Under the pieces are notes generated by a model. The model was not told the DNA's origin and ran no database searches. It saw only the letters and a program-made list of their open reading frames with translations. A program made the translations under genes and the position numbers. A stretch of DNA of 64,000 bases from Bacteroidota bacterium (GTDB taxonomy: Bacteria; Bacteroidota; Bacteroidia; M30B66): positions 62,001-126,000 of the forward strand of contig JAIXUS010000045.1 in NCBI GenBank assembly GCA_027483445.1. Direction: 5' to 3'. This document shows, one piece after another, positions 1 to 64,000 of this stretch; the first letter of the stretch is position 1; every line of letters begins with the position of its first letter.

Positions 1-11
1 CATCCAGATCC

Positions 12-620
12 GTGACTAAGGAGCTGTTTGGCGCGCGGGTGTACGTTGGAATGCACTCATTTGATCCTGAATTGATGACGACGATGTGTATTCAGGCGCT
101 GACCTTGCATGAACACACCAATCTGCACGGTATGCCTTGGTCGCGTGGCACGCGAGAAAGTCTGCATCTGCTGCCTGCATTTGATCCAGTCATCCGGTTG
201 ATCGAGAGTGTTGTAGCGCAGGAATACGGCTGCAGTGTGAGCGAAATGACAGGACGCGAGGTAGTGGTCAAGCGGGGTCAGTGCTTGCCATTGCACTGCG
301 AGGATGCGGATTTGTCTGCGGTGTTCATCCTAAGCACCCAGGCACAACCGGATCCCTCGCGCAGCGACTACTCCGGAGCCTTTGTGCTGGTCAATCCGAG
401 TGGGCCATTCGGTTTCAAGAACTTGCCGTGGGAAGGCTTGCGATCGGAATTGATCTACCCGGCATCAGGAATGCTCCTGATCTTTCCTAGTTACTTGGCG
501 CATCACACCCACCCCTATAACGCAGAGGAGCCCGCCGTTGAGTTGCACTTTGAACTCAGGGTGGCCGATAACCATGCAAATCAACGTTTACGACAACCTA
601 GCTTCCCCCGATCTCTTTGA
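12..620 (+). CDS. 2OG-Fe(II) oxygenase-like protein (phage tail region), possibly 5'-partial
   Basis: Resembles the putative 2-oxoglutarate/Fe(II) oxygenases of the TIGR02466 type. A double-stranded beta-helix is suggested by H95-x-E97, a hydrophobic strand, a Gly/Phe-rich strand near 122-135, and a distal His cluster (H164, H165, H167) in an FPSYLAHHTHPY stretch, followed by an ELHFELRV strand. A carboxylate two residues after the first His fits the HX(D/E) facial triad. The likely reaction is hydroxylation of a protein or small molecule; the substrate is unknown. The frame stays open to the window edge, so the GTG at 12 may not be the true start; ATG 51 is another option. The 3' end overlaps the next gene by 47 bases, which implies co-expression with the tail genes. 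Confidence 0.6.
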   Translation: MTKELFGARVYVGMHSFDPELMTTMCIQALTLHEHTNLHGMPWSRGTRESLHLLPAFDPVIRLIESVVAQEYGCSVSEMTGREVVVKRGQCLPLHCEDADLSAVFILSTQAQPDPSRSDYSGAFVLVNPSGPFGFKNLPWEGLRSELIYPASGMLLIFPSYLAHHTHPYNAEEPAVELHFELRVADNHANQRLRQPSFPRSL

Positions 621-1161
621 AGCTGCCCGCGCGTGGCTTCTGGCTCAAAGCCCGATCTTTGGCTGGCGCGCTCATGCTCAGGCCCCTGGTACGTTTTGGC
701 ATCGAAACTTTGTGTTGCCTGGAACGCATCAACACCACTATGACGATGGTGCATGGAATTCGGATTTGAGCTATGAGTCCTTTTTGAAAAATTCAGGACC
801 CTTTGCCGATGTAGCAGAAATAGTTCGCCGCGAGCATTTTGGAGATGTCGCCTTGACTCGTGTTTGGGCGAACTTCCAGACATTTGGCGATGAATCCGCA
901 TTTCATCGTGACTTCCCGGCGCAGTATTCAAAATCGGCCCGAACGGCGATTTGGTATCCGGTGATGCGTTGGGATCGCGACTGGGGAGGCGACTTTGTCA
1001 CCCTTGATGAAGAAGGCGAGGTGAGTGCTTGTACCTTGATCAAGCCCAATCGTCTGGTGGTTTTCAACGGTACACAAACACACGCAGCACGACCGATATC
1101 CCGGTATTGCAACGAGCTGCGCATTGCAGTCTCTTTTGGATGCGAGGTTGCTCATGATTGA
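574..1161 (+). CDS. 2OG-Fe(II) oxygenase family protein (phage tail region)
   Basis: A 195-residue protein with the clearest dioxygenase signature of the three: H111-R-D113 as the HxD pair, H170 as the distal His, and R177 or R183 as the probable 2-oxoglutarate anchor. WGGDFVTLDEEG and NRLVVFNGTQTHAARP match the usual prolyl-hydroxylase-like core. I use the ATG at 574 because residues before it do not look like protein; a TTG at 538 is also in frame. It overlaps the upstream oxygenase by 47 bases and the next one by 8, so all three are read from one message. Substrate not evident. Its low similarity to its neighbours argues against recent duplication. Confidence 0.72.
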   Translation: MQINVYDNLASPDLFEAARAWLLAQSPIFGWRAHAQAPGTFWHRNFVLPGTHQHHYDDGAWNSDLSYESFLKNSGPFADVAEIVRREHFGDVALTRVWANFQTFGDESAFHRDFPAQYSKSARTAIWYPVMRWDRDWGGDFVTLDEEGEVSACTLIKPNRLVVFNGTQTHAARPISRYCNELRIAVSFGCEVAHD

Positions 1162-1819
1162 ATATTTATGGAGTACGCCTGTCCTGCATGAAGCCTCGCC
1201 ATTCACAGTGGACCAAATCAATGAGCTGAAGGCGTTTACGACGGAGCGCTTTAAGAATCACAAGGCCCATCCTCCGCGACATGCAATGCCTGATGTGCCA
1301 GTGAAATTGCGCACCCAATTGAACCTCTTTTTGCCAGAGCATGAAATGCAGGCCCCACCTGTCTGGTTTGAGTTCAAAAAGTGGGTCGATAAGACCTACC
1401 GTACTTATTTGCAAGAGGCTCACGGGGTCAGGAATGCAAGTGAACTCGATGTGCTGGCGCGCTGCATTCCTGTCTGCTACCAAAAGGGGATGCGGGCTCA
1501 GCCGCACTATCACCACACAGGTGACCACGTTCTTTGCCTGTACCTCGACTGTGGCCGAGAGCGAAGTCCTCCAGAGAACCGTGATTGGACGGTTGGAGAT
1601 GGAGAGTTGCTTTTACAGGATCCCCGCCCGATGGCGGGGTTTCCGTTTTGGGAAAAGGTTCGATACATCGAAACCAATCCTGGGCTGGTTGTTTTGCATC
1701 CCTCACGAATTTGGCACGAGACCAACCCATTCAATGCTCCCAGTGGGGAGCGCGTCCTGTTGGTCGTCACTTTCCGCGTGGCCTCCCACAACTACACAGA
1801 GCTTTACACCCAGCTATGA
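1154..1819 (+). CDS. 2OG-Fe(II) oxygenase-like protein, TIGR02466-like
   Basis: A 221-residue protein. Its second half carries QPHYHHTGDH (H118, H120, H121), DGELLLQDPRP, LHPSRIWHETNPF (distal H188) and R200 near the last strand. This is the order seen in TIGR02466-type putative oxygenases, where an HxH replaces HxD. It starts at ATG 1154, overlapping the previous stop. The gene ends 12 bases before the 67-residue ORF. It probably modifies a protein made by the same phage, because it lies in the tail operon, but no substrate can be named. The missing canonical HxD carboxylate leaves activity open. Confidence 0.65.
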   Translation: MIEYLWSTPVLHEASPFTVDQINELKAFTTERFKNHKAHPPRHAMPDVPVKLRTQLNLFLPEHEMQAPPVWFEFKKWVDKTYRTYLQEAHGVRNASELDVLARCIPVCYQKGMRAQPHYHHTGDHVLCLYLDCGRERSPPENRDWTVGDGELLLQDPRPMAGFPFWEKVRYIETNPGLVVLHPSRIWHETNPFNAPSGERVLLVVTFRVASHNYTELYTQL

Positions 1820-1831
1820 GCTGGGCAGGAG

Positions 1832-2035
1832 ATGACCTTGATTGAGAAAACCATAGAGCTCGTTGATGACGAGCATGTCTTGTTTACCGTAACAGTCTTG
1901 GATGGTGAGCGCATCCGCTCCCGCCGTGAATATCACTTGGCCAAGTTTGCACACCAGAGTGCGCAGGAGGTGTGCCGTCAGGCATGCCCTGAGGCTTTTG
2001 CCGATGAACAGGCAATGCAAAGTGCAGGTGCGTGA
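1832..2035 (+). CDS. Small protein between oxygenases and radical SAM enzyme
   Basis: A 67-residue acidic/basic protein of unknown family: an N-terminal beta-rich stretch with alternating hydrophobics, then a helical C-terminus with two cysteines (C48 and C52). The AGGAG Shine-Dalgarno abuts ATG 1832 with no spacing, so TTG 1838 six bases on may be the real start. The stop overlaps the radical SAM start. A short ORF coupled to a radical SAM/SPASM gene suggests a peptide substrate, a recognition element or a chaperone, but no leader/core pattern is obvious. Confidence 0.5.
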   Translation: MTLIEKTIELVDDEHVLFTVTVLDGERIRSRREYHLAKFAHQSAQEVCRQACPEAFADEQAMQSAGA

Positions 2036-3396
2036 TGGCGAGATTTACTTTGCACGCGCGCAATCGCGCCAATGAGCCAGTCCAGCTGATTTACGACAAC
2101 CAAACCAGTGAGCTTCTGGCCGAGGACCTTACTCCCTGGCCACTGGCCTACATTGAAAAATCATGGACAGTCGGTCACATTGAAGCGGTTAGCCTGACCC
2201 ATCCTGGTCGAAAGACCAATCCAAAGGTGCTGAAGATTCAGCTTGGTCTGTCGTGCAACTACTCGTGCGACTATTGCAGCCAAAGGTTTGTTCCTCATGC
2301 GCAAGAGACCACGCAAGCAGACGTACCTCAATTTCTGAGGCTGCTTGAGGATAGTCTCGACCAAGCACCCGAGCGTATTGAGTTTTGGGGCGGCGAACCG
2401 TTGGTTTATATCAAGACCCTGCGCCCTTTGGCTGAGGCGCTCAGGCAGCGGTATCCGTCAGCATCATTTGGCATCGTCACCAATGGCTCTTTGCTGAATC
2501 CGGAGATCAATGAATGGCTGGATGCATTGGGCTTTGGTGTGGGCGTTAGCCACGACGGTCCAGGTCAATCTGCTCGTGGCCCAGACCCTCTGGCAGACGA
2601 ATCCAGCCGCGCCGGAATTTTGGATCTTTACAAGCGGCTCTCTCCCCAGGGGCGAATCTCGTTCAATGCCATGGTCCATCGCACGAACACCAGTCGAGAA
2701 GAGATTGCCAAGTACTTCTTGCAGTTGACTGGCGATCCGACCATTTCGATCGGCGAGGGAGCCTTCGTTGATCCCTACGATGCGGGGGGTCTCGCGAACT
2801 CGCTTCAATCGAATGAGGAGGCCTTCGAATTTCGCAGGCAATCGCTGGATGAAATTCGTCGTGGGCGGATTGTTCATCTCGATATTGCTCGTTCCCGCAT
2901 GCGGGAGTGGGCTCGAAGCATCCTGGAGCGACGTCCGGCCAGCGTGTTGGGTCAGAAGTGCGGGATGGACAGTCCTGACCAGATCGCCGTCGATCTCATG
3001 GGCAGTGTGCTTACTTGTCAGAACGTGAGTTCGGTGTCTATTGCGCCTAACGGTCAGTCGCATCACATCGGGCATATTTCTAAGTTGTCGGATGTGGCAC
3101 TCGACACCTCGACGCATTGGTCTCAACGGTCAGAGTGTCTTGGCTGCCCTGTGCTTCAAGCTTGCAAGGGCGCTTGCATGTTCTTGGAAGGACCGTTGTG
3201 GACAGCGGCCTGCGACAACGCGTATTCGGATCATGTGCCATTTTTTGTGGCTGCCATCGAACATCTGACGGGTTGCGCTGTGCATCGCATCGAAGGGGAT
3301 CTGCCGCAAGCCAGGTCTGACGTCTTTGGATTCGAAGCCAAAGCCAATCAATCAGCCTCCAGAAAAGTCATTCCCATCAAGGTGTCAAATGCCTGA
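2035..3396 (+). CDS. Radical SAM/SPASM domain protein in phage tail operon
   Basis: A 453-residue enzyme. The radical SAM cluster motif CNYSCDYC is at about residues 74-81 (Cx3Cx2C), followed by the FWGGEPLVY SAM-binding strand. The C-terminal third has the SPASM auxiliary-cluster pattern: GQKCGMDSP, then TCQN, then ECLGCPVLQACKGAC and AACDN. SPASM enzymes generally modify peptides or proteins (thioether, C-C or epimerised products, or sulfatase maturation). It starts at ATG 2035, overlapping the previous stop, and overlaps the DUF1833 gene by 8 bases. Its place between oxygenases and tail-tip genes suggests post-translational modification of a virion protein. That role is inference; the family call is strong. 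Confidence 0.9.
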   Translation: MARFTLHARNRANEPVQLIYDNQTSELLAEDLTPWPLAYIEKSWTVGHIEAVSLTHPGRKTNPKVLKIQLGLSCNYSCDYCSQRFVPHAQETTQADVPQFLRLLEDSLDQAPERIEFWGGEPLVYIKTLRPLAEALRQRYPSASFGIVTNGSLLNPEINEWLDALGFGVGVSHDGPGQSARGPDPLADESSRAGILDLYKRLSPQGRISFNAMVHRTNTSREEIAKYFLQLTGDPTISIGEGAFVDPYDAGGLANSLQSNEEAFEFRRQSLDEIRRGRIVHLDIARSRMREWARSILERRPASVLGQKCGMDSPDQIAVDLMGSVLTCQNVSSVSIAPNGQSHHIGHISKLSDVALDTSTHWSQRSECLGCPVLQACKGACMFLEGPLWTAACDNAYSDHVPFFVAAIEHLTGCAVHRIEGDLPQARSDVFGFEAKANQSASRKVIPIKVSNA

Positions 3397-3931
3397 TCAA
3401 GCTCTTTCAGCAGCATTGCGTGAGGCATATGCCAGTGCGCCCAACGACGTGGTTATTTTGCATACCTTGGAGATCCGGCACCCGGACTTTAGAGACGATG
3501 CTGGTAATACGACCGCGATCCGCGTGGTTCGTGATCAGCAAGACTTGCTTGCAAGGCTTGAGGCGTCAGCGCCAATCAATGGAGGCCAGCAGGTTCAGTT
3601 TGTAGCCATGGGATTTGAGCTGGATCTGCCGCCGGTAGATATTGCGCCTGTTCCGGAAATTGCGATCACCCTGGACAACGTCACCCGTGAGATCGTGAAG
3701 CACTTGGATGAGGCGTCAGTTTCGGAGTCACCCATTGAAGTGACCTACCGTCCGTACCTTTCCAACGATTTGAGTGGCCCACAGATGGATCCGCCCATCA
3801 CGTTGGTGATCACCGAGGTGGAGGCGGACGTGCAGCGGGTCACGGCCAAGGCACGGATGGCTGACATTGGCAACAAGACCTTCCCGTCACGCCTGTACAC
3901 CGCAACTGAGTTCCCTGGATTAGCACGATGA
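3389..3931 (+). CDS. DUF1833 family phage minor tail protein
   Basis: A 180-residue protein typical of DUF1833 tail proteins of lambda-like siphophages. It opens with a helix (ALSAALREAYASAPNDVV), followed by a beta-rich domain with TLEIRHPDF and ending ALSRLYT-like strands (here FPSRLYTATEFPGL). It sits in the gpL position, just before the NlpC/P60 (gpK-like) and gpJ genes, and should be part of the tail tip or its assembly. ATG 3389 lies inside the end of the radical SAM gene, so translation is coupled. Confidence 0.82.
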   Translation: MPDQALSAALREAYASAPNDVVILHTLEIRHPDFRDDAGNTTAIRVVRDQQDLLARLEASAPINGGQQVQFVAMGFELDLPPVDIAPVPEIAITLDNVTREIVKHLDEASVSESPIEVTYRPYLSNDLSGPQMDPPITLVITEVEADVQRVTAKARMADIGNKTFPSRLYTATEFPGLAR

Positions 3932-4350
3932 CGAAAGAAGACTCGCCAAGTTGGGCGATCCAATACATCGGTCGTCCGTGGATTGCAGGTGAGAGAGGCC
4001 CCGAGTCATTTGACTGCTGGGGCCTTTTTCTTTGGGTCCAGAAGACGCACTTCAGTCGTGAATTGCCTGTGATCCCGGTGGATGCACTGAATCTTCGGAC
4101 GGTCCTTCATACGTTCAAAACTCACCCGGAGAGGCAACGTTGGGCTGTGGTCGATGTGCCACAGCAGGGTGATGCGGTCTTGATGCGTCAGTCCCGACAC
4201 CCTGTTCATGTGGGCGTATGGGTCGAGGCAGACGGTGGCGGTGTTTTGCACTGTGCCCAGCAGGCTGGTGTGGTGTTTCAGCAACTGATTTCTTTGGCCA
4301 GTCACGGCTGGCAGGTGGAGGGGTATTACCGATGGAAGGAATCGCCATGA
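3928..4350 (+). CDS. NlpC/P60 family tail-tip peptidase (gpK-like)
   Basis: A 140-residue cysteine peptidase of the NlpC/P60 fold. The catalytic Cys is C30 in ESFDCWGLF and the His is H94 in PVHVGVWVE, with spacing normal for phage members. Such proteins sit at the tail tip and are thought to cut peptidoglycan cross-links during DNA entry or tail maturation. ATG 3928 overlaps the DUF1833 stop (ATGA), and the stop overlaps the gpJ start the same way. Confidence 0.88.
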   Translation: MTKEDSPSWAIQYIGRPWIAGERGPESFDCWGLFLWVQKTHFSRELPVIPVDALNLRTVLHTFKTHPERQRWAVVDVPQQGDAVLMRQSRHPVHVGVWVEADGGGVLHCAQQAGVVFQQLISLASHGWQVEGYYRWKESP

Positions 4351-6641
4351 CAAGCACTTGCATGTCAGGCCTACCCGGTCCTGGACTGGTCATTTGGATG
4401 CGAAATCCGTTCGAGCCCAGTGATCGGCAGGTGAGCCATGTGTTTGGATCGCCCACGATCGCACAGTGGATGAATCGTGATGGCGTTGAACTCGACCAGC
4501 CCACCTTGATCCTGAAAAACGGGCAGCCGGTACTGATGGCGCATAGGGCGGTGACGCCGATAGATGCAGGAGACGTCGTAGCTTTGGTCACACTGCCGCA
4601 AGGCGGTGGAGGTGGCGGCAAGAATCCGCTGAGAACCGTGCTCATGATCGCCGTGCTGGTCGTCGCAAATGCGTATGGCGGCGCTCTGGCTGCGTCAATG
4701 GGGTATTCAGGCACGCTAGCGACGGCGGTGGCCTCAACTGCGATTGCAGTGACGGGCTCTGTACTTGTCAATGCCCTGGTGCCGTTGCCAAATCAGGCCT
4801 TGCCCTCGGCATCAGCCAACACCACATCCCCCAGCCCGACGTACTCCTTGCAAGCGCGGGGTAACTATGGACGCTTGGCGCAACCCGTGCCTGTGATCTA
4901 TGGCCGCCATCTGGTGTACCCAGATCTGGCCACCATGCCCTATACGGAGTACGAGAACAATGAAGAGTATCTCCATCAACTGCATGTCATCGGTGTAGGC
5001 CAGTTCCAGTTTGAGGAGCTGTCTATCGATGACAGCCCGATCAGCTCGTTCGCGGAGGTGCAAGCGCAGGTGATTGAGCCAGGCGGCCAAAACACATTGT
5101 TCAATCCTGATGTGGTTACGGCCCCGGAGGTCTCGGGACAGGAGTTGATTGCTGTTAGCGATACAGGAGCCATCGTCGGTCCCTTTGCCCTAAATCCGGT
5201 GGGCACACAGATCAATCAGGTCGGTGTCGATGTGGTGATGTTGCGCGGTCTTTACTATGCCAATGACAGTGGCGCTTTGGAAAGCCGATCGGTGCAGTGG
5301 CGGGTTGAGGTGCGAAGCATTAACGATGATGGGGATGCCATCTCGGGTTGGCTTCATTTGGCAGACGAGACCTACTCAGCTGCAACCAATACCGCGCAGC
5401 GCCTGTCGTTCAAGTACTCGGTGACACCTGGGCGTTATGAGATCCGCCTGCAGCGCCTTGATGCACGGGATACCAGCAATCGGGCTGGTCATGAGTTGCG
5501 TTGGGGGCAAGCCAAGGGATATTTGGCTGGATCCCAACTGCCCACTGATCTGACTTACTTGGCGCTCAGGATGCGCGCTACCGACAACTTGTCGCAGCGT
5601 TCCTCACGGTTGGTCAACTGCCTGGTGACGCGCAAGCTCTCAAGTTGGAGTTCAAGCTCTGGATGGTCTGCACCGCAACCAACCCGCTCGATTGCTTGGG
5701 CCTTCGCGGATGCTGTTAAGTCCAGTTACGGCGCAGGTCTGCCTGACCGGCAATTGGACCTGTCAGCCTTGGTGCGTTTGGATGCGGTGTGGTCTGCTCG
5801 AGGGGATACCTTCAATGCAGTGTTTGATCAGAACCAGACGGTGTGGGACGCCTTGGGGCAGATTGCCCGGACTGGGCGTGCCGTGCCGTTTTTGCAAGGC
5901 GGGATTGTTCGCATCGTTCGCGATGAACCCAAGACCATCCCGGTGGCGCTCTTTTCTGCACGAAATATCGTGCGCAACAGCTTGAAGATTCAGTACCTGA
6001 TGGCAGGCGATGCGACAGCGGATGCGGTCACGATCGAATACGTCAACTCCAAGAGCTGGAAGCCTGACGAGTTCACAGTGGCGTTGCCTGGATCCCAGGC
6101 TGTCAAGCCTGCTCGCGTGAGATTGTTTGGCTGTACCGATAGAGCTCAGGGCGTTCGAGAGGGTAAATACATCGCGGCGGCAAATCGGTATCGCCGACGA
6201 ATCGTGACCTTCCGCACGGAGTTGGAAGGTTTGATTCCAACCTATGGAGATTTGATTGCGCTCAGTCACGACATTCCGCGATGGGGTTTGAGTGGAGAGG
6301 TCTTGAGCTGGGACAGTCAAACGAGGACTGTGCGGTGTTCTGAGTCGCTGAGTTGGCAGTTAGGAGCCGTTCACTACCTGGTTCTGCGAAAGCCAGATGG
6401 CTCGGTCTTCGATGCCATTGAGGTCACGCAGGGGGCAACTGCTGCTCATGCCATCCTGAAAACGCTGCCCGGTTTTGAGCCGCAGGTCAGCGCTGACCGT
6501 GAGCGAACGCATTTTGCTTTTGGTGTTGGGCAGTCTTGGTCCCAGCTGGCGCGCGTCATGAGCGTCAAGCCCAGAGCTGAGCAGGTGGAACTGACATGCG
6601 TGGCCGAAAACGCGTTGGTGCATACCGCCGAACAATTTTGA
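4347..6641 (+). CDS. Phage tail tip / host specificity protein J-like
   Basis: A 764-residue tail-fibre base protein. The N-terminus is ubiquitin/gpI-like, up to a glycine run near residue 85. A hydrophobic pair of helices follows (about 95-145, VLMIAVLVVANAYGG and TAIAVTGSVLVNALV), as seen in gpI/gpJ fusions. Then comes the conserved gpJ core (RLAQPVPVIYGRHLVYPDL, TEYENNEEYLHQLHVIGVG) and a phage-tail beta domain. It is shorter than lambda gpJ and lacks an obvious C-terminal receptor-binding extension, so a separate fibre gene may exist elsewhere. ATG 4347 overlaps the upstream stop. It is the most likely protein target of the upstream modification enzymes, but only by proximity. Confidence 0.88.
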   Translation: MTSTCMSGLPGPGLVIWMRNPFEPSDRQVSHVFGSPTIAQWMNRDGVELDQPTLILKNGQPVLMAHRAVTPIDAGDVVALVTLPQGGGGGGKNPLRTVLMIAVLVVANAYGGALAASMGYSGTLATAVASTAIAVTGSVLVNALVPLPNQALPSASANTTSPSPTYSLQARGNYGRLAQPVPVIYGRHLVYPDLATMPYTEYENNEEYLHQLHVIGVGQFQFEELSIDDSPISSFAEVQAQVIEPGGQNTLFNPDVVTAPEVSGQELIAVSDTGAIVGPFALNPVGTQINQVGVDVVMLRGLYYANDSGALESRSVQWRVEVRSINDDGDAISGWLHLADETYSAATNTAQRLSFKYSVTPGRYEIRLQRLDARDTSNRAGHELRWGQAKGYLAGSQLPTDLTYLALRMRATDNLSQRSSRLVNCLVTRKLSSWSSSSGWSAPQPTRSIAWAFADAVKSSYGAGLPDRQLDLSALVRLDAVWSARGDTFNAVFDQNQTVWDALGQIARTGRAVPFLQGGIVRIVRDEPKTIPVALFSARNIVRNSLKIQYLMAGDATADAVTIEYVNSKSWKPDEFTVALPGSQAVKPARVRLFGCTDRAQGVREGKYIAAANRYRRRIVTFRTELEGLIPTYGDLIALSHDIPRWGLSGEVLSWDSQTRTVRCSESLSWQLGAVHYLVLRKPDGSVFDAIEVTQGATAAHAILKTLPGFEPQVSADRERTHFAFGVGQSWSQLARVMSVKPRAEQVELTCVAENALVHTAEQF

Positions 6642-6661
6642 TCTGAACTTGATTTTTAACC

Positions 6662-6696
6662 ACCCGCCGAGGAGCAATCCCGGCGGGTTTCTTTTT
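6662..6696 (+). terminator. Rho-independent terminator after gpJ
   Basis: Stem ACCCGCCG (6662-6669) pairs with CGGCGGGT (6681-6688), followed by a T-rich tail. It separates the tail operon from the lysis genes. Confidence 0.8.
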
Positions 6697-6706
6697 GGAG
6701 AAATGA

Positions 6707-7090
6707 ATGCCAGAACCGACAAGTAGTGGAGTTGCTGGAGCCGCTGTGGCTTACAAGGCCTTCGGCGGAACGGCGGCAGCAGTTGCCAGCGGAGCCACCT
6801 TGGCCGCCGTAGTGGTCATGCTGATGACCCCGCCACGAAACAAACGTGAATGGGCCGTCGGCTTGATCAGTACGGTGGTATCGAGCATTGGTGGTGGCGC
6901 GTTTACCGTTGAGCATTTCGGCCTGCATCACTGGGCGTTCTCATTTATGGGGCTATGTGCTCTGGGTGGGTTGATCTTTGCGTGCGGTTTGCCGGGGTGG
7001 GCGATGGTTCGTTGGACCTTTGCTTTCATCGACAAGCGACGAGACGATTCGATCGATGAGGTGGCCAAAGACGTTAGGGAGCTGCTATGA
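6707..7090 (+). CDS. Putative phage holin
   Basis: A 127-residue membrane protein with three probable transmembrane segments (about 20-42, 50-68 and 76-98) and a charged cytoplasmic tail (FIDKRRDDSIDEVAKDVRELL). It directly precedes the endolysin, with overlapping stop/start, which is the classical holin position. GGAG precedes ATG 6707 by a short spacer. It should permeabilise the inner membrane to time lysis. The call rests on topology and context rather than a family motif. Confidence 0.75.
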   Translation: MPEPTSSGVAGAAVAYKAFGGTAAAVASGATLAAVVVMLMTPPRNKREWAVGLISTVVSSIGGGAFTVEHFGLHHWAFSFMGLCALGGLIFACGLPGWAMVRWTFAFIDKRRDDSIDEVAKDVRELL

Positions 7091-7551
7091 AGCCGATTGA
7101 ATTCATCGCATTGATCGGCTCCTCTGCGCAGGCAACGGCCAAGCGCTCGGGCGTATTCGCCAGCATCACGATTGCGCAGGCAGCGTTGGAGTCCGGTTGG
7201 GGTGAGTCTGGTCTGGCCAAGGTGGGGAAGAACCTCTTTGGCATCAAGGCCGACAGCCGCTGGAGGGGGGAGACCTTGATCCTTCAGACCAAGGAATTCA
7301 TCCGTGGCCAGTGGGTTGTGGTGCCTGCCAAGTGGCGTAAGTACGCCAGCTGGCAAGAGAGCATTGATGACCACGCAGCCTTCCTAAAGCAAAACCCGCG
7401 CTATCAACCATGCTTCCAATGCCTGACGGCTGAGGCATTTGCACAAGCGCTGGCCAAGGCAGGGTATGCCACTGATCCGGGCTACGCCAGTAAGGTGATT
7501 GGCCTCATGAATCAGCACAAGCTGCAAGCGCTGGATGGCGGTGCTCCATGA
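7087..7551 (+). CDS. Endolysin, glucosaminidase (FlgJ-like) domain
   Basis: A 154-residue single-domain enzyme matching the FlgJ/LytG-type beta-N-acetylglucosaminidase fold. AQAALESGWGESGLAKVGKNLFGIK has the catalytic Glu in ALESGWG, followed by YASWQESIDDHAAFL and ATDPGYASKV. It cleaves peptidoglycan glycan strands at lysis. There is no signal peptide, so export needs the holin. Its start overlaps the holin stop and its stop overlaps the Rz start. Confidence 0.88.
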   Translation: MKPIEFIALIGSSAQATAKRSGVFASITIAQAALESGWGESGLAKVGKNLFGIKADSRWRGETLILQTKEFIRGQWVVVPAKWRKYASWQESIDDHAAFLKQNPRYQPCFQCLTAEAFAQALAKAGYATDPGYASKVIGLMNQHKLQALDGGAP

Positions 7552-8072
7552 ACTGGCTGACCAAAGTCATCCTCGCCAACTGGAATTACCTGATGGGTGG
7601 ACTTGTACTGTTGATGGTTTTCATCTGCGGAGTACAGATCGGTGAGTCCCGTATCAATCGGGAATGGAGTGCCGAAAAGATAAAAGCGGCGCTGGTCGTT
7701 GCCAAGCAAGAGCAGCGTGTCGCAGACATCCGTCAATCACAAACTCAAATCAATCAGGACATTTCTTATGACTTTGAAGAAAAAAAGAAGCTGCTGGTGG
7801 GCCTTCGCTCTGCCATTCGCACTGGCACTGTCGGGGTGCGCCTCGAGCCCAGCCACAGTCTTGACGCCTTGCCCGTCATTCCCTCGGTTACCGATCGAGC
7901 TGCAGCAGTCGCCTCCGACGCTGTATCTGATCCCGCAGGCACTGCGTCCGCAACCGGCTGCGAGCAATTAGCCATTGATGCAGCACAGACCACGCTGATG
8001 GTTTTGGAGTTTCAGAGATGGCATGCCAAGCAAACCCAACAGATGTCGCTTGAAACTGGATCTGATCCATAG
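7548..8072 (+). CDS. Rz-like i-spanin
   Basis: A 174-residue protein with one N-terminal transmembrane segment (YLMGGLVLLMVFICGVQI), then a long charged, probably coiled-coil periplasmic stretch. These are the marks of inner-membrane spanins. It lies right after the endolysin with a 4-base overlap and contains a second gene in another frame that encodes the lipoprotein partner. It should fuse inner and outer membranes in the last lysis step. Confidence 0.83.
   Translation: MNWLTKVILANWNYLMGGLVLLMVFICGVQIGESRINREWSAEKIKAALVVAKQEQRVADIRQSQTQINQDISYDFEEKKKLLVGLRSAIRTGTVGVRLEPSHSLDALPVIPSVTDRAAAVASDAVSDPAGTASATGCEQLAIDAAQTTLMVLEFQRWHAKQTQQMSLETGSDP
7768..7971 (+). CDS. Rz1-like o-spanin lipoprotein nested in Rz
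   Basis: A 67-residue ORF in another frame, wholly inside Rz. It has a positively charged start, a hydrophobic helix and the lipobox LSGC with lipidated Cys at residue 24, then a short proline-rich tail (PCPSFPRLP and PQALRPQP). This matches outer-membrane spanins exactly. The start at ATG 7768 was chosen because it gives a normal lipoprotein signal. Confidence 0.85.
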   Translation: MTLKKKRSCWWAFALPFALALSGCASSPATVLTPCPSFPRLPIELQQSPPTLYLIPQALRPQPAASN

Positions 8073-8089
8073 CGCACATTGATACCTTA

Positions 8090-8145
8090 GACCCCGTCTT
8101 CATTGGCTTCCCTTCATGGGCAGCGGGTGAAGGCGGGGTCTTTTG
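8090..8145 (+). terminator. Terminator ending the lysis operon
   Basis: GACCCCGTCTTCA (8090-8102) pairs with TGAAGGCGGGGTC (8128-8140), a 13-base imperfect stem (one mismatch), followed by TTTT. It marks the end of the phage late operon, 17 bases after the Rz stop. Confidence 0.85.
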
Positions 8146-8481
8146 TCGTTTGTGCAAACCAGCCAGCGCATACCAGTAAACATTGTCTGTAAGCAATGAG
8201 GAGGTTATACTTGTCACAATAATTTTGACGCAATGGCAGGGTGTTTGTAGCCTTCAGGGAGGCTGCGATGTACCCCCCCCCCCCCGAATTCGGGCGCATC
8301 AGATGACTGTCTGGGCGTTGCGAGCGGGGGTTTTCACAGGTGGAGGCGGGTTGATGAATCAACTCAAAAAGGTAACAACTGGCATAGGTCCAACGTGCTT
8401 GGCAGGTAATGACTCTGGTTCCGGTGCGGACACACGGGGTGCGGTAGCCATGCTGCTGGCTACCCAGGCCGGAGGGCTCGT
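8146..8481. other. Gene-free stretch between prophage end and galE, with C13 tract
   Basis: No gene is supported here. It holds a run of 13 C (8273-8285) running into a perfect 12-bp palindrome CCCGAATTCGGG (8282-8293). A possible weak promoter box (TATACT near 8207) may serve galE. This is where a phage/host junction would be expected, but no second copy of an attachment core can be identified within the window. Confidence 0.5.
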
Positions 8482-8739
8482 ATGAGCATTCTCATAACAG
8501 GTGGCGCTGGATATATCGGCTCTCACACCTGTGTCGAACTCCTTCAGGCCGGCCATGAAGTCGTTGTTTTCGACAATTTCAGCAACAGCCATCCAGAAGC
8601 ACTTCGACGGGTTGAGCAAATCGCTGGAAGAAAACTGTCCCTGGTCCGAGGTGATATTCGTAACCAATCGGCCATCGAGGCCGCCTTGCGCCAGCATCAA
8701 TGCCAGGCCGTCATCCACTTTGCGGGCTTGAAGGCGTGA
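8482..8739 (+). pseudogene. galE: galE 5' fragment (UDP-glucose 4-epimerase), disrupted
   Basis: The first 85 codons encode a near-perfect GalE N-terminus: Rossmann motif GGAGYIGSHTCVELL, DNFSNSHPEALRRVE, and VIHFAGLKA where the normal protein continues with V-G-E. The stop is supplied by the left end of the IS3-family element. The catalytic Tyr-x3-Lys and the sugar-binding half are missing, and the remainder of galE is nowhere in the window, so this is more than a simple insertion. Without GalE, UDP-galactose supply for surface polysaccharide would need another epimerase. Confidence 0.9.
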
Positions 8740-8800
8740 GGTTGCCCCTGAAAAGTGGAGTTCTTAGCCCTTGTTGAAAATGTCGACAAGGAGTCAAGGA

Positions 8801-9136
8801 ATGACAGCAGCAAAGCAGGTGCGTGCGCAGTACACGCAGGAATTCAAACTGGAGGCGGTTCGCCAAGTGAAGGCAGGACAGGCCATTGCGGTTGTGGCCA
8901 AGGTTCTGGGTATCCCCAAGGCCAGCCTGAGCAACTGGGTGAGGCTGGCCGCCAAGGGCAAGCTCGACGGTGGGGACGTCACTGGCAAGGCTGTGAAGGT
9001 CACCCCCGAGCAGATGGAGATAGCTCGTCTGCGCGCCGAGGTGGCACGTCTTCGTATGGAGCGTGACATCGCAAAAAAAGCCGCGGCGTACTTCGCGCAG
9101 GACACGCTGCGAGGTACGCCTGGATACACCAAATGA
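8801..9136 (+). CDS. IS3-family transposase OrfA
   Basis: A 111-residue DNA-binding subunit. Its N-terminal helix-turn-helix (FKLEAVRQVKAGQAIAVVAKVLGIPKASLSNWV is split here as FKLEAVRQVKAG and VLGIPKASLSNWV) binds the terminal repeats. A leucine-zipper-like helix (EIARLRAEVARLRMERDI) follows. I choose ATG 8801 because AAGGAG lies seven bases upstream; ATG 8780 is also in frame. Its end carries the AAAAAAA slippage run, and its stop overlaps the orfB start. Confidence 0.9.
   Translation: MTAAKQVRAQYTQEFKLEAVRQVKAGQAIAVVAKVLGIPKASLSNWVRLAAKGKLDGGDVTGKAVKVTPEQMEIARLRAEVARLRMERDIAKKAAAYFAQDTLRGTPGYTK
9073..9079 (+). other. Programmed -1 frameshift heptamer A AAA AAA
   Basis: Seven A followed by G, in the orfA frame as GCA AAA AAA GCC. 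A -1 slip enters the orfB frame, which stays open from here to the orfB ATG at 9133 with no stop. This is the usual way IS3-family elements make the OrfAB transposase. Confidence 0.8.
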
Positions 9137-10002
9137 GACGGCAGTACCCGGTGAGCGTGTCATGCGAGGTGCTGGAGGTCGGTGCCAGCGGTTACTTCAA
9201 CTGGCTGCACCGGCGTGAGTCTGGCCAAGGTGGGCCGGCACACCGTCTCAGCGACGAAGCCCTGCTGGCACACATCCGTGCCATCCATGCCGAGGTCAAG
9301 GGGGAATATGGCTGGCCGCGGATGCACAAAGAATTGTTGGCCCGTGGAATCCGGGTGGGCAAAGACCGGGTGCGAAAGCTCATGCAGCAGCACGGAATTC
9401 GTGCCAAGACCAAACGCAAGTTTGTGGTGACGACCGACAGCAAGCACAGCCTGCCGGTGGCGCCCGACCTGGTGCAGCGGCGATTCAATCCGCAGGAGCC
9501 CAATCAACTCTGGTGTGGTGACATCACCTACATCCAGACCGGCGAGGGCTGGCTGTACCTGGCTGCGGTCATTGACCTGTTCAGCCGTCAGGTGGTGGGC
9601 TGGAGCCTGCAGCCGCATATGCAGACGGGCCTGGTCAAGGACGCACTGGCCATGGCGAAGTGGCGCCGACGCCCGCCACTTGGTTTGATATTCCACAGCG
9701 ACAGGGGCAGCCAGTATTGCAGTCATGAGTTCCAGCAGGCCTTGAAGGACTGGGGCATGCGCTCATCGATGAGCAGGAAGGGCAACTGCTGGGACAACGC
9801 GCCGACCGAGAGTTTCTGGGGCCGGCTGAAAACGGCCAGTGTGCACGGGCACAAATTCGCGACCCGAGAGCAGGCCAGGCAGGCGGTGATGGACTGGATG
9901 GCCTTCTACAATCACCGCAGGCTGCATTCATCGCTGGGCTACCTCAGCCCGATGCAGTACGAAAAACGCTGGTACGAGGCACAGCGCAAAAAGGCCGCGT
10001 GA
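9133..10002 (+). CDS. IS3-family transposase OrfB (DDE integrase core)
   Basis: A 289-residue rve-type integrase. It has HTH_21-like EYGWPRMHKEL, then the DDE core: first Asp in LWCGDITYIQTGEGWLYLA, second in LIFHSDRGSQYCS, and Glu in NAPTESFWGRLKTE-type context (here TESFWGRLKT), then HSSLGYLSP. Length and motifs are intact, so the element may be active. It is probably made as a fusion with OrfA by frameshifting, with ATG 9133 giving free OrfB. Confidence 0.93.
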   Translation: MRRQYPVSVSCEVLEVGASGYFNWLHRRESGQGGPAHRLSDEALLAHIRAIHAEVKGEYGWPRMHKELLARGIRVGKDRVRKLMQQHGIRAKTKRKFVVTTDSKHSLPVAPDLVQRRFNPQEPNQLWCGDITYIQTGEGWLYLAAVIDLFSRQVVGWSLQPHMQTGLVKDALAMAKWRRRPPLGLIFHSDRGSQYCSHEFQQALKDWGMRSSMSRKGNCWDNAPTESFWGRLKTASVHGHKFATREQARQAVMDWMAFYNHRRLHSSLGYLSPMQYEKRWYEAQRKKAA

Positions 10003-10078
10003 ACCGTGGGTTATGAACTCCACAAAACAGGGGCAAGGTCACTTGTTACCAGAGCCAGTGGCCCGAAATGTTGCTTAG

Positions 10079-11260
10079 GGATGGTCTGCAAAAGTCAGCC
10101 CAGTGACGGCCTGATCTGAGACAGTCGAGCCATGAAGCAAATGAGCCTTGCCCACAGCGGATTCGAGCTGGTCACCAAGCGCACGCGCAAGCGTGAGTTT
10201 CTGGACGAGATGAATCTGGTGATTCCATGGACTGAACTGCTGGCCTTGATCGCGCCGCATGCGCCTGCGGGCAAGACAGGCAGGCCGCCGTTTCCCACCG
10301 AGGTGATGCTGCGCATTCACCTGCTGCAACAGTTCTTTGGCCACTCTGACCCGGCCATGGAGGAGGCGCTGCACGACATTCCGCTGTACCAAGAGTTTGC
10401 TCGCCTGGATGCTGGCATCAGTCGCCTGCCCGACGAGAGCACGATCCTGCGCTTTCGCCACCTGCTCGAAGAACACGGGCTGGGCCAGCAAATTTTGGCC
10501 ACTGTGAATGCCAAGCTCATTGAGCGTGGCCTGATGCTCAAGACCGGCACCGTGGTGGATGCCACGCTGATTGCTGCGCCCAGCTCGACCAAGAACGACA
10601 AGGGTGAGCGCGACCCCGAGATGCACCAGACCAAGAAAGGCAATCAGTGGCACTTTGGCATGAAAGCCCATATCGGCGTCGATGCCGATTCGGGCCTGGT
10701 ACACACCGTGACGACCACAGCAGCCAACGCCCATGACATCACGCAGGCGCATGCACTGCTGCATGGCGAGGAAGAAATGGTCTTTGCCGACTCGGGCTAT
10801 CGAGGCGTTCACAAGCGTGAAGAAATTCAGGAGCAGCACCCTGACGTGGACTGGCACATTGCCATGATGCCGGGCCAGCGCAAAGCGATGGACAAGAGAC
10901 GCCCGGTCAATGCGCTGCGCGAACAGCTGGAGAAACTCAAGGCCAGCATCAGAGCCAAGGTCGAGCATCCGTTTCGCGTGATCAAGTGCCAGTTCGGTCA
11001 TAGCAAGGTACGTTACCGGGGTCTGGCCAAGAACACCAGCCAACTGCTGGTGATGTTTGCGCTGTCGAACCTGTGGATGGTGCGCAAACGGATTTTGCAA
11101 GGGCTGCAGGCATGAGTGCGCCTGCAGCATGGGCAAGGGCCCGAAAACGGGCGCCAACACGCCAAAATAACGAGAAATCGGCGGCAAATTCAGCGCTGGT
11201 TTCATCATGTGAATATTCACGCATCAACTCGCTCTGTGGCGAGGGTTATGCAGACCTTCC
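10079..11260 (+). mobile_element. IS5-family insertion sequence, 1182 bp, with TTAG duplication
   Basis: Inverted ends: left GGATGGTCTGCAAAA (10079-10093), complement of right GGAAGGTCTGCATAA, 13 of 15 identical. It is flanked by TTAG at 10075-10078 and 11261-11264, the YTAR-type 4-bp target duplication of this family. The intact duplication indicates simple, probably recent insertion. It lies 33 bases upstream of the purF start and 37 bases from the IS3-family right end. Confidence 0.92.
10132..11115 (+). CDS. IS5-family transposase
   Basis: A 327-residue DDE transposase. It has an N-terminal DUF772-like domain (GRPPFPTEVMLRIHLLQQFFG, i.e. PTEVMLRIHLLQQ). The catalytic residues lie in GTVVDATLIAA (D), MVFADSGYRG (D) and KVEHPFRVIKCQFG (E). 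Full length with no internal stop, so probably functional. ATG 10132 follows a short leader after the left terminal repeat. Confidence 0.93.
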   Translation: MKQMSLAHSGFELVTKRTRKREFLDEMNLVIPWTELLALIAPHAPAGKTGRPPFPTEVMLRIHLLQQFFGHSDPAMEEALHDIPLYQEFARLDAGISRLPDESTILRFRHLLEEHGLGQQILATVNAKLIERGLMLKTGTVVDATLIAAPSSTKNDKGERDPEMHQTKKGNQWHFGMKAHIGVDADSGLVHTVTTTAANAHDITQAHALLHGEEEMVFADSGYRGVHKREEIQEQHPDVDWHIAMMPGQRKAMDKRRPVNALREQLEKLKASIRAKVEHPFRVIKCQFGHSKVRYRGLAKNTSQLLVMFALSNLWMVRKRILQGLQA

Positions 11261-11293
11261 TTAGAACGGTTTGATTTTTTGAGGGATCGAAAC

Positions 11294-12790
11294 ATGTGTG
11301 GAATCGTGGGTGTGGTCAGCAAAACGCCAGTCAACCAACTGATTTACGACGCCTTGCTGCTGCTGCAGCATCGCGGCCAGGATGCGGCCGGCATCGTCAC
11401 CCAGCAGGGACGCAAGTTCTTCATGCACAAGGCCAAGGGCATGGTGCGTGACGTGTTTCGAACCCGCAACATGCGTACGCTGCCCGGCATCTGCGGACTG
11501 GGTCAGGTGCGCTATCCCACGGCGGGAAACGCCTATAGCGAAGAAGAGGCGCAGCCCTTCTACGTGAACGCGCCCTTCGGCCTGGTGCTGGTGCACAACG
11601 GCAACTTGACCAATGCGAAGGCGCTGAAGCAAGAACTGTTTCAAACTGACCACCGCCACATCAACACAGAGAGCGACTCGGAAGTGCTGCTCAACGTGCT
11701 GGCGCACGAACTGGAGAAGGTCACGCGCGGCATCACCTTGAAGCCGGCCGACGTGTTTGCCGCTGTGCGCGGCGTGCATCAGCGCGTCAAGGGTTCATAC
11801 GCAGTGGTAGCGATGATCGCAGGCCACGGCCTGCTGGCCTTTCGCGATCCGTTCGGCATCCGCCCGCTGTGTGTGGGCCACAACGACCAGGGCAGTGTGA
11901 TGGTCGCCAGCGAATCGGTGGCACTCGAAGGCAACGGGTTCGAGCTCGACCGCGACGTGCTGCCCGGTGAAGCGGTGTTTGTCGAAATGGAAGGCAAGGT
12001 GCACTTTCAGCAGTGCGCCGATAAGGTCAGCCACAACCCCTGCATTTTTGAGTTCGTCTATCTGGCCCGACCCGACTCGGTGCTGGACGGCATCTCGGTC
12101 TATCAGGCCAGGCTGAACATGGGTGTGACTCTGGCCAAGCGTGTGGTCTCCACCGTGCGGCCGAGTGACATCGACGTGGTCATTCCGATTCCAGAGACAT
12201 CTCGCCCGAGCGCCATGGAGCTGGCCCAGTTGCTAGGACTGCCGTACCGCGAAGGCTTTGTGAAGAACCGATACGTCGGCCGCACTTTCATCATGCCGGG
12301 GCAGGGCGTTCGAAAAAAATCGGTGCGCCAGAAGCTCAACGTGATCGGCAGCGAGTTCAAGGGCCGCAACGTGCTGCTGGTGGACGACTCCATCGTGCGC
12401 GGAACCACCAGCCGGGAGATCGTGCAGATGGCGCGCGACGCCGGCGCCCGAAAGGTGTACCTGGTCAGTGCTGCGCCTCCAGTGCGATATCCGAACGTTT
12501 ACGGAATCGACATGCCAACAACCGACGAATTGGTGGCGCACAACCGCACGGTGGAAGAGGTCCGCGAGAGCATCGGCTGCGATGCATTGATCTACCAGGA
12601 CCTGGATGCGATGACGCAGGCCATCGGTTCGCTCAACCCCAAGCTCACCGGTTTTGACGCATCGCCTTTCGATGGCGTGTACGTAACCGGTGACATCACG
12701 CTGGAAGACATTGCGCGCTTGAATGCCGGGCGTGACGTGCACGAAGAGGGCGACGGCGACACCTCGCGTCTGGCGCTGCCCAACGCGTAG
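11294..12790 (+). CDS. purF: Amidophosphoribosyltransferase PurF
   Basis: A 498-residue full-length enzyme for the first committed step of purine synthesis: PRPP plus glutamine gives 5-phosphoribosylamine. Cys2 (MCGIVGVV) is the glutaminase nucleophile after Met removal. HNGNLTNA and the FRDPFGIRPLC loop complete the Ntn domain. VLLVDDSIVRGTT at about residues 360-372 is the PRPP-binding loop. GAGGGA eight bases before ATG 11294 is the ribosome site. The IS5-family element sits immediately upstream, so the native promoter may be displaced or expression driven from the element. The usual neighbours (cvpA upstream, metZ downstream in related genomes) are absent, consistent with rearrangement on both sides. 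Confidence 0.97.
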   Translation: MCGIVGVVSKTPVNQLIYDALLLLQHRGQDAAGIVTQQGRKFFMHKAKGMVRDVFRTRNMRTLPGICGLGQVRYPTAGNAYSEEEAQPFYVNAPFGLVLVHNGNLTNAKALKQELFQTDHRHINTESDSEVLLNVLAHELEKVTRGITLKPADVFAAVRGVHQRVKGSYAVVAMIAGHGLLAFRDPFGIRPLCVGHNDQGSVMVASESVALEGNGFELDRDVLPGEAVFVEMEGKVHFQQCADKVSHNPCIFEFVYLARPDSVLDGISVYQARLNMGVTLAKRVVSTVRPSDIDVVIPIPETSRPSAMELAQLLGLPYREGFVKNRYVGRTFIMPGQGVRKKSVRQKLNVIGSEFKGRNVLLVDDSIVRGTTSREIVQMARDAGARKVYLVSAAPPVRYPNVYGIDMPTTDELVAHNRTVEEVRESIGCDALIYQDLDAMTQAIGSLNPKLTGFDASPFDGVYVTGDITLEDIARLNAGRDVHEEGDGDTSRLALPNA

Positions 12791-13205
12791 CTTGCCTGAG
12801 TGCTCCGGTTGATGATTTCGCGGAAAACCGACATGACCGCGAAACGGCGGCCGGGCGAGAGACTGGGGAGCAAAGGTAGTACGGCGAGAGCTCCGAGGCT
12901 CACTGCGACATAAGCGGTTACATGTAATTCAAGGGCGAGGTCGCCGCGCGCCGTTTTTGCCAGTGAAGAAGAAGGCTTCTCCTGCGGTCACTCGCGACCC
13001 GCCTTGACCTAGCTTCGAATCTTGCCTGGCTGCACCCGAGGGTGCGGAGGCCATAGAGCGCACCATGCTTGCTCTGGAGCATCCTGTTCCTTGTGAGGAC
13101 GGCCGCGGCGGCCTGGGGCACCTCTCGCTCTGCGTGCCCCCAGATTAAGCCGTCCTTGCGGAAGACACGGTCCGTATCGAACGTGTAGTGCCGCCCGAGC
13201 TCAGG
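12791..13205. other. Gene-free stretch after purF
   Basis: No coding sequence is supported. It contains an interrupted palindrome TTTCGCGG (12816-12823) / CCGCGAAA (12837-12844) just after the purF stop and a CTGGGGCAC / GTGCCCCCAG hairpin (13113-13143) without a T-run. It looks like the scar where purF was joined to foreign DNA. Confidence 0.4.
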
Positions 13206-13784
13206 CTAAGGTGCCTCAGTTGCCTGTCCGTCAGTTCTTCGCTCCACCAGCTGGATCCTCGGAGGCTCATAACCCGGCGCGATTGTTGCGTTGGAGGATC
13301 CGTAGAGAGACAAAGGATCTTGAAGCCAAAGCGCGTACTCAAGACCTTGGAGGTGATGATCCGGGGAGCAGTCCACGTTCCATCGTCTGAGCATGTAGCC
13401 CGCGTTGGCTGAGCGGACTTTGACCGTAAAGACGCCGTCTTGCATCGGATAGTCCATTTGGACTATCTCTGGACGAGGGTGGTTTGGATGAGGCACTAGC
13501 TTCAACTCAATGATGCGGCTCCACTGGTCATCCTGGTCTGCGCGTTCTTCCCGGCCAATTGGGCTGGTTTCGAGCACCTCTACGTCTTCCATCCGCGTCG
13601 GAACGAAGTCGGTGAAGTGCTTCCTCAGACGGTCGAAGGCGCGGACATGCCAGCGAACCCCGTTGTCGACCAGCGCTAGTGGCACGATCTCTCGACGAGT
13701 CTTGCCGCTGCTCACCGAGTGGTACGCCAGTGAGACGGCTTTACCCCGGTGAATTGCACGGGTGATGGGAGCAAGGACCCCATT
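13206..13784 (-). pseudogene. C-terminal fragment of a WYL-domain transcriptional regulator
   Basis: Reading leftward from about 13784, the frame gives NGVLAPITRAIHRGKAV, then YHSVSSGKTRREIVPLALV and WHVRAFDRLRKHFTDFVPTRM. This is the WYL ligand-sensing domain, followed by its C-terminal extension. No start codon or N-terminal helix-turn-helix is present; upstream of about 13780 the sequence becomes the antisense of a GST gene and soon meets a stop. The regulator was truncated by a rearrangement whose breakpoint is shared with the GST gene. Confidence 0.75.
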
Positions 13785-14399
13785 GACCTGTACGGCGCTC
13801 GAACAGGGAACTGCCTACGTGTAGCTATAGCTCTTGAGGAGGCGGGATTACCCTATCGCCCTGTCCGACTGGACCTGCGGCGAGGAGAGCATCGGACAGC
13901 TGAGTTCCTGGCGCTCAACCCAGATGGCAAAGTGCCGGTGATTGTCGACCGCGTTGATGGCGACGAAGTCCTTGTACTTACGCAGTCCAACGCCATCCTG
14001 TTCTATGTCGCCGAGGCTGCTTCAGAAACCTTGTTTCCTGTCGGTGGCACGCGTCGACGTGTCGTCGCTTATGAGCGGTTCTTTTATTTTCTGACGGATG
14101 TGATCGCCCCCAGCCACGCCGCATTCCAACTCCGGGCAAGTGGCGTGAAGGACAGTTCGCCGCAAGCACTCGACCTCCGTGCGATGAAAGCCCTCTCCGT
14201 TGCAGAGCGATTCGTAAAGACATCCGAGTTTATCGCTGGGGAGACATTTACGTTGGCCGACATTGCAGCGGTCACCATCGCCTTCGCTGTTGAGCGCCAC
14301 ATCGATTGGAGCGAGCTTCCGCAATTGCGGCGGTGGTATCAAGCCGTCATGGCACGGCCCTCCGTCATTCGAGGATTCGCTGCCTTCGGAACGCGATAA
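13749..14399 (+). CDS. Glutathione S-transferase family protein with replaced start
   Basis: A 216-residue GST. The thioredoxin-like N-domain (IDLYGARTGNCLRVAIALEEAGLPY, i.e. TGNCLRVAIALEE) has FLALNPDGKVPVIVD and LTQSNAILFY, the cis-Pro and gamma-Glu-binding SNAI motif. The all-alpha C-domain has FIAGETFTLADIAAV. It would conjugate glutathione or reduce disulfides. The natural start should be at about PIDLYG, but no ATG is there; the only in-frame start is GTG 13749, inside the WYL fragment's antisense. It adds about 11 foreign residues. Translation efficiency is therefore doubtful. Confidence 0.75.
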   Translation: MNCTGDGSKDPIDLYGARTGNCLRVAIALEEAGLPYRPVRLDLRRGEHRTAEFLALNPDGKVPVIVDRVDGDEVLVLTQSNAILFYVAEAASETLFPVGGTRRRVVAYERFFYFLTDVIAPSHAAFQLRASGVKDSSPQALDLRAMKALSVAERFVKTSEFIAGETFTLADIAAVTIAFAVERHIDWSELPQLRRWYQAVMARPSVIRGFAAFGTR

Positions 14400-14416
14400 C
14401 AAAAAGGAAGTCAGTT

Positions 14417-15121
14417 ATGCAGAATTCACACCCCCTCGACGACTTCATCTGGAAGTCACTGACCAGCTGCCATCAGCATCTAGCCGCGGGGGACGCGCTC
14501 GCGCTACGTTACCCAGCGCCGATAGGCCCCTTCGCCGTGCTTGGCGGCAACTCTCCCGCGAATTGGAAAGCGCTTGCAGATCTAGTGCTGGCAGGTGATC
14601 ACGCCGCGCTCGTCACGCTTCAGGAACTTGAGCCCCCATCCGGATTGAATGTAATTCAACGTGGTCTTATCAATCAGATGGTGCTATCGACAGCACCTTC
14701 CGACAGCTCAGTGGCGAAAGCATCGCGCCTCGGTGTCGCCGATGTGCCCGACATGCTCGAGTTGGTAGCAATGACGCGTCCCGGCCCGTTCGGAACTCGT
14801 ACCCATGAGATGGGCGAGTACTACGGCATTCGTGTTGGCGGCAAACTGGTTGCCATGGCGGGCGAACGAATGCGTCTGCCCGACTACACCGAAGTCAGCG
14901 CTGTGTGTGTGCATCCTGACTATCGTGGTCATCGGCATGCGGAAACATTAGTGAACCTCGTCGGAAAGAGAGTAGTTGCTCGTGGCGAGACGCCGTTCCT
15001 TCATGTCTTCAGCGACAACACGGGTGCCATTAAGCTCTATGAGAAGCTCGGATACGTTCTGCGGCGGCAATTTCATCTCGTCGTGTTAGCTCGCGCTGGC
15101 GATGGGGATGCGGTGAGTTAG
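14417..15121 (+). CDS. GNAT family N-acetyltransferase (FR47-like)
   Basis: A 234-residue protein. The N-terminal half is a less conserved domain. The C-terminal half is an FR47-type acetyltransferase with VSAVCVHPDYRGHRHAETLV (acetyl-CoA pyrophosphate loop, here YRGHRHAE) and LHVFSDNTGAIKLYEKLGY. The substrate is unknown. AAGGAAG lies ahead of ATG 14417. It begins 17 bases after the GST stop, so the two are likely cotranscribed. Its 3' end overlaps the convergent DUF1638 gene by 36 bases. Confidence 0.82.
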   Translation: MQNSHPLDDFIWKSLTSCHQHLAAGDALALRYPAPIGPFAVLGGNSPANWKALADLVLAGDHAALVTLQELEPPSGLNVIQRGLINQMVLSTAPSDSSVAKASRLGVADVPDMLELVAMTRPGPFGTRTHEMGEYYGIRVGGKLVAMAGERMRLPDYTEVSAVCVHPDYRGHRHAETLVNLVGKRVVARGETPFLHVFSDNTGAIKLYEKLGYVLRRQFHLVVLARAGDGDAVS

Positions 15122-15754
15122 AAAGCTATCAATACCCTGAAGGCCGGTAGTCCGCATTTCAAATCGCAATCCCAGCCTTTCGGCAGCCAAACGCGCCTTT
15201 TTCTCCAGCACGGGATCAGGAATCTGAGCGAGATACAGTGCCCGGGTGAAGTTCCCGAAGTAGTCGGGGAGTAATTCTGGATACAGATCCAGGCCCAGAT
15301 TGCGGATAATGAACTGATCAAAATGACGCACCAGGAAATCAGTCAGATAGAAGGTTCCACCTTCTGCCTCGTGCAATGCTTTGAACTGCTCAACACCAGC
15401 GAAGAACGCATAACAGTGGTCGCCTTCAATACGTGCGACCCCTTCCTCCTCAAGAACTTCGTCCAGTTTCCCACCCGTTCCGCAGTCTCCATACAGACAT
15501 AGGATTTCGTCATAGGAAGATCGGTTCTCTTTGATCTTCTGCCTCATACCTTCCGGTATTTTTTGCGGGGTCATATGCCACGACGCCGGGAGACAGGTGA
15601 CATCGATATCCGTCAATTGATTCATGCGTGTCACTTCCAGCAGCTCTCGGGCTACGGCTCCGCATGCAATGACAAGCGTCTTCTTCTTGCGTGGTTTGCG
15701 GCCTCGCTCTGGAGGATTCGAGGATTCGGCGTGGGCGGTGTTATGTGTGTGCAT
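15086..15754 (-). CDS. DUF1638 domain-containing protein
   Basis: A 222-residue soluble protein. It has a lysine/arginine-rich N-terminus, then KKTLVIACGAVARELLEV, TCLPASWHMTPQKIPEGM, ILCLYGDCGTGGKLDEVL and DHCYAFFAG. These conserved Cys/His positions are typical of DUF1638, a family found near corrinoid/methyltransferase genes in other organisms. No enzyme activity is established. It is the last gene of a three-gene operon with the isomerase and FabF; ATG 15754 lies inside the upstream gene, so translation is coupled. Confidence 0.75.
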   Translation of the reverse strand: MHTHNTAHAESSNPPERGRKPRKKKTLVIACGAVARELLEVTRMNQLTDIDVTCLPASWHMTPQKIPEGMRQKIKENRSSYDEILCLYGDCGTGGKLDEVLEEEGVARIEGDHCYAFFAGVEQFKALHEAEGGTFYLTDFLVRHFDQFIIRNLGLDLYPELLPDYFGNFTRALYLAQIPDPVLEKKARLAAERLGLRFEMRTTGLQGIDSFLTHRIPIASAS

Positions 15755-16364
15755 TCTTGGAGACTCCTGCCACGTTGTCTTCGCGAGCTTTGGCCCCAAG
15801 GTATCCCCCGTGATGACGAAGCCCATAGTCGTGGCGAGAGAAGCCTTTTCTCTCCATGAGAATGAGTGCGATCGCATCCCCGATCGCGGACATCACTGCG
15901 ATGCTTGCGGTCGGTGTGAGGCCCAATAGGCAAGGCTCTTCAATGAGTCCCATATCGATGACGTTATCGCTCAGGCGGCGCATTTCGGACTCGGGATGGG
16001 ATGTGATGCCAATGATCGGACCACAATCCAGGTGGCGGGCAAGCTCGATCAACTCCAGAACTTCCCGCGTCTTGCCGCTAGTCGAGAAGGCCACGATGCA
16101 GTCGTTCGGAGAGATTAGGCCTAGATCGCCATGCGCAGCCTCGCCTGGATGAAGGTAGGTCGCCGGCGTGCCGGTGGAACAAAGCGTAGCGGCAAATTTC
16201 TTGGCCACGAACCCGGCTTTCCCCATTCCAGTCGTGACGATCTTTCCCTGACATTCGAACAGGGTGTCAATGGAATTATCGAAAGAAACATTTAGATTGA
16301 CGGCTGTTATGGCCGCCGCTTCCGCGGCTAGGATGGCCTTCGCCCTGGTTATCCATTGAGACAT
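15741..16364 (-). CDS. SIS-domain sugar-phosphate isomerase (KdsD/GutQ-like, no CBS domains)
   Basis: A 207-residue SIS protein with GKIVTTGMGKAGFVAKKFAATL, TPATYLHPGEAAHGDLGL, VAFSTSGKTREVLELI and LTPTASIAVMSAIGDAIAL. These are the motifs of D-arabinose-5-phosphate isomerases, which interconvert ribulose-5-P and arabinose-5-P for Kdo synthesis. It lacks the two C-terminal CBS domains of standard KdsD (about 325 residues), like the short isomerases found in specialised clusters. It lies 8 bases after fabF. It probably serves a specialised pathway rather than core LPS. Confidence 0.82.
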   Translation of the reverse strand: MSQWITRAKAILAAEAAAITAVNLNVSFDNSIDTLFECQGKIVTTGMGKAGFVAKKFAATLCSTGTPATYLHPGEAAHGDLGLISPNDCIVAFSTSGKTREVLELIELARHLDCGPIIGITSHPESEMRRLSDNVIDMGLIEEPCLLGLTPTASIAVMSAIGDAIALILMERKGFSRHDYGLRHHGGYLGAKAREDNVAGVSKNAHT

Positions 16365-16372
16365 TGTTTTCC

Positions 16373-17638
16373 TTAGCTCAGCTTCCGCAGAAGAATGGAC
16401 GCATTCACGCCACCGAATCCGAAGCCATTAGATATGGCGTACTCGGACGCAATGGGGTGAGCGGAACCACCAATGATGTCGAGCCCTTCGGCTGCGATGT
16501 CCCGGTTTTCCAGATTAAGTGTGGGCGGAGCGATCTGATCTCGTAAGGCCAATGCCGTGAAGATCGCTTCCGTCGCGCCGGCTGCTCCGAGAAGATGGCC
16601 CGTGGACGATTTCGTTGCGCTGATCGCGGTGCGGTAATGATCGCCAAAGACTGCCTTAATGGCCGAGATCTCGCCCCTATCACCAACCTGAGTTGAAGTC
16701 GCATGAGCGTTGAGATGGCGAACTTCGTCTGGCGGTATGTTGGCTTGTTCTAGGGCGATCTCCATCGCTCGTCTCGCCCCACGACCATCCTCAGGCCCGG
16801 ATGTTATGTGATAGGCATCGGAGGTCGTCCCATAGCCGACGACCTCCGCGATTGGGCGGGCGCCCCGTGCACGCGCGTGATCCAGATCCTCGATCACGAG
16901 CATGCCAGCTCCTTCGCTCATGACGAATCCATCCCGTGCGGAGTCAAACGGCCTTGAGGACTTCGACGGTTGATCATAGTTAGCGGTAGATAAAGCTCGC
17001 GCGGCCGCGAATCCGCCTAGGCTGACCTCATTGATACAGGCTTCCGCGCCGCCGCAAAGCGCAATGTCGGCCTCGTTGGCGCGGATGAGCCTGGCGGCGT
17101 CACCGATAGCTTGGACGCTGGCCGCGCATGCTGTGACCGGGGCCCCTGACGGTCCGGTAAAGCCGTACTTGATTGAGACTTGGCCCGCCGCCAGGTTGAT
17201 CAGAAACGAGGGAATGGTGAAAGGAGAGAGTTTCCCCGGGCCCCGCTGGCGAACCGTATCCACAGCGCTCGTAATCGCATGAAACCCTCCGATTGCGGAG
17301 GCGACGATAGTGGCGGTTCGAGCGCGGTCGCGCTCTGAGGTGGGACGCCACCCGGCTTGGCCAATAGCCTCTTCCGCCGCGGCTAACGCGAACACGATGA
17401 AACGGTCCATTCTGCGCAAATCCCGTTCCATAACGAAAAGTACAGGGTCGAACCCAGCCGCCGGGTCGTCATCAACACCCGGTACTTGTCCGGCTACCTT
17501 GACTGATAGGTTATTGGACAGAGCTGTAGGCAGCCAACTCAATCCTGACTTTGCCGCGAGGAGGCGAGTCCAGACGGATTCCAATCCAACCCCCAAAGGC
17601 GTAACCAAGCCCATCCCTGTGATCACAACTCTACGCAT
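16373..17638 (-). CDS. fabF: Beta-ketoacyl-ACP synthase II (FabF-type)
   Basis: A 421-residue condensing enzyme that extends acyl-ACP with malonyl-ACP. The catalytic triad is intact: C171 in VTACAAS, H312 in NAHATST, H348 in SSTGHLL. GFGGVNASILLRK closes the fold. ATG 17638 is chosen because MRRVVITGMG is the normal N-terminus; a longer frame to 17716 adds non-homologous residues. It heads the fabF-isomerase-DUF1638 operon and is divergent from a TetR gene. The isolated context, without acpP or fabG, suggests an accessory acyl-chain pathway. Confidence 0.93.
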   Translation of the reverse strand: MRRVVITGMGLVTPLGVGLESVWTRLLAAKSGLSWLPTALSNNLSVKVAGQVPGVDDDPAAGFDPVLFVMERDLRRMDRFIVFALAAAEEAIGQAGWRPTSERDRARTATIVASAIGGFHAITSAVDTVRQRGPGKLSPFTIPSFLINLAAGQVSIKYGFTGPSGAPVTACAASVQAIGDAARLIRANEADIALCGGAEACINEVSLGGFAAARALSTANYDQPSKSSRPFDSARDGFVMSEGAGMLVIEDLDHARARGARPIAEVVGYGTTSDAYHITSGPEDGRGARRAMEIALEQANIPPDEVRHLNAHATSTQVGDRGEISAIKAVFGDHYRTAISATKSSTGHLLGAAGATEAIFTALALRDQIAPPTLNLENRDIAAEGLDIIGGSAHPIASEYAISNGFGFGGVNASILLRKLS

Positions 17639-17943
17639 ATGAAGTGCTCTCAAGATCGGCGCCATTGACGGCGCCCTATGAATCCACAGCTCATCAGTGA
17701 GCATGGCTTCCTGCAAAATTAGATGTTACTCAACATCTTTACACGTGCAATGATGCCATGTAACATCTAAGAGCGCAAACTATTCCATGCGAGAGGCGCT
17801 ACGCATGCTGTGACGTTCGCGCAGCAGCGGGGCTGTCACAACCCGTCTTCTAGTGCGGGCGAACCTTGCTATGGGCAGGCAGGAGCGGCATGAACGGATT
17901 CGATCCTGTTGAACACTGTTTACCTTGAGGGCATTGCTGCACG
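17639..17943. other. Divergent promoter region between fabF and the TetR gene
   Basis: 305 bases without a gene. The part next to fabF holds the inverted repeat listed separately; the rest (17775-17943) shows no convincing motif. Confidence 0.6.
17719..17770. promoter_or_regulatory. Candidate TetR operator
   Basis: TTAGATGTTAC (17719-17729) is exactly inverted as GTAACATCTAA (17760-17770). Between them AACATCT (17732-17738) forms a tighter palindrome with the left arm, AGATGTT-ACTC-AACATCT. Site size and symmetry suit a TetR-family dimer repressing the fabF operon and perhaps itself. Confidence 0.6.
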
Positions 17944-18516
17944 ATGAGAAAGTCGAGAGAAGAAACTGTTGCTACCCGCGCACGGATCGTTGAAGCCGCT
18001 TCCAGTGAATTTCGCCGCAATGGCATTGATGGAACCGGACTAGACGATCTGATGGCTGCAGCGGGGTTGACCCGGGGCGGCTTCTATCGGCATTTCGAGT
18101 CGAAGAACCAACTCGTCGCCGAAGCGTGTTCGGTCGCTGCGCAGCGGCAAATTGACGGCATCTCGCTGGCACTGCGAGGAAAGCGCCGCTCATCTGGCCT
18201 GCGTAGTGTCGCCAACTTCTACCTGGATCAATCTCGCCGAGATGATCCGACCATCAGTTGCCCGCTCGCGATGCTTGGGAGCGAGCTTGCTAGATGTGAT
18301 AGCGCGACACGCTCTTCTGCAACAGATAGTTTTTCCAAGCTGGTAGATATCATTTTCTCCCAGATCGATTCGGAGGACTCCGAAAAGGCACGCAGTAAAG
18401 CTGTCGTCATCGCCACCACACTTATCGGCGCTCTTACGGTCGCTCACTTCATCAACGACTCGTCCCTCTCGGATCAAGTCCTTGAAACAGTCAAGCAAGC
18501 CTGTGCCTCCGCGTAA
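17944..18516 (+). CDS. TetR/AcrR family transcriptional regulator
   Basis: A 190-residue regulator. N-terminal helix-turn-helix: ARIVEAASSEFRRNGIDGTG, then LDDLMAAAGLTRGGFYRHFESKNQLVAEA, the classical TetR recognition segment (GLTRGGFYRHFESK). The ligand-binding C-domain contains a Cys in TISCPLAMLGSELAR as in NemR/YcdC-like members, some of which sense electrophiles. It is divergent from the fabF operon and probably controls it through the palindrome between them. Confidence 0.88.
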   Translation: MRKSREETVATRARIVEAASSEFRRNGIDGTGLDDLMAAAGLTRGGFYRHFESKNQLVAEACSVAAQRQIDGISLALRGKRRSSGLRSVANFYLDQSRRDDPTISCPLAMLGSELARCDSATRSSATDSFSKLVDIIFSQIDSEDSEKARSKAVVIATTLIGALTVAHFINDSSLSDQVLETVKQACASA

Positions 18517-18721
18517 TGTCTGCTTTCAGTTGACGCTGACAGTTGGCTTGCCGCCGCCGGGCACAAAGCAGGCGCCGCGTCACGTGTGCTAATGCGCACT
18601 GACGCTAGGGCTAAGAGCCTAGGGAAGGTCTTACATGGGCACGTATCGTTTTTCCTAACAGCGCACCCGTCCTTGATGGACGGCTCCGAAGATACATCTC
18701 AAACAGTCCACAAACCGTCTA

Positions 18722-19654
18722 CTAAAGCCATTTGAACCAGCGAAAGACCGCTACCAACCCAACACTCATTAGTAAGCAAAGACCTACCAACACCCAGAAG
18801 CCATTGGTGGCATCTGCGAACGGCAGTCCCAGAAGATTGGCGCCAAACAGGCCAGTGACAAAGTTCAAGGGCAAGAAGATTGTGGATACCACGGCAAAAA
18901 CATAAGAGCTTTGATTCAGCTGTCGCTCCTGAATGCGGTTTGCCTGGTCACTGAGGATATCGATACGGTCACGCAAATTCTCCAGCGTTTCGAGCAACCG
19001 CAACAGCTGGTTCAGGTGCTCCTCCAGTCGGCCTCGGTGATTTATATTCAGCGGCGGGACGACGAGAGTTGTCAACGTTTGAAGAACGGCTCGCTGGGGG
19101 CCAAGATGACGAAGAAAGCCAGAGATCGCGGTCTGGGTATTGGCCATGCTCGGGCATGCCGCTTCCGTCTGGTGCTGAACCAGAAGGCCGCCGATCAGAT
19201 CCACCCCATCCTCCAGCATCTCGACCTGCTCGGAAACTTCCGCGAGGTGCTCTTCGATGAGATCGCAAAGGAAGTCACCTGGCGTTGCAGGGCCGCGCCC
19301 CTGAGAGATGTCTTCTGCAAGTTCGAGGATGGGATCCACATCCTCCTCGCGGGTCGTGATAACCCGACGCTCATCAATCCAGATTCGCATGGACACCATG
19401 TCCTCTGGATGCCCCACTCCATCAGCTCTCAGATGCATCGCTTTGAGCAGAACCATCACACCCTGCCCGTGGACGCGCAACCGCGACCGGGTATCTTCAG
19501 AGACCATCGCTGCGGCGATCAGCTTGTCCAGGCCGGTCGCGCTCGAGAGAAAACCTTCCGTCTCGCGGTGGTGGATGCACATGTGCAACCACGACGCACC
19601 GCCGGTCATCTGGAGAAGATGGAGGAACCCAGGCGTACGCTCTGCTTCGATCAT
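18722..19654 (-). CDS. CorA/ZntB family metal ion transporter
   Basis: A 310-residue protein of the CorA superfamily. It has a large cytoplasmic N-domain with long helices, then two C-terminal transmembrane helices (SSYVFAVVSTIFLPLNFVTG and FWVLVGLCLLMSVGLVAVF). The selectivity motif, GMN in CorA/ZntB, reads GAN here (LFGANLLGLPF), so ion preference is uncertain; zinc export or uptake is the ZntB expectation. It starts 5 bases after the MOSC gene and is the last gene of the 14-gene minus-strand run. Confidence 0.85.
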   Translation of the reverse strand: MIEAERTPGFLHLLQMTGGASWLHMCIHHRETEGFLSSATGLDKLIAAAMVSEDTRSRLRVHGQGVMVLLKAMHLRADGVGHPEDMVSMRIWIDERRVITTREEDVDPILELAEDISQGRGPATPGDFLCDLIEEHLAEVSEQVEMLEDGVDLIGGLLVQHQTEAACPSMANTQTAISGFLRHLGPQRAVLQTLTTLVVPPLNINHRGRLEEHLNQLLRLLETLENLRDRIDILSDQANRIQERQLNQSSYVFAVVSTIFLPLNFVTGLFGANLLGLPFADATNGFWVLVGLCLLMSVGLVAVFRWFKWL

Positions 19655-19659
19655 GGCTC

Positions 19660-20196
19660 TCAGCCCACGGTGGATTCAACGTCAAGGTTAACGGTATCTC
19701 CAACCCGTAGCACGCCACCTACGACGATCCGTGCCGTGGCGCCCCCGTGACCACGCAGCGCGGCGTAACCGCCTTCACCGAGCTCGTCCTCCATGCGTGA
19801 ACAAGGAGGACATGGCCCCGTGATTTCAATGCGGACCGAACCGCCAATTCGCCAGACAAAGCGCTCTTCCCGGAAAGGTGAATGCATCGCGGCGATGTTG
19901 ATCCCCGAGATCACGAGGTTGCGCCGCAAACGCTCCGGGGCAATTGGGGCTTGCCCCGTCCAGACCCCGAGCAAGCTGAGGTGCTCAGCCTGGATCAGAC
20001 TCAGCTCGCGATGGCGTTGCGCATCCGACTGACGAAGCCGCAGGGAGCGGTGATCGCCAATCAGCCCGAGACCCGGTTCGGCCCTGGCCTCCTGCACGGA
20101 CACAGCGTCCTTGAGGCGATCCGGGCGCAGAACGATGGCACCAAGTCGACCTGTGCCATGAAAGCGCCGGACCAAGTCGCGCAGCGTGCCGCCCAT
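19660..20196 (-). CDS. MOSC domain-containing protein
   Basis: A 178-residue MOSC protein (C-terminal domain of molybdenum cofactor sulfurase). LRRNLVISGINIAAM and the conserved cysteines in GPCPPCSRMEDELG are the family marks. Such proteins are thought to carry sulfur for metal-sulfur cluster or Moco chemistry, or detoxify N-hydroxylated bases (YiiM/YcbX). The molybdopterin oxidoreductase upstream in the same operon makes a Moco link reasonable. No N-terminal MOSC_N barrel is present. Confidence 0.85.
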   Translation of the reverse strand: MGGTLRDLVRRFHGTGRLGAIVLRPDRLKDAVSVQEARAEPGLGLIGDHRSLRLRQSDAQRHRELSLIQAEHLSLLGVWTGQAPIAPERLRRNLVISGINIAAMHSPFREERFVWRIGGSVRIEITGPCPPCSRMEDELGEGGYAALRGHGGATARIVVGGVLRVGDTVNLDVESTVG

Positions 20197-20219
20197 CGTT
20201 CAGACTCGAATGAGGTGCA

Positions 20220-20666
20220 TCACAAGACTTCCTCTATGTGCAGTTCGCGTTGCCGGAAGCTGACAACATCACCGGCTCGGGCATCTGCGATCGCTGCGTA
20301 GATGGGCGCCTGGGTGGAAATTCCCATGTAGGTGTTGCCGTCGCACTGGAAGGCATCGCTAGCAACCGCAATCACGAACCAACGCCCGTCGATGCGAACC
20401 ACGGCGCCTGTCTCCACCGAATCCCGGGGACCGAAATCGATCTGACGTAAGACTTCCAGGGCCTCCTGATGATCGTGAATGGGGCATTCGAACGCCTGCG
20501 CCAGAGCGGCATTGTTGACGGCCCGCGACGCCGCATCGCTTTCACTGGGTTCATCTCCGCGGCCCGCCGCACCGACCAGGTATTGCGCATAGGTCTGTTC
20601 AGCAAACCGCAGGCGCCCTTCGGCAAGGTCCAGCATGGTCTGGCGCAGATGGATCTTGTTGCTCAT
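20220..20666 (-). CDS. GreA/GreB-like C-terminal domain protein
   Basis: A 148-residue protein. The N-terminal half is helical with charged residues; the C-terminal half resembles the FKBP-like domain of Gre factors (VETGAVVRIDGRWFVIAVASDAF, and ISTQAPIYAAIADARAGDVVSFRQRELHIEEVL, in which the PIYAAI and GDVV positions match PIGRALLGKKVGD). The N-terminal coiled coil with the acidic tip needed for RNA cleavage is not recognisable. It may bind RNA polymerase secondary-channel partners under stress. Similar proteins occur in redox-stress clusters. Confidence 0.65.
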   Translation of the reverse strand: MSNKIHLRQTMLDLAEGRLRFAEQTYAQYLVGAAGRGDEPSESDAASRAVNNAALAQAFECPIHDHQEALEVLRQIDFGPRDSVETGAVVRIDGRWFVIAVASDAFQCDGNTYMGISTQAPIYAAIADARAGDVVSFRQRELHIEEVL

Positions 20667-20679
20667 TAGGACTCCTTTT

Positions 20680-21657
20680 TCAGGTCGACGTTTGTTGCGT
20701 TGGGGTGAACGGTAGCCGGTGCCAGACGGTGATGGCGTACCAGCCTCGGGGGTCGGTCAGGGTGCAGGTGTTGTCAAACCCGCTTCGGCGTGCGAGGTGT
20801 TCGATTGAAGCCAGGGAGTATTTCTGGGATTGCTCTGTATAGATGGTCTCCCCGGCATGGAATACAAACCCTCGGTCAAGGGTTCTGCTGTGGACCACCT
20901 GGTCAACTTGGCTCACCAGAAAGCTTCTGGCCACGTGTTCCAGCGGACAGTAGCTGGCGTAGTGCCGAAATTTCGTCAGATCGAAGTCCATGCCCAACTC
21001 GCGATTCAACCGCGTCAGCAGATTCAAATTGAACGCAGCGGTCACGCCCTGTGAATCGTCGTATGCTGCGCGCAACATGGCCGGGTCCTTGACCAGATCC
21101 AGACCAAGCAGCACAAGGTCACCCGGGCGCAAATGCGAATGCACCCGCTGCAGCAGCTTGACGGCACCGTGTTCGTCGAGGTTGCCCAGATTGCTGCCCA
21201 GCAACATTGCAACCTGGCGTCGCCCTTCGGCAATCTGAGGCCAATGCTCGAAATAGTCTCCCAGCACCGGTTCGATGGCCATGCGGGGGAGGTACGTGTC
21301 AAAGCGGCGGCTCAGATCCGCTAGGGCGTGTGCGGACACATCCATAGGCCTGTAGATGCAATCCACTTCACGTTGCGCCAGTGCCTGGCACAGCGACAGC
21401 GTTTTGGCCCCGTCGCCGCTGCCCAGTTCAATCAGATCGATCGGGCTGCACCGAGGATCTATCCACCGGGAAAGCTCATCCGCGCGTGAGCGCAGCAGCT
21501 CGTGCTCAAGGCGTGTGAGGTAGTACTCGGGCAGCGCCATGATCTGCTGAAACAGGCGCGAGCCCTCATCGTCGTAGAACCAAGCGGATGAGAGCGCCTT
21601 CTGTGGTCGCGTCAACCCTTGCAGAACATGCTCCGTCAGTCTGTCCCGATCAGTCAT
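20680..21657 (-). CDS. egtD: L-histidine N-alpha-methyltransferase EgtD
   Basis: A 325-residue SAM-dependent enzyme that trimethylates histidine to hercynine, the first step of ergothioneine synthesis. Seen: LSSAWFYDDEGSRLFQQI (substrate cap), LIELGSGDGAKT at about 75-86 (SAM motif I), LGSNLGN, and FNLNLLTRLNRELGMDFD. Start ATG 21657 overlaps the EgtB stop (ATGA), so the pair is translationally coupled. No egtA, egtC or egtE is present, as in organisms whose EgtB uses cysteine directly. Confidence 0.93.
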   Translation of the reverse strand: MTDRDRLTEHVLQGLTRPQKALSSAWFYDDEGSRLFQQIMALPEYYLTRLEHELLRSRADELSRWIDPRCSPIDLIELGSGDGAKTLSLCQALAQREVDCIYRPMDVSAHALADLSRRFDTYLPRMAIEPVLGDYFEHWPQIAEGRRQVAMLLGSNLGNLDEHGAVKLLQRVHSHLRPGDLVLLGLDLVKDPAMLRAAYDDSQGVTAAFNLNLLTRLNRELGMDFDLTKFRHYASYCPLEHVARSFLVSQVDQVVHSRTLDRGFVFHAGETIYTEQSQKYSLASIEHLARRSGFDNTCTLTDPRGWYAITVWHRLPFTPTQQTST

Positions 21658-22862
21658 GCGGACTCCCGCGAGCGAACAGGACGGATGCCCGTGAACTGCC
21701 AACGCAACGGAGCGTGAAAGAAGTTCCGGTATGTCAAACGGGCGTGGCCCGGCGATGTGGCCCAGGACGCTCCGCGCAAGACCTGCTGGTTCACCATGAA
21801 CTTCCCGTTGTATTCGCCCACTGCGCCCTCGCTGCGGGCAAAACCGGGATAGGGCTGATAGGCACTGCGCGTCCATTCCCATCGACGCCCCCAGTCGAAC
21901 CGGCTTGCCGCTGCTTCCCACTCGAACTCGGTGGGCAATCGCCACCCCGCCCAATCGCAGAAAGCGTGTGCCTCGTAGTAACTGACATGCGTGACTGGTG
22001 CCTGACTGGTCAGCGGCATCACCCCCTGGAGCGTGTAATGACCCCATCCGTCAGGCTGGTTAGGGTCGGGCTGCCAGTACATCGGCGCACGGAATTTAAG
22101 CGTTTGCACCCAGTCCCAGCCTTCCGCATGCCAGAGCGAATGGCGCTGATATCCTCCGTCGCGCATGAACTGAAGGTATTCATCATTGGTGACTAGCGCC
22201 ACACGGATGTCTACTCCTTGAATGAGCGCCAAATGCGATGGCGACTCGTTGTCGAAGGCGAACCCTGGCCCCTGGTGGCCCATGCGAATCGTCTGCCCTT
22301 CGACGCTAAGCCAATCGTCCAGTGGTGGGCAGGTTCCATCATGTTCGGCCGTCACATCTTGGGGACCGATGCCCAGAGGGTCATACGCCGGATGCAATGG
22401 GTTGTGGCCCAGGATGTACTTGATGTCTGTGATCAGCAACTCCTGATGCTGTTGTTCATGCTGCATGCCCAGCTCTACCAAGGCCGCGACCGCGGGCTCC
22501 AGTGGTTCCTTCAGCATACGGCGCATGGACTCGTCCACATGCGCGCGATACGCCATCACCTCAGCCACCGTCGGGCGACTCAAGCTCCCTCGCTGCGGGC
22601 GTGCCAGGTGAGCGCCCTCCGATTCGTAGTAGCTGTTGAACAGGTAGCCATACAGAGGATGGAACAGTCGATAGTCCGGCTGTTGTTTCGCGAGGACAAA
22701 AGTCTCGAAGAACCACGTGGTGTGGGCCAAGTGCCACTTCGGCGGACTGACGTCGGAAACCGGTTGGGGAACATGGTCCTCGGCACTCAGAGGGGCACAC
22801 AGACGTTCGCTGCGCGAACGGACAGAGACGTATCGGGTTAGGCGGATGTCTTCAGGTGTCAC
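21654..22862 (-). CDS. egtB: Ergothioneine biosynthesis protein EgtB (hercynine sulfoxide synthase)
   Basis: A 402-residue nonheme iron enzyme that joins hercynine to a thiol (cysteine or gamma-glutamylcysteine) with O2. The DinB-like N-domain supplies the iron site: H47 in WHLAHTTWFFE and the HxxxHxE set H135, H139, E141 (HEQQHQE). The C-terminal FGE-sulfatase domain has IRMGHQGPGFAFDNESP, VTHVSYYEAHAFCDWAGWRLPTE and LRGASWATSPGH, with terminal RNFFHAPLRWQFTGIRPVR. It lies 21 bases after the ferredoxin-reductase-like gene. Sulfur donor choice cannot be read from sequence alone. Confidence 0.93.
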   Translation of the reverse strand: MTPEDIRLTRYVSVRSRSERLCAPLSAEDHVPQPVSDVSPPKWHLAHTTWFFETFVLAKQQPDYRLFHPLYGYLFNSYYESEGAHLARPQRGSLSRPTVAEVMAYRAHVDESMRRMLKEPLEPAVAALVELGMQHEQQHQELLITDIKYILGHNPLHPAYDPLGIGPQDVTAEHDGTCPPLDDWLSVEGQTIRMGHQGPGFAFDNESPSHLALIQGVDIRVALVTNDEYLQFMRDGGYQRHSLWHAEGWDWVQTLKFRAPMYWQPDPNQPDGWGHYTLQGVMPLTSQAPVTHVSYYEAHAFCDWAGWRLPTEFEWEAAASRFDWGRRWEWTRSAYQPYPGFARSEGAVGEYNGKFMVNQQVLRGASWATSPGHARLTYRNFFHAPLRWQFTGIRPVRSRESA

Positions 22863-22883
22863 GGCAGATGAGAAAAAAGAGAG

Positions 22884-23645
22884 TCAACTTCCGAAGCGCT
22901 CGGTGCGGATGGAGACCTCGGGCACATTTAGCCCGGTGACCATATGAACGATGGACTCGACAAAGTCATTACGCCCGCAGATGAAAACCTGCGCAGATTC
23001 GGTCGCCACATCACCCAATTGCTGCAATGCCCAAGCAACATCGGCTCCATCAATGCGGCCAACGTGGTCCTGTGCGCGCGGGGCACAGGTATCCCGCGAG
23101 AGCGCCAGTCGGCTGCGAAACCGCGGCGTAAACGCTTCCCATCGCTGCAGGGTGGGCCAGAGCAACACTTCGTCAAGATGGCGTGCGGCAACCAACAGCG
23201 TTGTATGCGCTTGGCTGTATGCACCCACGCGTTGCGCTGCCATGGACAAAAGGGGAACGACGCCAGATCCTCCCCCAATCAGCAAGGCTGGTCGTGTGTT
23301 CGACTCGTCAAGCACAAAATGACCTCCAACCGGTCCGAGGACTTCAATCGTTTCGCCGTGCTGGGCCTTGTCGTGAAACCAGGTGGATACTTCGCCATCG
23401 TCCAAACGCTCAATGCCAAGCTCATAGAGCCCGGTACGTTGAGGAGGTGAGAGGAGTGAATAGCTCCGTTGTGCCTGATAGCCGTCTTCCGCTGTCAGTC
23501 GGACATCCAAATGCTGGCCCGGCCTCGGGCGAACCCATCTGTCAGGACGCAGCACCACCCGCATGACGCGTGGAGTCAGTGCCTGCAACGCATCGATGCG
23601 TGCGGTCTGCCAGCTCAGCCGGTGTTGACCAACAGCCTCATCCAT
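22884..23645 (-). CDS. Ferredoxin-NADP reductase-like flavoprotein
   Basis: A 253-residue FAD/NAD(P) oxidoreductase. QRSYSLLSPP binds FAD, LIGGGSGVVPLLSM is the pyridine-nucleotide loop, and VFICGRNDFVESIVHMV closes the domain. No 2Fe-2S domain is attached. It overlaps the molybdopterin oxidoreductase gene by 8 bases, so it is the likely electron partner. Similar pairs of sulfite-oxidase-like protein and FNR exist in other bacteria. Direction of electron flow is unknown. Confidence 0.85.
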   Translation of the reverse strand: MDEAVGQHRLSWQTARIDALQALTPRVMRVVLRPDRWVRPRPGQHLDVRLTAEDGYQAQRSYSLLSPPQRTGLYELGIERLDDGEVSTWFHDKAQHGETIEVLGPVGGHFVLDESNTRPALLIGGGSGVVPLLSMAAQRVGAYSQAHTTLLVAARHLDEVLLWPTLQRWEAFTPRFRSRLALSRDTCAPRAQDHVGRIDGADVAWALQQLGDVATESAQVFICGRNDFVESIVHMVTGLNVPEVSIRTERFGS

Positions 23646-24246
23646 AGCGCTCTTCCTTGAAAGGGTCGCCTCGCATGTGATAGCCCCGCAGTTCCCAGAA
23701 CCCGGCCTCGTCGCGCTCGTTGAACTGCAGCGCATTGACCCACTTGGCCGACTTCCAGAAGTAGAGATGCGGCACCAACAGGCGTGCCGGTCCCCCGTGC
23801 TCGGGCGCGAGCGGTCGGTCGTCGTAGTGCGTTGCGATCATTGCGCGCCCTTGTGTCAGATCGGCCAACGGCACGTTGGTGGAGTAGCCGTCCTGAGAAT
23901 GCGCCAACACCCAAGGCGTGGGCGCTTCCAGTCCGGCCGCCTGCAACAAGGTGTCCAACGTCACACCGCGCCAGCGGGTGTCGAATTTCGACCAGGTGGT
24001 AACGCAATGGATATCGACCACCTGCTCGGTCTGGGGCAGGGCCTGGAATTCGCTCCAGGTCCAAACGCGAACCGGCCGCACACCGACCTTCAAGGTCAAG
24101 CGCCAATCGCCAAGCGCCAAGGCTTTTGGGGTGGGGCCCGCAGTCAGCACGGGAAAACCTTCCGTCAGGGACTGTCCTGGCGGAAGTCGACCGCCGTGGT
24201 TGTGGACATCGCGATTGCGGCCGCTGAATGAGCGGTTGATGGGCAT
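23638..24246 (-). CDS. Sulfite oxidase-like molybdopterin oxidoreductase
   Basis: A 202-residue protein consisting only of the oxidoreductase molybdopterin-binding domain. C81 in VVDIHCVTTWSKFDTRW is the Mo-ligating cysteine. YSTNVPLADL, EHGGPARLLVPHLYFWKSAKWV and GFWELRGYH are conserved family segments. There is no Tat signal and no dimerisation domain, so it is cytoplasmic, unlike MsrP/YedY. It could reduce an oxidised sulfur or nitrogen compound using the overlapping FNR-like partner; the substrate is not evident. Confidence 0.88.
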   Translation of the reverse strand: MPINRSFSGRNRDVHNHGGRLPPGQSLTEGFPVLTAGPTPKALALGDWRLTLKVGVRPVRVWTWSEFQALPQTEQVVDIHCVTTWSKFDTRWRGVTLDTLLQAAGLEAPTPWVLAHSQDGYSTNVPLADLTQGRAMIATHYDDRPLAPEHGGPARLLVPHLYFWKSAKWVNALQFNERDEAGFWELRGYHMRGDPFKEERYG

Positions 24247-24263
24247 GGTGTGGGTCCTCCGGC

Positions 24264-25673
24264 TCACCCAGAACTTGCGGTCAAGGGCTTGCGTCGATCA
24301 ATGATGGTGGGCAGGAACTCGGTGACCGTCGGGTGAACGGGCAATGCATCCCGGACCAACTTCCAGGTGCCGCCACTGGCCATCACCAGACCGATCGCCT
24401 GAATGATCTCGTCCGACTGGATCCCGAGCATGGTCGCTCCGAGGAAATGACCACTGTCCTCATCGATGAGGAGCTTGATCTTGCCCACGGTTTCGCCTTC
24501 TTCCTTCGCGCGACTGACGTCCTTCATGGCGTGAACCGCCTGGGAAATGCGTCGCCCTTCGGTCACGAGTTTTCGCGCGTCGGCCTCATAAAGACCGACG
24601 TGGGCCAGCGGAGGATCGGTAAACATGGCATAAATGCCGACGCGCGCGGCGGCGCTGCGTTGCCCTCCGGCCAGGTTCTCCGCCACGATGTCCTGATCGT
24701 GGTAGCTGGTGTGGGTAAAGGCCCCGCGCTGATTGATGTCACCCAGCGCCCAGATGCCGGGAACCGCGGTTTCGAGCCGGTCGTTGGTGACCAGGTAGCC
24801 TCGCGCACTGACCTCCAGGCCCACCGTTTCCAGGCCCAGACAGTCGGTGTTCGGTATTCGCCCGGTGGCCACCAGCAGGTGGCTGCCATCCACGCTGCGG
24901 CCACCAGCCAACTGCACCCGCACGCCAGCGTCGTTGTCCGCCTTGCCGACCCGCTCAATGCGCACGCCGGTGTTCACTTCGATGCCTTCCGCTGTCAGCA
25001 TTCCGGTCACAGCGGCTGCAATGTCCTCGTCCTCGCGGGCCGTGAGGCGGGGCCCTGTTTCCAGAATGGCAACCTCACTTCCCAGCCGCCGAAAGATCTG
25101 AGCCATCTCCAGGCTGATGTATCCACCGCCGATGATCACCAGCCTGGACGGTAATTCACGCAGCGCCAACAGCCGTTCGTTGTCCAGGAACGGCAGCTCG
25201 TCCAGCCCAGGCACCGGCGGAACAAAGGGACGTGTGCCGGTGTTCAGCACCACCTTGGGCGCCACCAGCTGATGCTCGCCGGCCAGCACCACGAACTGTT
25301 CGCCTTCACGGCCCGCCAGGCGACCGCGCGCCTTGATGATGGTGAGTCCTTCCAACTGGCCCAGCCAGGCCTGCAGGCCAGAGCGAGCCTCCTCCACCCG
25401 GCGTTGCATGCGCTCCATCGCTGCCCTGAAGTTGACCTGGACCGACCCGGTTTGCACACCGAATTCGCTGGCCCGGCGCGCCATGTGAGCCACACGAGCC
25501 GACTTGCGTAGGGTCTTGGTTGGGGTGCAGCCCCGATTGACACAGGTACCACCCAGGTCACGCTCCTCGATGAGCGCCACCTTCATACCCCGGGCAACGA
25601 GTGTCGCGCCCAGAAAGGGACCGGCCTGACCGGCTCCGATCACGATCGCGTCGAACCTCTGTTCCCCGCTCAT
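24264..25673 (-). CDS. FAD-dependent pyridine nucleotide-disulfide oxidoreductase (mercuric-reductase-like)
   Basis: A 469-residue class I flavin disulfide reductase. FAD Rossmann motif DAIVIGAGQAGPFL, redox-active pair C44/C49 in GGTCVNRGCTPTK, NAD(P) motif VIIGGGYISLEMAQIF, ALGDINQRGAFTHT, and C-terminal PVHPTVTEFLPTI with the catalytic His. It lacks both the N-terminal HMA domain and the C-terminal Cys pair required for mercury, so mercuric reductase activity is unlikely. More likely it reduces a disulfide or quinone in the stress operon. The start overlaps the DUF427 stop by 4 bases. Confidence 0.9.
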   Translation of the reverse strand: MSGEQRFDAIVIGAGQAGPFLGATLVARGMKVALIEERDLGGTCVNRGCTPTKTLRKSARVAHMARRASEFGVQTGSVQVNFRAAMERMQRRVEEARSGLQAWLGQLEGLTIIKARGRLAGREGEQFVVLAGEHQLVAPKVVLNTGTRPFVPPVPGLDELPFLDNERLLALRELPSRLVIIGGGYISLEMAQIFRRLGSEVAILETGPRLTAREDEDIAAAVTGMLTAEGIEVNTGVRIERVGKADNDAGVRVQLAGGRSVDGSHLLVATGRIPNTDCLGLETVGLEVSARGYLVTNDRLETAVPGIWALGDINQRGAFTHTSYHDQDIVAENLAGGQRSAAARVGIYAMFTDPPLAHVGLYEADARKLVTEGRRISQAVHAMKDVSRAKEEGETVGKIKLLIDEDSGHFLGATMLGIQSDEIIQAIGLVMASGGTWKLVRDALPVHPTVTEFLPTIIDRRKPLTASSG

Positions 25674-25951
25674 GGCCGCACCTCGACACCGCGCCAGAAC
25701 GCCACCCTGCCGGTCACCGCCTCCGCACCAGCCTTGGGCGACGGGTAGTACCACGCCGCGTCAGCGTTCACGTCTTCGCCGACCACGACGTCGTAGTAGC
25801 TGGCCCGCCCCTTCCATGGACAGGTGGTGTGCGTATCGCTTGGTTTGAAATGTTCCGGGCGCAACGCGTCGTGTGGGAAATAGGCGTTGCCTTCAACTTC
25901 CACGATGTCATCGCTCTCAGCGATGGTGGTGCCTTTCCAGATGGCTCTCAT
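25670..25951 (-). CDS. DUF427 domain-containing protein
   Basis: A 93-residue DUF427 protein: IAESDDIVEVEGNAYFP, SDTHTTCPWKGRASYYDV and AAWYYPSPKAGAEAVTGRVAFW are the family signature, with the invariant Cys of TTCPWKG. Function unknown; small beta-barrel fold. Start ATG 25951 is chosen because upstream residues do not fit the family. It is inside the redox operon, coupled to the flavin reductase. Confidence 0.85.
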   Translation of the reverse strand: MRAIWKGTTIAESDDIVEVEGNAYFPHDALRPEHFKPSDTHTTCPWKGRASYYDVVVGEDVNADAAWYYPSPKAGAEAVTGRVAFWRGVEVRP

Positions 25952-25983
25952 GCTCCGTCTCCTTCGTTTGTGTGTGGTTGGGA

Positions 25984-27204
25984 TCAGTCCCGAATCAGTG
26001 TGGTGGTGATCACCGGATGGTTCTCCAGCGTTCGATGCACGGGGCAACGATCGGCGATGCGCAACAGGTCCTGTCGCTGGCTTTCACTCAACGGTCCGCT
26101 CAGCAGGAGCTGCCGCGTGACGTGGTCAACCTGTCCCGAGCGATCCCCGCACTCCTGGCAATCGGTCGCGTGCGCGCGCTCATGACGCAACCTGACCTGG
26201 ACATCCTTGAGCGCATAGCCTTTTCGCTTGGCGTACTGGCGCAATGTCATGGACGTGCAGGCGCCCAGCGACATCAGCAGAAGTTCATAAGGATCGGGCC
26301 CGCGTTCGCCACCACCCACTTCCTTGGGCTCATCGGCGTCGAGGTGGTGCGGACCTGCTCGCATCGATCGCCAGAAGGCGTGATCGTGCTCCCCCACCCA
26401 CACCTCGCCCGCACGAAGGTCCGACGGCGCATCGTTTCGCTCGGCTCGCATCGGCAGAAACCGCGAGGCCCAGGCGCCAATCAGGTCAGCCGCATACTGC
26501 GCATCGGCCGGGCGCGTGAGCAGATGGTCCGCATCGTCCAGGCTGATGAAACTCTTAGGATGTCTGGCCGCCTTGAACAGGTCCTGTGCCTCGCCGATGT
26601 CCACCACCGCGTCACTTGGCGCGTGCATAACCAGCAAGGCCGCGCGAAGCCCCTTGACCGGGTTCTCGTGGGCTTGGGCCTGGAGCTCTTCAATGAAGGC
26701 CGGCGCGATCCTGAACGCCCGGCCGCCCAGGTCGACCTGGATCTGCCCATCCTCTTCGGACTTGGTCGGACCGAAGTGACGAAGCACATGGTCGGCCGTC
26801 GCGGGTGCGCCCAGCGTGCAAACCGCCCGTATGCCGTCGAGGCGGGCAGCCGCCGCGATGGCCGCCGTCCCCCCCAGGCTGTGTCCGACCAACAGTGCAG
26901 GCATGCCGATCGTGCTCTGCATCCAGTGCACCGCCGCCACAATGTCCGCCACGCTGGACGAAAAGCCACCGCGCCCGAAGTCGCCTTCGCTCTCGCCCAG
27001 ACCGGTGAAATCAAAGCGCAGCGTGGCGATGCCCTGCTGAGCCAGCGCCCGGCTGATGCGGGTCGCGGCGAGAGAGTTCTTTCCGCAGGTAAAGCAGTGG
27101 GCAAACACCGCCAGGGCTTGTAACGGTGCATGGTCCGGGCGTTCCAAGACACCCACCAGCAGACCCTGGCTGCTGCCAGCGAAGCCTACCTTTTCGCTGC
27201 TCAT
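25984..27204 (-). CDS. Bifunctional alpha/beta hydrolase - OsmC family protein
   Basis: A 406-residue fusion. Residues about 1-255 are an alpha/beta hydrolase (FAHCFTCGKNSLAATRISRAL, LRFDFTGLGESEG, nucleophile in VGHSLGGTAA, acid in APSDAVVD, His in DDADHLL). Residues about 260-406 are an OsmC-type peroxidase domain (GGGERGPDPYELLLMSLGACTSMTLRQYA with the first Cys, and ADRCPVHRTLENH with the second). OsmC reduces organic hydroperoxides. This fusion is known in proteobacteria. The hydrolase may feed fatty or ester hydroperoxides to it. It sits 32 bases upstream of DUF427. Confidence 0.9.
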   Translation of the reverse strand: MSSEKVGFAGSSQGLLVGVLERPDHAPLQALAVFAHCFTCGKNSLAATRISRALAQQGIATLRFDFTGLGESEGDFGRGGFSSSVADIVAAVHWMQSTIGMPALLVGHSLGGTAAIAAAARLDGIRAVCTLGAPATADHVLRHFGPTKSEEDGQIQVDLGGRAFRIAPAFIEELQAQAHENPVKGLRAALLVMHAPSDAVVDIGEAQDLFKAARHPKSFISLDDADHLLTRPADAQYAADLIGAWASRFLPMRAERNDAPSDLRAGEVWVGEHDHAFWRSMRAGPHHLDADEPKEVGGGERGPDPYELLLMSLGACTSMTLRQYAKRKGYALKDVQVRLRHERAHATDCQECGDRSGQVDHVTRQLLLSGPLSESQRQDLLRIADRCPVHRTLENHPVITTTLIRD

Positions 27205-28172
27205 GCTTTCTCCAGTGCCAGGGCGTTGATGCAGTAGCGCAGACCGCTGGGCTTGGGTCCGTCGGGAAACACGTGACCCAGGTGGGCGTCGCAGACGTTG
27301 CACGTCGTCTCCACCCGCACCATGCCGTGGCTGTTGTCTCCGTGATAGCCCACCAGACCCGGGGCAATGGCCTGCGTGAAGCTGGGCCAGCCGCTGCGGC
27401 TGTCATATTTGGTCGACGCATCGAATAGTTCAGTGCCGCAGCACACGCACCGGTAGATCCCGGGCGAAAACAGCGTACACATCGAGGAGCTGTGCGCCCG
27501 TTCGGTGCCCTTGAGCCGCGTGATTCGGAACTGCTCGGGCGTCAGCTGTTGGGCCCACTCGGCTTCGCTGCGCTCAACTCGGCGCGGTGGCGTCGGGTTG
27601 CCCGTTTCCACCAGTTGAATCACTCCTTTCCAAGTCAACATGTCGGGCCCAGGCTCCGGTGCCGCCGGTTCGTTTTCCAGCCGCTTGAGAAAGGTGACGA
27701 GCTTGTCGGCGTCGATTCGGAAATGGTTGTAGACCACTCTGCCATCGGGATCGATCAGGATGAACCAGGGTGTGCCGCCGTTGCGGTAGCGGCGCATCAG
27801 CTCCGAACCCGCGCCGTCCTGTTCGTCACCGGCGTCGTGCCCGAAGGGAATGCCCAGCGCGTAGCGGGAGTGATTGGCCAGCATGCGCTCCCAGGTGTTC
27901 GAACCGAAGTCCTCGAACACGGTCTGGACTGCGGCGAACCCGACGAAGTCGCTCCCCCGAAACGCGTCGACCACCCGGGCAAGCGCCGGAAAGCCGGTCG
28001 CATGGCACCCCGGGCAGGCGTCCTGAAAACAGAAGATGAGCTTGAACCGGCCGGGCATGCGGTCCAGGTCGAAGTGTTCCAGCGCCTGGCCCGACGCGTC
28101 CACCCACCGGGTCACACCCAGGGGAGCGGCCGCTTCGCCAAGGACACCGGGTTCCTGTTTCGTTGTGGTCAT
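27201..28172 (-). CDS. Thioredoxin-like domain fused to methionine-R-sulfoxide reductase B
   Basis: A 323-residue fusion. The N-domain is thioredoxin/TlpA-like with CPGC (C53, C56) in FCFQDACPGCHATGFP and TPWFILIDPDG. The C-domain (about 195-323) is MsrB, with zinc cysteines in YRCVCCGTELF and TCNVCDAHLGHVF, and catalytic C314 in LRYCINALAL. It reduces Met-R-sulfoxide, with an attached domain that may supply reducing power. The N-domain is a paralogue of the separate protein at 29746-30234 in this operon. It overlaps the next gene by 4 bases. Confidence 0.9.
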   Translation of the reverse strand: MTTTKQEPGVLGEAAAPLGVTRWVDASGQALEHFDLDRMPGRFKLIFCFQDACPGCHATGFPALARVVDAFRGSDFVGFAAVQTVFEDFGSNTWERMLANHSRYALGIPFGHDAGDEQDGAGSELMRRYRNGGTPWFILIDPDGRVVYNHFRIDADKLVTFLKRLENEPAAPEPGPDMLTWKGVIQLVETGNPTPPRRVERSEAEWAQQLTPEQFRITRLKGTERAHSSSMCTLFSPGIYRCVCCGTELFDASTKYDSRSGWPSFTQAIAPGLVGYHGDNSHGMVRVETTCNVCDAHLGHVFPDGPKPSGLRYCINALALEKA

Positions 28173-28208
28173 GCGAAGTCTCCTTTCAGAAATCGTTGGG
28201 TACCCCAA

Positions 28209-29741
28209 TCAGGTGCCGCAGAAGGTGCGGTGGGCTGCGGCCACTTCGGGCGAGGCCGGCAGCGTGAATGGCCGCGCGGACTCCACCGTCTCGTACGGCC
28301 GCCCCAGCACCGCCAGCAGGCGCTCGAACGGACCGAGGTCGGCCTCGTCCACGGCACTCGACAGCGCCGCCTCCACCTGGTGATTGCGCGGGATCACGAA
28401 GGGATTGACCGACCACGCCGTTGCGGCGCAGTCCTGCAAGGTCCTTCCCTCCCGGGCCATGCGCTGGCGCCAGCGCGCCAGCCAGTCCGAGAGCGCCGGG
28501 CGCTCCCGTCCGAACAGGTCGTGCAGTGCGGCATCCGGCCCCGTGATGGCGTCGGACAGGAGGCGGAACGCCAGCGTGAAGTCCACCTTTTCCCGCTGCA
28601 GCAGCTGCAGGAAGTCGTCCGCCAGGGCGCGGTCGTCCGGCTCTTCAGCGGCCAAGCCCAGCTTGGCGCGCAGCTGCCCGGTCCAATGCCGGTCAAAGCG
28701 CACGGCAAACCCGGCCACCACCTGTTCCACCCGTTCCACGACGTCGATATCGCGGGCGTCCAGAACCGGCAGCAACGCTTCGGCCAGACGGGCCAGGTTC
28801 CATTGCGCCATGGCCGGCTGCTGGCCGTAGGCATATCGCCCCTGACGGTCGATCGAGCTGAACACCGTGGCCGGATCGAAACCCTCCATGAACGCACACG
28901 GACCATAGTCGATGGTCTCGCCCGAAATGCTCATGTTGTCGGTGTTCATCACCCCGTGGATGAAGCCCACGCCCATCCAGCGTGCAATCAGCTGCGCCTG
29001 CCGCTCACAGACGGCCTCCAGCATCGGAATGGGCTTGTCGGAAAGCTTGGCGAGGGCGGGGTCATGCCGCGCCACGGCATAGTCGAGCAGCCGCCGAAGC
29101 ATCACCTCCTCCTCCCGCGCCGCGAAGAACTCAAAAGTGCCCACCCGCAAGTGGCTGGCCGCCACGCGCACCAAGATCGCCCCGGGGGGCGAGCCCTCGC
29201 GGTTCACCCGCTCACCGGTCCGGATCACCGCCAGCGCACGCGTCGTGGGAATGCCCAACGCGTGCATGGCCTCGCCCATGAGGTACTCGCGCAGCGCCGG
29301 GCCCAGTGCCGCCTTGCCATCGCCACGGCGCGAAAACGGCGTACGGCCCGACCCCTTGAGGGCCAGGTCCCGACGCTGTCCTGCCGTGTCGATGAGTTCC
29401 CCGAGCAGCAAGGCGCGGCCATCCCCCAAGTGTGGCGAGAACTGGCCGAACTGGTGTCCCGCGTAGGCCTGCGCCAGCGGCGCCGCCTCAGCCGGCATTT
29501 CCACGCCGGACAGCCACGCCAGACCGGTCGCAGACTTCAGCGTCGCCGGCTCCAGCCCCAGCTCCAGCGCCAGGGCGTCGTTGAACTGCACCCAGGCCGG
29601 GGCCGGGGACGGCTCGGGCTTCCAAGGCACATAGAACCCCTGCATGTCCCGGAAGAAGCTGTTGTCAAACGGCAGCCGAAACGCCGGGCCCGTCCCCGGC
29701 GTCTTCGGCTCCGACACGGCCTTTGGTGTGGACGCACGCAT
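28209..29741 (-). CDS. selO: Protein adenylyltransferase SelO (YdiU/UPF0061)
   Basis: A 510-residue pseudokinase-fold enzyme that transfers AMP to Ser/Thr/Tyr of target proteins and is linked to redox stress. Seen: AGHQFGQFSPHLGDGRALLLGE (glycine loop), LKGSGRTPFSRRGDGKA, GFIHGVMNTDNMSISGETIDYGPCAFM (catalytic Asp and metal sites), and C508 near the C-terminus in FCGT, the conserved redox-regulatory Cys. ATG 29741 is close to the end of the upstream gene (29746), implying coupling. Confidence 0.95.
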   Translation of the reverse strand: MRASTPKAVSEPKTPGTGPAFRLPFDNSFFRDMQGFYVPWKPEPSPAPAWVQFNDALALELGLEPATLKSATGLAWLSGVEMPAEAAPLAQAYAGHQFGQFSPHLGDGRALLLGELIDTAGQRRDLALKGSGRTPFSRRGDGKAALGPALREYLMGEAMHALGIPTTRALAVIRTGERVNREGSPPGAILVRVAASHLRVGTFEFFAAREEEVMLRRLLDYAVARHDPALAKLSDKPIPMLEAVCERQAQLIARWMGVGFIHGVMNTDNMSISGETIDYGPCAFMEGFDPATVFSSIDRQGRYAYGQQPAMAQWNLARLAEALLPVLDARDIDVVERVEQVVAGFAVRFDRHWTGQLRAKLGLAAEEPDDRALADDFLQLLQREKVDFTLAFRLLSDAITGPDAALHDLFGRERPALSDWLARWRQRMAREGRTLQDCAATAWSVNPFVIPRNHQVEAALSSAVDEADLGPFERLLAVLGRPYETVESARPFTLPASPEVAAAHRTFCGT

Positions 29742-29745
29742 GACT

Positions 29746-30234
29746 TCAGGCCGCCTTGAGACCATCGTTCGAAGCGCCGAACGCCCCGATCAGCTGCCGC
29801 TCGTCGAGCTCGAAGTCGCTGTAGAGCACCTCGTCCAGCGGATCGATCACCAAAAACCACGGCGTGCCGCGCGTCCCGTAGTCCGCCATGAGCGACGACG
29901 CGCGTCCGATCGCAGGGTCGTGTCCGAACGGAATGTTCAAGCCGTAGCGCAACTGCGTCTCGCGCAGGCGCTCGAAGGTGTTGGACTCGGCGCCCTCGAA
30001 CACGGTCTGCACCGCGGCAAACGCGAAGCCGCGATCGCCCAACGCCTTGATCAGCTTCTGCAGGGTCGGAAAGCCATGGCTGTGGCAGCCCGGACACCAG
30101 TGCTGGAAGCAGAAGATCACTTTGAACCCGTCGCCCAGATCGGACAGCTTCAGCGGTGCCATGCTGCGCCCTTCGCCGTCGATCCACCACGGCACCCGCA
30201 GCTCGGGCGCCTGTTGAATGCACCGGGATTGCAT
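29746..30234 (-). CDS. Thioredoxin-like redoxin domain protein
   Basis: A 162-residue TlpA/AhpC-like protein with CPGC at C47/C50 in FCFQHWCPGCHSHGFP and GTPWFLVIDP. It parallels the N-domain of the MsrB fusion (AVQTVFEGAESNTFERL here, AVQTVFEDFGSNTWERM there). A GAGGAG run directly abuts ATG 30240, so the ATG at 30234 has the correct spacing and is taken as the start. No signal peptide, so it is cytoplasmic. It probably reduces MsrA or other operon products. Confidence 0.85.
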   Translation of the reverse strand: MQSRCIQQAPELRVPWWIDGEGRSMAPLKLSDLGDGFKVIFCFQHWCPGCHSHGFPTLQKLIKALGDRGFAFAAVQTVFEGAESNTFERLRETQLRYGLNIPFGHDPAIGRASSLMADYGTRGTPWFLVIDPLDEVLYSDFELDERQLIGAFGASNDGLKAA

Positions 30235-30319
30235 CACCATCTCCTCAGGAAAAAAACAGACACACCGGGTCGGCCCGCCCACTGGCGCGCCGACCCCCAC
30301 CGTTCTTGAGCGTTGGCCG

Positions 30320-30829
30320 TCAGCCGATCTCGCGTCGCGGCAGCTTCCAGCCCGCACGGGGGTAGTGGCAGGTGTAGCCGTTGGGGTGCTTGACCAGGTA
30401 GTCCTGATGCTCGGGCTCGGCCTCCCAGAACGGCCCCGCGGGCGCGAGCTCGGTGACCACCTTGCCCGGCCACAAACCCGAGGCATTCACATCGGCAATG
30501 GTCTGCTGCGCCGTGGCCAGCTGCTCGTCCGAGGTGTAGAAAATGGCCGACCGGTAGGAACTGCCGCGGTCATTGCCCTGGCGCCCCGGGGTGCTCGGAT
30601 CGTGGATCTGGAAGAAGAACTCCAGCAGGTCGCGAAAGCTCGTCTGCGTGGGGTCGAACTCCACCTCCAACGCCTCGGCGTGGGTGCCGTGGTTGCGGTA
30701 GGTGGCGTTGGGCACATCGCCGCCGCTGTAGCCCACACGGGTGCGCAACACGCCAGGCAGCTTGCGCACCAGGTCCTGCATGCCCCAGAAACAACCGCCG
30801 GCCAGGACTGCTTTTTCGCTCGGGTTCAT
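30320..30829 (-). CDS. msrA: Peptide methionine-S-sulfoxide reductase MsrA
   Basis: A 169-residue MsrA with catalytic C13 in [52 protein letters not shown] and [12 protein letters not shown]. It repairs Met-S-sulfoxide in proteins. AAGGAG seven bases before ATG 30829 fixes the start. It is the first gene of the minus-strand redox operon, about 125 bases below the AraC gene, so a promoter probably lies at 30830-30953. Confidence 0.95.
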
Positions 30830-30953
30830 CGTGATCTCCTTCAAAGTTCTGCCTCAAGGCATTGAACCTGAAGTCGGGTCCGTTCGGCACAGCACAACGG
30901 CATTCGGCGTCCGCATCACGCCACCGATCGTCCAGAACCAGGGCGCGATGGAC

Positions 30954-31805
30954 CTACGGCTGACTCAGATGCTCCATCTGCCAAGCGCTGGGCGATTGCC
31001 CCGAGGCCCGTTGAAACGCTCGCGCGAATGCGGTGGCATTACCGTAGCCCACCTGAGAGGCCACCGCCTTCACTGCCTGCCCTTGCGCGAGTAGGTTGCG
31101 GGCAACCGCCATGCGCCAGTGGGTCAAGTAGGTCAACGGCGGTATGCCCACCACCTGGACAAAGCGCAGGGCAAAGGCAGACCGGGACAGGTGCGCCAGC
31201 TCCGCCATGCTGTCAAGCGTCCAGTCGTGCTCTGGCGATTCGTGCAGCATGGACAGCACCACACCCAGACGGCTGTCGACCATGGCCTCCAGCACACCGC
31301 CGGACAGCAGTTGCCGATCAATCAGGTGACGCACAAGCACCACGAAGGTGTATTGCAGCAGGCGGTCGATCGCTGCCCGATAACCAAAAGCACGTGCCTC
31401 GGCCTCCTCGAACAGCAGCTCTACCGGTCGCTGCAGCGATGACGTGGCGGTCAAGTCAATCACCGTGACGTCCGGCAAGATCATGTCCAGCGGCGGCGCC
31501 AATTCACTGAGGGTGGCGCACATCAGGTCCACCCCCTGCGGCCCTGAGCCCTGAACCCAGTGCTCCAACGCGCGGGGAAGCAACAGCACGCTGGGCGCCC
31601 GCACGTTCAGCGGCGCAAAGCCCTTGCGCGTCAGTTGCAGCTCGCCGCGACTCAGCAGGTGCATCGTCCCCTGCTTGAGGCCGTCAGCCTCGGATCCCTG
31701 CGTCAGGGTACAGAGATTTCCCGAGAAAAACATGCGCGCCGTGGGGGTGAACCGTAACAGCTGGTTCAGCAGAGAGGCGTTCGGCAAGGGAGTGCTTTGG
31801 TTCAA
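30954..31805 (-). CDS. AraC family transcriptional regulator (cupin N-terminal domain)
   Basis: A 283-residue activator. The AraC_binding_2-type N-domain includes a Cys in VDLMCATLSELAPP. C-terminal HTH_18 (about 185-283): LDSMAELAHLSRSAFALRFVQVVGIPPLTYLTHWRMAVARNLL and VASQVGYGNATAFARAFQRASGQSPSAW. It belongs to the group whose members often control reductase or oxidoreductase genes responding to reactive chlorine or electrophiles (RclR-like, by architecture only). It lies just upstream of and codirectional with msrA, so it probably activates that operon. Confidence 0.87.
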   Translation of the reverse strand: MNQSTPLPNASLLNQLLRFTPTARMFFSGNLCTLTQGSEADGLKQGTMHLLSRGELQLTRKGFAPLNVRAPSVLLLPRALEHWVQGSGPQGVDLMCATLSELAPPLDMILPDVTVIDLTATSSLQRPVELLFEEAEARAFGYRAAIDRLLQYTFVVLVRHLIDRQLLSGGVLEAMVDSRLGVVLSMLHESPEHDWTLDSMAELAHLSRSAFALRFVQVVGIPPLTYLTHWRMAVARNLLAQGQAVKAVASQVGYGNATAFARAFQRASGQSPSAWQMEHLSQP

Positions 31806-31874
31806 GCGCGTGACACCTGTTGTGGGTTAGACCTTGATTATCTTGGAGCTTCCGCCTCTCCTTAGAATGACTGC

Positions 31875-32801
31875 ATGCCCCCCCCGTCCCTTTCGTCCAG
31901 CATCTCTCGACACCACCAAGCTCCCGCAGAAATTGAGGGCCAGGCGCTCAGGACGTCAAACTTCCTGCGCCAGGTCATTGAAAAAGACCTCGCCACCGGC
32001 ACCTACGCCCAGCGCCAATGGGGCGGCGGCCCGGGTGATGCCGCCTTCCACGACGCCGGCCAGCCCGACCCGGCCAAGATCCGCACCCGCTTCCCGCCCG
32101 AACCCAACGGCTACCTGCACGTGGGCCACGCCAAGAGCATCTGCCTGAACTTCGGCCTGGCGCGCGACTACGGCGGCGTCTGCCACATGCGCTTTGACGA
32201 CACCAACCCCGAGAAGGAAGAAAAGGAGTACGTGGACTCCATCCTCGACGCGGTGCAGTGGCTGGGTTTCAACTGGGAATCCAACTTCAACGGCAAGCAG
32301 GAAAGCCACCTGTACTACGCGTCGAACTACTTCGACTTCATGTACCGCGCGGCCGAATATCTTATCACCGCCGGCCACGCCTATGTGGACGAGCAGACAG
32401 CCGAAGACATGCGCATCAACCGCGGCGACTTCGGCAAGCCCGGCGTGGCCAGCAAGGCCAGCCGAACCGTCACCATCGAGATGACGGACAACATGCGCTA
32501 CACGCCAGCCGACATTCAAGTCAAGCAGGGCGAGACGGTGCGCTTCATCGTCAAAAACAAAGGCCAGGTCAAACATGAATTGAGTTTGGGCACCCAGCAG
32601 GAATTACTGGAACACCTTGAGCAGATGCGCAAGTTTCCAGACATGGAACACGATGAACCCAGCAAAGTCACGCTGGCTCCTGGAAAGCAGGGGGAAATCG
32701 TCTGGCAGTTCACAAAAGCAGGTGCCGTGAATTTTGCCTGCCTGATGCCAGGTCATTACGAGGCCGGCATGAAGGGTCAGGTCAAGGTCAACAAGAAATA
32801 G
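31875..32801 (+). CDS. Chimeric ORF: GlnS N-terminus fused to a type-1 copper protein
   Basis: A 308-residue ORF. Residues 1 to about 191 are glutaminyl-tRNA synthetase: [20 protein letters not shown] with the HIGH-type HVGH at 82-85, [10 protein letters not shown] and [20 protein letters not shown]. The KMSKS loop and anticodon domain are gone. From about 192 on it is a plastocyanin-like cupredoxin with full ligands H234, C289, H294 and M299. The join lies in FGKPGV (186-191), a string natural to both parents, so the two genes recombined in frame at microhomology. The cupredoxin has lost its signal peptide. Promoter and start are those of glnS. Confidence 0.85.
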
Positions 32802-32827
32802 TTTGAGCGATTGACGAGGAGCGCCAC

Positions 32828-33316
32828 ATGTCCCGACAGTACTCGATTGTTCTCACCGCCCGGCGCGCCTGCATCGCGGGTATCGCCGTGCTGGCACTGG
32901 CCCCTTTGAGCATGACCGCTTACGCCGCACCGGCAACTTTGCAGGTCTGGAAAGACCCCAATTGCGGCTGCTGCAAAGACTGGATTGCGCACCTCGAAAA
33001 GAATGGTTTTGCTGCCACTGTGATTGATCAAGGCAACAACGCCGCACGCGCACGCCTTGGTATGCCGCAGAAATTTGGCTCTTGCCACACGGCATTGATC
33101 CAGGGCTATGTGATCGAGGGCCACGTGCCCGCTACGGACATCCAACGCCTACTCAAAGAAAAACCCAAAGCCTTGGGACTGTCAGTGCCAGGCATGCCGG
33201 TTGGGTCGCCAGGCATGGACGGTCCATCCTATGACAACCGACGCGATGCGTATCAGGTGCTGCTAATCCAGCGCGACGGCAGCACCACTGTTTTCAACAC
33301 CTACCCACGAGGATAA
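32828..33316 (+). CDS. DUF411 metal-binding periplasmic protein
   Basis: A 162-residue protein with a signal peptide (about 1-34, ending AYAAPA). DUF411 domain: LQVWKDPNCGCCKDWIAHL (C46, C48, C49), GMPQKFGSCHTALIQGYVIEGHVPA and a methionine-rich GMPVGSPGM. Family members occur in copper-resistance operons. It begins 26 bases after the chimeric cupredoxin ORF and ends 2 bases before the CusF-like gene, forming one copper operon. Confidence 0.85.
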   Translation: MSRQYSIVLTARRACIAGIAVLALAPLSMTAYAAPATLQVWKDPNCGCCKDWIAHLEKNGFAATVIDQGNNAARARLGMPQKFGSCHTALIQGYVIEGHVPATDIQRLLKEKPKALGLSVPGMPVGSPGMDGPSYDNRRDAYQVLLIQRDGSTTVFNTYPRG

Positions 33317-33318
33317 CC

Positions 33319-33663
33319 ATGAACATCATCCAGAAAATCACCACCGTTTCCGCCTTGGCCTTGGGCATCGCGCTGCCTGTGAGCAGCATGGCACAGACCA
33401 CCATGGATCACAGCAAGATGGATATGTCGCAGCCCGCTGCGTCGATGACCGAAGGCGAAGTCAAGAAAATAGACCTTGAGGCTGGCAAAGTCACCATCAA
33501 ACACGGCCCCATTAAGCACATGGACATGCCCGGCATGACCATGGTGTTTACAGCCAAAGACAAAGCGTTACTCGCCAATGTGAAGCCTGGTGATAAGGTC
33601 GAATTCATGGTCATCAATGAAGGGGGGAAAATGATCGTTACTGATCTCAAGGGCGCTCGTTAA
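33319..33663 (+). CDS. CusF-like periplasmic copper-binding protein
   Basis: A 114-residue protein with a signal peptide (about 1-25, SSMAQ). The C-domain has the CusF barrel motif MPGMTMVF plus His in KHGPIKHMDMPGM. The aromatic residue of E. coli CusF is replaced by Met/Asp here, as in many betaproteobacterial relatives. It would bind Cu(I)/Ag(I) and hand it to an efflux pump. No cusCBA genes are in the window, so this cluster is a remnant or serves a distant pump. Confidence 0.87.
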   Translation: MNIIQKITTVSALALGIALPVSSMAQTTMDHSKMDMSQPAASMTEGEVKKIDLEAGKVTIKHGPIKHMDMPGMTMVFTAKDKALLANVKPGDKVEFMVINEGGKMIVTDLKGAR

Positions 33664-33770
33664 GAATTTTTTGGTTTGGTAGCTACGCCAGCAGTCTTAG
33701 TGGTCCTAGATTCGTTGGCTGACTTGGTCAGAATAGAAGGCCGGAACGGCAGTATTTGATTGGCATCGGT

Positions 33771-33800
33771 GATCTCCATACAGCAAAACGTATGGAGATC
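33771..33800. other. Perfect 11-bp hairpin downstream of the copper operon
   Basis: GATCTCCATAC (33771-33781) and GTATGGAGATC (33790-33800), 8-base loop. No T-run follows, so it is either a weak terminator or a protein site between the copper genes and the convergent PIN gene. Confidence 0.55.
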
Positions 33801-33847
33801 GAACGTGCGCGAAATTAGTGGCTGTTCCGTCGCCGTGGATGTTGTGC

Positions 33848-34357
33848 TCAGCGCAAGGCGTTGAGCATTTTTTCGGCTTCTGGCCAGGGCAACCGGCGCT
33901 TACCAAGCTTCATTCTGTCAAGCGCCTTGAAGGCGTCGTCGACCGTCAGCAACTGGTTTTCAATCATGGCGCACAACAGCCCAATGGTGCCCATGACGTT
34001 GACCTGCTCCTTGTTGGCGACAATTCGCAAATTGGTGTCACCCGTCAGCAGGGTGCAGACCTCTTGCTTCGCAAGTGCCAGAGCTAAGTAGTCGTTGTGA
34101 CTGGGCTTGGGACCGTTTTTCGCTGGAAGCAGATGATTGTGCTGGGCTGGCAACTGCTGGGCATACGCCACGAAGTCGCCGCTGACCTCCATGATTTGTA
34201 GGCCCAGGTTTTCAAGTCCTGGGCTGCCCGGTTCAATTTCTTCGTAATACAGCAGGTCAGGGATGCCGAACTGCATGGGAAGCTGAAAGAGCGTGCCCAT
34301 CAACGCCCCGGCTTCCATGTCGATCAAAATATTGGCATCACTGATGAGCAACCGCAT
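33848..34357 (-). CDS. PIN-domain protein (putative toxin ribonuclease)
   Basis: A 169-residue PIN-fold protein with acidic metal-site residues: D7 in LLISDANILIDME, the EEIE segment near 41, and TLLTGDTNLR near 110. Such nucleases are usually toxins of type II systems. Its start overlaps the end of the XRE-ImmA gene by 20 bases, so the two are coexpressed and the regulator is the likely antitoxin or controller. The call is from motifs and pairing; target RNA unknown. Confidence 0.7.
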   Translation of the reverse strand: MRLLISDANILIDMEAGALMGTLFQLPMQFGIPDLLYYEEIEPGSPGLENLGLQIMEVSGDFVAYAQQLPAQHNHLLPAKNGPKPSHNDYLALALAKQEVCTLLTGDTNLRIVANKEQVNVMGTIGLLCAMIENQLLTVDDAFKALDRMKLGKRRLPWPEAEKMLNALR

Positions 34358-35417
34358 CCGATGACTCCAACTGACGTTCTTTGTGGAAGCGCATCATCGG
34401 GATGCCCAGCAGTTCCGCTGCTTTGGCTTCAGAGATGTATTGCTCTGCCAGAGCGCGGTATACCAACTGATCGAAGAGTCGGGGGTGTTCCTGAGGTAAT
34501 GGATTTCCGGGTTCGTTCTTGCGCCAGCCCTTGGCCGAAAAGCGTTTGAACATCATGAGATGTGCAGCATCGGTGATCACGCCACACTGCTTGGCTCGTT
34601 GCAGCCATCCAGACATCGATAGGCCGAACTCATGCTTGAGCACATAGAGCTCCTGCCACTCCAGCGCGTGGCGCTGCTGCCCAAGCAATTGATGCACGGC
34701 CACGCGTGGTGCCAAGAAGGCCCCCGCGAACCGGTCGCAGGCCTTTTCCTCATCAAGGCCAACAGCCAGCCGTCCCTCAAGCAGCAAATGCCCCAGTTCG
34801 TGAGCCAGCGTAAACCGCTGCCGATCGCCTGGCCACCGTTTTGAGACGGCCACGATCGGGAATTCCCGACCATCGTCGGTGCGGGCTTTGGCGGTCAGGC
34901 CAGAGAACCCTGGGTGTTCTTCATCAACGACAATGACCAGCAGACCAAGACCTTCAAGGGTGTCTGTGAGGTCTCCAATGGGGTTCATTCCCAACTGCCA
35001 AGCGTTGCGGGCCTGGTCGGCAAGTGCTTCGATCTCATCCAGCGCCTGGATGTGTTCAGGGAGTCCGACCGGAGGGGCGAACACCAATAGAGGTAATTCT
35101 GGAAAAGCCCCGAGAAGTTCCACACGCTTCTCCACCAACTCCACGACCTTGATCTTTAGTGCATCCTGTGCCGTCTTGCCAAAGGCCGCCGTTTTACGGA
35201 ACTCTGGCTCAAGCAGTTCGACGGAGTGGGTGCGAAAGAAGTATTCGGTGCGGACGTCGCAGGCACGCGCCAGCTTGAGGAGTTGAGAGGAAGAAGGCGT
35301 TAGCAACCCCTTCTCGTACTTCTGGATCGCTGTGTGCGAGACACCGACTTTTTCACCCAAAGCACCCAGGGTCAGACCAGCAGCCAATCGTGCTTGCCGA
35401 ATGCGATCTGCGATCAT
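34338..35417 (-). CDS. XRE family regulator with ImmA/IrrE metallopeptidase domain
   Basis: A 359-residue two-domain protein. N-terminal XRE helix-turn-helix (RLAAGLTLGALGEKVGVSHTAIQKYEKG, about 10-37) and C-terminal ImmA/IrrE zinc peptidase with HELGH at 206-210. A strong AGGAGGT precedes ATG 35417. It is translated together with the PIN protein. Such fusions act as antitoxins or stress-responsive repressors. An inverted repeat just upstream is its probable autoregulatory site. Confidence 0.88.
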   Translation of the reverse strand: MIADRIRQARLAAGLTLGALGEKVGVSHTAIQKYEKGLLTPSSSQLLKLARACDVRTEYFFRTHSVELLEPEFRKTAAFGKTAQDALKIKVVELVEKRVELLGAFPELPLLVFAPPVGLPEHIQALDEIEALADQARNAWQLGMNPIGDLTDTLEGLGLLVIVVDEEHPGFSGLTAKARTDDGREFPIVAVSKRWPGDRQRFTLAHELGHLLLEGRLAVGLDEEKACDRFAGAFLAPRVAVHQLLGQQRHALEWQELYVLKHEFGLSMSGWLQRAKQCGVITDAAHLMMFKRFSAKGWRKNEPGNPLPQEHPRLFDQLVYRALAEQYISEAKAAELLGIPMMRFHKERQLESSDAVAHQ

Positions 35418-35434
35418 GATACCTCCTAGGGTTT

Positions 35435-35472
35435 GGTTTAAAAGATCTGGAAGTCTACCAAATTTTTAAACC
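35435..35472. promoter_or_regulatory. Inverted-repeat operator upstream of the XRE-ImmA/PIN operon
   Basis: GGTTTAAAA (35435-35443) and TTTTAAACC (35464-35472), a perfect 9-bp inverted pair 20 bases apart, located 18-55 bases upstream of the start. Position and symmetry suit autorepression by the XRE domain. Confidence 0.6.
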
Positions 35473-36005
35473 CCTGGGTAGTCTTTGCCTTGGTGCGCGA
35501 CAGATGGCGCTATATGCTTGCCAGGACTGCTGGCCTTCAGTGGCCGACACGCGTGGTGGCAGGAATTTCTCCTAACCAGCGAGGAAGTTAGAGCAAAACC
35601 TTGGAAGCGCCCCGATTTCCTCATTCGGGGGGTGTTTTCAGGACAACAAGCCTCACACCTTCGGGATGAGTGTTTGCGGTGCTGCTATACTCCACCACCA
35701 TATACAAACGCCCGACTGCTCTCAGTTGGGCGTTTTCATTTGGGCTTCCCCCGGTACACGCGGGGAACAGGCGCATTGTGCGTGTGCCACGGGGTGGTCA
35801 CGGCTGGAGCCCACTTCGGCCAGTTCGACTCTTTTCTGCCCTCTGTTCTCTGCAAAGAGACGCCAACTCTTTCGCCACAGCACACGCACAATACCTTGAG
35901 CGACAACGACTTATGCGTGTGTCGATTTTTTGAGTTCGTCATGCCACTTGGAGGGGCAATCCATTAGCGGAACGGAGTTCAATACAGGATAGTCGGCACA
36001 CCATT
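35473..36005. other. Gene-free stretch between two minus-strand operons
   Basis: Several overlapping short frames exist but none has convincing protein character. It contains an extended -10 promoter-like box TGCTATACT (35683-35691) followed within 20 bases by a strong terminator (35709-35737), so a very short transcript could be made. The remainder (35740-36005) shows no clear structure. Confidence 0.45.
35709..35737 (+). terminator. Strong Rho-independent terminator
   Basis: CGCCCGACTG (35709-35718), loop CTCT, CAGTTGGGCG (35723-35732), then TTTTC. The 10-bp stem has one G-T wobble position. Confidence 0.8.
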
Positions 36006-36569
36006 TCATTCATCTTTGCCAAAGTGAATTAGTCCCGCCTGCTTTTCCAAAACAAGGTAATACCTGGGTGAGGTGATTAGCTTTTCGCCATGGTAATACT
36101 CAATGTAGAAACGAGGAATGAATGCCATTTCTCCAGCATTAAATTTACGAAGCGATGCTTCCAAATCTTCCTTGTATCCCGGTGCGGAGTTTGGCAACTT
36201 CATGACCAGATTCAATCCTGTGAACAGGTTGAGCGGCAAGGTGAATTTTGTGTTCTGAGGGATTTCCTGGGCGCCTGATATCAAGTTGCTTACAAAAACA
36301 CTTGGGGTGCTTTCGTCGGAGAAGATCACCTTTACGTTGGTCGCCGGTTTTCGACCAACGTTTTGCACGGTGACGAGGTAGTCGGTATCTTTTTTTTCAA
36401 CAGCAAGCGCTACGAGCTCTGGAGCATCCTCCGCCTGACGTCTATCGAAAAAGCTTCCGACTGTGTCCTGAAATTTTTTGTCGCCTTGTGCTTGTTGGTA
36501 AGACCCGTGGAACATCAGGACCGTCCCTAGTATCGAAACGATGCCTCCTACAATTTGCCACGCGTTCAT
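36006..36569 (-). CDS. Single-pass membrane protein of unknown function
   Basis: A 187-residue protein from ATG 36569. One N-terminal transmembrane segment (AWQIVGGIVSILGTVLMF), then a soluble beta-rich region (LVALAVEKKDTDYLVTVQNVGRKPATNVKVIF), which resembles an Ig-like/CARDB-type fold. No family recognised. It is the last of four minus-strand genes, 77 bases after the nuclease-domain gene; it may anchor or cap the system at the membrane. Confidence 0.55.
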   Translation of the reverse strand: MNAWQIVGGIVSILGTVLMFHGSYQQAQGDKKFQDTVGSFFDRRQAEDAPELVALAVEKKDTDYLVTVQNVGRKPATNVKVIFSDESTPSVFVSNLISGAQEIPQNTKFTLPLNLFTGLNLVMKLPNSAPGYKEDLEASLRKFNAGEMAFIPRFYIEYYHGEKLITSPRYYLVLEKQAGLIHFGKDE

Positions 36570-36646
36570 CTGACTCTCTGCCGAATATCTAGTTATAAAG
36601 ATCAACAGTACCAGCCCCGGCTGCGGTACTTTTGATGCTGGACGGT

Positions 36647-37894
36647 TTATTTTGGTACGTGGAAAACAAGCACGGTAACAATCAATTCGCGATTACTATC
36701 ACCATTTGCATGAAACACGTAGCGGAATCCACTTTCGTGAGGCCAGTTCACCATGCGTTTGAAGTTGCTGTGTGACTTGGCACTCGCGTCAACGCCTGTG
36801 CGAACCGTTGACATCTCGGTGCCGCGATTGAACACCAGGATTACCGTCTTGCCGTCTCGCCATGTGGCGTAGCTCAGTAGTTGATCGATAGCTTCTCCAA
36901 AGGCCTTTTGCCCCTTCCAGAACTTACACTCGGCGATAAAAACGTTGCGTTCGCCCTCGCGCAGCAGGATGTCGGTCTTGCCGGACATATTGAACGTCTC
37001 GCCCGTGGCCTTACCCTCAAACTGACCATTGAGCTGAACTAGAAAGTGCTGTCGAAGCGCTTCTTCGTCCATAGTCTTGAAGGCATCAGGGCTGCGCTCC
37101 ATGACAAGCGTCATGTCTTGCATGATTTTGAGGGCCTGTTCGTACTGCTCCATCGCCCAAGTCGGCTCCGGTGTGAACGGTGCGGCACTCGCCGGGGGAA
37201 GTGCAGGAATTGCCTTCTTGCGCGTAGTTGGTATCGCGTACGTTTTTGGCGCATCCTCGCGTCGCCTGACCGGTATGCCAAGGGATGCCGCACGCTGGGA
37301 CTGAGCCAGCAATCGCTCTCGCCGTTGCTGGATTGCCTGCTCCGCAATGCCGGCTAGCCCGTTGTTGTGCGCTTCAATCATTGCGCGTTGCCATCCGAGG
37401 TATTGCTCAATATCTGCCAGCATCCGATCGATCAATGGCCTGACATCGCGCGGCGCGTCAGCGGGCGAGTCGTAGCGAAGTACCAACTCGTTCTTCTCGA
37501 TGAGAGCTCGTGGTGGATTTGAGGTTGAGGTATTCGGTTGGGCATAGAACAACTCGGCGTCACCCTCGAAGGGCACGCGCACCTCGACCCGCTCTCCGGG
37601 AACCATGAACGGACGACTCTTGTCGTCAATCCAACGATTAGAGTCATAGCGAACATCGACCTGCATTTCGTGATGTTCGGCGTACCACTGGTCTCGGAGG
37701 AGATCAATCGGCTCCATACGGTACTTTGCTGCAAGATGGTTTTTGAGATCCTCGGGTGCTGTGTTGAGGAGCCTGTCAGGTGGAAGGCTTTCAACGTCCC
37801 TGCGGATTTCATCTGAGGTGCCACGCAGTGTTTGGCTAAGATCGTTCGTGCAGAACAGCAAGCCTTTGCTTTTATCAATACTTCTTCCGAACAT
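36647..37894 (-). CDS. Putative PD-(D/E)XK nuclease-domain protein
   Basis: A 415-residue protein. The N-terminal part (1-250) is of unknown fold with a proline-rich linker near 235-250. The C-terminal part has a restriction-endonuclease-like signature: GKTDILLREG (Asp) then VFIAECKFWKG (E-x-K, here ECK), followed by a helix with QLLSYATW and the strand KTVILVFNRG. This indicates DNA or RNA cleavage. The gene sits in an operon of unknown proteins next to XRE/ImmA genes and a recombinase, a common setting for phage defence. Whole-protein family not recognised. Confidence 0.65.
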   Translation of the reverse strand: MFGRSIDKSKGLLFCTNDLSQTLRGTSDEIRRDVESLPPDRLLNTAPEDLKNHLAAKYRMEPIDLLRDQWYAEHHEMQVDVRYDSNRWIDDKSRPFMVPGERVEVRVPFEGDAELFYAQPNTSTSNPPRALIEKNELVLRYDSPADAPRDVRPLIDRMLADIEQYLGWQRAMIEAHNNGLAGIAEQAIQQRRERLLAQSQRAASLGIPVRRREDAPKTYAIPTTRKKAIPALPPASAAPFTPEPTWAMEQYEQALKIMQDMTLVMERSPDAFKTMDEEALRQHFLVQLNGQFEGKATGETFNMSGKTDILLREGERNVFIAECKFWKGQKAFGEAIDQLLSYATWRDGKTVILVFNRGTEMSTVRTGVDASAKSHSNFKRMVNWPHESGFRYVFHANGDSNRELIVTVLVFHVPK

Positions 37895-37915
37895 TATTTC
37901 CTCCTTGGTTTGGTC

Positions 37916-38866
37916 TCATTCATCAGTGGATGCGCAAGGCATCCAGTATTCCCCAGGACGCTGTGTCGATTTCACAAGCGTGCGGTAGGCATGCAGCGGC
38001 CCCTCGTACTCAGGCTTTCCTTTGTTTTCCTTCTTGATCTTGAACAGGTCATTGGGTTTCGCGCTGTCCTGACCAGCCTTGAGCATGACTCGCTCCGCGT
38101 CCACCTTGACGCCCTTGAATGACCAGAGTGCCCTGAAGATGGCCGCCTGGCCATCCGTGCAGCGGATTGGCCCATGTGGCCAGTCATCAAGCGTCACCCA
38201 GCGGAAGTCTGACGAGAAGGGCCCTAGGTAGGATGCCCAAGGTTCAGCCACGATCAGCGGGGCTTGGCCCGCGTCGGAACCGATGCAGGCTATCCCACCG
38301 CCATAGAGGGTGAAGCGTTCCTCCAGCGGTAGCCACTCAACGCCTGCGGCAAATGGGTTGCCGCAAACCTCCCGCGTCTTGGGCGTAATGACTCGGATGT
38401 CGGCGCCTGCCACACGCACCCTGTCAAAGATGGACGGATCCGACCACAGTCGAGTCAGACTCCTGGCCAGCAACACCGGCGCGCGACGTGCATCGCCCAA
38501 CCGCCAGACGCCGTCACAGATGTCGGTGATGCCATCGCGACTTTCGATTTCCATGGCCATGCGCAGCTTTGACCTGAGCCAGCCTTCGTCCAACATCAGG
38601 GCCCTCCGATCCTCCGCCGTTAGCGATGTGGGACCGCACTCAGGGCACTGGCATATCTGGCCGCCCTTGCCGTCACCGAAGATTTGGCCGCTGCGCAGCT
38701 GGCAGTAAGGACACAGTGCGAATGTCTGGTTGATGACCGTCTGCTTGATCGCTGGGCCCAGGCTGGCGCAGGCATTCACCTCGGCGGGCGATAGCGCTGC
38801 TTTGAATACCGGTGTGCCACCCTTGAACAGCCGGCAGACCAACGACCATGCTTCGTGGGCCGACAT
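37916..38866 (-). CDS. Unknown protein with zinc ribbon
   Basis: A 316-residue protein. Near residue 52 lies CPYCQLRSG, followed by ICQCPECGP, a four-cysteine zinc ribbon. The middle region (ALMLDEGWLRSKLRMAMEIESR) is helical, and the C-terminal region has winged-helix-like segments (RCTDGQAAIFRALWSFKG). Probably a DNA-binding subunit. It starts 3 bases after the next upstream gene and ends 21 before the nuclease gene, so it is part of the same complex or pathway. No family recognised. Confidence 0.55.
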   Translation of the reverse strand: MSAHEAWSLVCRLFKGGTPVFKAALSPAEVNACASLGPAIKQTVINQTFALCPYCQLRSGQIFGDGKGGQICQCPECGPTSLTAEDRRALMLDEGWLRSKLRMAMEIESRDGITDICDGVWRLGDARRAPVLLARSLTRLWSDPSIFDRVRVAGADIRVITPKTREVCGNPFAAGVEWLPLEERFTLYGGGIACIGSDAGQAPLIVAEPWASYLGPFSSDFRWVTLDDWPHGPIRCTDGQAAIFRALWSFKGVKVDAERVMLKAGQDSAKPNDLFKIKKENKGKPEYEGPLHAYRTLVKSTQRPGEYWMPCASTDE

Positions 38867-38869
38867 CTA

Positions 38870-40102
38870 TCAGTCCTCGTAGGCAGGCTGCAGATTGGAC
38901 GTGTCGCTCGTGGCCATGTCCTGCGGGTTGAGCGTCTGTCCTTTGCTGAGGATGCCCAAGGCAACCAGGTAGCCTTCCAACTGGGCCTGCAGTGCTGCGT
39001 CGAACTTGTGCAGGTTCAGCCGGCCTTTGCGGGTGATCTCGATGGTGACCATCTTGGCTCTGGCCTTGCCTGGTTCGGGCGGGTAATACAGGTTGATCTG
39101 CGCGGCGGTGACCATCCAGTTCTCCGCCAATGGGCCTGGCAGCTTTTCTGCCAGGAGGTCGGTCACGCAACGGTGCTCGCTTGCCGCCATGGCCGTGCAG
39201 TCAACCTTCAACTGGTTGTCAGGACTCATCAGGCTGATGGACTTCACCTGGAGGACATTGAAACCATCGACCTGCGCCTGCGGTACATCGAACCCGAGGC
39301 GAAGTGCTGACAGATCCAGTGTCGGCGCCATCAATCGCTGCGCATCAAGGCTCGTGTGCAGCAGATGCTCGGCAAACGTCTTGAGCAGCATCTGGTGATA
39401 CTTGGTGCCGCCCTTGACTAAAGATCGGGTGACGCCAGTGCGGGCTGAATATTCCAACACCGAATGGATGTTGGGGTTGCCAACCCGGCGCTTGAGGTCA
39501 TCTCCCTGGAACTCCAGTTGGACCGTGGAAAGGTCTTTCACGTGCACGCTCAGCAGGAACACACCCGGGCTGCGCTCCATGACGTAGGCCTTGCTGCGGT
39601 CACCGCATTGCAACTCGCGCTGGTAAAAGGCCGAAACATCGGCGCGCAATGCCGCCAGCGCGGTATCCGATGTGTCGAGGATGGTTTTGACGCCCAGGTC
39701 ATGCTGCTGGGCGTTGGCAGACTGACGCTCGAAGTGGTCGACGTCACCGGCACGGTCGAACAGTTCAGGGTGCTTCACATACAGCCAGAACGAGCGATGG
39801 ATATCGCTTTTGCAGGTGGCCAGTGTCGTCAAAGCGGCCCCATTGCCGGTGGCCACCTGGAACATGGCCTGCGTTCCGGCCGAATCGCCGAGGGTGACGC
39901 TGGCACGCAGCTTGGCAGCCACCGTGTCACGCACAGCAATGTCCGGGCAGCCGAGCAAGGCTGCAATCAGGGCCTGCGTGGTTTCGGGCTTGTCGGTCCA
40001 TGCAAAGTCGTCGGGCATCAGCAGCCCATGCCCCGTGAGGAACTCACGCAAGGTGGCGTCCACGGGCAGCTCGTAGAGCAAATCAATCCAGGTTTTTTTC
40101 AT
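38870..40102 (-). CDS. Unknown 410-residue protein, first gene of a putative defence operon
   Basis: A soluble protein from ATG 40102, preferred over a longer frame to 40321 because the added residues lie in the promoter region. The N-terminal third is helical (LREFLTGHGLLMPDDFAW), the centre mixed alpha/beta, the C-terminal part beta-rich (WMVTAAQINLYYPPEPGKARAK). No catalytic motif was seen. It is transcribed away from the XRE/ImmA pair, first in a four-gene unit. Confidence 0.55.
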   Translation of the reverse strand: MKKTWIDLLYELPVDATLREFLTGHGLLMPDDFAWTDKPETTQALIAALLGCPDIAVRDTVAAKLRASVTLGDSAGTQAMFQVATGNGAALTTLATCKSDIHRSFWLYVKHPELFDRAGDVDHFERQSANAQQHDLGVKTILDTSDTALAALRADVSAFYQRELQCGDRSKAYVMERSPGVFLLSVHVKDLSTVQLEFQGDDLKRRVGNPNIHSVLEYSARTGVTRSLVKGGTKYHQMLLKTFAEHLLHTSLDAQRLMAPTLDLSALRLGFDVPQAQVDGFNVLQVKSISLMSPDNQLKVDCTAMAASEHRCVTDLLAEKLPGPLAENWMVTAAQINLYYPPEPGKARAKMVTIEITRKGRLNLHKFDAALQAQLEGYLVALGILSKGQTLNPQDMATSDTSNLQPAYED

Positions 40103-40299
40103 GTTGGCGGTCCATTCCGAGAAAGCGTCGGAGGTCTGCGGACCGTGAGGTCTGGATGCGCTGGCCAGCGACAAATCGATAAAATGACTAAACAGGTATC
40201 GCGCACAAGTAAAGTGACGTGATACAGCGTGATTGTGTCCCGCGCATTTCCGCTTGTCAATCAGGGTGGTACATGTGGCGATCATCCGTTTCTCGTTGC

Positions 40300-40327
40300 T
40301 ATACTCAAAAAGTCCAAACAATGAGTA
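40300..40327 (+). promoter_or_regulatory. Promoter -10 and inverted repeat ahead of the XRE gene
   Basis: TATACT (40300-40305) is a good -10 box. Overlapping it, TACTCA (40302-40307) is inverted as TGAGTA (40322-40327), 16 bases before the XRE start. The repressor could block its own promoter and, from the same 240-base region, the divergent operon. Confidence 0.5.
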
Positions 40328-40342
40328 AACAGGAGCATTGAC

Positions 40343-40684
40343 ATGGCTTCGGTATTCGGGGCACGCCTGCGGCGCCTCCGCGAGGCGAAGGGTTTAACCC
40401 TCCAACAAGTAGCCGACGCTGTCGGTTGCACCAAGGCCTACATCTGGGAACTGGAGATGAAGGAAGGCCAGCGTCCATCTGCCGAGCGCGTCCACGGCTT
40501 GGCCAAGGTGCTGGGTGTGACGATGGAGGATGTGATGGGCGAACCTCTGCAGCTGGTGCCCCAAGCAAGCCCTGAGGACGTCCAGTTCTTCCGGGAGTAC
40601 GCGGGCATGACCGACGAGGAGAAAGATCGCTACCGGCAGCTGCTCCAGATCGCGTTCCCTGACAAGGGCAAAGGCGGAGACTGA
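40343..40684 (+). CDS. XRE family transcriptional regulator
   Basis: A 113-residue repressor. HTH_3 domain at 8-65: LRRLREAKGLTLQQVADAVGCTKAYIWELE, then ERVHGLAKVLGVTMEDVMG. The short C-terminal tail (FFREYAGMTDEEKDRYRQLLQIAF) probably dimerises. Followed after 3 bases by an ImmA-type peptidase, as in the ImmR/ImmA pairs that control integrative elements, where the peptidase cleaves the repressor on DNA damage. Confidence 0.87.
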   Translation: MASVFGARLRRLREAKGLTLQQVADAVGCTKAYIWELEMKEGQRPSAERVHGLAKVLGVTMEDVMGEPLQLVPQASPEDVQFFREYAGMTDEEKDRYRQLLQIAFPDKGKGGD

Positions 40685-40687
40685 GCC

Positions 40688-41605
40688 TTGAGCACGGTGC
40701 AAGCCCTTACCGGTCCCATCGCGGCCAACAACATCCACAAGTGGATGCGCGCATGGCACCAAGGCTCTGCACCTGACGCCATCGACCTGGACCTTGTGCG
40801 CCAGATGCTGCCGGATACACCCTACGGACAGGGCGTTCGTGAAATCAAGGCACCGATGGCGCATGGCCTGGCCAGCTGTGAAGGCATGCTGGCGCGCAAC
40901 CCAAATGACGCAGCCGAGTGGGGCATTTTCTACAACGGCCATTCATCAGCACAGCGCCAGCGGTTCACCATTGCCCATGAACTGGGTCACTTTGTTCTGC
41001 ACCGCAGCCAGGGACCAAACTTCAGCTGTGACAAGGAGAGCATCTACTCCGGCGCTGACCGCATGCGGTCCATCGAGCGCGAGGCCGACGATTTCGCCAG
41101 CAACTTACTGATCCCCGGAGACTTGCTGCGCGACGCGATCTCCGACCGACGCATCGATTTGCATCACTTGAGTAACCTGGCCAAACGCTTTCAGGTCTCA
41201 TTTGAGTCCCTGTGCATCCGTTTCGTGAAGTTCACGCCGCAGCGCGCGATCCTGGTGTATTGGGACAACGGCTTTGCCAAGTACGAGTGGCGTAGCAGCA
41301 GTGCCAAAAAAACAGGTGCACGCATTCGGCGCACCGATGACCCGCAAGAGCCACTGGCGGAAACGCTGGCAGCTGACCCGGACATTGCGCAGGAGTGGAA
41401 TGGCGTCGACATGCCCGCCGATGTCTGGTGCCCAGAAGAATCTTCCAACATCACACTGACCGAGTTCAAGCACACCTACGGAGCGCGGGACCGCGTCCTA
41501 TCCCTGCTGTTGCTTGAGAGCGCCGCGCCGCGAACATGGGATAGGTCTTGGCAAGATGAAGATGTGTCGGACAGCTTCGATCAGTTTGGCTCACGTGGTG
41601 ACTAA
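40688..41605 (+). CDS. ImmA/IrrE family metallopeptidase
   Basis: A 305-residue protein with the zinc motif HELGH at 97-101 (RFTIAHELGHFVLHR) and the downstream acidic ligand region EREADDFASNLLIP, both typical of ImmA. Likely substrate is the XRE repressor encoded just upstream. The start is the TTG at 40688; no ATG lies close to the upstream stop, and later ATGs would cut into the domain's N-terminus. Confidence 0.85.
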   Translation: MSTVQALTGPIAANNIHKWMRAWHQGSAPDAIDLDLVRQMLPDTPYGQGVREIKAPMAHGLASCEGMLARNPNDAAEWGIFYNGHSSAQRQRFTIAHELGHFVLHRSQGPNFSCDKESIYSGADRMRSIEREADDFASNLLIPGDLLRDAISDRRIDLHHLSNLAKRFQVSFESLCIRFVKFTPQRAILVYWDNGFAKYEWRSSSAKKTGARIRRTDDPQEPLAETLAADPDIAQEWNGVDMPADVWCPEESSNITLTEFKHTYGARDRVLSLLLLESAAPRTWDRSWQDEDVSDSFDQFGSRGD

Positions 41606-41718
41606 CCCGCTATGCATAGAACGTTCTTCGACGAAGCGCGCTGATACCCGCTAAAACACGTTACGCGGAGTGCCCAGCATCCCTAGCATGAGAAGTGTTT
41701 TCCAAACGGACACTTACC

Positions 41719-41943
41719 ATGCAAAAAAACGAACTTATCTCCTGCGCGAACGACGATCGTCCGCGCCACCCCCATCAAGAAATCGCTGATCTCCTCGCCG
41801 TGGCGCTCCTGCGCCTGCGTGCCAAGAATTCTTCATGTGACAGTTCAGCCACTGCGGACGCAAAAGACGAGGTTGACCTTGGCTTTTCTGGCCACCAGCG
41901 CGTCAATGCGAACCCCTATCAACAAGAAGGAGTTCTCGCATGA
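41719..41943 (+). CDS. Small hypothetical protein, first in recombinase operon
   Basis: A 74-residue protein rich in Asp, Arg and His (NDDRPRHPHQEIADLLAVALLRLRAK), mostly helical, of unknown role. Its stop overlaps the DUF2924 start (ATGA), making it the first of four genes that overlap end to end. Confidence 0.55.
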   Translation: MQKNELISCANDDRPRHPHQEIADLLAVALLRLRAKNSSCDSSATADAKDEVDLGFSGHQRVNANPYQQEGVLA

Positions 41944-42407
41944 CGACACACGCAGCACAACCCGATGCCGCCAGCTTGGCTGCCAGGGTCGCCCAACTTC
42001 CGCACCTTCCCATGGACAATCTTTGGGCGCTGTGGGACCAGCATTTTGATGAGCGCCCGAATCACCATCACCGGACTTGGCTCGAATCGCGGCTGGCCTA
42101 CAAGATCCAGGAGCGTGCATTCGGTGCCCTAAAAGGATCTGTGCGCCGCAAGTTGGAAGAGATCGGTGAAACGGGCATCTTGCCACCGCGCCTGCGACGC
42201 GAGGCTGATCGCTTGCTGCCCGGAACCATCCTCACCCGTGTCTATGACGATGTTGAACACCAGGTGCTGGTGCGTGGCATGCGTGATTTCGAGTATCGTG
42301 GTCAGCGGTTTACCAGCCTCACGGCGGTGGCCAAAGTCATCGCAGGATGCCCATGGTCTGGCCCCATGTTTTTTGGACTCAAGACCAAGAAAAAGGAGGC
42401 AGCATGA
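41940..42407 (+). CDS. DUF2924 domain-containing protein
   Basis: A 155-residue basic protein matching DUF2924: LARVAQL-like start (here LAARVAQLPHLPM), LWALWDQHFDERPNHHHRTWLESRLAYKIQE, LPGTILTRVYDDVEHQVLV and FEYRGQRFTSLTAVAKVI. DUF2924 proteins are almost always next to serine recombinases, where they probably bind attachment-site DNA. The ends overlap both neighbours by 4 bases. Confidence 0.88.
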   Translation: MTTHAAQPDAASLAARVAQLPHLPMDNLWALWDQHFDERPNHHHRTWLESRLAYKIQERAFGALKGSVRRKLEEIGETGILPPRLRREADRLLPGTILTRVYDDVEHQVLVRGMRDFEYRGQRFTSLTAVAKVIAGCPWSGPMFFGLKTKKKEAA

Positions 42408-43819
42408 GGCCGCAGCGAAACATGCCAACGGCTCCTGCGCTTGCCCCACGCAAACGCTGTGCTGTCTACACCCGCAAATCGACCGACGAAGGCCTAGACC
42501 AGGACTACAACAGTCTTGAGGCACAACGCGATGCCGGGCTGGCTTACGTTGCAAGCCAACGGCACGAGGGCTGGACTGTCGTAGCTGACGGTTATGACGA
42601 CGGCGGCTATTCGGGTGGAAACATGGAGCGGCCAGGATTGCGTCGGCTGATGGCAGACATTGAGGCCGGTCGGATCGATATTGTGGTCGTCTACAAAATC
42701 GACCGGCTGACTCGAAGCCTGACCGACTTTGCCAAGTTGGTCGATGTGTTTGATCGCAACGGCGTGAGCTTTGTGTCTGTCACCCAGCAATTCAACACCA
42801 CGACCTCGATGGGCCGCCTGACGCTCAATATCCTGCTGTCCTTTGCGCAATTCGAGCGCGAGGTCACTGGCGAGCGCATCCGCGACAAGATTGCAGCAAG
42901 CAAGGCCAAAGGCATGTGGATGGGCGGCACCCCGCCTCTCGGATACGACGTCGTTGAGCGCAAATTGCTTGTCAACGAGCCGGAAGCCGACCTAGTGCGT
43001 TACATCTTCCGCCGGTATGCCGAGCACGGGTCGGCTGCAGAGTTGGTGCGTGAATTGGCCATCGAGGGGCGCACCACAAAGGCATGGCAGACGCAAAGTG
43101 GACATTTCCGAGAAGGGCGACCGATCGATCAGCAGTACCTTTTCAAGATGTTGCGCAACAGGATCTACCTCGGTGAAATCCAGCACAAAGACACGAGCTT
43201 TCCTGGGCAGCATGAGGCCATCATTGATCAGGACACTTGGGATCTCGTGCATGCCTTTGTCGATCGTCGCAAGCAAGGGCCACGCGAGAGCATCACGCAG
43301 CACCCGGCGCTGCTGGCGGGCCTGCTCCATGCTCCAGATGGCCAGTTGATGATTCACAGCTTCACACGCAAGAAGAACGGACGGCTGTACCGCTATTACG
43401 TGCCCTACCTGCACAAGCGGCGCAATGCGGGTGCCACTCTTGTACCCGGTGCCACGGATATCGGTCCTTTGCCTGCGGCCGAAATCGAAACGGCTGTGCT
43501 TGAGCAAATTCACCAGGCTCTCCGTGCGCCAGAGATGATGCTGGCGACATGGCGGTCGTGTCAGGGGTATCCAAGGGGTGTCCAATTGCAGGAAGCGCAA
43601 GTGGTCTTGGCCATGCAGCGCATTGGCGCTGTGTGGGACCAGTTGTTCCCCAAAGAACAGCAGCGCATTACGCATCTGCTGATCGAGCGGGTTCAACTCC
43701 ATGAGCGCGGGCTGGACATCCTGTGGCGCGAAGACGGATGGTTGGGACTGGGTGAAGACGTTGGCCGCCATCCGCTGGTGGAAGAGACCAGGGGCGCCGC
43801 AGAGGGGGTGTTTGCATGA
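42404..43819 (+). CDS. Large serine recombinase
   Basis: A 471-residue site-specific recombinase. Catalytic domain: Ser26 in RCAVYTRKSTDEG, SLEAQRDA, DDGGYSGGNMERPGLRRLMADIE, IDRLTRSLTDFAKL and QFEREVTGERIRDKI. A Recombinase domain (GYDVVERKLLVNEPEADLVRYIFRRYAEHGS) and a zinc-beta-ribbon-like region follow. It probably integrates and excises the neighbouring element. Attachment sites were not found in the window. Neighbouring DUF2924 and the following gene are its usual partners. Confidence 0.93.
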   Translation: MRPQRNMPTAPALAPRKRCAVYTRKSTDEGLDQDYNSLEAQRDAGLAYVASQRHEGWTVVADGYDDGGYSGGNMERPGLRRLMADIEAGRIDIVVVYKIDRLTRSLTDFAKLVDVFDRNGVSFVSVTQQFNTTTSMGRLTLNILLSFAQFEREVTGERIRDKIAASKAKGMWMGGTPPLGYDVVERKLLVNEPEADLVRYIFRRYAEHGSAAELVRELAIEGRTTKAWQTQSGHFREGRPIDQQYLFKMLRNRIYLGEIQHKDTSFPGQHEAIIDQDTWDLVHAFVDRRKQGPRESITQHPALLAGLLHAPDGQLMIHSFTRKKNGRLYRYYVPYLHKRRNAGATLVPGATDIGPLPAAEIETAVLEQIHQALRAPEMMLATWRSCQGYPRGVQLQEAQVVLAMQRIGAVWDQLFPKEQQRITHLLIERVQLHERGLDILWREDGWLGLGEDVGRHPLVEETRGAAEGVFA

Positions 43820-44301
43820 CATCGCATGCCAAACCAGTCATGCATCCGGACAATCCGAGGCTGCGCAATGTGCAAATCGATATTGGTAAGGATGCGCGCA
43901 ACTACGTCTCTGGGCAGCAACGCGTGACGATGGTTCCCCTGACTATCCGTCGCAAGCAAAACCGAAAGGTCATGACGCCACCGCCGGGGGAGACATCCGT
44001 ACTAAATAGCGGTGGCGAAGATGTCTCCATGATTCGGACGCTGGGCAAGGCCTTTTACTGGCAAAAGCTGCTCGATCAGGGCGAGTTCGCCACCATCCGG
44101 GACCTGGCCACTGCGATGAAACTTGAAGCCGGATGGGTGGCTGAGGTGCTGCGCATGACCACGCTGGCGCCAGACATCATTGAGGCCATTCTTGAAGGTC
44201 AACAGCCTCGGCATCTGAATCTGCAAACTCTACGTGGTCGGCATGAACAGTTGCCTCGGGATTGGCAGGGGCAGCGCAAGTTGTTTGGATTCTCGATTTA
44301 A
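43816..44301 (+). CDS. Recombinase-associated protein with helix-turn-helix
   Basis: A 161-residue basic protein starting inside the recombinase stop. The C-terminal half has ATIRDLATAMKLEAGWVAEVLRMTTLAPDIIEAILEG, a ParB/KorB-like helix-turn-helix. The N-terminal half is basic and beta-rich (VPLTIRRKQNRKVMTPP). Proteins of this form commonly follow DUF2924/recombinase genes; it may be the directionality or site-binding factor. Confidence 0.7.
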   Translation: MTSHAKPVMHPDNPRLRNVQIDIGKDARNYVSGQQRVTMVPLTIRRKQNRKVMTPPPGETSVLNSGGEDVSMIRTLGKAFYWQKLLDQGEFATIRDLATAMKLEAGWVAEVLRMTTLAPDIIEAILEGQQPRHLNLQTLRGRHEQLPRDWQGQRKLFGFSI

Positions 44302-44388
44302 CGTGGGCGGACAGGTCGAGTGATAACAAGTCAGTTGACAGCGATCGGCTAGGCGCTATCGGTCGGATGCAGTTATTTCCTGGCTCTA

Positions 44389-44799
44389 TCAACCATATTT
44401 GAATATTTTGAGCATGATGTGGGTAACGCGAATGAATGTTGTAATTGCACAAACAGATATACCGATCCAAGCCAATGAGTACCATTCCATTTGTGTGTTC
44501 AGAAAATAACCAATAACATTGATACTACAAAAAAGAAGATTTACCCAGATTGCTTGACCGATATAAGAAACCAGATCCTCAATATAACCACTTCTTTTAA
44601 GTTCCTCGATTATTGGGGAGCTCATGCTTATCAGGATTGCCTTGCTGGTAGCAAGGAATCCTACAAAAATTCCAGAAACTGTTAAGGTGGCCGAGAGTAA
44701 TGAATCACCGGTCGGGAATGTGCCCTGCAGGCGTAACCATAAAGCTGACGCTATCAGGCCAAGCAAGTAAGGATAGATTCTCTCGAAAAATAGTTTCAT
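44389..44799 (-). CDS. Four-helix membrane protein, partner of the next gene
   Basis: A 136-residue integral membrane protein with about four transmembrane helices (YLLGLIASALWL, LTVSGIFVGFLATSKAIL, IWVNLLFCSINVIGYFL and WIGISVCAITTFIRV) and short loops. Lower GC than its neighbours. It starts 4 bases after the cytosolic partner gene. The architecture, small multi-pass protein plus soluble protein beside a recombinase, recalls two-gene membrane-effector phage-defence systems, but no family match is claimed. Confidence 0.6.
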   Translation of the reverse strand: MKLFFERIYPYLLGLIASALWLRLQGTFPTGDSLLSATLTVSGIFVGFLATSKAILISMSSPIIEELKRSGYIEDLVSYIGQAIWVNLLFCSINVIGYFLNTQMEWYSLAWIGISVCAITTFIRVTHIMLKIFKYG

Positions 44800-44803
44800 T
44801 TTA

Positions 44804-45664
44804 CTATCTCAATATCTGGCGCCATCCGTTCTTGGCGCGTACCAACGCTTTCCATCTTTCGTCCCGTGGATAGCGGAGATCAGCACCTAAAACAAGGTCG
44901 TTAAATTCAATTGAGAGCCTATGGGCGATTAGGTCAAGCACTTCAGTAACAGAGTCTTGATTTTCTTTTCCAGAAACCTCCAATTTTGTGATGGCGTCAG
45001 GGTTCTGGCCAAGGATTGAGCGGAGCGCCGAAAGGCCATCAAGCGCGTTCTGAGCGAGACTGCGCTGGCGCTCTCCTTGGACCGATATCTCGACTTTTAT
45101 CTTATCTGCTCCGTTCTGTCGGCCATAATCAATTGCCTCAGAAAGAGCGCGGCCTCGCTGCCTGTCTTGTTCAGACATTCTAGTGATGTCCAAACAAAAT
45201 GAGATTTTACGCGTTATTCCATGATTCAGAAGTCGGCGCTCTACATCCTCATCGTATTTTGGTTTGAAGGTGTACAGACTTATTTCTGTTCCGTCATATG
45301 CGCTCAGGTAATCTGCTATCGCCCCAGCCCTAACCCCAAAGTGATTGTATTCGACGAGAATATACCCGCTTGAAGGATCATAAAGGGCTGCAGTTTCTTC
45401 ACCAAATCCTTCTTCCTCGTCGAACTCAAAACCCTCTACTTCAGAGTCTCGACCGACCTTCCCCGGGCCGTTACTGGTTCTGATTCTTACGAAATCCATC
45501 AGCCACAGTCCATTTTGTTGCGATACAGACTCAGCCCTGAGTTCCACTTGATTTATCAGTCTGATTCGCTCTCTAAGGCTTTGTTCATTTTCAATTTGTA
45601 GCAATACCTCTTCGAGCATTCTGCTTCCATCGACGGCTTCAACTTTATAGGCGTGCACTTTCAT
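44804..45664 (-). CDS. Cytosolic protein of unknown function (possibly DUF6731-like)
   Basis: A 286-residue soluble, acidic protein. N-terminus MKVHAYKVEAVDG; then VSQQNGLWLMDFVRIR, an acidic linker (EGFEFDEEEGFGEETAALYDP) and YILVEYNHFGVRAGAIADYLS; the C-terminal half has IKVEISVQGERQRSL. The overall pattern reminds me of DUF6731 proteins, stated with low certainty. Lower GC than the adjacent phage genes, so acquired separately. It is transcribed first, with the membrane protein 4 bases downstream. Confidence 0.5.
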   Translation of the reverse strand: MKVHAYKVEAVDGSRMLEEVLLQIENEQSLRERIRLINQVELRAESVSQQNGLWLMDFVRIRTSNGPGKVGRDSEVEGFEFDEEEGFGEETAALYDPSSGYILVEYNHFGVRAGAIADYLSAYDGTEISLYTFKPKYDEDVERRLLNHGITRKISFCLDITRMSEQDRQRGRALSEAIDYGRQNGADKIKVEISVQGERQRSLAQNALDGLSALRSILGQNPDAITKLEVSGKENQDSVTEVLDLIAHRLSIEFNDLVLGADLRYPRDERWKALVRAKNGWRQILR

Positions 45665-45814
45665 AAATTTTCTCGATTGGTATAGGTCGGGTTTTCATTA
45701 GGCAGGAGCCTGTACGTGACAGACACCTGGCAAAGCTTTGGCATCCACGCAATATACCGAATCTTGCTCTAAAGGCTGCGAACCTGCTGCTCGCCGTTTT
45801 ACATTTTTGTGCTC

Positions 45815-45871
45815 ATTGGCGAACTGGAAGTTTCCGCTGAGTTCGCCAATCGCTCCCTCGTAAGTTCGCCA
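45815..45871. promoter_or_regulatory. Operator array upstream of prophage early genes
   Basis: ATTGGCGAAC (45815-45824), its exact inverse GTTCGCCAAT (45841-45850) and a third GTTCGCCA (45864-45871), all within 110 bases upstream of the first early gene. This resembles an OR/OL-type multi-site operator for a phage repressor. Confidence 0.65.
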
Positions 45872-45922
45872 CCCGAATTCTCCAATGACACCTGTTCCTC
45901 AACAGCCTCAAAGGAGAGCCTC

Positions 45923-46186
45923 ATGGCAACTACGGCAAGCCCCCAAACCCGGTCGTCCTATCCGGCGATCAACACCCTGGCACCCGGTGACCGGCGTGTC
46001 CTGAACGAAAACGAACTGGCCCAGCGCTGGGGTGTAAGCCCCAAGACACTCCAGCGCTGGCGCAGCGAGGGTCGTGGCCCTCGGTACCTCAAGCTCTCCA
46101 AGCGTGTCAGCTACCCGCTGGAAGCCATCCTCGATTTCGAGTACAGCGCGCTGCATGAGTCGACCGCTGAACGTGCGATGGCTTGA
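45923..46186 (+). CDS. Excisionase/AlpA-like helix-turn-helix protein
   Basis: An 87-residue DNA-binding protein of the MerR/excisionase HTH_17 type: LNENELAQRWGVSPKTLQRWRSEGRGPRYLKLSKRVSYPLEAILDFE. ATG 45923 follows AAGGAG by a normal gap. First gene of the early operon, directly after the operator array, so it may be the early regulator or the excisionase. Confidence 0.8.
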   Translation: MATTASPQTRSSYPAINTLAPGDRRVLNENELAQRWGVSPKTLQRWRSEGRGPRYLKLSKRVSYPLEAILDFEYSALHESTAERAMA

Positions 46187-46197
46187 AGGAGATGGTC

Positions 46198-46680
46198 ATG
46201 AACGATTTGTCCATCTTCCCCGCTGACATCGCCGAGATGTCGGCCGCTCAACTGGCCAAGTTGCCAGCCCACCAACTTTACGAGGTCGACACCAACTTGG
46301 ACCAGGCCATTGCTTGGCTAAAGAGTGCCCGCACCAAAGTGGATGCTGCCCTGGAGCAGCGCTTCGGTGCCCAGGGGCGTGAAGCCCTGCGCGATTCCGC
46401 ACGTGACTTCGGCACCGCCCACTTCAACCTCGACGGTTTGCACGTGAAGTTCGAGCAGCCCAAAAAGGTGTCCTGGGACCAGAAAAAGCTCAAGGCCATT
46501 GCCGAGCGCATCGTCGCTTCGGGCGAAGCCGTCGAGAGCTATCTCGACGTGAAGCTGGCGGTGCCCGAGTCCCGTTACATCAACTGGCCGCCGGCCTTGC
46601 AGCAGCAATTTGCCGACGCACGCACGGTCGAGGCTGGCAAGGCCACGTTTGAGCTCAGCCGTGATGAAGGAGGTGTGTGA
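46198..46680 (+). CDS. Phage early hypothetical protein
   Basis: A 160-residue helical protein (AAQLAKLPAHQLYEVDTNLDQAIAWL) of a kind often next to Sak4-like genes in betaproteobacterial prophages. AAGGAG precedes ATG 46198. Function unknown. Its stop overlaps the ATPase start. Confidence 0.65.
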   Translation: MNDLSIFPADIAEMSAAQLAKLPAHQLYEVDTNLDQAIAWLKSARTKVDAALEQRFGAQGREALRDSARDFGTAHFNLDGLHVKFEQPKKVSWDQKKLKAIAERIVASGEAVESYLDVKLAVPESRYINWPPALQQQFADARTVEAGKATFELSRDEGGV

Positions 46681-47519
46681 TGACGCTTCCAATCATTAGC
46701 GCATCGCAGCGTCTGGCAGAAAAGCAAGGCGTCAAGCTGGTGCTGCTCGGCAAGTCCGGCATCGGCAAAACCACTCAGCTCAAGACCCTGCCTGAAGACA
46801 GCACGCTGTTCGTGGACTTGGAGGCGGGTGATCTCGCGGTCAAGGACTGGCATGGCGACTGCGTACGCCCCGCCACCTGGCCTGAGTTCCGCGACTTGGT
46901 GGTGTTCCTGGCTGGCCCTAATCCTGCGCTGCCTGCCGACGCCCCGTACTCACAGGCTCATTTCGACCATGTGTGTGAACGCTATGGCGACCCGGCGCAA
47001 CTGGCCAAGTACGACACCTATTTCGTCGACAGCATCACGGTGCTGGCGCGTCTGGCACTGATCTGGGCCAAGGTCCAGCCGCAGGCCATGTCTGAGCGCA
47101 CCGGCAAGCCCGACACCCGCGGGGCCTACGGCCTCTTGGGCCAGGAAATGCTCACTGCGCTGACCCACCTGCAGCACGCCCGGGGCAAGCACGTGGTGTT
47201 TGTCGCCATCCTCGACGAGAAGCTCGACGACTTCAATCGCAAGGTGTTCGTGCCGCAGATCGAGGGCTCCAAAACCGCCGCCGAACTGCCCGGCATCGTC
47301 GACGAGGTGGTGACGCTGGCTGAGATCAAAGCTGAGGACGGTAGCAGCTACCGCGCCTTCATCACCCACACGCTCAACCCCTATGGCTACCCGGCCAAGG
47401 ATCGCTCCGGCCAGCTTGACCTGCAAGAGCCGCCCAACCTGCGCGCTCTCATTGGCAAGTGCGCCGCTGCCACCCGCATGCCCTCTGGCAACCCCACGTC
47501 TCAAACACCCAAGGAGTAA
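46680..47519 (+). CDS. Sak4-like phage ATPase (AAA_24)
   Basis: A 279-residue RecA-fold ATPase. Walker A GKSGIGKTTQLKTL at about 26-33, Walker B-like YDTYFVDSITVL, and a third motif in KHVVFVAILDEK. This fits Sak4-type single-strand annealing proteins that promote phage recombination with an SSB-like partner, encoded by the next gene. It starts at ATG 46680, overlapping the upstream stop. Confidence 0.82.
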   Translation: MTLPIISASQRLAEKQGVKLVLLGKSGIGKTTQLKTLPEDSTLFVDLEAGDLAVKDWHGDCVRPATWPEFRDLVVFLAGPNPALPADAPYSQAHFDHVCERYGDPAQLAKYDTYFVDSITVLARLALIWAKVQPQAMSERTGKPDTRGAYGLLGQEMLTALTHLQHARGKHVVFVAILDEKLDDFNRKVFVPQIEGSKTAAELPGIVDEVVTLAEIKAEDGSSYRAFITHTLNPYGYPAKDRSGQLDLQEPPNLRALIGKCAAATRMPSGNPTSQTPKE

Positions 47520-47522
47520 TTC

Positions 47523-48179
47523 ATGTCCAACAACTGGTCCGATTTCAACGACGCCGAACAACAGCAATCCTTCGATCTGATCCCTAAGGGCACGGTCGCC
47601 AAGGTCCGTATGACCGTGAAACCCGGTGGGTACGACGACCCCAGTCAAGGCTGGCTAGGTGGTTACGCCACCCAGAGCTTCGAGACCGGCAGCATCTTCT
47701 TGGCCTGCGAATTTGTCGTGCTCGAGGGCGAATATGCCCGTCGCAAGCTGTGGTCAAACATTGGCCTGTACAGCAGCAAGGGGCCCACCTGGGGCAACAT
47801 GGGCCGCACCTTTGTGCGGGCAGCCCTGAACTCGGCGCGCAACGTCCGCCCTGACGACAACACGCCCCAGGCTGCAGCGGCCCGCCGCATCCAGGGCTTC
47901 CATGAACTGGATGGTCTGGAGTTCGTCGCCCGCATCGACATCGAGAAAGACGGTCGCGGCGAGGCCAAGAACGTGGTCAAGATGGCCGTGGAGCCGGGTG
48001 AGCCTGAATACGCACCCACGATGGCTGGCGCTGGGTTCATTCCCAACCGTACGGCAGCGGCCCTGGTCGCAAGCCCAACCTCAGTTCCACCCGTATCCCC
48101 GACCGCAGTCTCAAGTGCAGCCGCGCCGGTATCAGCCCAACGCCCTGCGGTGTCCGGCAAGCCCGTCTGGGCGCAGTGA
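47523..48179 (+). CDS. Phage protein, probable ssDNA-binding partner of Sak4
   Basis: A 218-residue protein 3 bases after the Sak4-like gene. The N-terminal 140 residues are beta-rich with aromatic residues (SFDLIPKGTVAKVRMTVKPGG, FLACEFVVLEGEYARRKLW), and the C-terminal 50 are Ala/Pro/Ser-rich and disordered. Resembles DUF669-like/OB-fold phage proteins. Function inferred from gene order. Confidence 0.6.
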   Translation: MSNNWSDFNDAEQQQSFDLIPKGTVAKVRMTVKPGGYDDPSQGWLGGYATQSFETGSIFLACEFVVLEGEYARRKLWSNIGLYSSKGPTWGNMGRTFVRAALNSARNVRPDDNTPQAAAARRIQGFHELDGLEFVARIDIEKDGRGEAKNVVKMAVEPGEPEYAPTMAGAGFIPNRTAAALVASPTSVPPVSPTAVSSAAAPVSAQRPAVSGKPVWAQ

Positions 48180-48188
48180 GGGAGGGCA

Positions 48189-48707
48189 ATGAGATGCTGG
48201 GTCTGCTCACGACAGGCCCGGGGGTACGGCCATACCGACAACCGGCATGGCATTGGCAACCCCCGGCGCTATCCCATCGACTGGGTGTTCTGTTCCCACC
48301 GTTGCCAGGACGCGTTTCACGCGATGTATGGCAATTGGCTCCGGGTCAAGGAAGGTCGCATCAACAAGACGGAGGTCGCCATGATTGATCCGTCTGATGT
48401 CGAGCTGGCCGCCATGCGCCAGTGCCTCAAGGCCTTTGGCGAAGCGGCTGGCGAGATTGGCTTTGCCAAGCCGCTAGGTGACTACGCTGAGACTGAAGCC
48501 TTGCGTGTGATTGATGCGATCGTCACCTGCTACACGGACGCCATGGCTGCGCACCACGAAGCCACCAAGTTTCCGCCGGTGCGTGGCATGCCACCGACGT
48601 CAGATCCGTTGGCCAACCCGTTCGCTGATCTCGAGGATGACTTGCCTTGGGAAGAACCGAGGGCGAAAACGTCACACCCGCAACCGTCGAAGGGGAAAAA
48701 GTCATGA
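48189..48707 (+). CDS. DUF6511-like zinc-finger phage protein
   Basis: A 172-residue protein. The N-terminal CWVC then CSHRCQDAF (four metal-binding Cys in a CxxC...CxxxC arrangement) resembles DUF6511 HNH/McrA-type zinc ribbons. The rest is helical (AAMRQCLKAFGEAAGEIG) with an acidic end. Internal ATG 48381 begins a separate-looking helical domain. Role unknown. Confidence 0.6.
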   Translation: MRCWVCSRQARGYGHTDNRHGIGNPRRYPIDWVFCSHRCQDAFHAMYGNWLRVKEGRINKTEVAMIDPSDVELAAMRQCLKAFGEAAGEIGFAKPLGDYAETEALRVIDAIVTCYTDAMAAHHEATKFPPVRGMPPTSDPLANPFADLEDDLPWEEPRAKTSHPQPSKGKKS

Positions 48708-49441
48708 TCGACTTCAACTCCTCAGCAAGTGTCTCCGGCCAGTTGGAAGCATTGGTCGACGTCGGCTTGCAGCGACAGCGCGCCAAGCAAACGCCCCGGG
48801 CATACCTGGGTGCATCCAGGCTGGGGGCCTCGTGTGACCGAGCCCTCCAGTACGAATTCGCCAAGGCTCCGGTCGATCCTGGCCGTGACACCTCGGGGCG
48901 CATCCTGCGCATCTTCGAGCGTGGTCACGTGATGGAGGACTGCATGGTCACCTGGCTGCGTGAGGCCGGGTTTGACCTGCGCACCCGCAAGGCCGACGGC
49001 GACCAGTTCGGCTTCTCGGCGGCTGGTGGACGACTCAAGGGCCATGTCGACGGCGTCATCGTTGCTGGCCCCGAAGGTTTTGCCTACCCCGCCCTGTGGG
49101 AGTGCAAATGCCTCGGTCAGAAATCCTGGCGCGAGCTGGAGAAGCACAAGCTGGCGATTGCCAAGCCTATCTACCACGCTCAGGTGGTGCTCTATCAGGC
49201 TTACCTGGAGTTGCACGAGCACCCGGCGCTCTTCACGGCGATCAACGCCGACACCATGGAGATTTACACCGAACTCGTGCCCTTCGATGCGGTGCTGGCG
49301 CAGCGCATGTCCGATCGCGCCGTCAAGGTCATCACCGCCACCGATGCCGGGGAACTCCTGCCCCGCGCATTCCATGAATCCACCCATTTCGAGTGCCGGA
49401 TGTGCCCATGGCAGGACCGGTGCTGGAGGAGTCCCCTATGA
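48704..49441 (+). CDS. PD-(D/E)XK exonuclease (Cas4/RecB-like) of phage recombination
   Basis: A 245-residue nuclease. Core motif GRLKGHVDGVIV (Asp) then YPALWECKCL (E-x-K), with QVVLYQAYLEL (helix with Q and Y). A C-terminal Cys pattern (HFECRMCPWQDRCW) together with C44 suggests a Cas4/AddB-like Fe-S or zinc site. It probably resects DNA ends for Sak4-mediated annealing. It starts inside the upstream stop. Confidence 0.82.
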   Translation: MIDFNSSASVSGQLEALVDVGLQRQRAKQTPRAYLGASRLGASCDRALQYEFAKAPVDPGRDTSGRILRIFERGHVMEDCMVTWLREAGFDLRTRKADGDQFGFSAAGGRLKGHVDGVIVAGPEGFAYPALWECKCLGQKSWRELEKHKLAIAKPIYHAQVVLYQAYLELHEHPALFTAINADTMEIYTELVPFDAVLAQRMSDRAVKVITATDAGELLPRAFHESTHFECRMCPWQDRCWRSPL

Positions 49442-49653
49442 ATACCCCGTCTATGAATGACGTGCTGGGTGAGCGCCTGGTTGATGCGCGCGAGGCAGCG
49501 CATTGCCTCAATCTCCCGCTGTACTTACTCACCCACCCGAGCGAGCGTGAGCGCCTGAAGGTGCCGCATTACCGAGTCGGCAAGTTGGTGCGTTTCAAGC
49601 TCCAAGAGTTGATCGACTGGGTCGAGCGGCAAGGGGGTGCATCGGATGCTTGA
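49438..49653 (+). CDS. Helix-turn-helix domain phage protein
   Basis: A 71-residue AlpA/excisionase-like protein: LVDAREAAHCLNLPLYLLTHPSERERLKVPHYRVGKLVRFKLQELIDWVE shows the HTH_17 wing (YRVGKLVRFKLQEL). It overlaps the nuclease stop and the primase start. Might load the helicase or regulate replication. Confidence 0.7.
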   Translation: MNTPSMNDVLGERLVDAREAAHCLNLPLYLLTHPSERERLKVPHYRVGKLVRFKLQELIDWVERQGGASDA

Positions 49654-51931
49654 TTTCAACGATACCCCTGCTGAAGGGCCCCCCAACCCCGACGTGACAC
49701 GCGAGTCGATCAGGACAGATCTTGTCGTACGACTGGAATCCGTCCTGGCCACACTGTTCCCTGCCGGCAAAAAACGCAAAGGCAAATTCCTCATCGGCGA
49801 TGTGCTGGGCAGTCCCGGTGACAGCCTTGAGGTGGTGCTTGACGGCGAGAAGGCCGGCCTGTGGACCGATCGTGCCACCGGTGAAGGTGGTGACATCTTC
49901 GATCTGATCGCAGCCAACCTTGGTGCGGATGCACACACAGATTTCCCGCGCGTGATGCAAAACGCTGCGGATCTGCTCGGGCGCTCGCCTGTAATCCTGT
50001 CTCGCAAGACCAAGAAGAGGGACGTGCCAGTCGACGACCTGGGCCCGGCCACGGCCAAGTGGGACTACCTGGATGCGGCAGGCAAGCTGATCGCGGTCGT
50101 CTACCGCTATGACCCTCCAGGTGGCAAGAAAGAGTTCCGCCCTTGGGATGCCAAACGCCGAAAGATGGCTCCACCGGACCCCAGGCCGCTTTACAACCAG
50201 CCGGGTTTGAAGGACGCAGCCCAAGTCGTTCTCGTCGAGGGCGAGAAGTGCGCGCAGGCGCTGATCCACGCGGGCATCACCGCCACCACGGCCATGCACG
50301 GCGCCAATGCCCCAGTGGACAAGACCGACTGGACACCCTTGGAAGGCAAGGCCGTGTTGATCTGGCCGGACCGCGACAAGCCGGGCTGGGAGTATGCGGC
50401 GAGTGCTGCGCAGGCGGTATTGGACGCCGGTGCCAGGTCCTGCCACATCCTGTATCCACCCCAGGAAGCCGCCGAAGGCTGGGATGCGGCCGACGCCATT
50501 GCCGAAGGCTTTGATGTGGCGTCCTTCCTCGTGCATGGCCCACGCATGCAGATCCATGCCGTGGCCGAGGACGCCGAACCGGTGGTCAGCAGCGATGAGT
50601 CGGTGTGGGGCACGGAGGATGCGCTGGCGCTGGCCTTCACCCGCCGTTACCACCGCGACTGGCGCTATGTGGCTGCATGGGGGCGTTGGCTGGTGTGGGA
50701 CGGACAACGCTGGCGCAATGAGGACACGCTGGCTGCCACCGACCTTATCCGCAGCGTGTGCCGCCAGACAGCAGTGCGTGCCGAGGATCGCAAGGTTGCC
50801 GCCAAGTTGGCCAGCTCGGGCACCGTGGGTGGCGTTGAACGCCTGGCCCGTGCTGACCGCCGCCATGCTGCAACCACAGATGAGTGGGATGCTGATCCAT
50901 GGTTGCTGAACACCCCCGGCGGCGTGGTCGATCTCAAAACGGGCCGCACACGTTCCAATGACCGAGCTGATCGGATGACCAAGATCACCACGGCCACGCC
51001 GCGCGGCGAGTGCCCCCAGTGGCGGGCGTTCCTGAGTGATGTCACTGGCGGCGACCAAAACCTGCAGGACTACCTACAGCGCATGGTGGGTTATGCCCTG
51101 ACCGGCTCGACCCGCGAACACGCACTGTTCTTCCTATACGGAACCGGTGCCAACGGTAAGTCGGTGTTCGTCAACACGCTGGCCGACATCCTGGGCGACT
51201 ACGCGACCAATGCGCCCATGGACACATTCATGGAAACGCGCACGGACCGGCACCCGACCGATATGGCAGGCCTGCGCGGCGCCCGCTTCGTGGCAGCCAT
51301 CGAAACTGAACAGGGCAAACGTTGGGCCGAGTCCAAGCTCAAGAACCTTACCGGTGGCGACAAGATCGCAGCGCGCTTCATGCGTCAGGACTTCTTTGAG
51401 TTCTTCCCGCAGTTCAAGCTGTTCGTGGCAGGCAATCACAAGCCGGCGATTCGCAACATCGACGAAGCCATGAAGCGGCGGCTGCATCTGATTCCATTCA
51501 CGATCACCGTGCCCCCTGAGAAACGCGACAAGCACCTGCAGCAAAAGCTACTGGCTGAGCGGGATGGAATCCTGGCCTGGGCACTTGAGGGGTGTCTCGC
51601 CTGGCAACGGCTAGGCCGGCTCGATCCGCCGCAGTTGGTGCTGGACGCCACCGATGAGTACTTCGAAGCCGAGGACGCCCTGGGGCGCTGGATGGATGAG
51701 CGTTGCGTGCGGGTCGGTACGGCCAAGTCGCTGACCGCCGAACTGTTCACCGACTGGAAGCAGTGGGCAGAAGCGGCTGGGGAGTTTGTTGGTTCGCAAA
51801 AGCGCTTCGCCGATTTGCTGCTCACCCGCGGGCTTGAGAAATGGCGAAACGGAATGGGGCTGCGTGGCTTTCAGGGCATTGGACTGAAGGCTCCACCCAC
51901 TCCTACCTACACCCCTTACACGGACAACTGA
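49646..51931 (+). CDS. Phage/plasmid primase-helicase (P4/D5 family)
   Basis: A 761-residue replication protein. The primase-like N-half has a TOPRIM-type segment (VVLVEGEKCAQALIHAG then VLIWPDRDKPG). The centre is a D5_N domain (WYVAAWGRWLVWDG-like). The C-half is an SF3 helicase with Walker A GTGANGKS at 499-506, RFVAAIETEQG as Walker B and FVAGNHKPAIRN as motif C. It initiates and unwinds phage replication. A 15-bp inverted repeat follows directly. Confidence 0.92.
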   Translation: MLDFNDTPAEGPPNPDVTRESIRTDLVVRLESVLATLFPAGKKRKGKFLIGDVLGSPGDSLEVVLDGEKAGLWTDRATGEGGDIFDLIAANLGADAHTDFPRVMQNAADLLGRSPVILSRKTKKRDVPVDDLGPATAKWDYLDAAGKLIAVVYRYDPPGGKKEFRPWDAKRRKMAPPDPRPLYNQPGLKDAAQVVLVEGEKCAQALIHAGITATTAMHGANAPVDKTDWTPLEGKAVLIWPDRDKPGWEYAASAAQAVLDAGARSCHILYPPQEAAEGWDAADAIAEGFDVASFLVHGPRMQIHAVAEDAEPVVSSDESVWGTEDALALAFTRRYHRDWRYVAAWGRWLVWDGQRWRNEDTLAATDLIRSVCRQTAVRAEDRKVAAKLASSGTVGGVERLARADRRHAATTDEWDADPWLLNTPGGVVDLKTGRTRSNDRADRMTKITTATPRGECPQWRAFLSDVTGGDQNLQDYLQRMVGYALTGSTREHALFFLYGTGANGKSVFVNTLADILGDYATNAPMDTFMETRTDRHPTDMAGLRGARFVAAIETEQGKRWAESKLKNLTGGDKIAARFMRQDFFEFFPQFKLFVAGNHKPAIRNIDEAMKRRLHLIPFTITVPPEKRDKHLQQKLLAERDGILAWALEGCLAWQRLGRLDPPQLVLDATDEYFEAEDALGRWMDERCVRVGTAKSLTAELFTDWKQWAEAAGEFVGSQKRFADLLLTRGLEKWRNGMGLRGFQGIGLKAPPTPTYTPYTDN

Positions 51932-51949
51932 CTGCCATGAAGACCCAAA

Positions 51950-52045
51950 TCTGACGGATCGGACAGATTTCGACGTAACTCTCCACGCGGGCGCGTGACG
52001 CGCGCCTTATACGGAGTTTCGACAACGTCCGTCCGATCCGTCAGA
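51950..52045. repeat. 15-bp perfect inverted repeat with GC-rich centre after the primase gene
   Basis: TCTGACGGATCGGAC (51950-51964) is exactly inverted at 52031-52045. The 66 bases between include a GGCGCG-TGA-CGCGC palindrome and paired TTTCGAC elements. It fills the only gap in the replication operon. Candidate origin, primase site or attenuator. Confidence 0.7.
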
Positions 52046-52071
52046 CCGAACCAAAAACAAGGACTGACAAC

Positions 52072-52548
52072 ATGAACACGACCATCCTCGCCCTCGATCT
52101 GGGCACTCAAACGGGCTGGGCACTGGCCTGCCGCGACAGCAGCATCACCAGTGGCAGCCAATCCTTCAAACCGCAACGCTTCGAAGGCGGCGGGATGCGC
52201 TTTCTGCGCTTCAAGCGCTGGCTCACCGACATCAAGCAGTGCAATGACGGCATCGAGCAAGTCGTCTTTGAGGAAGTCCGCCGCCACGTCGGTGTCGACG
52301 CTGCGCACGCCTATGGCGGCTTCATGGGTCAGTTGACCGCCTGGTGCGAGCACCACCAGATCCCGTACCAGGGCATTCCGGTCGGCACGATCAAGAAGCA
52401 CGCCACCGGCAAAGGCAACGCCAGCAAGGATGAGATGGTGGCATCCGTCCGAGCCCGTGGTCATGCCCCGGCAGACGACAACGAGGCCGACGCCATCGCC
52501 TTGCTCTACCTGGCCCGTGAGATGGCCGTAGAGGGGGGGGTGACATGA
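52072..52548 (+). CDS. RuvC-like Holliday junction resolvase
   Basis: A 158-residue RNase H-fold nuclease. D9 in ILALDLGTQTGWA, E67/E68 in VVFEEVRRH and the acidic DDNEAD at 135-140 form the metal site. It would resolve phage recombination intermediates. SD AAGGA precedes ATG 52072; the stop overlaps the next start. Confidence 0.87.
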   Translation: MNTTILALDLGTQTGWALACRDSSITSGSQSFKPQRFEGGGMRFLRFKRWLTDIKQCNDGIEQVVFEEVRRHVGVDAAHAYGGFMGQLTAWCEHHQIPYQGIPVGTIKKHATGKGNASKDEMVASVRARGHAPADDNEADAIALLYLAREMAVEGGVT

Positions 52549-52754
52549 AAGTGCCGCAATACCGCTATCGCTGCCCCCTGGGCAATCTGCAGCCGACCAC
52601 GCCCGACCTCGACGCTGTCAAACGCGAGGGGTGGCGCAATGACCACATCCTGGTCGTCTCCGAACAGGATGACCGACTGGACTGGGTCGAGCGGGAGTTC
52701 GTGCGCAGGCTGGGTGAGCGGCTTTATGGCGATGGAGGAAAGCGCCATGGCTGA
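52545..52754 (+). CDS. Small phage protein of unknown function
   Basis: A 69-residue protein (YRCPLGNLQPTTPDLDAVKR) with no recognised domain. It overlaps the resolvase stop by 4 bases and the next gene by 8, which supports it being translated. Confidence 0.55.
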   Translation: MKVPQYRYRCPLGNLQPTTPDLDAVKREGWRNDHILVVSEQDDRLDWVEREFVRRLGERLYGDGGKRHG

Positions 52755-53148
52755 AATCATGACCCAATGGACGGCTGATGCCGTGGCCGCTCGCTTTGCT
52801 GAGGCTGCTGAGACTGCGCACCGATTGCCACGCGTGCGTCCCATGGGCCACTTCAACCCATGGATGAGTCTGGCCATGCAGGTGCCTGAGCGCTACGCCG
52901 ATCCAGAGAGGCTGTACCGCCCCATGCCGCCCAGTCCACAAGCGGTGGATCGGATGCTCGAGACCATGCGCTGGGTGCAGTGGCTGGAGTTGGAGCAACG
53001 TCACCTGGTCTGGATGCGGGCCAACCGCTACGAGTGGCACCAAATCGGCAGGCGCTTTGCCTGCGATCGCAACACCGCCTCACGACGCTGGAATCGGATC
53101 ATGGAGTTGGTGGCCCATCAACTCAACCGGGCTGGTGCCCTGTCTTGA
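52747..53148 (+). CDS. DUF6362-like phage protein, HTH-containing
   Basis: A 133-residue protein. The helical C-terminal part (WHQIGRRFACDRNTASRRWNRIMELVA) is a sigma-70 region 4-like helix-turn-helix, as in late-gene regulators and DUF6362. It could control the late operon that begins at terminase. ATG 52747 was chosen because upstream codons overlap another gene. Confidence 0.65.
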   Translation: MAEIMTQWTADAVAARFAEAAETAHRLPRVRPMGHFNPWMSLAMQVPERYADPERLYRPMPPSPQAVDRMLETMRWVQWLELEQRHLVWMRANRYEWHQIGRRFACDRNTASRRWNRIMELVAHQLNRAGALS

Positions 53149-53173
53149 CAGGTTGGGGGTGGCTGCGGTCAAA

Positions 53174-53192
53174 TAACAGTTATTAATTGTTA
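53174..53192. promoter_or_regulatory. AT-rich operator upstream of parDE
   Basis: TAACAGTTATTAATTGTTA, arms TAACA/TGTTA around a TTATTAA core, immediately before the parD ribosome site. Typical position for ParD autorepression. Confidence 0.6.
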
Positions 53193-53202
53193 GGAGACAG
53201 CC

Positions 53203-53466
53203 ATGCCCACCAGCGTCGCACTCAGTTCCCATTTCGAGACCTTCGTCCGCGATCAAGTCGAGTCCGGACGGTACAACAACGCCAGTGAAGTGGTGCGCGC
53301 AGGACTGCGCCTCCTGGAGGACCAACAAAAGCAGGCAGAGCTGCAACTGGAGGCCATGAAGGCAGCAATTACGGCTGGCCTGGCCAGCGGTCCCGGCATT
53401 GCGGCTGATGAGGTCTTTGATCGGCTGGAGGCAAAGTACCGCAAACGGGCGGCGGAAGGTCAGTAA
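53203..53466 (+). CDS. parD: ParD-like antitoxin
   Basis: An 87-residue ribbon-helix-helix antitoxin: SVALSSHFETFVRDQVESGRYNNASEVVRAGLRLLED is the classic ParD/CC2985 start. The C-terminal part neutralises the toxin encoded next, with a 1-base overlap. TAGGAG precedes ATG 53203. Confidence 0.92.
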   Translation: MPTSVALSSHFETFVRDQVESGRYNNASEVVRAGLRLLEDQQKQAELQLEAMKAAITAGLASGPGIAADEVFDRLEAKYRKRAAEGQ

Positions 53467-53765
53467 TGGGGGTGTTGTTTACCCCGCTGGCGCAGACGGA
53501 CCTTGAGGAGATTGGCGACTACATCGCCCAGGACAACCCAAGCAGAGCGCTCACGTTCATCCAGGACATCCGCGCGCAGTGCCAGAGGATTGGCAAGTCC
53601 CCCATGGCCTACCGCGCACGTCCGGAGCTCGGGGATGGCATTCGCTCCAGCCCATTTGGCAACTACGTGATTCTTTATCGCCCGCAAGCGAATGACGTCC
53701 TCGTCGTCCGAGTGCTGCATGGAGCCATGGACCTGCCACGGCACATGGGCAGTGAAGACGCCTGA
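53466..53765 (+). CDS. parE: ParE-like toxin
   Basis: A 99-residue RelE/ParE-fold toxin: FTPLAQTDLEEIGDYIAQDNPSRALTFIQDI, RARPELGDGIRSSPFGNYVILYRP and VLVVRVLHGAMDL. Known ParE proteins inhibit gyrase. The pair may stabilise the prophage. Confidence 0.92.
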   Translation: MGVLFTPLAQTDLEEIGDYIAQDNPSRALTFIQDIRAQCQRIGKSPMAYRARPELGDGIRSSPFGNYVILYRPQANDVLVVRVLHGAMDLPRHMGSEDA

Positions 53766-54110
53766 ATCACGGGCAACGCGCGAGAAAGTGTTTTGGCGTG
53801 TTTTGACGCGATTGCGGGTAAGGACTGCGGTTGATGCGGGTTTGAGCGAACGATGCGCCCGAATCCGAATGCAGCACGGATGGCCTTTTGAGCGTACAGT
53901 TTGAGCTACGGTCAGGAAAGAAGCGCAGGGGTTCCAAAGCACCTCGCACCTGAGGAAATCAACGGGTCCTTCCTGGCCAAAGCGGTATGCGGGGGGCAAC
54001 AGCGCGAGATTTCGATAGCGACTGACCAGAAAAACAGGTTACCACCAGGCCAGGTTACCGGCCTGTGGTTACCACCGCCCCTGACAGTTACCACCCCCTG
54101 AAAATTTCCA
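53766..54110. other. Gene-free stretch with GTTACC repeats
   Basis: No gene is supported. Four copies of (G)GTTACC(A)CC lie at 54037-54046, 54053-54061, 54067-54076 and 54086-54095, spaced 14-19 bases apart. Nothing else is evident in 53766-54030 apart from moderate GC richness. Confidence 0.5.
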
Positions 54111-54143
54111 ACCCGCCCGGCGGCAACGCTCGGCGGGTTTTTC
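54111..54143 (+). terminator. Rho-independent terminator
   Basis: ACCCGCC (54111-54117) pairs with GGCGGGT (54132-54138), then TTTTT. It closes the parDE-side transcript just before the methyltransferase gene. Confidence 0.75.
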
Positions 54144-54149
54144 AATTCC

Positions 54150-55574
54150 ATGACGCCCAACCTGCAGATCGAATACCGCCCGATCGATGCGCTGCTGCCC
54201 TACGCGCGTAATCCGCGCACGCATTCGCCATCCCAGATCGCCAAGATCGCGGCTAGCATCGTGGAGTTCGGCTGGACCCAGCCCATCCTGATTGATGGCG
54301 ACAACGGGATCATCGCAGGCCATGGTCGCCTGGCGGCAGCGCGCAAGCTCGAACTGGGCGAAGTTCCCGTGATCGAGTTGGGCCATCTGAGCCCCGCGCA
54401 GAAGCGCGCCTACGTGATTGCCGACAACCGCCTGGCGCTGGACGCCGGGTGGGACGATGAACTGCTGGCACTGGAATTGGCGGAGCTGTCCGAGGCTGGG
54501 TACGACCTGTTGCTGACCGGTTTCGAGGATGACGAGCTGGCCACGATGCTGGCTGATCTGGGTGATGGCGATGCGCAAGCGCCGGATCAAGATCCAGCCA
54601 GCGAAGAGGACGAGGATGTCCCGGAGCCACCTCGTCAACCGATCAGCCGCCTTGGCGACGTCTGGCAACTGGGCCCGCACCGCCTGATCTGCGGCGACGC
54701 GTACGATCAAGTCACCATTACCGCCTTGATGCAGGGCGAGCAGGCGAGCCTGTGCTTCACCTCGCCGCCCTATGGCAACCAGCGTGACTACACCTCCGGC
54801 GGCATTGCTGACTGGGATGGACTGATGCGTGGCGTGTTCGCCCAGCTGCCCATGGCGGCCGATGGGCAGGTGCTGGTCAACCTCGGCTTGATCCATCGCG
54901 ACAACGAATTCATCCCGTATTGGGACCAGTGGCTTGCCTGGATGCGCAGCCAAGGCTGGCGGCGCTTCGCTTGGTATGTCTGGGACCAGGGTCCGGGAAT
55001 GCCGGGGGACTGGCAAGGACGCCTGGCACCGAGTTTCGAATTCATCTTCCACTTCAACCGGCATACCCGCAAACCCAACAAGACGGTACCCTGCAAGTTC
55101 GCCGGTCAGGAAACCCACTTGCGCGCCGACGGATCGTCCACCGCCATGCGCGGCAAGGACGGCCAGGTCAACGGCTGGACCGCCGCTGGCCAGCCCACCC
55201 AGGACCACCGCATCCCCGACTCGGTGATCCGGGTCATGCGCCACAAGGGAAAGATCGGCCAGGGCATCGACCACCCAGCCGTGTTTCCCGTGACGCTGCC
55301 AGTAGAGGTGATCGAGGCCTACACGCAGGAAGGCGAGATCGTCTTCGAACCCTTTGGCGGCAGCGGCACCACGCTGATGGCCGCGCAACGAACCGGCCGG
55401 ATTGGTCGTGCCGTCGAAATCGCGCCGGAGTACGTCGATGTGGCGCTGATCCGTTTCCAACAGAACTTCCCCGGTGTGCCGGTCACGCTGGACGCTACTG
55501 GTGAACCCTTTGAGGTCGTCGCCCAGCAACGCAAAGCTGAGCGCCGGCAAGAAAGCGAACATGCAACTGTCTGA
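54150..55574 (+). CDS. ParB-domain / DNA methyltransferase fusion (first copy)
   Basis: A 474-residue fusion. Residues 1-110 are a ParB/Srx-like nuclease domain (VEFGWTQPILIDGDNGIIAGHGRLAAARKL). The rest is a beta-class N6-adenine/N4-cytosine methyltransferase with motif IV TSPPY at 204-208 and motif I FEPFGGSGTT near 400. Such phage proteins are thought to protect DNA from host restriction. A short acidic linker (PASEEDEDVPEPP) joins the parts. It overlaps the M15 peptidase gene by 14 bases. Confidence 0.88.
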   Translation: MTPNLQIEYRPIDALLPYARNPRTHSPSQIAKIAASIVEFGWTQPILIDGDNGIIAGHGRLAAARKLELGEVPVIELGHLSPAQKRAYVIADNRLALDAGWDDELLALELAELSEAGYDLLLTGFEDDELATMLADLGDGDAQAPDQDPASEEDEDVPEPPRQPISRLGDVWQLGPHRLICGDAYDQVTITALMQGEQASLCFTSPPYGNQRDYTSGGIADWDGLMRGVFAQLPMAADGQVLVNLGLIHRDNEFIPYWDQWLAWMRSQGWRRFAWYVWDQGPGMPGDWQGRLAPSFEFIFHFNRHTRKPNKTVPCKFAGQETHLRADGSSTAMRGKDGQVNGWTAAGQPTQDHRIPDSVIRVMRHKGKIGQGIDHPAVFPVTLPVEVIEAYTQEGEIVFEPFGGSGTTLMAAQRTGRIGRAVEIAPEYVDVALIRFQQNFPGVPVTLDATGEPFEVVAQQRKAERRQESEHATV

Positions 55575-56010
55575 ACATTTCGAACTGGCCGAGTTTCTGG
55601 TCTCGGAAACGGCGGCTCGCCGTGGCATTGCCAACGAGCCCACATCCGAGGTCATCGAGAACTTGCGTCGGCTGTGTCAATTGGTGCTGCAGCCGCTGCG
55701 CGTGCACCTCAAACGCCCGATGGTGATTACCTCCGGCTACCGCTCATCAGCGCTGAACCGCGCGATCGGCGGCAGCCCGACCAGCCACCACATGCAAGGG
55801 CGTGCGGCGGACCTCATCGTGCCAGGCATGACGCCGTTGCTAGTATGCCAGGCCGCCCACCAGTTGAAGCTCCCCTGCGTGCAGATCATTCACGAGTTCG
55901 GACGTTGGACCCATCTGGCAGTGGCCATCTCGAATGAGCGCACCCAGTTGCTCACTGCCAAGCTGAACCAGGGCAAGACCATCTACGAACTGGGGCTGGT
56001 CTATGTCTGA
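55561..56010 (+). CDS. Peptidase M15 family protein (D-Ala-D-Ala carboxypeptidase-like)
   Basis: A 149-residue M15A zinc peptidase: FLVSETAARRGIAN, VITSGYRSSALNRAIGG, SHHMQGRAADLIV (His and Asp ligands) and RWTHLAVA (H). It cleaves peptidoglycan peptides. The position among early genes between two methyltransferases is odd for a lysis enzyme; it may act in DNA entry or as a second endolysin. It overlaps both neighbours. Confidence 0.87.
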   Translation: MQLSEHFELAEFLVSETAARRGIANEPTSEVIENLRRLCQLVLQPLRVHLKRPMVITSGYRSSALNRAIGGSPTSHHMQGRAADLIVPGMTPLLVCQAAHQLKLPCVQIIHEFGRWTHLAVAISNERTQLLTAKLNQGKTIYELGLVYV

Positions 56011-57295
56011 ACCCTGGCTCTCTACCCACATCGAACGCTGGCCCACCGAGAAACTGGTGCCCTACGCCCGCAACGCACGTACCCACTCCGAGGAGCAGGT
56101 GGCGCAGATTGCCGCCTCCATCGTCGAGTTCGGTTTCACTAATCCGATCCTGGTGGGGTCTGATAGCGTGATCGTCGCCGGTCACGGACGGTTGGCCGCT
56201 GCGCAAAAGCTGGGCCTGGACACCGTGCCCGTGGTCGTGCTCGATCACCTGACTCCGACTCAGCGTCGGGCGTTGATCATCGCGGACAACCGCATTGCGG
56301 AAAACGCCGGCTGGGACGACGTCATGCTGCGCATCGAACTGCAGTCGCTGCAGGAAGATGGCTTCAACCTGGACATCACCGGCTTTGATGCTGATGCTCT
56401 GGCTGAAATCATGGCTGGTGAAGAAACCACGGTCGATGGCCAGACCGACGACGATGCTGTGCCTGAGGTGCCGGTCACGCCGATCTCCCGTCCGGGGGAT
56501 GTCTGGGAGCTGGGTAACCACCGCCTGCTGTGTGGCGACGCCACCGACCCGGCGAGCTACGAGGCGCTGATGGCTGATGGCCAGGCCGATATGGTGTTCA
56601 CCGATCCACCGTACAACGTCGACTACGCCAACAGCGCGAAAGACAAGATGCGCGGCAAGGATCGCCCGATCCTGAACGACAACCTGGGAGATGGTTTTTA
56701 CGACTTCCTGCTGGCAGCATTGACCCCGATGCTGGAACGCTGCGCCGGGGCGACCTACATCGCCATGTCGTCCAGCGAGCTGGACACGCTGCAGCAGGCT
56801 TTCCGCGCCGCCGGCGGCAAGTGGTCGACTTTCATCATCTGGGCCAAGAACACCTTCACCCTGGGCCGCGCCGACTACCAGCGCCAGTACGAGCCCATCC
56901 TCTATGGCTGGCCCGAGGGGCAGAACCGCCATTGGTGCGGTGACCGCGATCAGGGCGATGTCTGGAACATCAAGAAGCCGCAGAAGAACGATCTGCACCC
57001 GACCATGAAGCCGGTGGAGCTGGTCGAGCGGTCCATCCGCAACTCCAGCCAACCCGGTGACATCGTGCTCGATCCTTTCGGTGGTTCAGGCACCACCCTG
57101 ATCGCTGCAGAGAAGTCCGGCCGCATCGGCTGGCTGATCGAACTCGATCCCAAGTACGTCGATGTGATCGTGCGCCGTTGGCAGGACTGGACTGGCCAGG
57201 AGGCCTACCGGGAAGCCGATGCGGTGAGGTTCAATGATCTGGCGGCAGCGGCAGGCATGGCGATCCCCGCAGAGTCTGAGGAGGTCGACACATGA
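56003..57295 (+). CDS. ParB-domain / DNA methyltransferase fusion (second copy)
   Basis: A 430-residue protein with the same architecture as the first copy but a diverged sequence: VEFGFTNPILVGSDSVIVAGHGRLAAAQKLG, TDPPYNVDYANSAKDK near 200 (motif IV, DPPY) and LDPFGGSGTTLIAAEK (motif I). DPPY against SPPY suggests adenine versus cytosine targets. Together the two could confer two modifications. It overlaps the M15 gene by 8 bases and the next gene by 4. Confidence 0.9.
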   Translation: MSEPWLSTHIERWPTEKLVPYARNARTHSEEQVAQIAASIVEFGFTNPILVGSDSVIVAGHGRLAAAQKLGLDTVPVVVLDHLTPTQRRALIIADNRIAENAGWDDVMLRIELQSLQEDGFNLDITGFDADALAEIMAGEETTVDGQTDDDAVPEVPVTPISRPGDVWELGNHRLLCGDATDPASYEALMADGQADMVFTDPPYNVDYANSAKDKMRGKDRPILNDNLGDGFYDFLLAALTPMLERCAGATYIAMSSSELDTLQQAFRAAGGKWSTFIIWAKNTFTLGRADYQRQYEPILYGWPEGQNRHWCGDRDQGDVWNIKKPQKNDLHPTMKPVELVERSIRNSSQPGDIVLDPFGGSGTTLIAAEKSGRIGWLIELDPKYVDVIVRRWQDWTGQEAYREADAVRFNDLAAAAGMAIPAESEEVDT

Positions 57296-57540
57296 AACAG
57301 TCGCGCCTGATGTCTTTGGTGGAGTCGCTTGCCAATGTGCTGGTCGGGTATGGCGTGGCGGTGGCCACGCAAATGGCGGTCTTACCGTTGTTCGGTCTGG
57401 CCGTGACCGTTACCGAGAACCTGTTGATTGGCATGATCTTCACGGCTGTGTCGATCGTGCGCAGCTACGCGCTGCGCCGGGGTTTCGAAGCCCTGCGGAT
57501 GCGTCAGTCGGCCATGGCCTCTTCGACGATCTCGCAGTGA
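57292..57540 (+). CDS. DUF7220-like phage membrane protein
   Basis: An 82-residue protein with two transmembrane helices (LVGYGVAVATQMAVLPLFG and LLIGMIFTAVSIVRSYAL), ending in a short charged tail. Commonly found beside phage ParB-methyltransferases. Function unknown. It converges with the next, minus-strand, gene with a 37-base overlap. Confidence 0.7.
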   Translation: MKQSRLMSLVESLANVLVGYGVAVATQMAVLPLFGLAVTVTENLLIGMIFTAVSIVRSYALRRGFEALRMRQSAMASSTISQ

Positions 57541-57869
57541 ATCACAAACCCGGTGAGGTAAGGCAGACCCTTGGGGATGCCGTACTGCTTGCTGGTCTGG
57601 CGCCCGATGGTCCAGCCCATCCAGCGTTGGGTGGCGGCGTGGATCGCGTCCTTCAGGTTGGCGTCGGCGTGCAGTTCGTTCAGCACGTCGTCTGCAAAGT
57701 GGCGACCGTGGCGGCTGTCCAGGAAGGTGCGGACTGATTCGAGGGGCCGGGTGGTGGCGTCCGAGATCGCAGTTATCGCGATCGGCCAGGCGGCTTTGGC
57801 TTGATCATTCATCGTGCCCCAAAAGCCCCAGGCTTCGTTCTGGGTGGCAGGGATGTGAGTGGTGGTCAT
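57504..57869 (-). CDS. Small phage protein (minus-strand block)
   Basis: A 121-residue protein (WGFWGTMNDQAKAAWPIAITAISDATT, WTIGRQTSKQYGIPKGLPYLTGFVIHCEIVEEAMAD). CGGAG six bases before ATG 57869 supports this start. A longer frame begins at 57965, in which case the repeated element upstream would be coding. Unknown function. Confidence 0.65.
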   Translation of the reverse strand: MTTTHIPATQNEAWGFWGTMNDQAKAAWPIAITAISDATTRPLESVRTFLDSRHGRHFADDVLNELHADANLKDAIHAATQRWMGWTIGRQTSKQYGIPKGLPYLTGFVIHCEIVEEAMAD

Positions 57870-57902
57870 CGTGGGCTCCGTATCTGTGTTGGCGATGACT
57901 CC

Positions 57903-57931
57903 ATTCACGCGCTGTTCCATCTGAAAGCCAA
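57903..57931 (-). promoter_or_regulatory. Repeated cis element, copy 1
   Basis: On the minus strand TTGGCT-N17-GTGAAT, 33 bases upstream of the start at 57869. It shares CAGCGC just before GTGAAT and AAGCC before TTGG with the two other copies. Confidence 0.6.
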
Positions 57932-57961
57932 GGCTTTCTCGATCATTATTGGAGGCCGTGA

Positions 57962-58225
57962 TCATTTCGCGACGCTGGCTAATTCCGCCTGGGCGTTGGC
58001 AATCAGGTCCAGGCGCAGGTTGGGTGTGATGTTGCAGGCCAGGGCGTTGAGCGCCCAGTTCATCACTTGTGATTTGTCGTGTGGTGTCTCGGAGGTATCG
58101 AGCCGCTCGATGTAGTGGTCCAGTTCCCGCAGGCTGCGTTCCAGGGTGGAGCGGGCGGTGAGCAAGGCATCTTTGGCTTTTTGCTCGGTCATCTGGCGCA
58201 TCAGGGTGTCGAGGTCGAGGGTCAT
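57962..58225 (-). CDS. Small phage protein, helical
   Basis: An 87-residue protein with a helical N-half (TLMRQMTEQKAKDALLTARSTLERSLRELDHYIERL) and no known domain. It is preceded by repeat copy 2. Function unknown; helical pattern suggests a regulator or adaptor. Confidence 0.6.
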   Translation of the reverse strand: MTLDLDTLMRQMTEQKAKDALLTARSTLERSLRELDHYIERLDTSETPHDKSQVMNWALNALACNITPNLRLDLIANAQAELASVAK

Positions 58226-58260
58226 GGTGGGGATCCGTTCAATCGTTGGTCGATGACCTC

Positions 58261-58289
58261 ATTGACGCGCTGTTTGATCGAGAAGCCAA
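58261..58289 (-). promoter_or_regulatory. Repeated cis element, copy 2
   Basis: On the minus strand TTGGCT-N17-GTCAAT, 35 bases upstream of the start at 58225. Same spacing and the same CAGCGC block as the other copies. Confidence 0.6.
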
Positions 58290-58330
58290 GGCTTCACCCG
58301 AAGAAGATGTAGAGCGTGGCGGCGGAGCCA

Positions 58331-58738
58331 CTAGCCCAGACGGGCGGCGTAGCGCGCGTAGTCCCCACCCGACGGATCGACGTACAGATACGGGCGACCT
58401 GGGGCGTGGACTTCCACGCACAGGCGCCCCTGACCCACATAACCGCCCTTGCCGGCCAGCCAGTCGCGCGAGGCCAGCAAATTGGCGGCAAAGCCGTCGA
58501 ACTCTTCCGGGGTCATGGTTCGGGTCTCGGTCACGTAGACCACGTAGTCGCCGCTGGCGCTCATGTCCTTCAAGTCCGCTGGCTTGCGCGCAAACGGCAG
58601 CTGAATGCCGAGTTGCTCGACCTGGATCTTCTGGCCCTCCCACTGGAGAGTCATCGGTCTGCGTTCAATGGTGATGGTCATGCTGGGCATGGCTGGCCTT
58701 TCTGGTTGGGTCGGTTCGGTACTTGGGGTGGCGTTCAT
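58331..58738 (-). CDS. Phage protein of unknown function
   Basis: A 135-residue protein: basic beta-rich region (MTITIERRPMTLQWEGQKIQVE), then DYVVYVTETRTMTPEEFDGFAANLLASRDWL, then a GGYVGQGRLCVEVHAPGRPYLYVDPSG end. No family recognised. ATG 58738 overlaps the DUF3489 stop (ATGA), so the two are coupled. Confidence 0.6.
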   Translation of the reverse strand: MNATPSTEPTQPERPAMPSMTITIERRPMTLQWEGQKIQVEQLGIQLPFARKPADLKDMSASGDYVVYVTETRTMTPEEFDGFAANLLASRDWLAGKGGYVGQGRLCVEVHAPGRPYLYVDPSGGDYARYAARLG

Positions 58739-59283
58739 GCGGACTCCCCATCGGGGGAGACAGGATCAATGCGGTACACCCGTTGACCGCCGGTCTCTTT
58801 GGTGGAGGTGATGGTCAGCCCCAGGCGCTTCTTGAGCGTGCCGGCCAGGGTGCCGCGTACCGTGTGCTGTTGCCAGCCCGTGGCTTCCGTGATCTGCGCG
58901 ATGGTGGCGCCTTCGGGGCGCTGCAGCAGACCAATGACCAGGGCTTGCTTGCTGTCGGCACGGGTACGAGCAGTCTTCATTTTGGCCTGTGCGTGCCAAC
59001 TGGCCTCTGCCTTGGCGACATCGGCTTCCAGCTCTGGATCGTCCAGCGTGATCGTTGGCGGCAACGCACCCGGTCGGGGTAGACCCAGGGCATCGTAGCC
59101 CTCGGCAGCGACCACCCAGTCATCACCATCGGGCGTGATCAGGGCGCGTTTGAACAGCCCTTCGAGCACCTTGGCGCGGGCGCCGCCCTTGATGTGCTCG
59201 GGGAACCAAGCGATCTTGCCGCCGCTGTGTTGTACGGCGTGCTCCAGGATGACTTGCTGATTGGGGTTGAGTGTGGTGGTCAT
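58735..59283 (-). CDS. DUF3489 domain-containing protein
   Basis: A 182-residue protein. The C-terminal DUF3489 helix-turn-helix (KQALVIGLLQRPEGATIAQITEATGWQQHTVRGTLAGTLKKRLGLTI) is clear. It would bind DNA and may regulate the phage; the N-domain is acidic. ATG 59283 is used because a longer frame reads into another gene. Confidence 0.8.
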   Translation of the reverse strand: MTTTLNPNQQVILEHAVQHSGGKIAWFPEHIKGGARAKVLEGLFKRALITPDGDDWVVAAEGYDALGLPRPGALPPTITLDDPELEADVAKAEASWHAQAKMKTARTRADSKQALVIGLLQRPEGATIAQITEATGWQQHTVRGTLAGTLKKRLGLTITSTKETGGQRVYRIDPVSPDGESA

Positions 59284-59290
59284 GGCTGCC

Positions 59291-59575
59291 TCACGCTTGC
59301 AGGGTGGCGGCACTGCCGTTTGCGGAAATTGCTCTGTTGGACTTGCGGCTGCGATGCACCGGTTGCTTGGGCGCACCGCCTGCCGCCCGCAGCCCAGCGT
59401 CAAACGCGGCTTGCAAGGCGCTCTTGACGCTCCAGACGCTGACGTCGTGGAAGTCCAGGCTGTCACGGTGGCGGGTTTGAAGGGTTTCGATGAACAGGTG
59501 GTCCAGGGCAATCGATTCGAACAAAAGTTCGATCTCGTCGGGGGACAGTGCGGTGGGGGACATCTTCTTGGCCAT
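59291..59575 (-). CDS. DUF6900-like phage protein
   Basis: A 94-residue helical protein (IELLFESIALDHLFIETLQTRHRDSLDFHDVSVWSVKSALQAAFDAG) resembling DUF6900. AAGGAG seven bases before ATG 59575 decides the start over upstream ATGs. First gene of the leftward three-gene unit 59575-58331. Confidence 0.7.
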   Translation of the reverse strand: MAKKMSPTALSPDEIELLFESIALDHLFIETLQTRHRDSLDFHDVSVWSVKSALQAAFDAGLRAAGGAPKQPVHRSRKSNRAISANGSAATLQA

Positions 59576-59618
59576 TGGGGGCTCCTTGGTGGTGGGTTGC
59601 TTGTCAATCGACATCCGC

Positions 59619-59647
59619 ATTCACGCGCTGTGCGCCACAGAAGCCAA
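59619..59647 (-). promoter_or_regulatory. Repeated cis element, copy 3
   Basis: On the minus strand TTGGCT-N17-GTGAAT, 43 bases upstream of the start at 59575. It precedes the third independent leftward unit, as copies 1 and 2 precede the others. Confidence 0.6.
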
Positions 59648-59735
59648 GCGCTTTTTAATCCCGGGTGATTCACTCGCCTTTACCTGACCAACTGCATCCA
59701 GGAGGCCACCCACTTGCACTGAGTAAAGCGACACC

Positions 59736-60311
59736 ATGGGACTGTCTATTCGCGCCTACGCGCGCCACCGAGGCGTGTCGCACGTGGCCGTCAAGAAGGC
59801 CATCGACACCGGGCGCATCACGCCCTTGCCTGATGGCACCATCGATCCGGTGGCGGCCGATGCCCAGTGGGCGGCCAACACGACACCGACTAGGCGGTCA
59901 GTAGCTGGCGAAGCTAGAAATGTGCCGCAAGCTCCCGCAGCAGCCCGCGAGATTCCGCAGGCCTCCGCAAGAGTGGTGCGCGAAACAGCCGAACCACCGA
60001 CGCCGGCGCTCTCCACCGGTGGCACCTCGCTGCTGCAAGCCCGTACCGTCAACGAGGTCGTCAAGGCGCAGACCAACAAGGTGCGTCTGGCCCGTCTCAA
60101 AGGCGAACTGGTCGACCGTTCGCAGGCCGTGGCCCACGTGTTCAAGCTGGCCCGAGCCGAGCGTGATGCCTGGCTCAACTGGCCGGCGCGGATCTCGGCG
60201 CAGATGGCGGCAGGGCTCGGTGTGGATCCCCATGTGCTGCACGTCGCGCTGGACGCCGCTGTGCGCCAACAGTTGCAAGACCTGGGCGACTTGCAGCCCA
60301 AAGTGGACTGA
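59736..60311 (+). CDS. Phage terminase small subunit-like protein
   Basis: A 191-residue protein. N-terminal helix-turn-helix (IRAYARHRGVSHVAVKKAIDTGRI), Pro/Ala-rich linker, and a helical C-half with LARLKGELVDRSQAVAHVFKLARAERDAWLNWPARIS, as in Nu1-like small terminases. It binds the packaging site. The stop overlaps the terminase large subunit start. Confidence 0.85.
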   Translation: MGLSIRAYARHRGVSHVAVKKAIDTGRITPLPDGTIDPVAADAQWAANTTPTRRSVAGEARNVPQAPAAAREIPQASARVVRETAEPPTPALSTGGTSLLQARTVNEVVKAQTNKVRLARLKGELVDRSQAVAHVFKLARAERDAWLNWPARISAQMAAGLGVDPHVLHVALDAAVRQQLQDLGDLQPKVD

Positions 60312-62299
60312 TGGGTGGACTGACCATGGACGAGTCGTTTTACGAAGGCTGGGACGCGATTGAGCGCGCCTGGCGCGAAGGCCTCACGCCCGATCCGCTA
60401 TTGACTGTGTCCGAATGGGCCGACAAGCACCGGGTGCTCTCCAGCAAGGCCGCGTCCGAACCTGGCCGCTGGCGCACCAGCCGTACGCCCTATCTGCGCG
60501 AGATCATGGATTGCTTGTCCCCGATGTCGCCGATCGAGCGGGTGGTGTTCATGAAGGGGGCACAGGTTGGCGGGACGGAGTTAGGGCTGAACTGGGTGGG
60601 CTATGTGATCCACCACGCACCAGGTCCAATGATGGCGGTTTGGCCCACGGTGGAAATGGCCAAGCGGGCATCCAAGCAGCGCATCGACGCGCTGATCGAG
60701 GAGAGCCCCGCTATCCAGGAGCGGATCGCCCCAGCGCGCAGCCGCGATTCGGGCAACACCATCCTGGCCAAGGAGTTTCATGGCGGGGTGCTGGTGATGA
60801 CCGGTGCCAACAGCGCCGTGGGCCTGCGCTCCATGCCGGTGCGCTACCTGTTCCTCGATGAGGTCGACGGCTACCCGCTGGATGTGGAAGGTGAAGGCGA
60901 TGCGATTTCCCTGGCCGAGGCGCGTACCCGCACCTTTGCCAGGCGCAAGATCCTGATCGTCTCAACCCCGACGATTGCGGGGGCCAGTGCGGTGGAGCGC
61001 GAGTTCGAGGCATCGGACCAGCGCCGCTACTTCGTGCCGTGCCCGCACTGTGAGCAGCGCCAGTGGCTGCGCTTTGAGCAACTGCGCTGGGAGCGCGGAC
61101 AGCTCGGGACCGCCACCTACATCTGTGAAAGTTGTGGTGAACCCATCGCCGAGCATCACAAGACCTGGATGCTGGAAAACGGCCAGTGGCAGGCCTGCGC
61201 TCCGGAGAACGCCGGACGCACCGCCGGATTTCATCTCTCCAGCCTTTACAGCCCAGTGGGCTGGCGCAGCTGGATCGAGATCGCGCGCGCATGGGAGTCG
61301 GCGGCGATGTCCGACACCCGTTCGGCCTCAGCCATCAAGACCTTCAAGAACACCGAGCTGGGTGAGACCTGGGTCGAGGAAGGCGAAGCGCCCGATTGGC
61401 AGCGCCTGCTCGAGCGGCGGGAAGACTACCGCATTGGCACCGTGCCGACGGGCGGCCTGCTGCTCACTGCCGGTGCCGACGTCCAGAAGGATCGTATTGA
61501 AGTCTCGGTCTGGGCCTTCGGGCGTGGCAAGGCGGCGTGGCTGATCGAGCACCAGGTGCTGATGGGCGACACAGCCCGTATCGAAGTCTGGTCGGGCTTG
61601 GCCAAGCTCATGGGCGAGACCTGGACCCACAGCAGTGGCTGCCAGCTGAGCTTGGCGCGCATCGCTCTGGATACCGGCTATGCCACGCAGGAGGCCTATG
61701 CCTTTGTACGCAGCGTACGGGATTCCCGACTCATGCCCATCAAGGGGATCGCCGGTGGCGCGGCGCTGATCGGCACGCCGACGGCGGTGGATGCCACCGC
61801 CAGTGGCAAAAAGCTGCGCCGGGGCATCAAGGTGTTCCCGGTGGCCGGCGGCATTGCCAAGCTGGAGTTCTACAACAACCTGCGCAAAAGCGCGGAGGTG
61901 GCCGAAGACGGCGTTACGACCGTCTACCCGGCAGGTTATGTGCACCTGCCCAAGGTGGATGCTGAATATCTGCAGCAGCTCTGTGGCGAGCAACTGATCA
62001 CCCGGCGCGACCGCAACGGCTTTGCCCACCGCGAATGGCAAAAGATGCGCGAGCGTAACGAGGCGCTCGATTGTTATGTCTACGCCCGCGCTGCCGCCGC
62101 CGTTGCGGGTCTGGACCGGTTCGAGGACCGGCACTGGCTCGAATTGGAAAAACAACTCGGCGTCGGTCCTCCAACCGATGCCATCACTACTGATACCCCC
62201 GAGGCCACTCGAGAACAGAAGTTCGACGGTGGCCTCGGCACTTCTGGCAACACCACACCGGCTTCGCGCCGAGTGGTGCGCAGCCGATGGATGACCTGA
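60311..62299 (+). CDS. Terminase large subunit (lambda gpA family)
   Basis: A 662-residue packaging motor. ATPase: MKGAQVGGTELGLNWVG as Walker A, RYLFLDEVDGYP as Walker B and LIVSTPTIAGASAVEREF as motif III. A zinc-like CPHC...CESC insert follows. The nuclease domain has TAGADVQKDRIEVSVWAFG (first Asp) and ALDTGYATQEAYAF. ATG 60311 overlaps the upstream stop; ATG 60326 is an alternative. A gpA-type enzyme implies cos packaging. Confidence 0.93.
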   Translation: MGGLTMDESFYEGWDAIERAWREGLTPDPLLTVSEWADKHRVLSSKAASEPGRWRTSRTPYLREIMDCLSPMSPIERVVFMKGAQVGGTELGLNWVGYVIHHAPGPMMAVWPTVEMAKRASKQRIDALIEESPAIQERIAPARSRDSGNTILAKEFHGGVLVMTGANSAVGLRSMPVRYLFLDEVDGYPLDVEGEGDAISLAEARTRTFARRKILIVSTPTIAGASAVEREFEASDQRRYFVPCPHCEQRQWLRFEQLRWERGQLGTATYICESCGEPIAEHHKTWMLENGQWQACAPENAGRTAGFHLSSLYSPVGWRSWIEIARAWESAAMSDTRSASAIKTFKNTELGETWVEEGEAPDWQRLLERREDYRIGTVPTGGLLLTAGADVQKDRIEVSVWAFGRGKAAWLIEHQVLMGDTARIEVWSGLAKLMGETWTHSSGCQLSLARIALDTGYATQEAYAFVRSVRDSRLMPIKGIAGGAALIGTPTAVDATASGKKLRRGIKVFPVAGGIAKLEFYNNLRKSAEVAEDGVTTVYPAGYVHLPKVDAEYLQQLCGEQLITRRDRNGFAHREWQKMRERNEALDCYVYARAAAAVAGLDRFEDRHWLELEKQLGVGPPTDAITTDTPEATREQKFDGGLGTSGNTTPASRRVVRSRWMT

Positions 62300-62300
62300 C

Positions 62301-62507
62301 ATGACCTACACCCCCGAACACCTGCAGGCCTTGCGTGAAGCCCTGGCCAGCGGCGAGCACCGCGTGACCTACGAGGGCAAGAGCATCGAGTACCGCAGTG
62401 TGGCCGATCTCAAAGCCGCGATTGCCGAGGTCGAAGCCACCCTTGCGCGTGAATCCGGTGCCCCAAAGTTACGCCAGATCCGCGTGACCACGAGCAAGGC
62501 GCTCTGA
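62301..62507 (+). CDS. gpW-like head-tail joining protein
   Basis: A 68-residue protein (LQALREALASGEHRVTYEGKSIEYRSVADLKAAIAEVEATLARE) matching lambda gpW in length and in the YRSVADL region. It closes the filled head. The stop overlaps the portal start. Confidence 0.87.
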   Translation: MTYTPEHLQALREALASGEHRVTYEGKSIEYRSVADLKAAIAEVEATLARESGAPKLRQIRVTTSKAL

Positions 62508-64000
62508 TGGACTGGCTCAAAAAACTTCGTCGCCGCATGTTCGGCGGCACGCCCGTCTATGACAGTACCGGCGGTGGTCGTCGCGCCTTGGCCTGGATGC
62601 CGGGCAACCCAGGTGCCGTGGCCGCTTTGTCGTTGGCTCAGGACGAGCTGCGCGCTAAGAGCCGGGATCTGGTGCGGCGCAATGCCTGGGCTGCGGCTGG
62701 CATCGAAGCCTTCGTAGCGAATGCCATCGGTACCGGCATCAAGCCGCAGAGCATGGTGCAGGACCAAACCATTCGTGAGGCCATCCACAGCCTGTGGTGG
62801 GACTGGTGTGAGCAGGCGGATGCCGCAGGCCTGACCGACTTCTACGGTCTGCAGGCACTGGCCACCCGGGCGATGCTTGAGGGTGGCGAAGCCCTGATCC
62901 GACTGCGTTACCGGCGTGTCGAGGATGGCTTGCCAGTGGCACTGCAGATCCAGGTAGTGGAAGCCGAACACCTGCCGACCACGATGAACCGAGATCTGCC
63001 TGGTGGGAATGTGATCCGTGCGGGTATCGAGTTCGACCGGCTGGGGCGGCGGGTGGCTTACCACCTGTACCGATCTCATCCCAACGACGGGTTGTTGGCA
63101 CCGATGTCCAGCCAGGGTGGGATGGACACCGTGCGTGTGGATGCCAGCGAAGTGATCCACCTGTTCCGCCCGTTGCGACCTGGCCAGATTCGAGGCGAGC
63201 CATGGCTGACGCGGGCACTGGTCAAGCTCAATGAACTCGATCAGTACGACGACGCCGAGCTGGTTCGCAAAAAGACCGCCGCCATGTTCGCTGGTTTCAT
63301 CACCCGCATGGCCCCAGAAGACAACCTGATGGGCGAGTCGGCGGCTGATGCCAACGGTGTGGCGCTCTCGGGCATGGAACCCGGCACGCTTCAGATTCTG
63401 GAGCCCGGGGAGGACATCAAATTCTCAGCCCCCGCTGATGTGGGCAGTTCCTACGCAGAGTTCATGCGTCAGCAGTTCCGCGCGGTGGCTGCGGCCATGG
63501 GCATCACCTACGAGATGCTCACGGGTGACCTGACGCAGGTGAATTACTCCTCCATTCGTGCTGGCCTGCTGGAGTTTCGACGCCGCTGCGAAGCTTTGCA
63601 GCACGGCGTGATCGTGCACCAGCTGTGCCGTCCAATCTGGTGCGCCTGGATGGATCAGGCGGTGCTCGAAGGTGTCCTCGACTTGCCCGTTTATCGAAAG
63701 AGCCAACGCCAGTACCAAGCTGCCAAGTGGATCCCACAGGGTTGGAAATGGGTCGATCCGCAGAAGGAATACAACGCGATGAAGCTGGCGATCCGCGCGG
63801 GCCTCATGAGTCGATCGGAAGCGATCTCAGGCAATGGTTATGACGCCGAAGACGTGGACCGCGAGATCGCTGCGGACAACGCCCGAGCCGATGACTTGGG
63901 TTTGGTCTTCGATTCGGATCCCCGTTACGACCAACCCCTGACGACCCCATCACCACCGGCCAGCGATGCCACGCTGTCCGATCTCTCAACCGATACTTCT
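62507..64000 (+). CDS. Phage portal protein, lambda family (3'-partial)
   Basis: 498 codons up to the window edge, no stop. Lambda gpB-type portal: MDWLKKLRRRMFGG, SRDLVRRNAWAAAGIEAFVANAIGTGIKP, VVEAEHLPTTMNRDLPGGNVIRAGIEFD, EVIHLFRPLRPGQIRGEPWL and VNYSSIRAGLLEFRRRCEALQH. Full-length family members have about 500-550 residues, so only the end is missing. ATG 62507 overlaps the gpW stop. Confidence 0.93.
   Translation, partial: MDWLKKLRRRMFGGTPVYDSTGGGRRALAWMPGNPGAVAALSLAQDELRAKSRDLVRRNAWAAAGIEAFVANAIGTGIKPQSMVQDQTIREAIHSLWWDWCEQADAAGLTDFYGLQALATRAMLEGGEALIRLRYRRVEDGLPVALQIQVVEAEHLPTTMNRDLPGGNVIRAGIEFDRLGRRVAYHLYRSHPNDGLLAPMSSQGGMDTVRVDASEVIHLFRPLRPGQIRGEPWLTRALVKLNELDQYDDAELVRKKTAAMFAGFITRMAPEDNLMGESAADANGVALSGMEPGTLQILEPGEDIKFSAPADVGSSYAEFMRQQFRAVAAAMGITYEMLTGDLTQVNYSSIRAGLLEFRRRCEALQHGVIVHQLCRPIWCAWMDQAVLEGVLDLPVYRKSQRQYQAAKWIPQGWKWVDPQKEYNAMKLAIRAGLMSRSEAISGNGYDAEDVDREIAADNARADDLGLVFDSDPRYDQPLTTPSPPASDATLSDLSTDTS

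Follow-up and report, generated by a model that had tools for sequence, protein, structure and literature searches.

A core gene pair of a temperate-phage lineage with a putative CapH/CapP switch and a nuclease gene as probable cargo

Gene content of the locus

Within the 64,000-nt stretch of DNA analysed here (the window), four open reading frames are packed on the minus strand between two XRE/ImmA loci and beside a serine recombinase, which raises the question of whether they form a single functional unit. A sequence-only reading had taken them for a multi-gene phage-defence system composed of a sensor, a DNA binder, a nuclease and a membrane part. We designated the four frames (40102–36006) A, B, C and D, in transcription order:

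40102–38870, minus strand: gene A, 410 aa; phrog_37634; predicted RdgC/RexA/CENP-N-type fold
38866–37916, minus strand: gene B, 316 aa; zinc ribbon (C52, C55, C74, C77) and C-terminal OmpR-like winged helix
37894–36647, minus strand: gene C, 415 aa; PD-(D/E)XK nuclease of the candidate defence family PDC-S54; accessory
36569–36006, minus strand: gene D, 187 aa from an ATG start; predicted single N-terminal transmembrane segment; accessory

All four frames are present as described, and A, B and C are tightly spaced, with gaps of 3 bases (A–B) and 21 bases (B–C), the latter containing a clear Shine-Dalgarno sequence (AGGAGG). Genes A and B are not chance frames, because dozens of homologues maintain them in conserved order, and neither is C, since residues D308, E322 and K324 of its product are invariant in 22 homologues. 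Gene D is the least well supported of the four; an alternative TTG start at 36605 would give a product of 199 aa. The flanking genes had also been correctly noted, and comprise an XRE-ImmA fusion (34338–35417), an XRE/ImmA pair (40343–41605) and the serine recombinase (42386–43819).

Genes A and B are conserved together

We located gene A in 59 distinct places (63 rows less four duplicates of the same contigs), most of them phage contigs, and it is carried by 46 IMG/VR viral contigs. Gene B is directly downstream of A, within 90 bases, in every one of the 59; the integrase gene is beside A-B in nearly all of them, and divergent capH and capP genes are beside A in 42. A scan based on the DUF2924 gene showed A-B in close lineage members, provided that their contig extended far enough upstream. 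One clade keeps A-B and lacks capH/capP (such as L056–L058, L060, L062–L067, L069, L073 and L076). Gene A was not found in plasmids or in isolated phage genomes, nor, outside the window's own bin, in searches of the genus (5 genomes) and the order (10 genomes). These results indicate that the pair belongs to the core gene set of a single temperate tailed-phage lineage.

The sequence-only reading had itself made co-occurrence the touchstone of its proposal, and C was found alongside A-B in two of the 59 places, the second being UBA1934 (L002), and D in one, the window alone. Genes C and D are thus optional passengers at the phage attachment end. Rather than a conserved four-gene system, the four genes constitute the left end of a temperate phage: the earlier list of parts was mostly right, and its unit was wrong.

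Gene C codes for a candidate defence nuclease

The product of C matched over its full length the PADLOC model PDC-S54, a single-gene phage-defence candidate (E 2.9e-165; residues 10–414 on model positions 4–407 of 410), for which we found no published test in the literature; here, by contrast, C is carried by a prophage, behind A-B. Searches of C against Pfam and PDB profiles gave no convincing match. Nevertheless, the D308/E322/K324 motif corresponds, by sequence motif alone, to the conserved D-x(n)-ExK active site, and a Q338/Y342 motif is likewise invariant, so that the proposed assignment of C to the PD-(D/E)XK nucleases holds. Homologues of C occur singly in many phyla of bacteria and archaea, including haloarchaea, and in other phages, and A or B were near C in none of the seven C-bearing viral contigs.

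We also considered whether C had recently moved between the phage of the window and that of UBA1934 (L002). This found no support: at four-fold sites C diverges by 0.49, much as A, B, capP, capH and the integrase gene do (0.52–0.61); the 91% identity of the C proteins therefore reflects strong purifying selection.

Elsewhere, homologues of C are sometimes found near defence genes, among them Lamassu LmuB, type IIG restriction and Orf5/HEC-06-like genes. This neighbourhood, the PDC-S54 match, the close spacing of A, B and C and their recurrence in UBA1934 would all suit a single anti-phage system made of the four genes, but C is otherwise solitary and adjoins A-B so rarely, and A-B are core phage genes, that we consider such a system very improbable. 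What survives of the defence reading is C itself, a plausible defence cargo. The roles of sensor and membrane part found no support: the latter would fall to D, which has a hydrophobic segment (Kyte-Doolittle 1.58 over residues 6–24) and for which a search returned no homologues.

Position of the operon within a prophage

Genes A to D are followed, across 41.9–64 kb of the window, by phage genes for integration, recombination, replication and packaging, and more structural genes, including a long tape-measure-like frame, are found beyond the window:

33848–35417: RosmerTA-like pair, RmrA (XRE and ImmA domains; PADLOC) and a PIN-domain partner, just outside the prophage
35691–35924: left prophage attachment end, with a match to the tRNA-Phe 3′-end junction of a sister prophage
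41940–42407, plus strand: DUF2924 protein, integrase partner (PF11149, 1.5e-40)
42386–43819, plus strand: large serine integrase (phrog_95 integrase, E 2e-105)
43816–44301, plus strand: small recombinase-associated protein, ParB-like by eye (phrog_14161 'recombinase', E 9e-44)
46183–51931, plus strand: phage early genes for a Sak4-like annealing protein, a Cas4-like exonuclease and a D5-type primase
59736–64000, plus strand: terminase small and large subunits and a portal-like gene; structural genes continue beyond the window

The match of 35695–35924 to the junction at the 3′ end of tRNA-Phe, into which the sister prophage is inserted, places the A–D operon at the attachment end and the RmrA-PIN pair outside the prophage. 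Other prophages of the A-B lineage adjoin tRNA-Phe or tRNA-Ala; at the left end of the prophage in the window, no tRNA was found. Comparison of the left end with a candidate right end near C67:143.7 kb (C67 being the window's contig) showed no shared core longer than 10 bases. A 72-base repeat, 96% identical, is present at 8083–8155 of the window and at C67:143723–143794, each copy closing a prophage structural module, and is perhaps a right end common to both prophages. The same contig contains two further prophages with A-B, their A proteins being 64% and 27% identical to that of the window. It also bears, at C67:197150–198757 and inside another prophage, a 77% identical copy of the RosmerTA-like pair.

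In 25 places A-B precede the early replication genes on the same strand, whereas in about 31 places, the window included, the block from A-B to the integrase gene (35691–44301 in the window) is inverted with respect to the early genes; this difference in orientation between phage clades was noted for the window and L051–L053 and L056–L076. Inverted in this way, the block has A-B outermost, and the stretch separating B from the attachment site becomes a cargo slot. This slot contains C and D in the window, an insertion sequence and metabolic genes in L030, and nothing in L034.

That the block inverts as one unit, and that A-B are kept with the DUF2924, integrase and ParB-like genes even in the clade without capH/capP, would also be expected if A-B served the serine integrase, for instance as excision-directionality or synapse factors. 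Nonetheless, the DUF2924 and ParB-like genes are better placed for such a task, being adjacent to and co-directional with the integrase gene, and the recombination directionality factors known so far are small proteins, so we regard a role of A-B as integrase helpers as quite unlikely.

Positions 44389–45664, which separate the ParB-like gene from the early genes, code for a DUF6731 protein and a 136-aa membrane protein, which are 94% and about 89% identical, respectively, at the same place in L034 and L035; this is a second cargo slot, possibly with a two-gene defence or exclusion system. Elsewhere in the window, one frame (31875–32801) fuses about 200 residues of the start of a glutaminyl-tRNA synthetase to a domain that looks cupredoxin-like by eye, and is a gene fusion or a rearrangement scar. 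The contig of the window (G000:C67) has 55–60% G+C and betaproteobacterial-type phages, whereas another contig of the same bin (G000:C45, L106) has 47% G+C and Bacteroidota-like genes; the window's contig may thus be misbinned.

Predicted structures of proteins A and B

Searches with A and B in Pfam, NCBIfam and PADLOC yielded nothing meaningful, and PDB profile searches gave no convincing match either. The sequence-only reading knew no family for any of the three large proteins; C belongs to PDC-S54 and A to phrog_37634 (E 1e-30), a phage protein family that carries no functional annotation.

The AlphaFold2 model of A (pLDDT 84.8, 44 sequences) had RdgC (E 1.2e-5) and CENP-N/CHL4 (E 2.6e-5) as its sole PDB matches below 1e-3 in Foldseek, and named RdgC phage proteins were among its matches at E<=1e-3 in a viral structure library. 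Realignment of the model (VIA) gave Z scores of 9.7 with CHL4/CENP-N, 8.3 with RdgC (2owy, across 219 residues), 7.0 with IML3 and 6.8 with YejK; the fold matches have low TM-scores (0.2–0.4), and Z values of 8–10 are modestly above the level reached by unrelated models. RexA, RdgC, IML3 and CHL4 have been grouped in one DNA-binding fold, the RexA-RdgC pair having a Dali Z of 4.4 (PMC11077077). The models thus give moderate support to the placement of A in the RdgC/RexA/CENP-N fold class, and, by analogy, A would most likely be a dimer holding DNA without sequence specificity.

We claim the fold for A and no membership of RdgC or RexA, because sequence comparisons show no link. In hhalign, the probability was 1.3% for A against the RdgC profile and 0.2% against the NA37/YejK profile; no Pfam family matched, PF04381 included; and BLASTP detected no similarity to lambda RexA (E 0.4). 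Lambda RexA was not among the best 50 rows of the structure match lists, which carries no weight either way. No RdgC was found in relatives of the genome bin. RdgC, the E. coli recombination-associated ring protein, is the best Foldseek match of A, but A differs from it in having a partner gene and a phage setting.

In protein B, cysteines C52, C55, C74 and C77 are invariant in 44 homologues, and residues 212–314 of its model (pLDDT 86.2) match OmpR/ToxR-type domains with Z 5–6.7, in agreement with the earlier description of B as a zinc-ribbon protein with a DNA-binding domain. B would contribute the zinc ribbon and a sequence-reading winged helix.

A putative CapH/CapP switch at the A-B promoter

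The XRE/ImmA pair upstream of A consists of an XRE repressor and an ImmA/IrrE protease with an HEXXH motif, situated beside a divergent operon:

40343–40684, plus strand: CapH-like XRE repressor, divergent from A (PADLOC capH, E 1e-22)
40688–41605, plus strand: CapP-like ImmA/IrrE (M78) metalloprotease (PADLOC capP, E 5.8e-54; PF06114, 2e-23)
40232–40260, minus strand: predicted sigma-70-like A-B promoter, TTGACA-N17-CACAAT, matching the consensus and conserved among relatives
40196–40225: inverted repeat GTATCGCG-N14-CGTGATAC, predicted operator of the CapH type, immediately past the −10 of the A promoter

The HELGH motif of the CapP-like protein is invariant. The inverted repeat overlaps the expected start site of the A-B promoter and is the sole match within the window, there being none in 100 shuffles. 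In close-clade relatives, three positions of the capH–A interval again carry its half-sites, one of these positions adjoining the predicted capH promoter, and the half-sites are enriched in relatives, with 52 occurrences against a shuffle mean of 6 (from mononucleotide shuffles, and in sequences that are related to each other). CapH/CapP pairs control adjacent operons in response to ssDNA, repressing them until CapP binds ssDNA (PMC13373217). As in CBASS and other operons, both proteins match the PADLOC models, and the pair is divergent from the operon, with an inverted repeat on the promoter; here, however, the neighbour is a phage gene pair instead of CBASS, and the switch is a predicted one. 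From the layout of the locus, we infer that CapH/CapP would control the A-B promoter. Such control would not be universal in the lineage, since a clade of A-B phages lacks capH/capP.

A protein of this fold class beside a repressor gene also recalls Rex. RexA-like proteins of temperate phages adjoin a CI-like repressor and exclude other phages (PMC11077077), and A-B could likewise be a superinfection-exclusion system in which A, made by the lysogen, senses phage DNA intermediates and stops the competitor with B. Lambda RexA and its temperate-phage homologues resemble A in being products of phage genes that adjoin the lysogeny repressor and, by prediction in the case of A, in belonging to the RdgC/IML3/CHL4 fold class. 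But rexAB is co-transcribed with cI, whereas A-B points away from capH and seems to be under CapH repression. Also, RexA has 279 aa against the 410 of A, and the partner of A is the zinc-ribbon winged-helix protein B and not RexB; no RexB-like membrane partner was found in the A-B operon, where the one predicted segment, in D, is not conserved. We thus consider Rex-like exclusion unlikely.

Proposed role of A-B

We propose, with confidence about evenly balanced, that A and B are a core phage pair switched by CapH/CapP and acting on recombination or on lysis-lysogeny, with C as cargo. A-B form a core two-gene operon beside the serine integrase gene, with a predicted strong promoter that faces away from the repressor gene. 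The CapH-like repressor would shut this promoter through the inverted repeat at the start site; upon appearance of ssDNA from damage, infection or induction, the CapP-like protease would cut CapH and A-B would be made. The pair would then act on recombination, in the way that RdgC acts on RecA, or, like RexA, on the lysis-lysogeny switch. The nuclease gene C would be a cargo insertion downstream of B, dependent on read-through for its expression, with D as a strain-specific extra. The proposal is built on what was observed of gene content, co-occurrence, phage context, fold matches, the nuclease motif and the unique inverted repeat; from these we infer the regulation, the DNA binding and all the functions.

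More tentatively, and at somewhat less than even chances, A-B might be an unrecognised phage module, in which a DNA binder of the RdgC/RexA fold and its zinc-ribbon winged-helix partner, switched by CapH/CapP and ssDNA, control recombination or lysis-lysogeny across the lineage, while the same promoter would also bring an optional nuclease cargo into play.

What reads from sequence as a defence-like operon can prove to consist of core phage genes with cargo. CapH/CapP has been recognised as a switch by which DNA damage controls bacterial immune operons; in this phage lineage, a pair of that type seems to serve as the lysogeny switch, its first target being a protein of the RexA/RdgC fold. If this is true, the fold shared by RdgC, RexA and kinetochore proteins would gain a new sequence family, and lysogeny control, recombination control and immune regulation would be tied to one set of parts.
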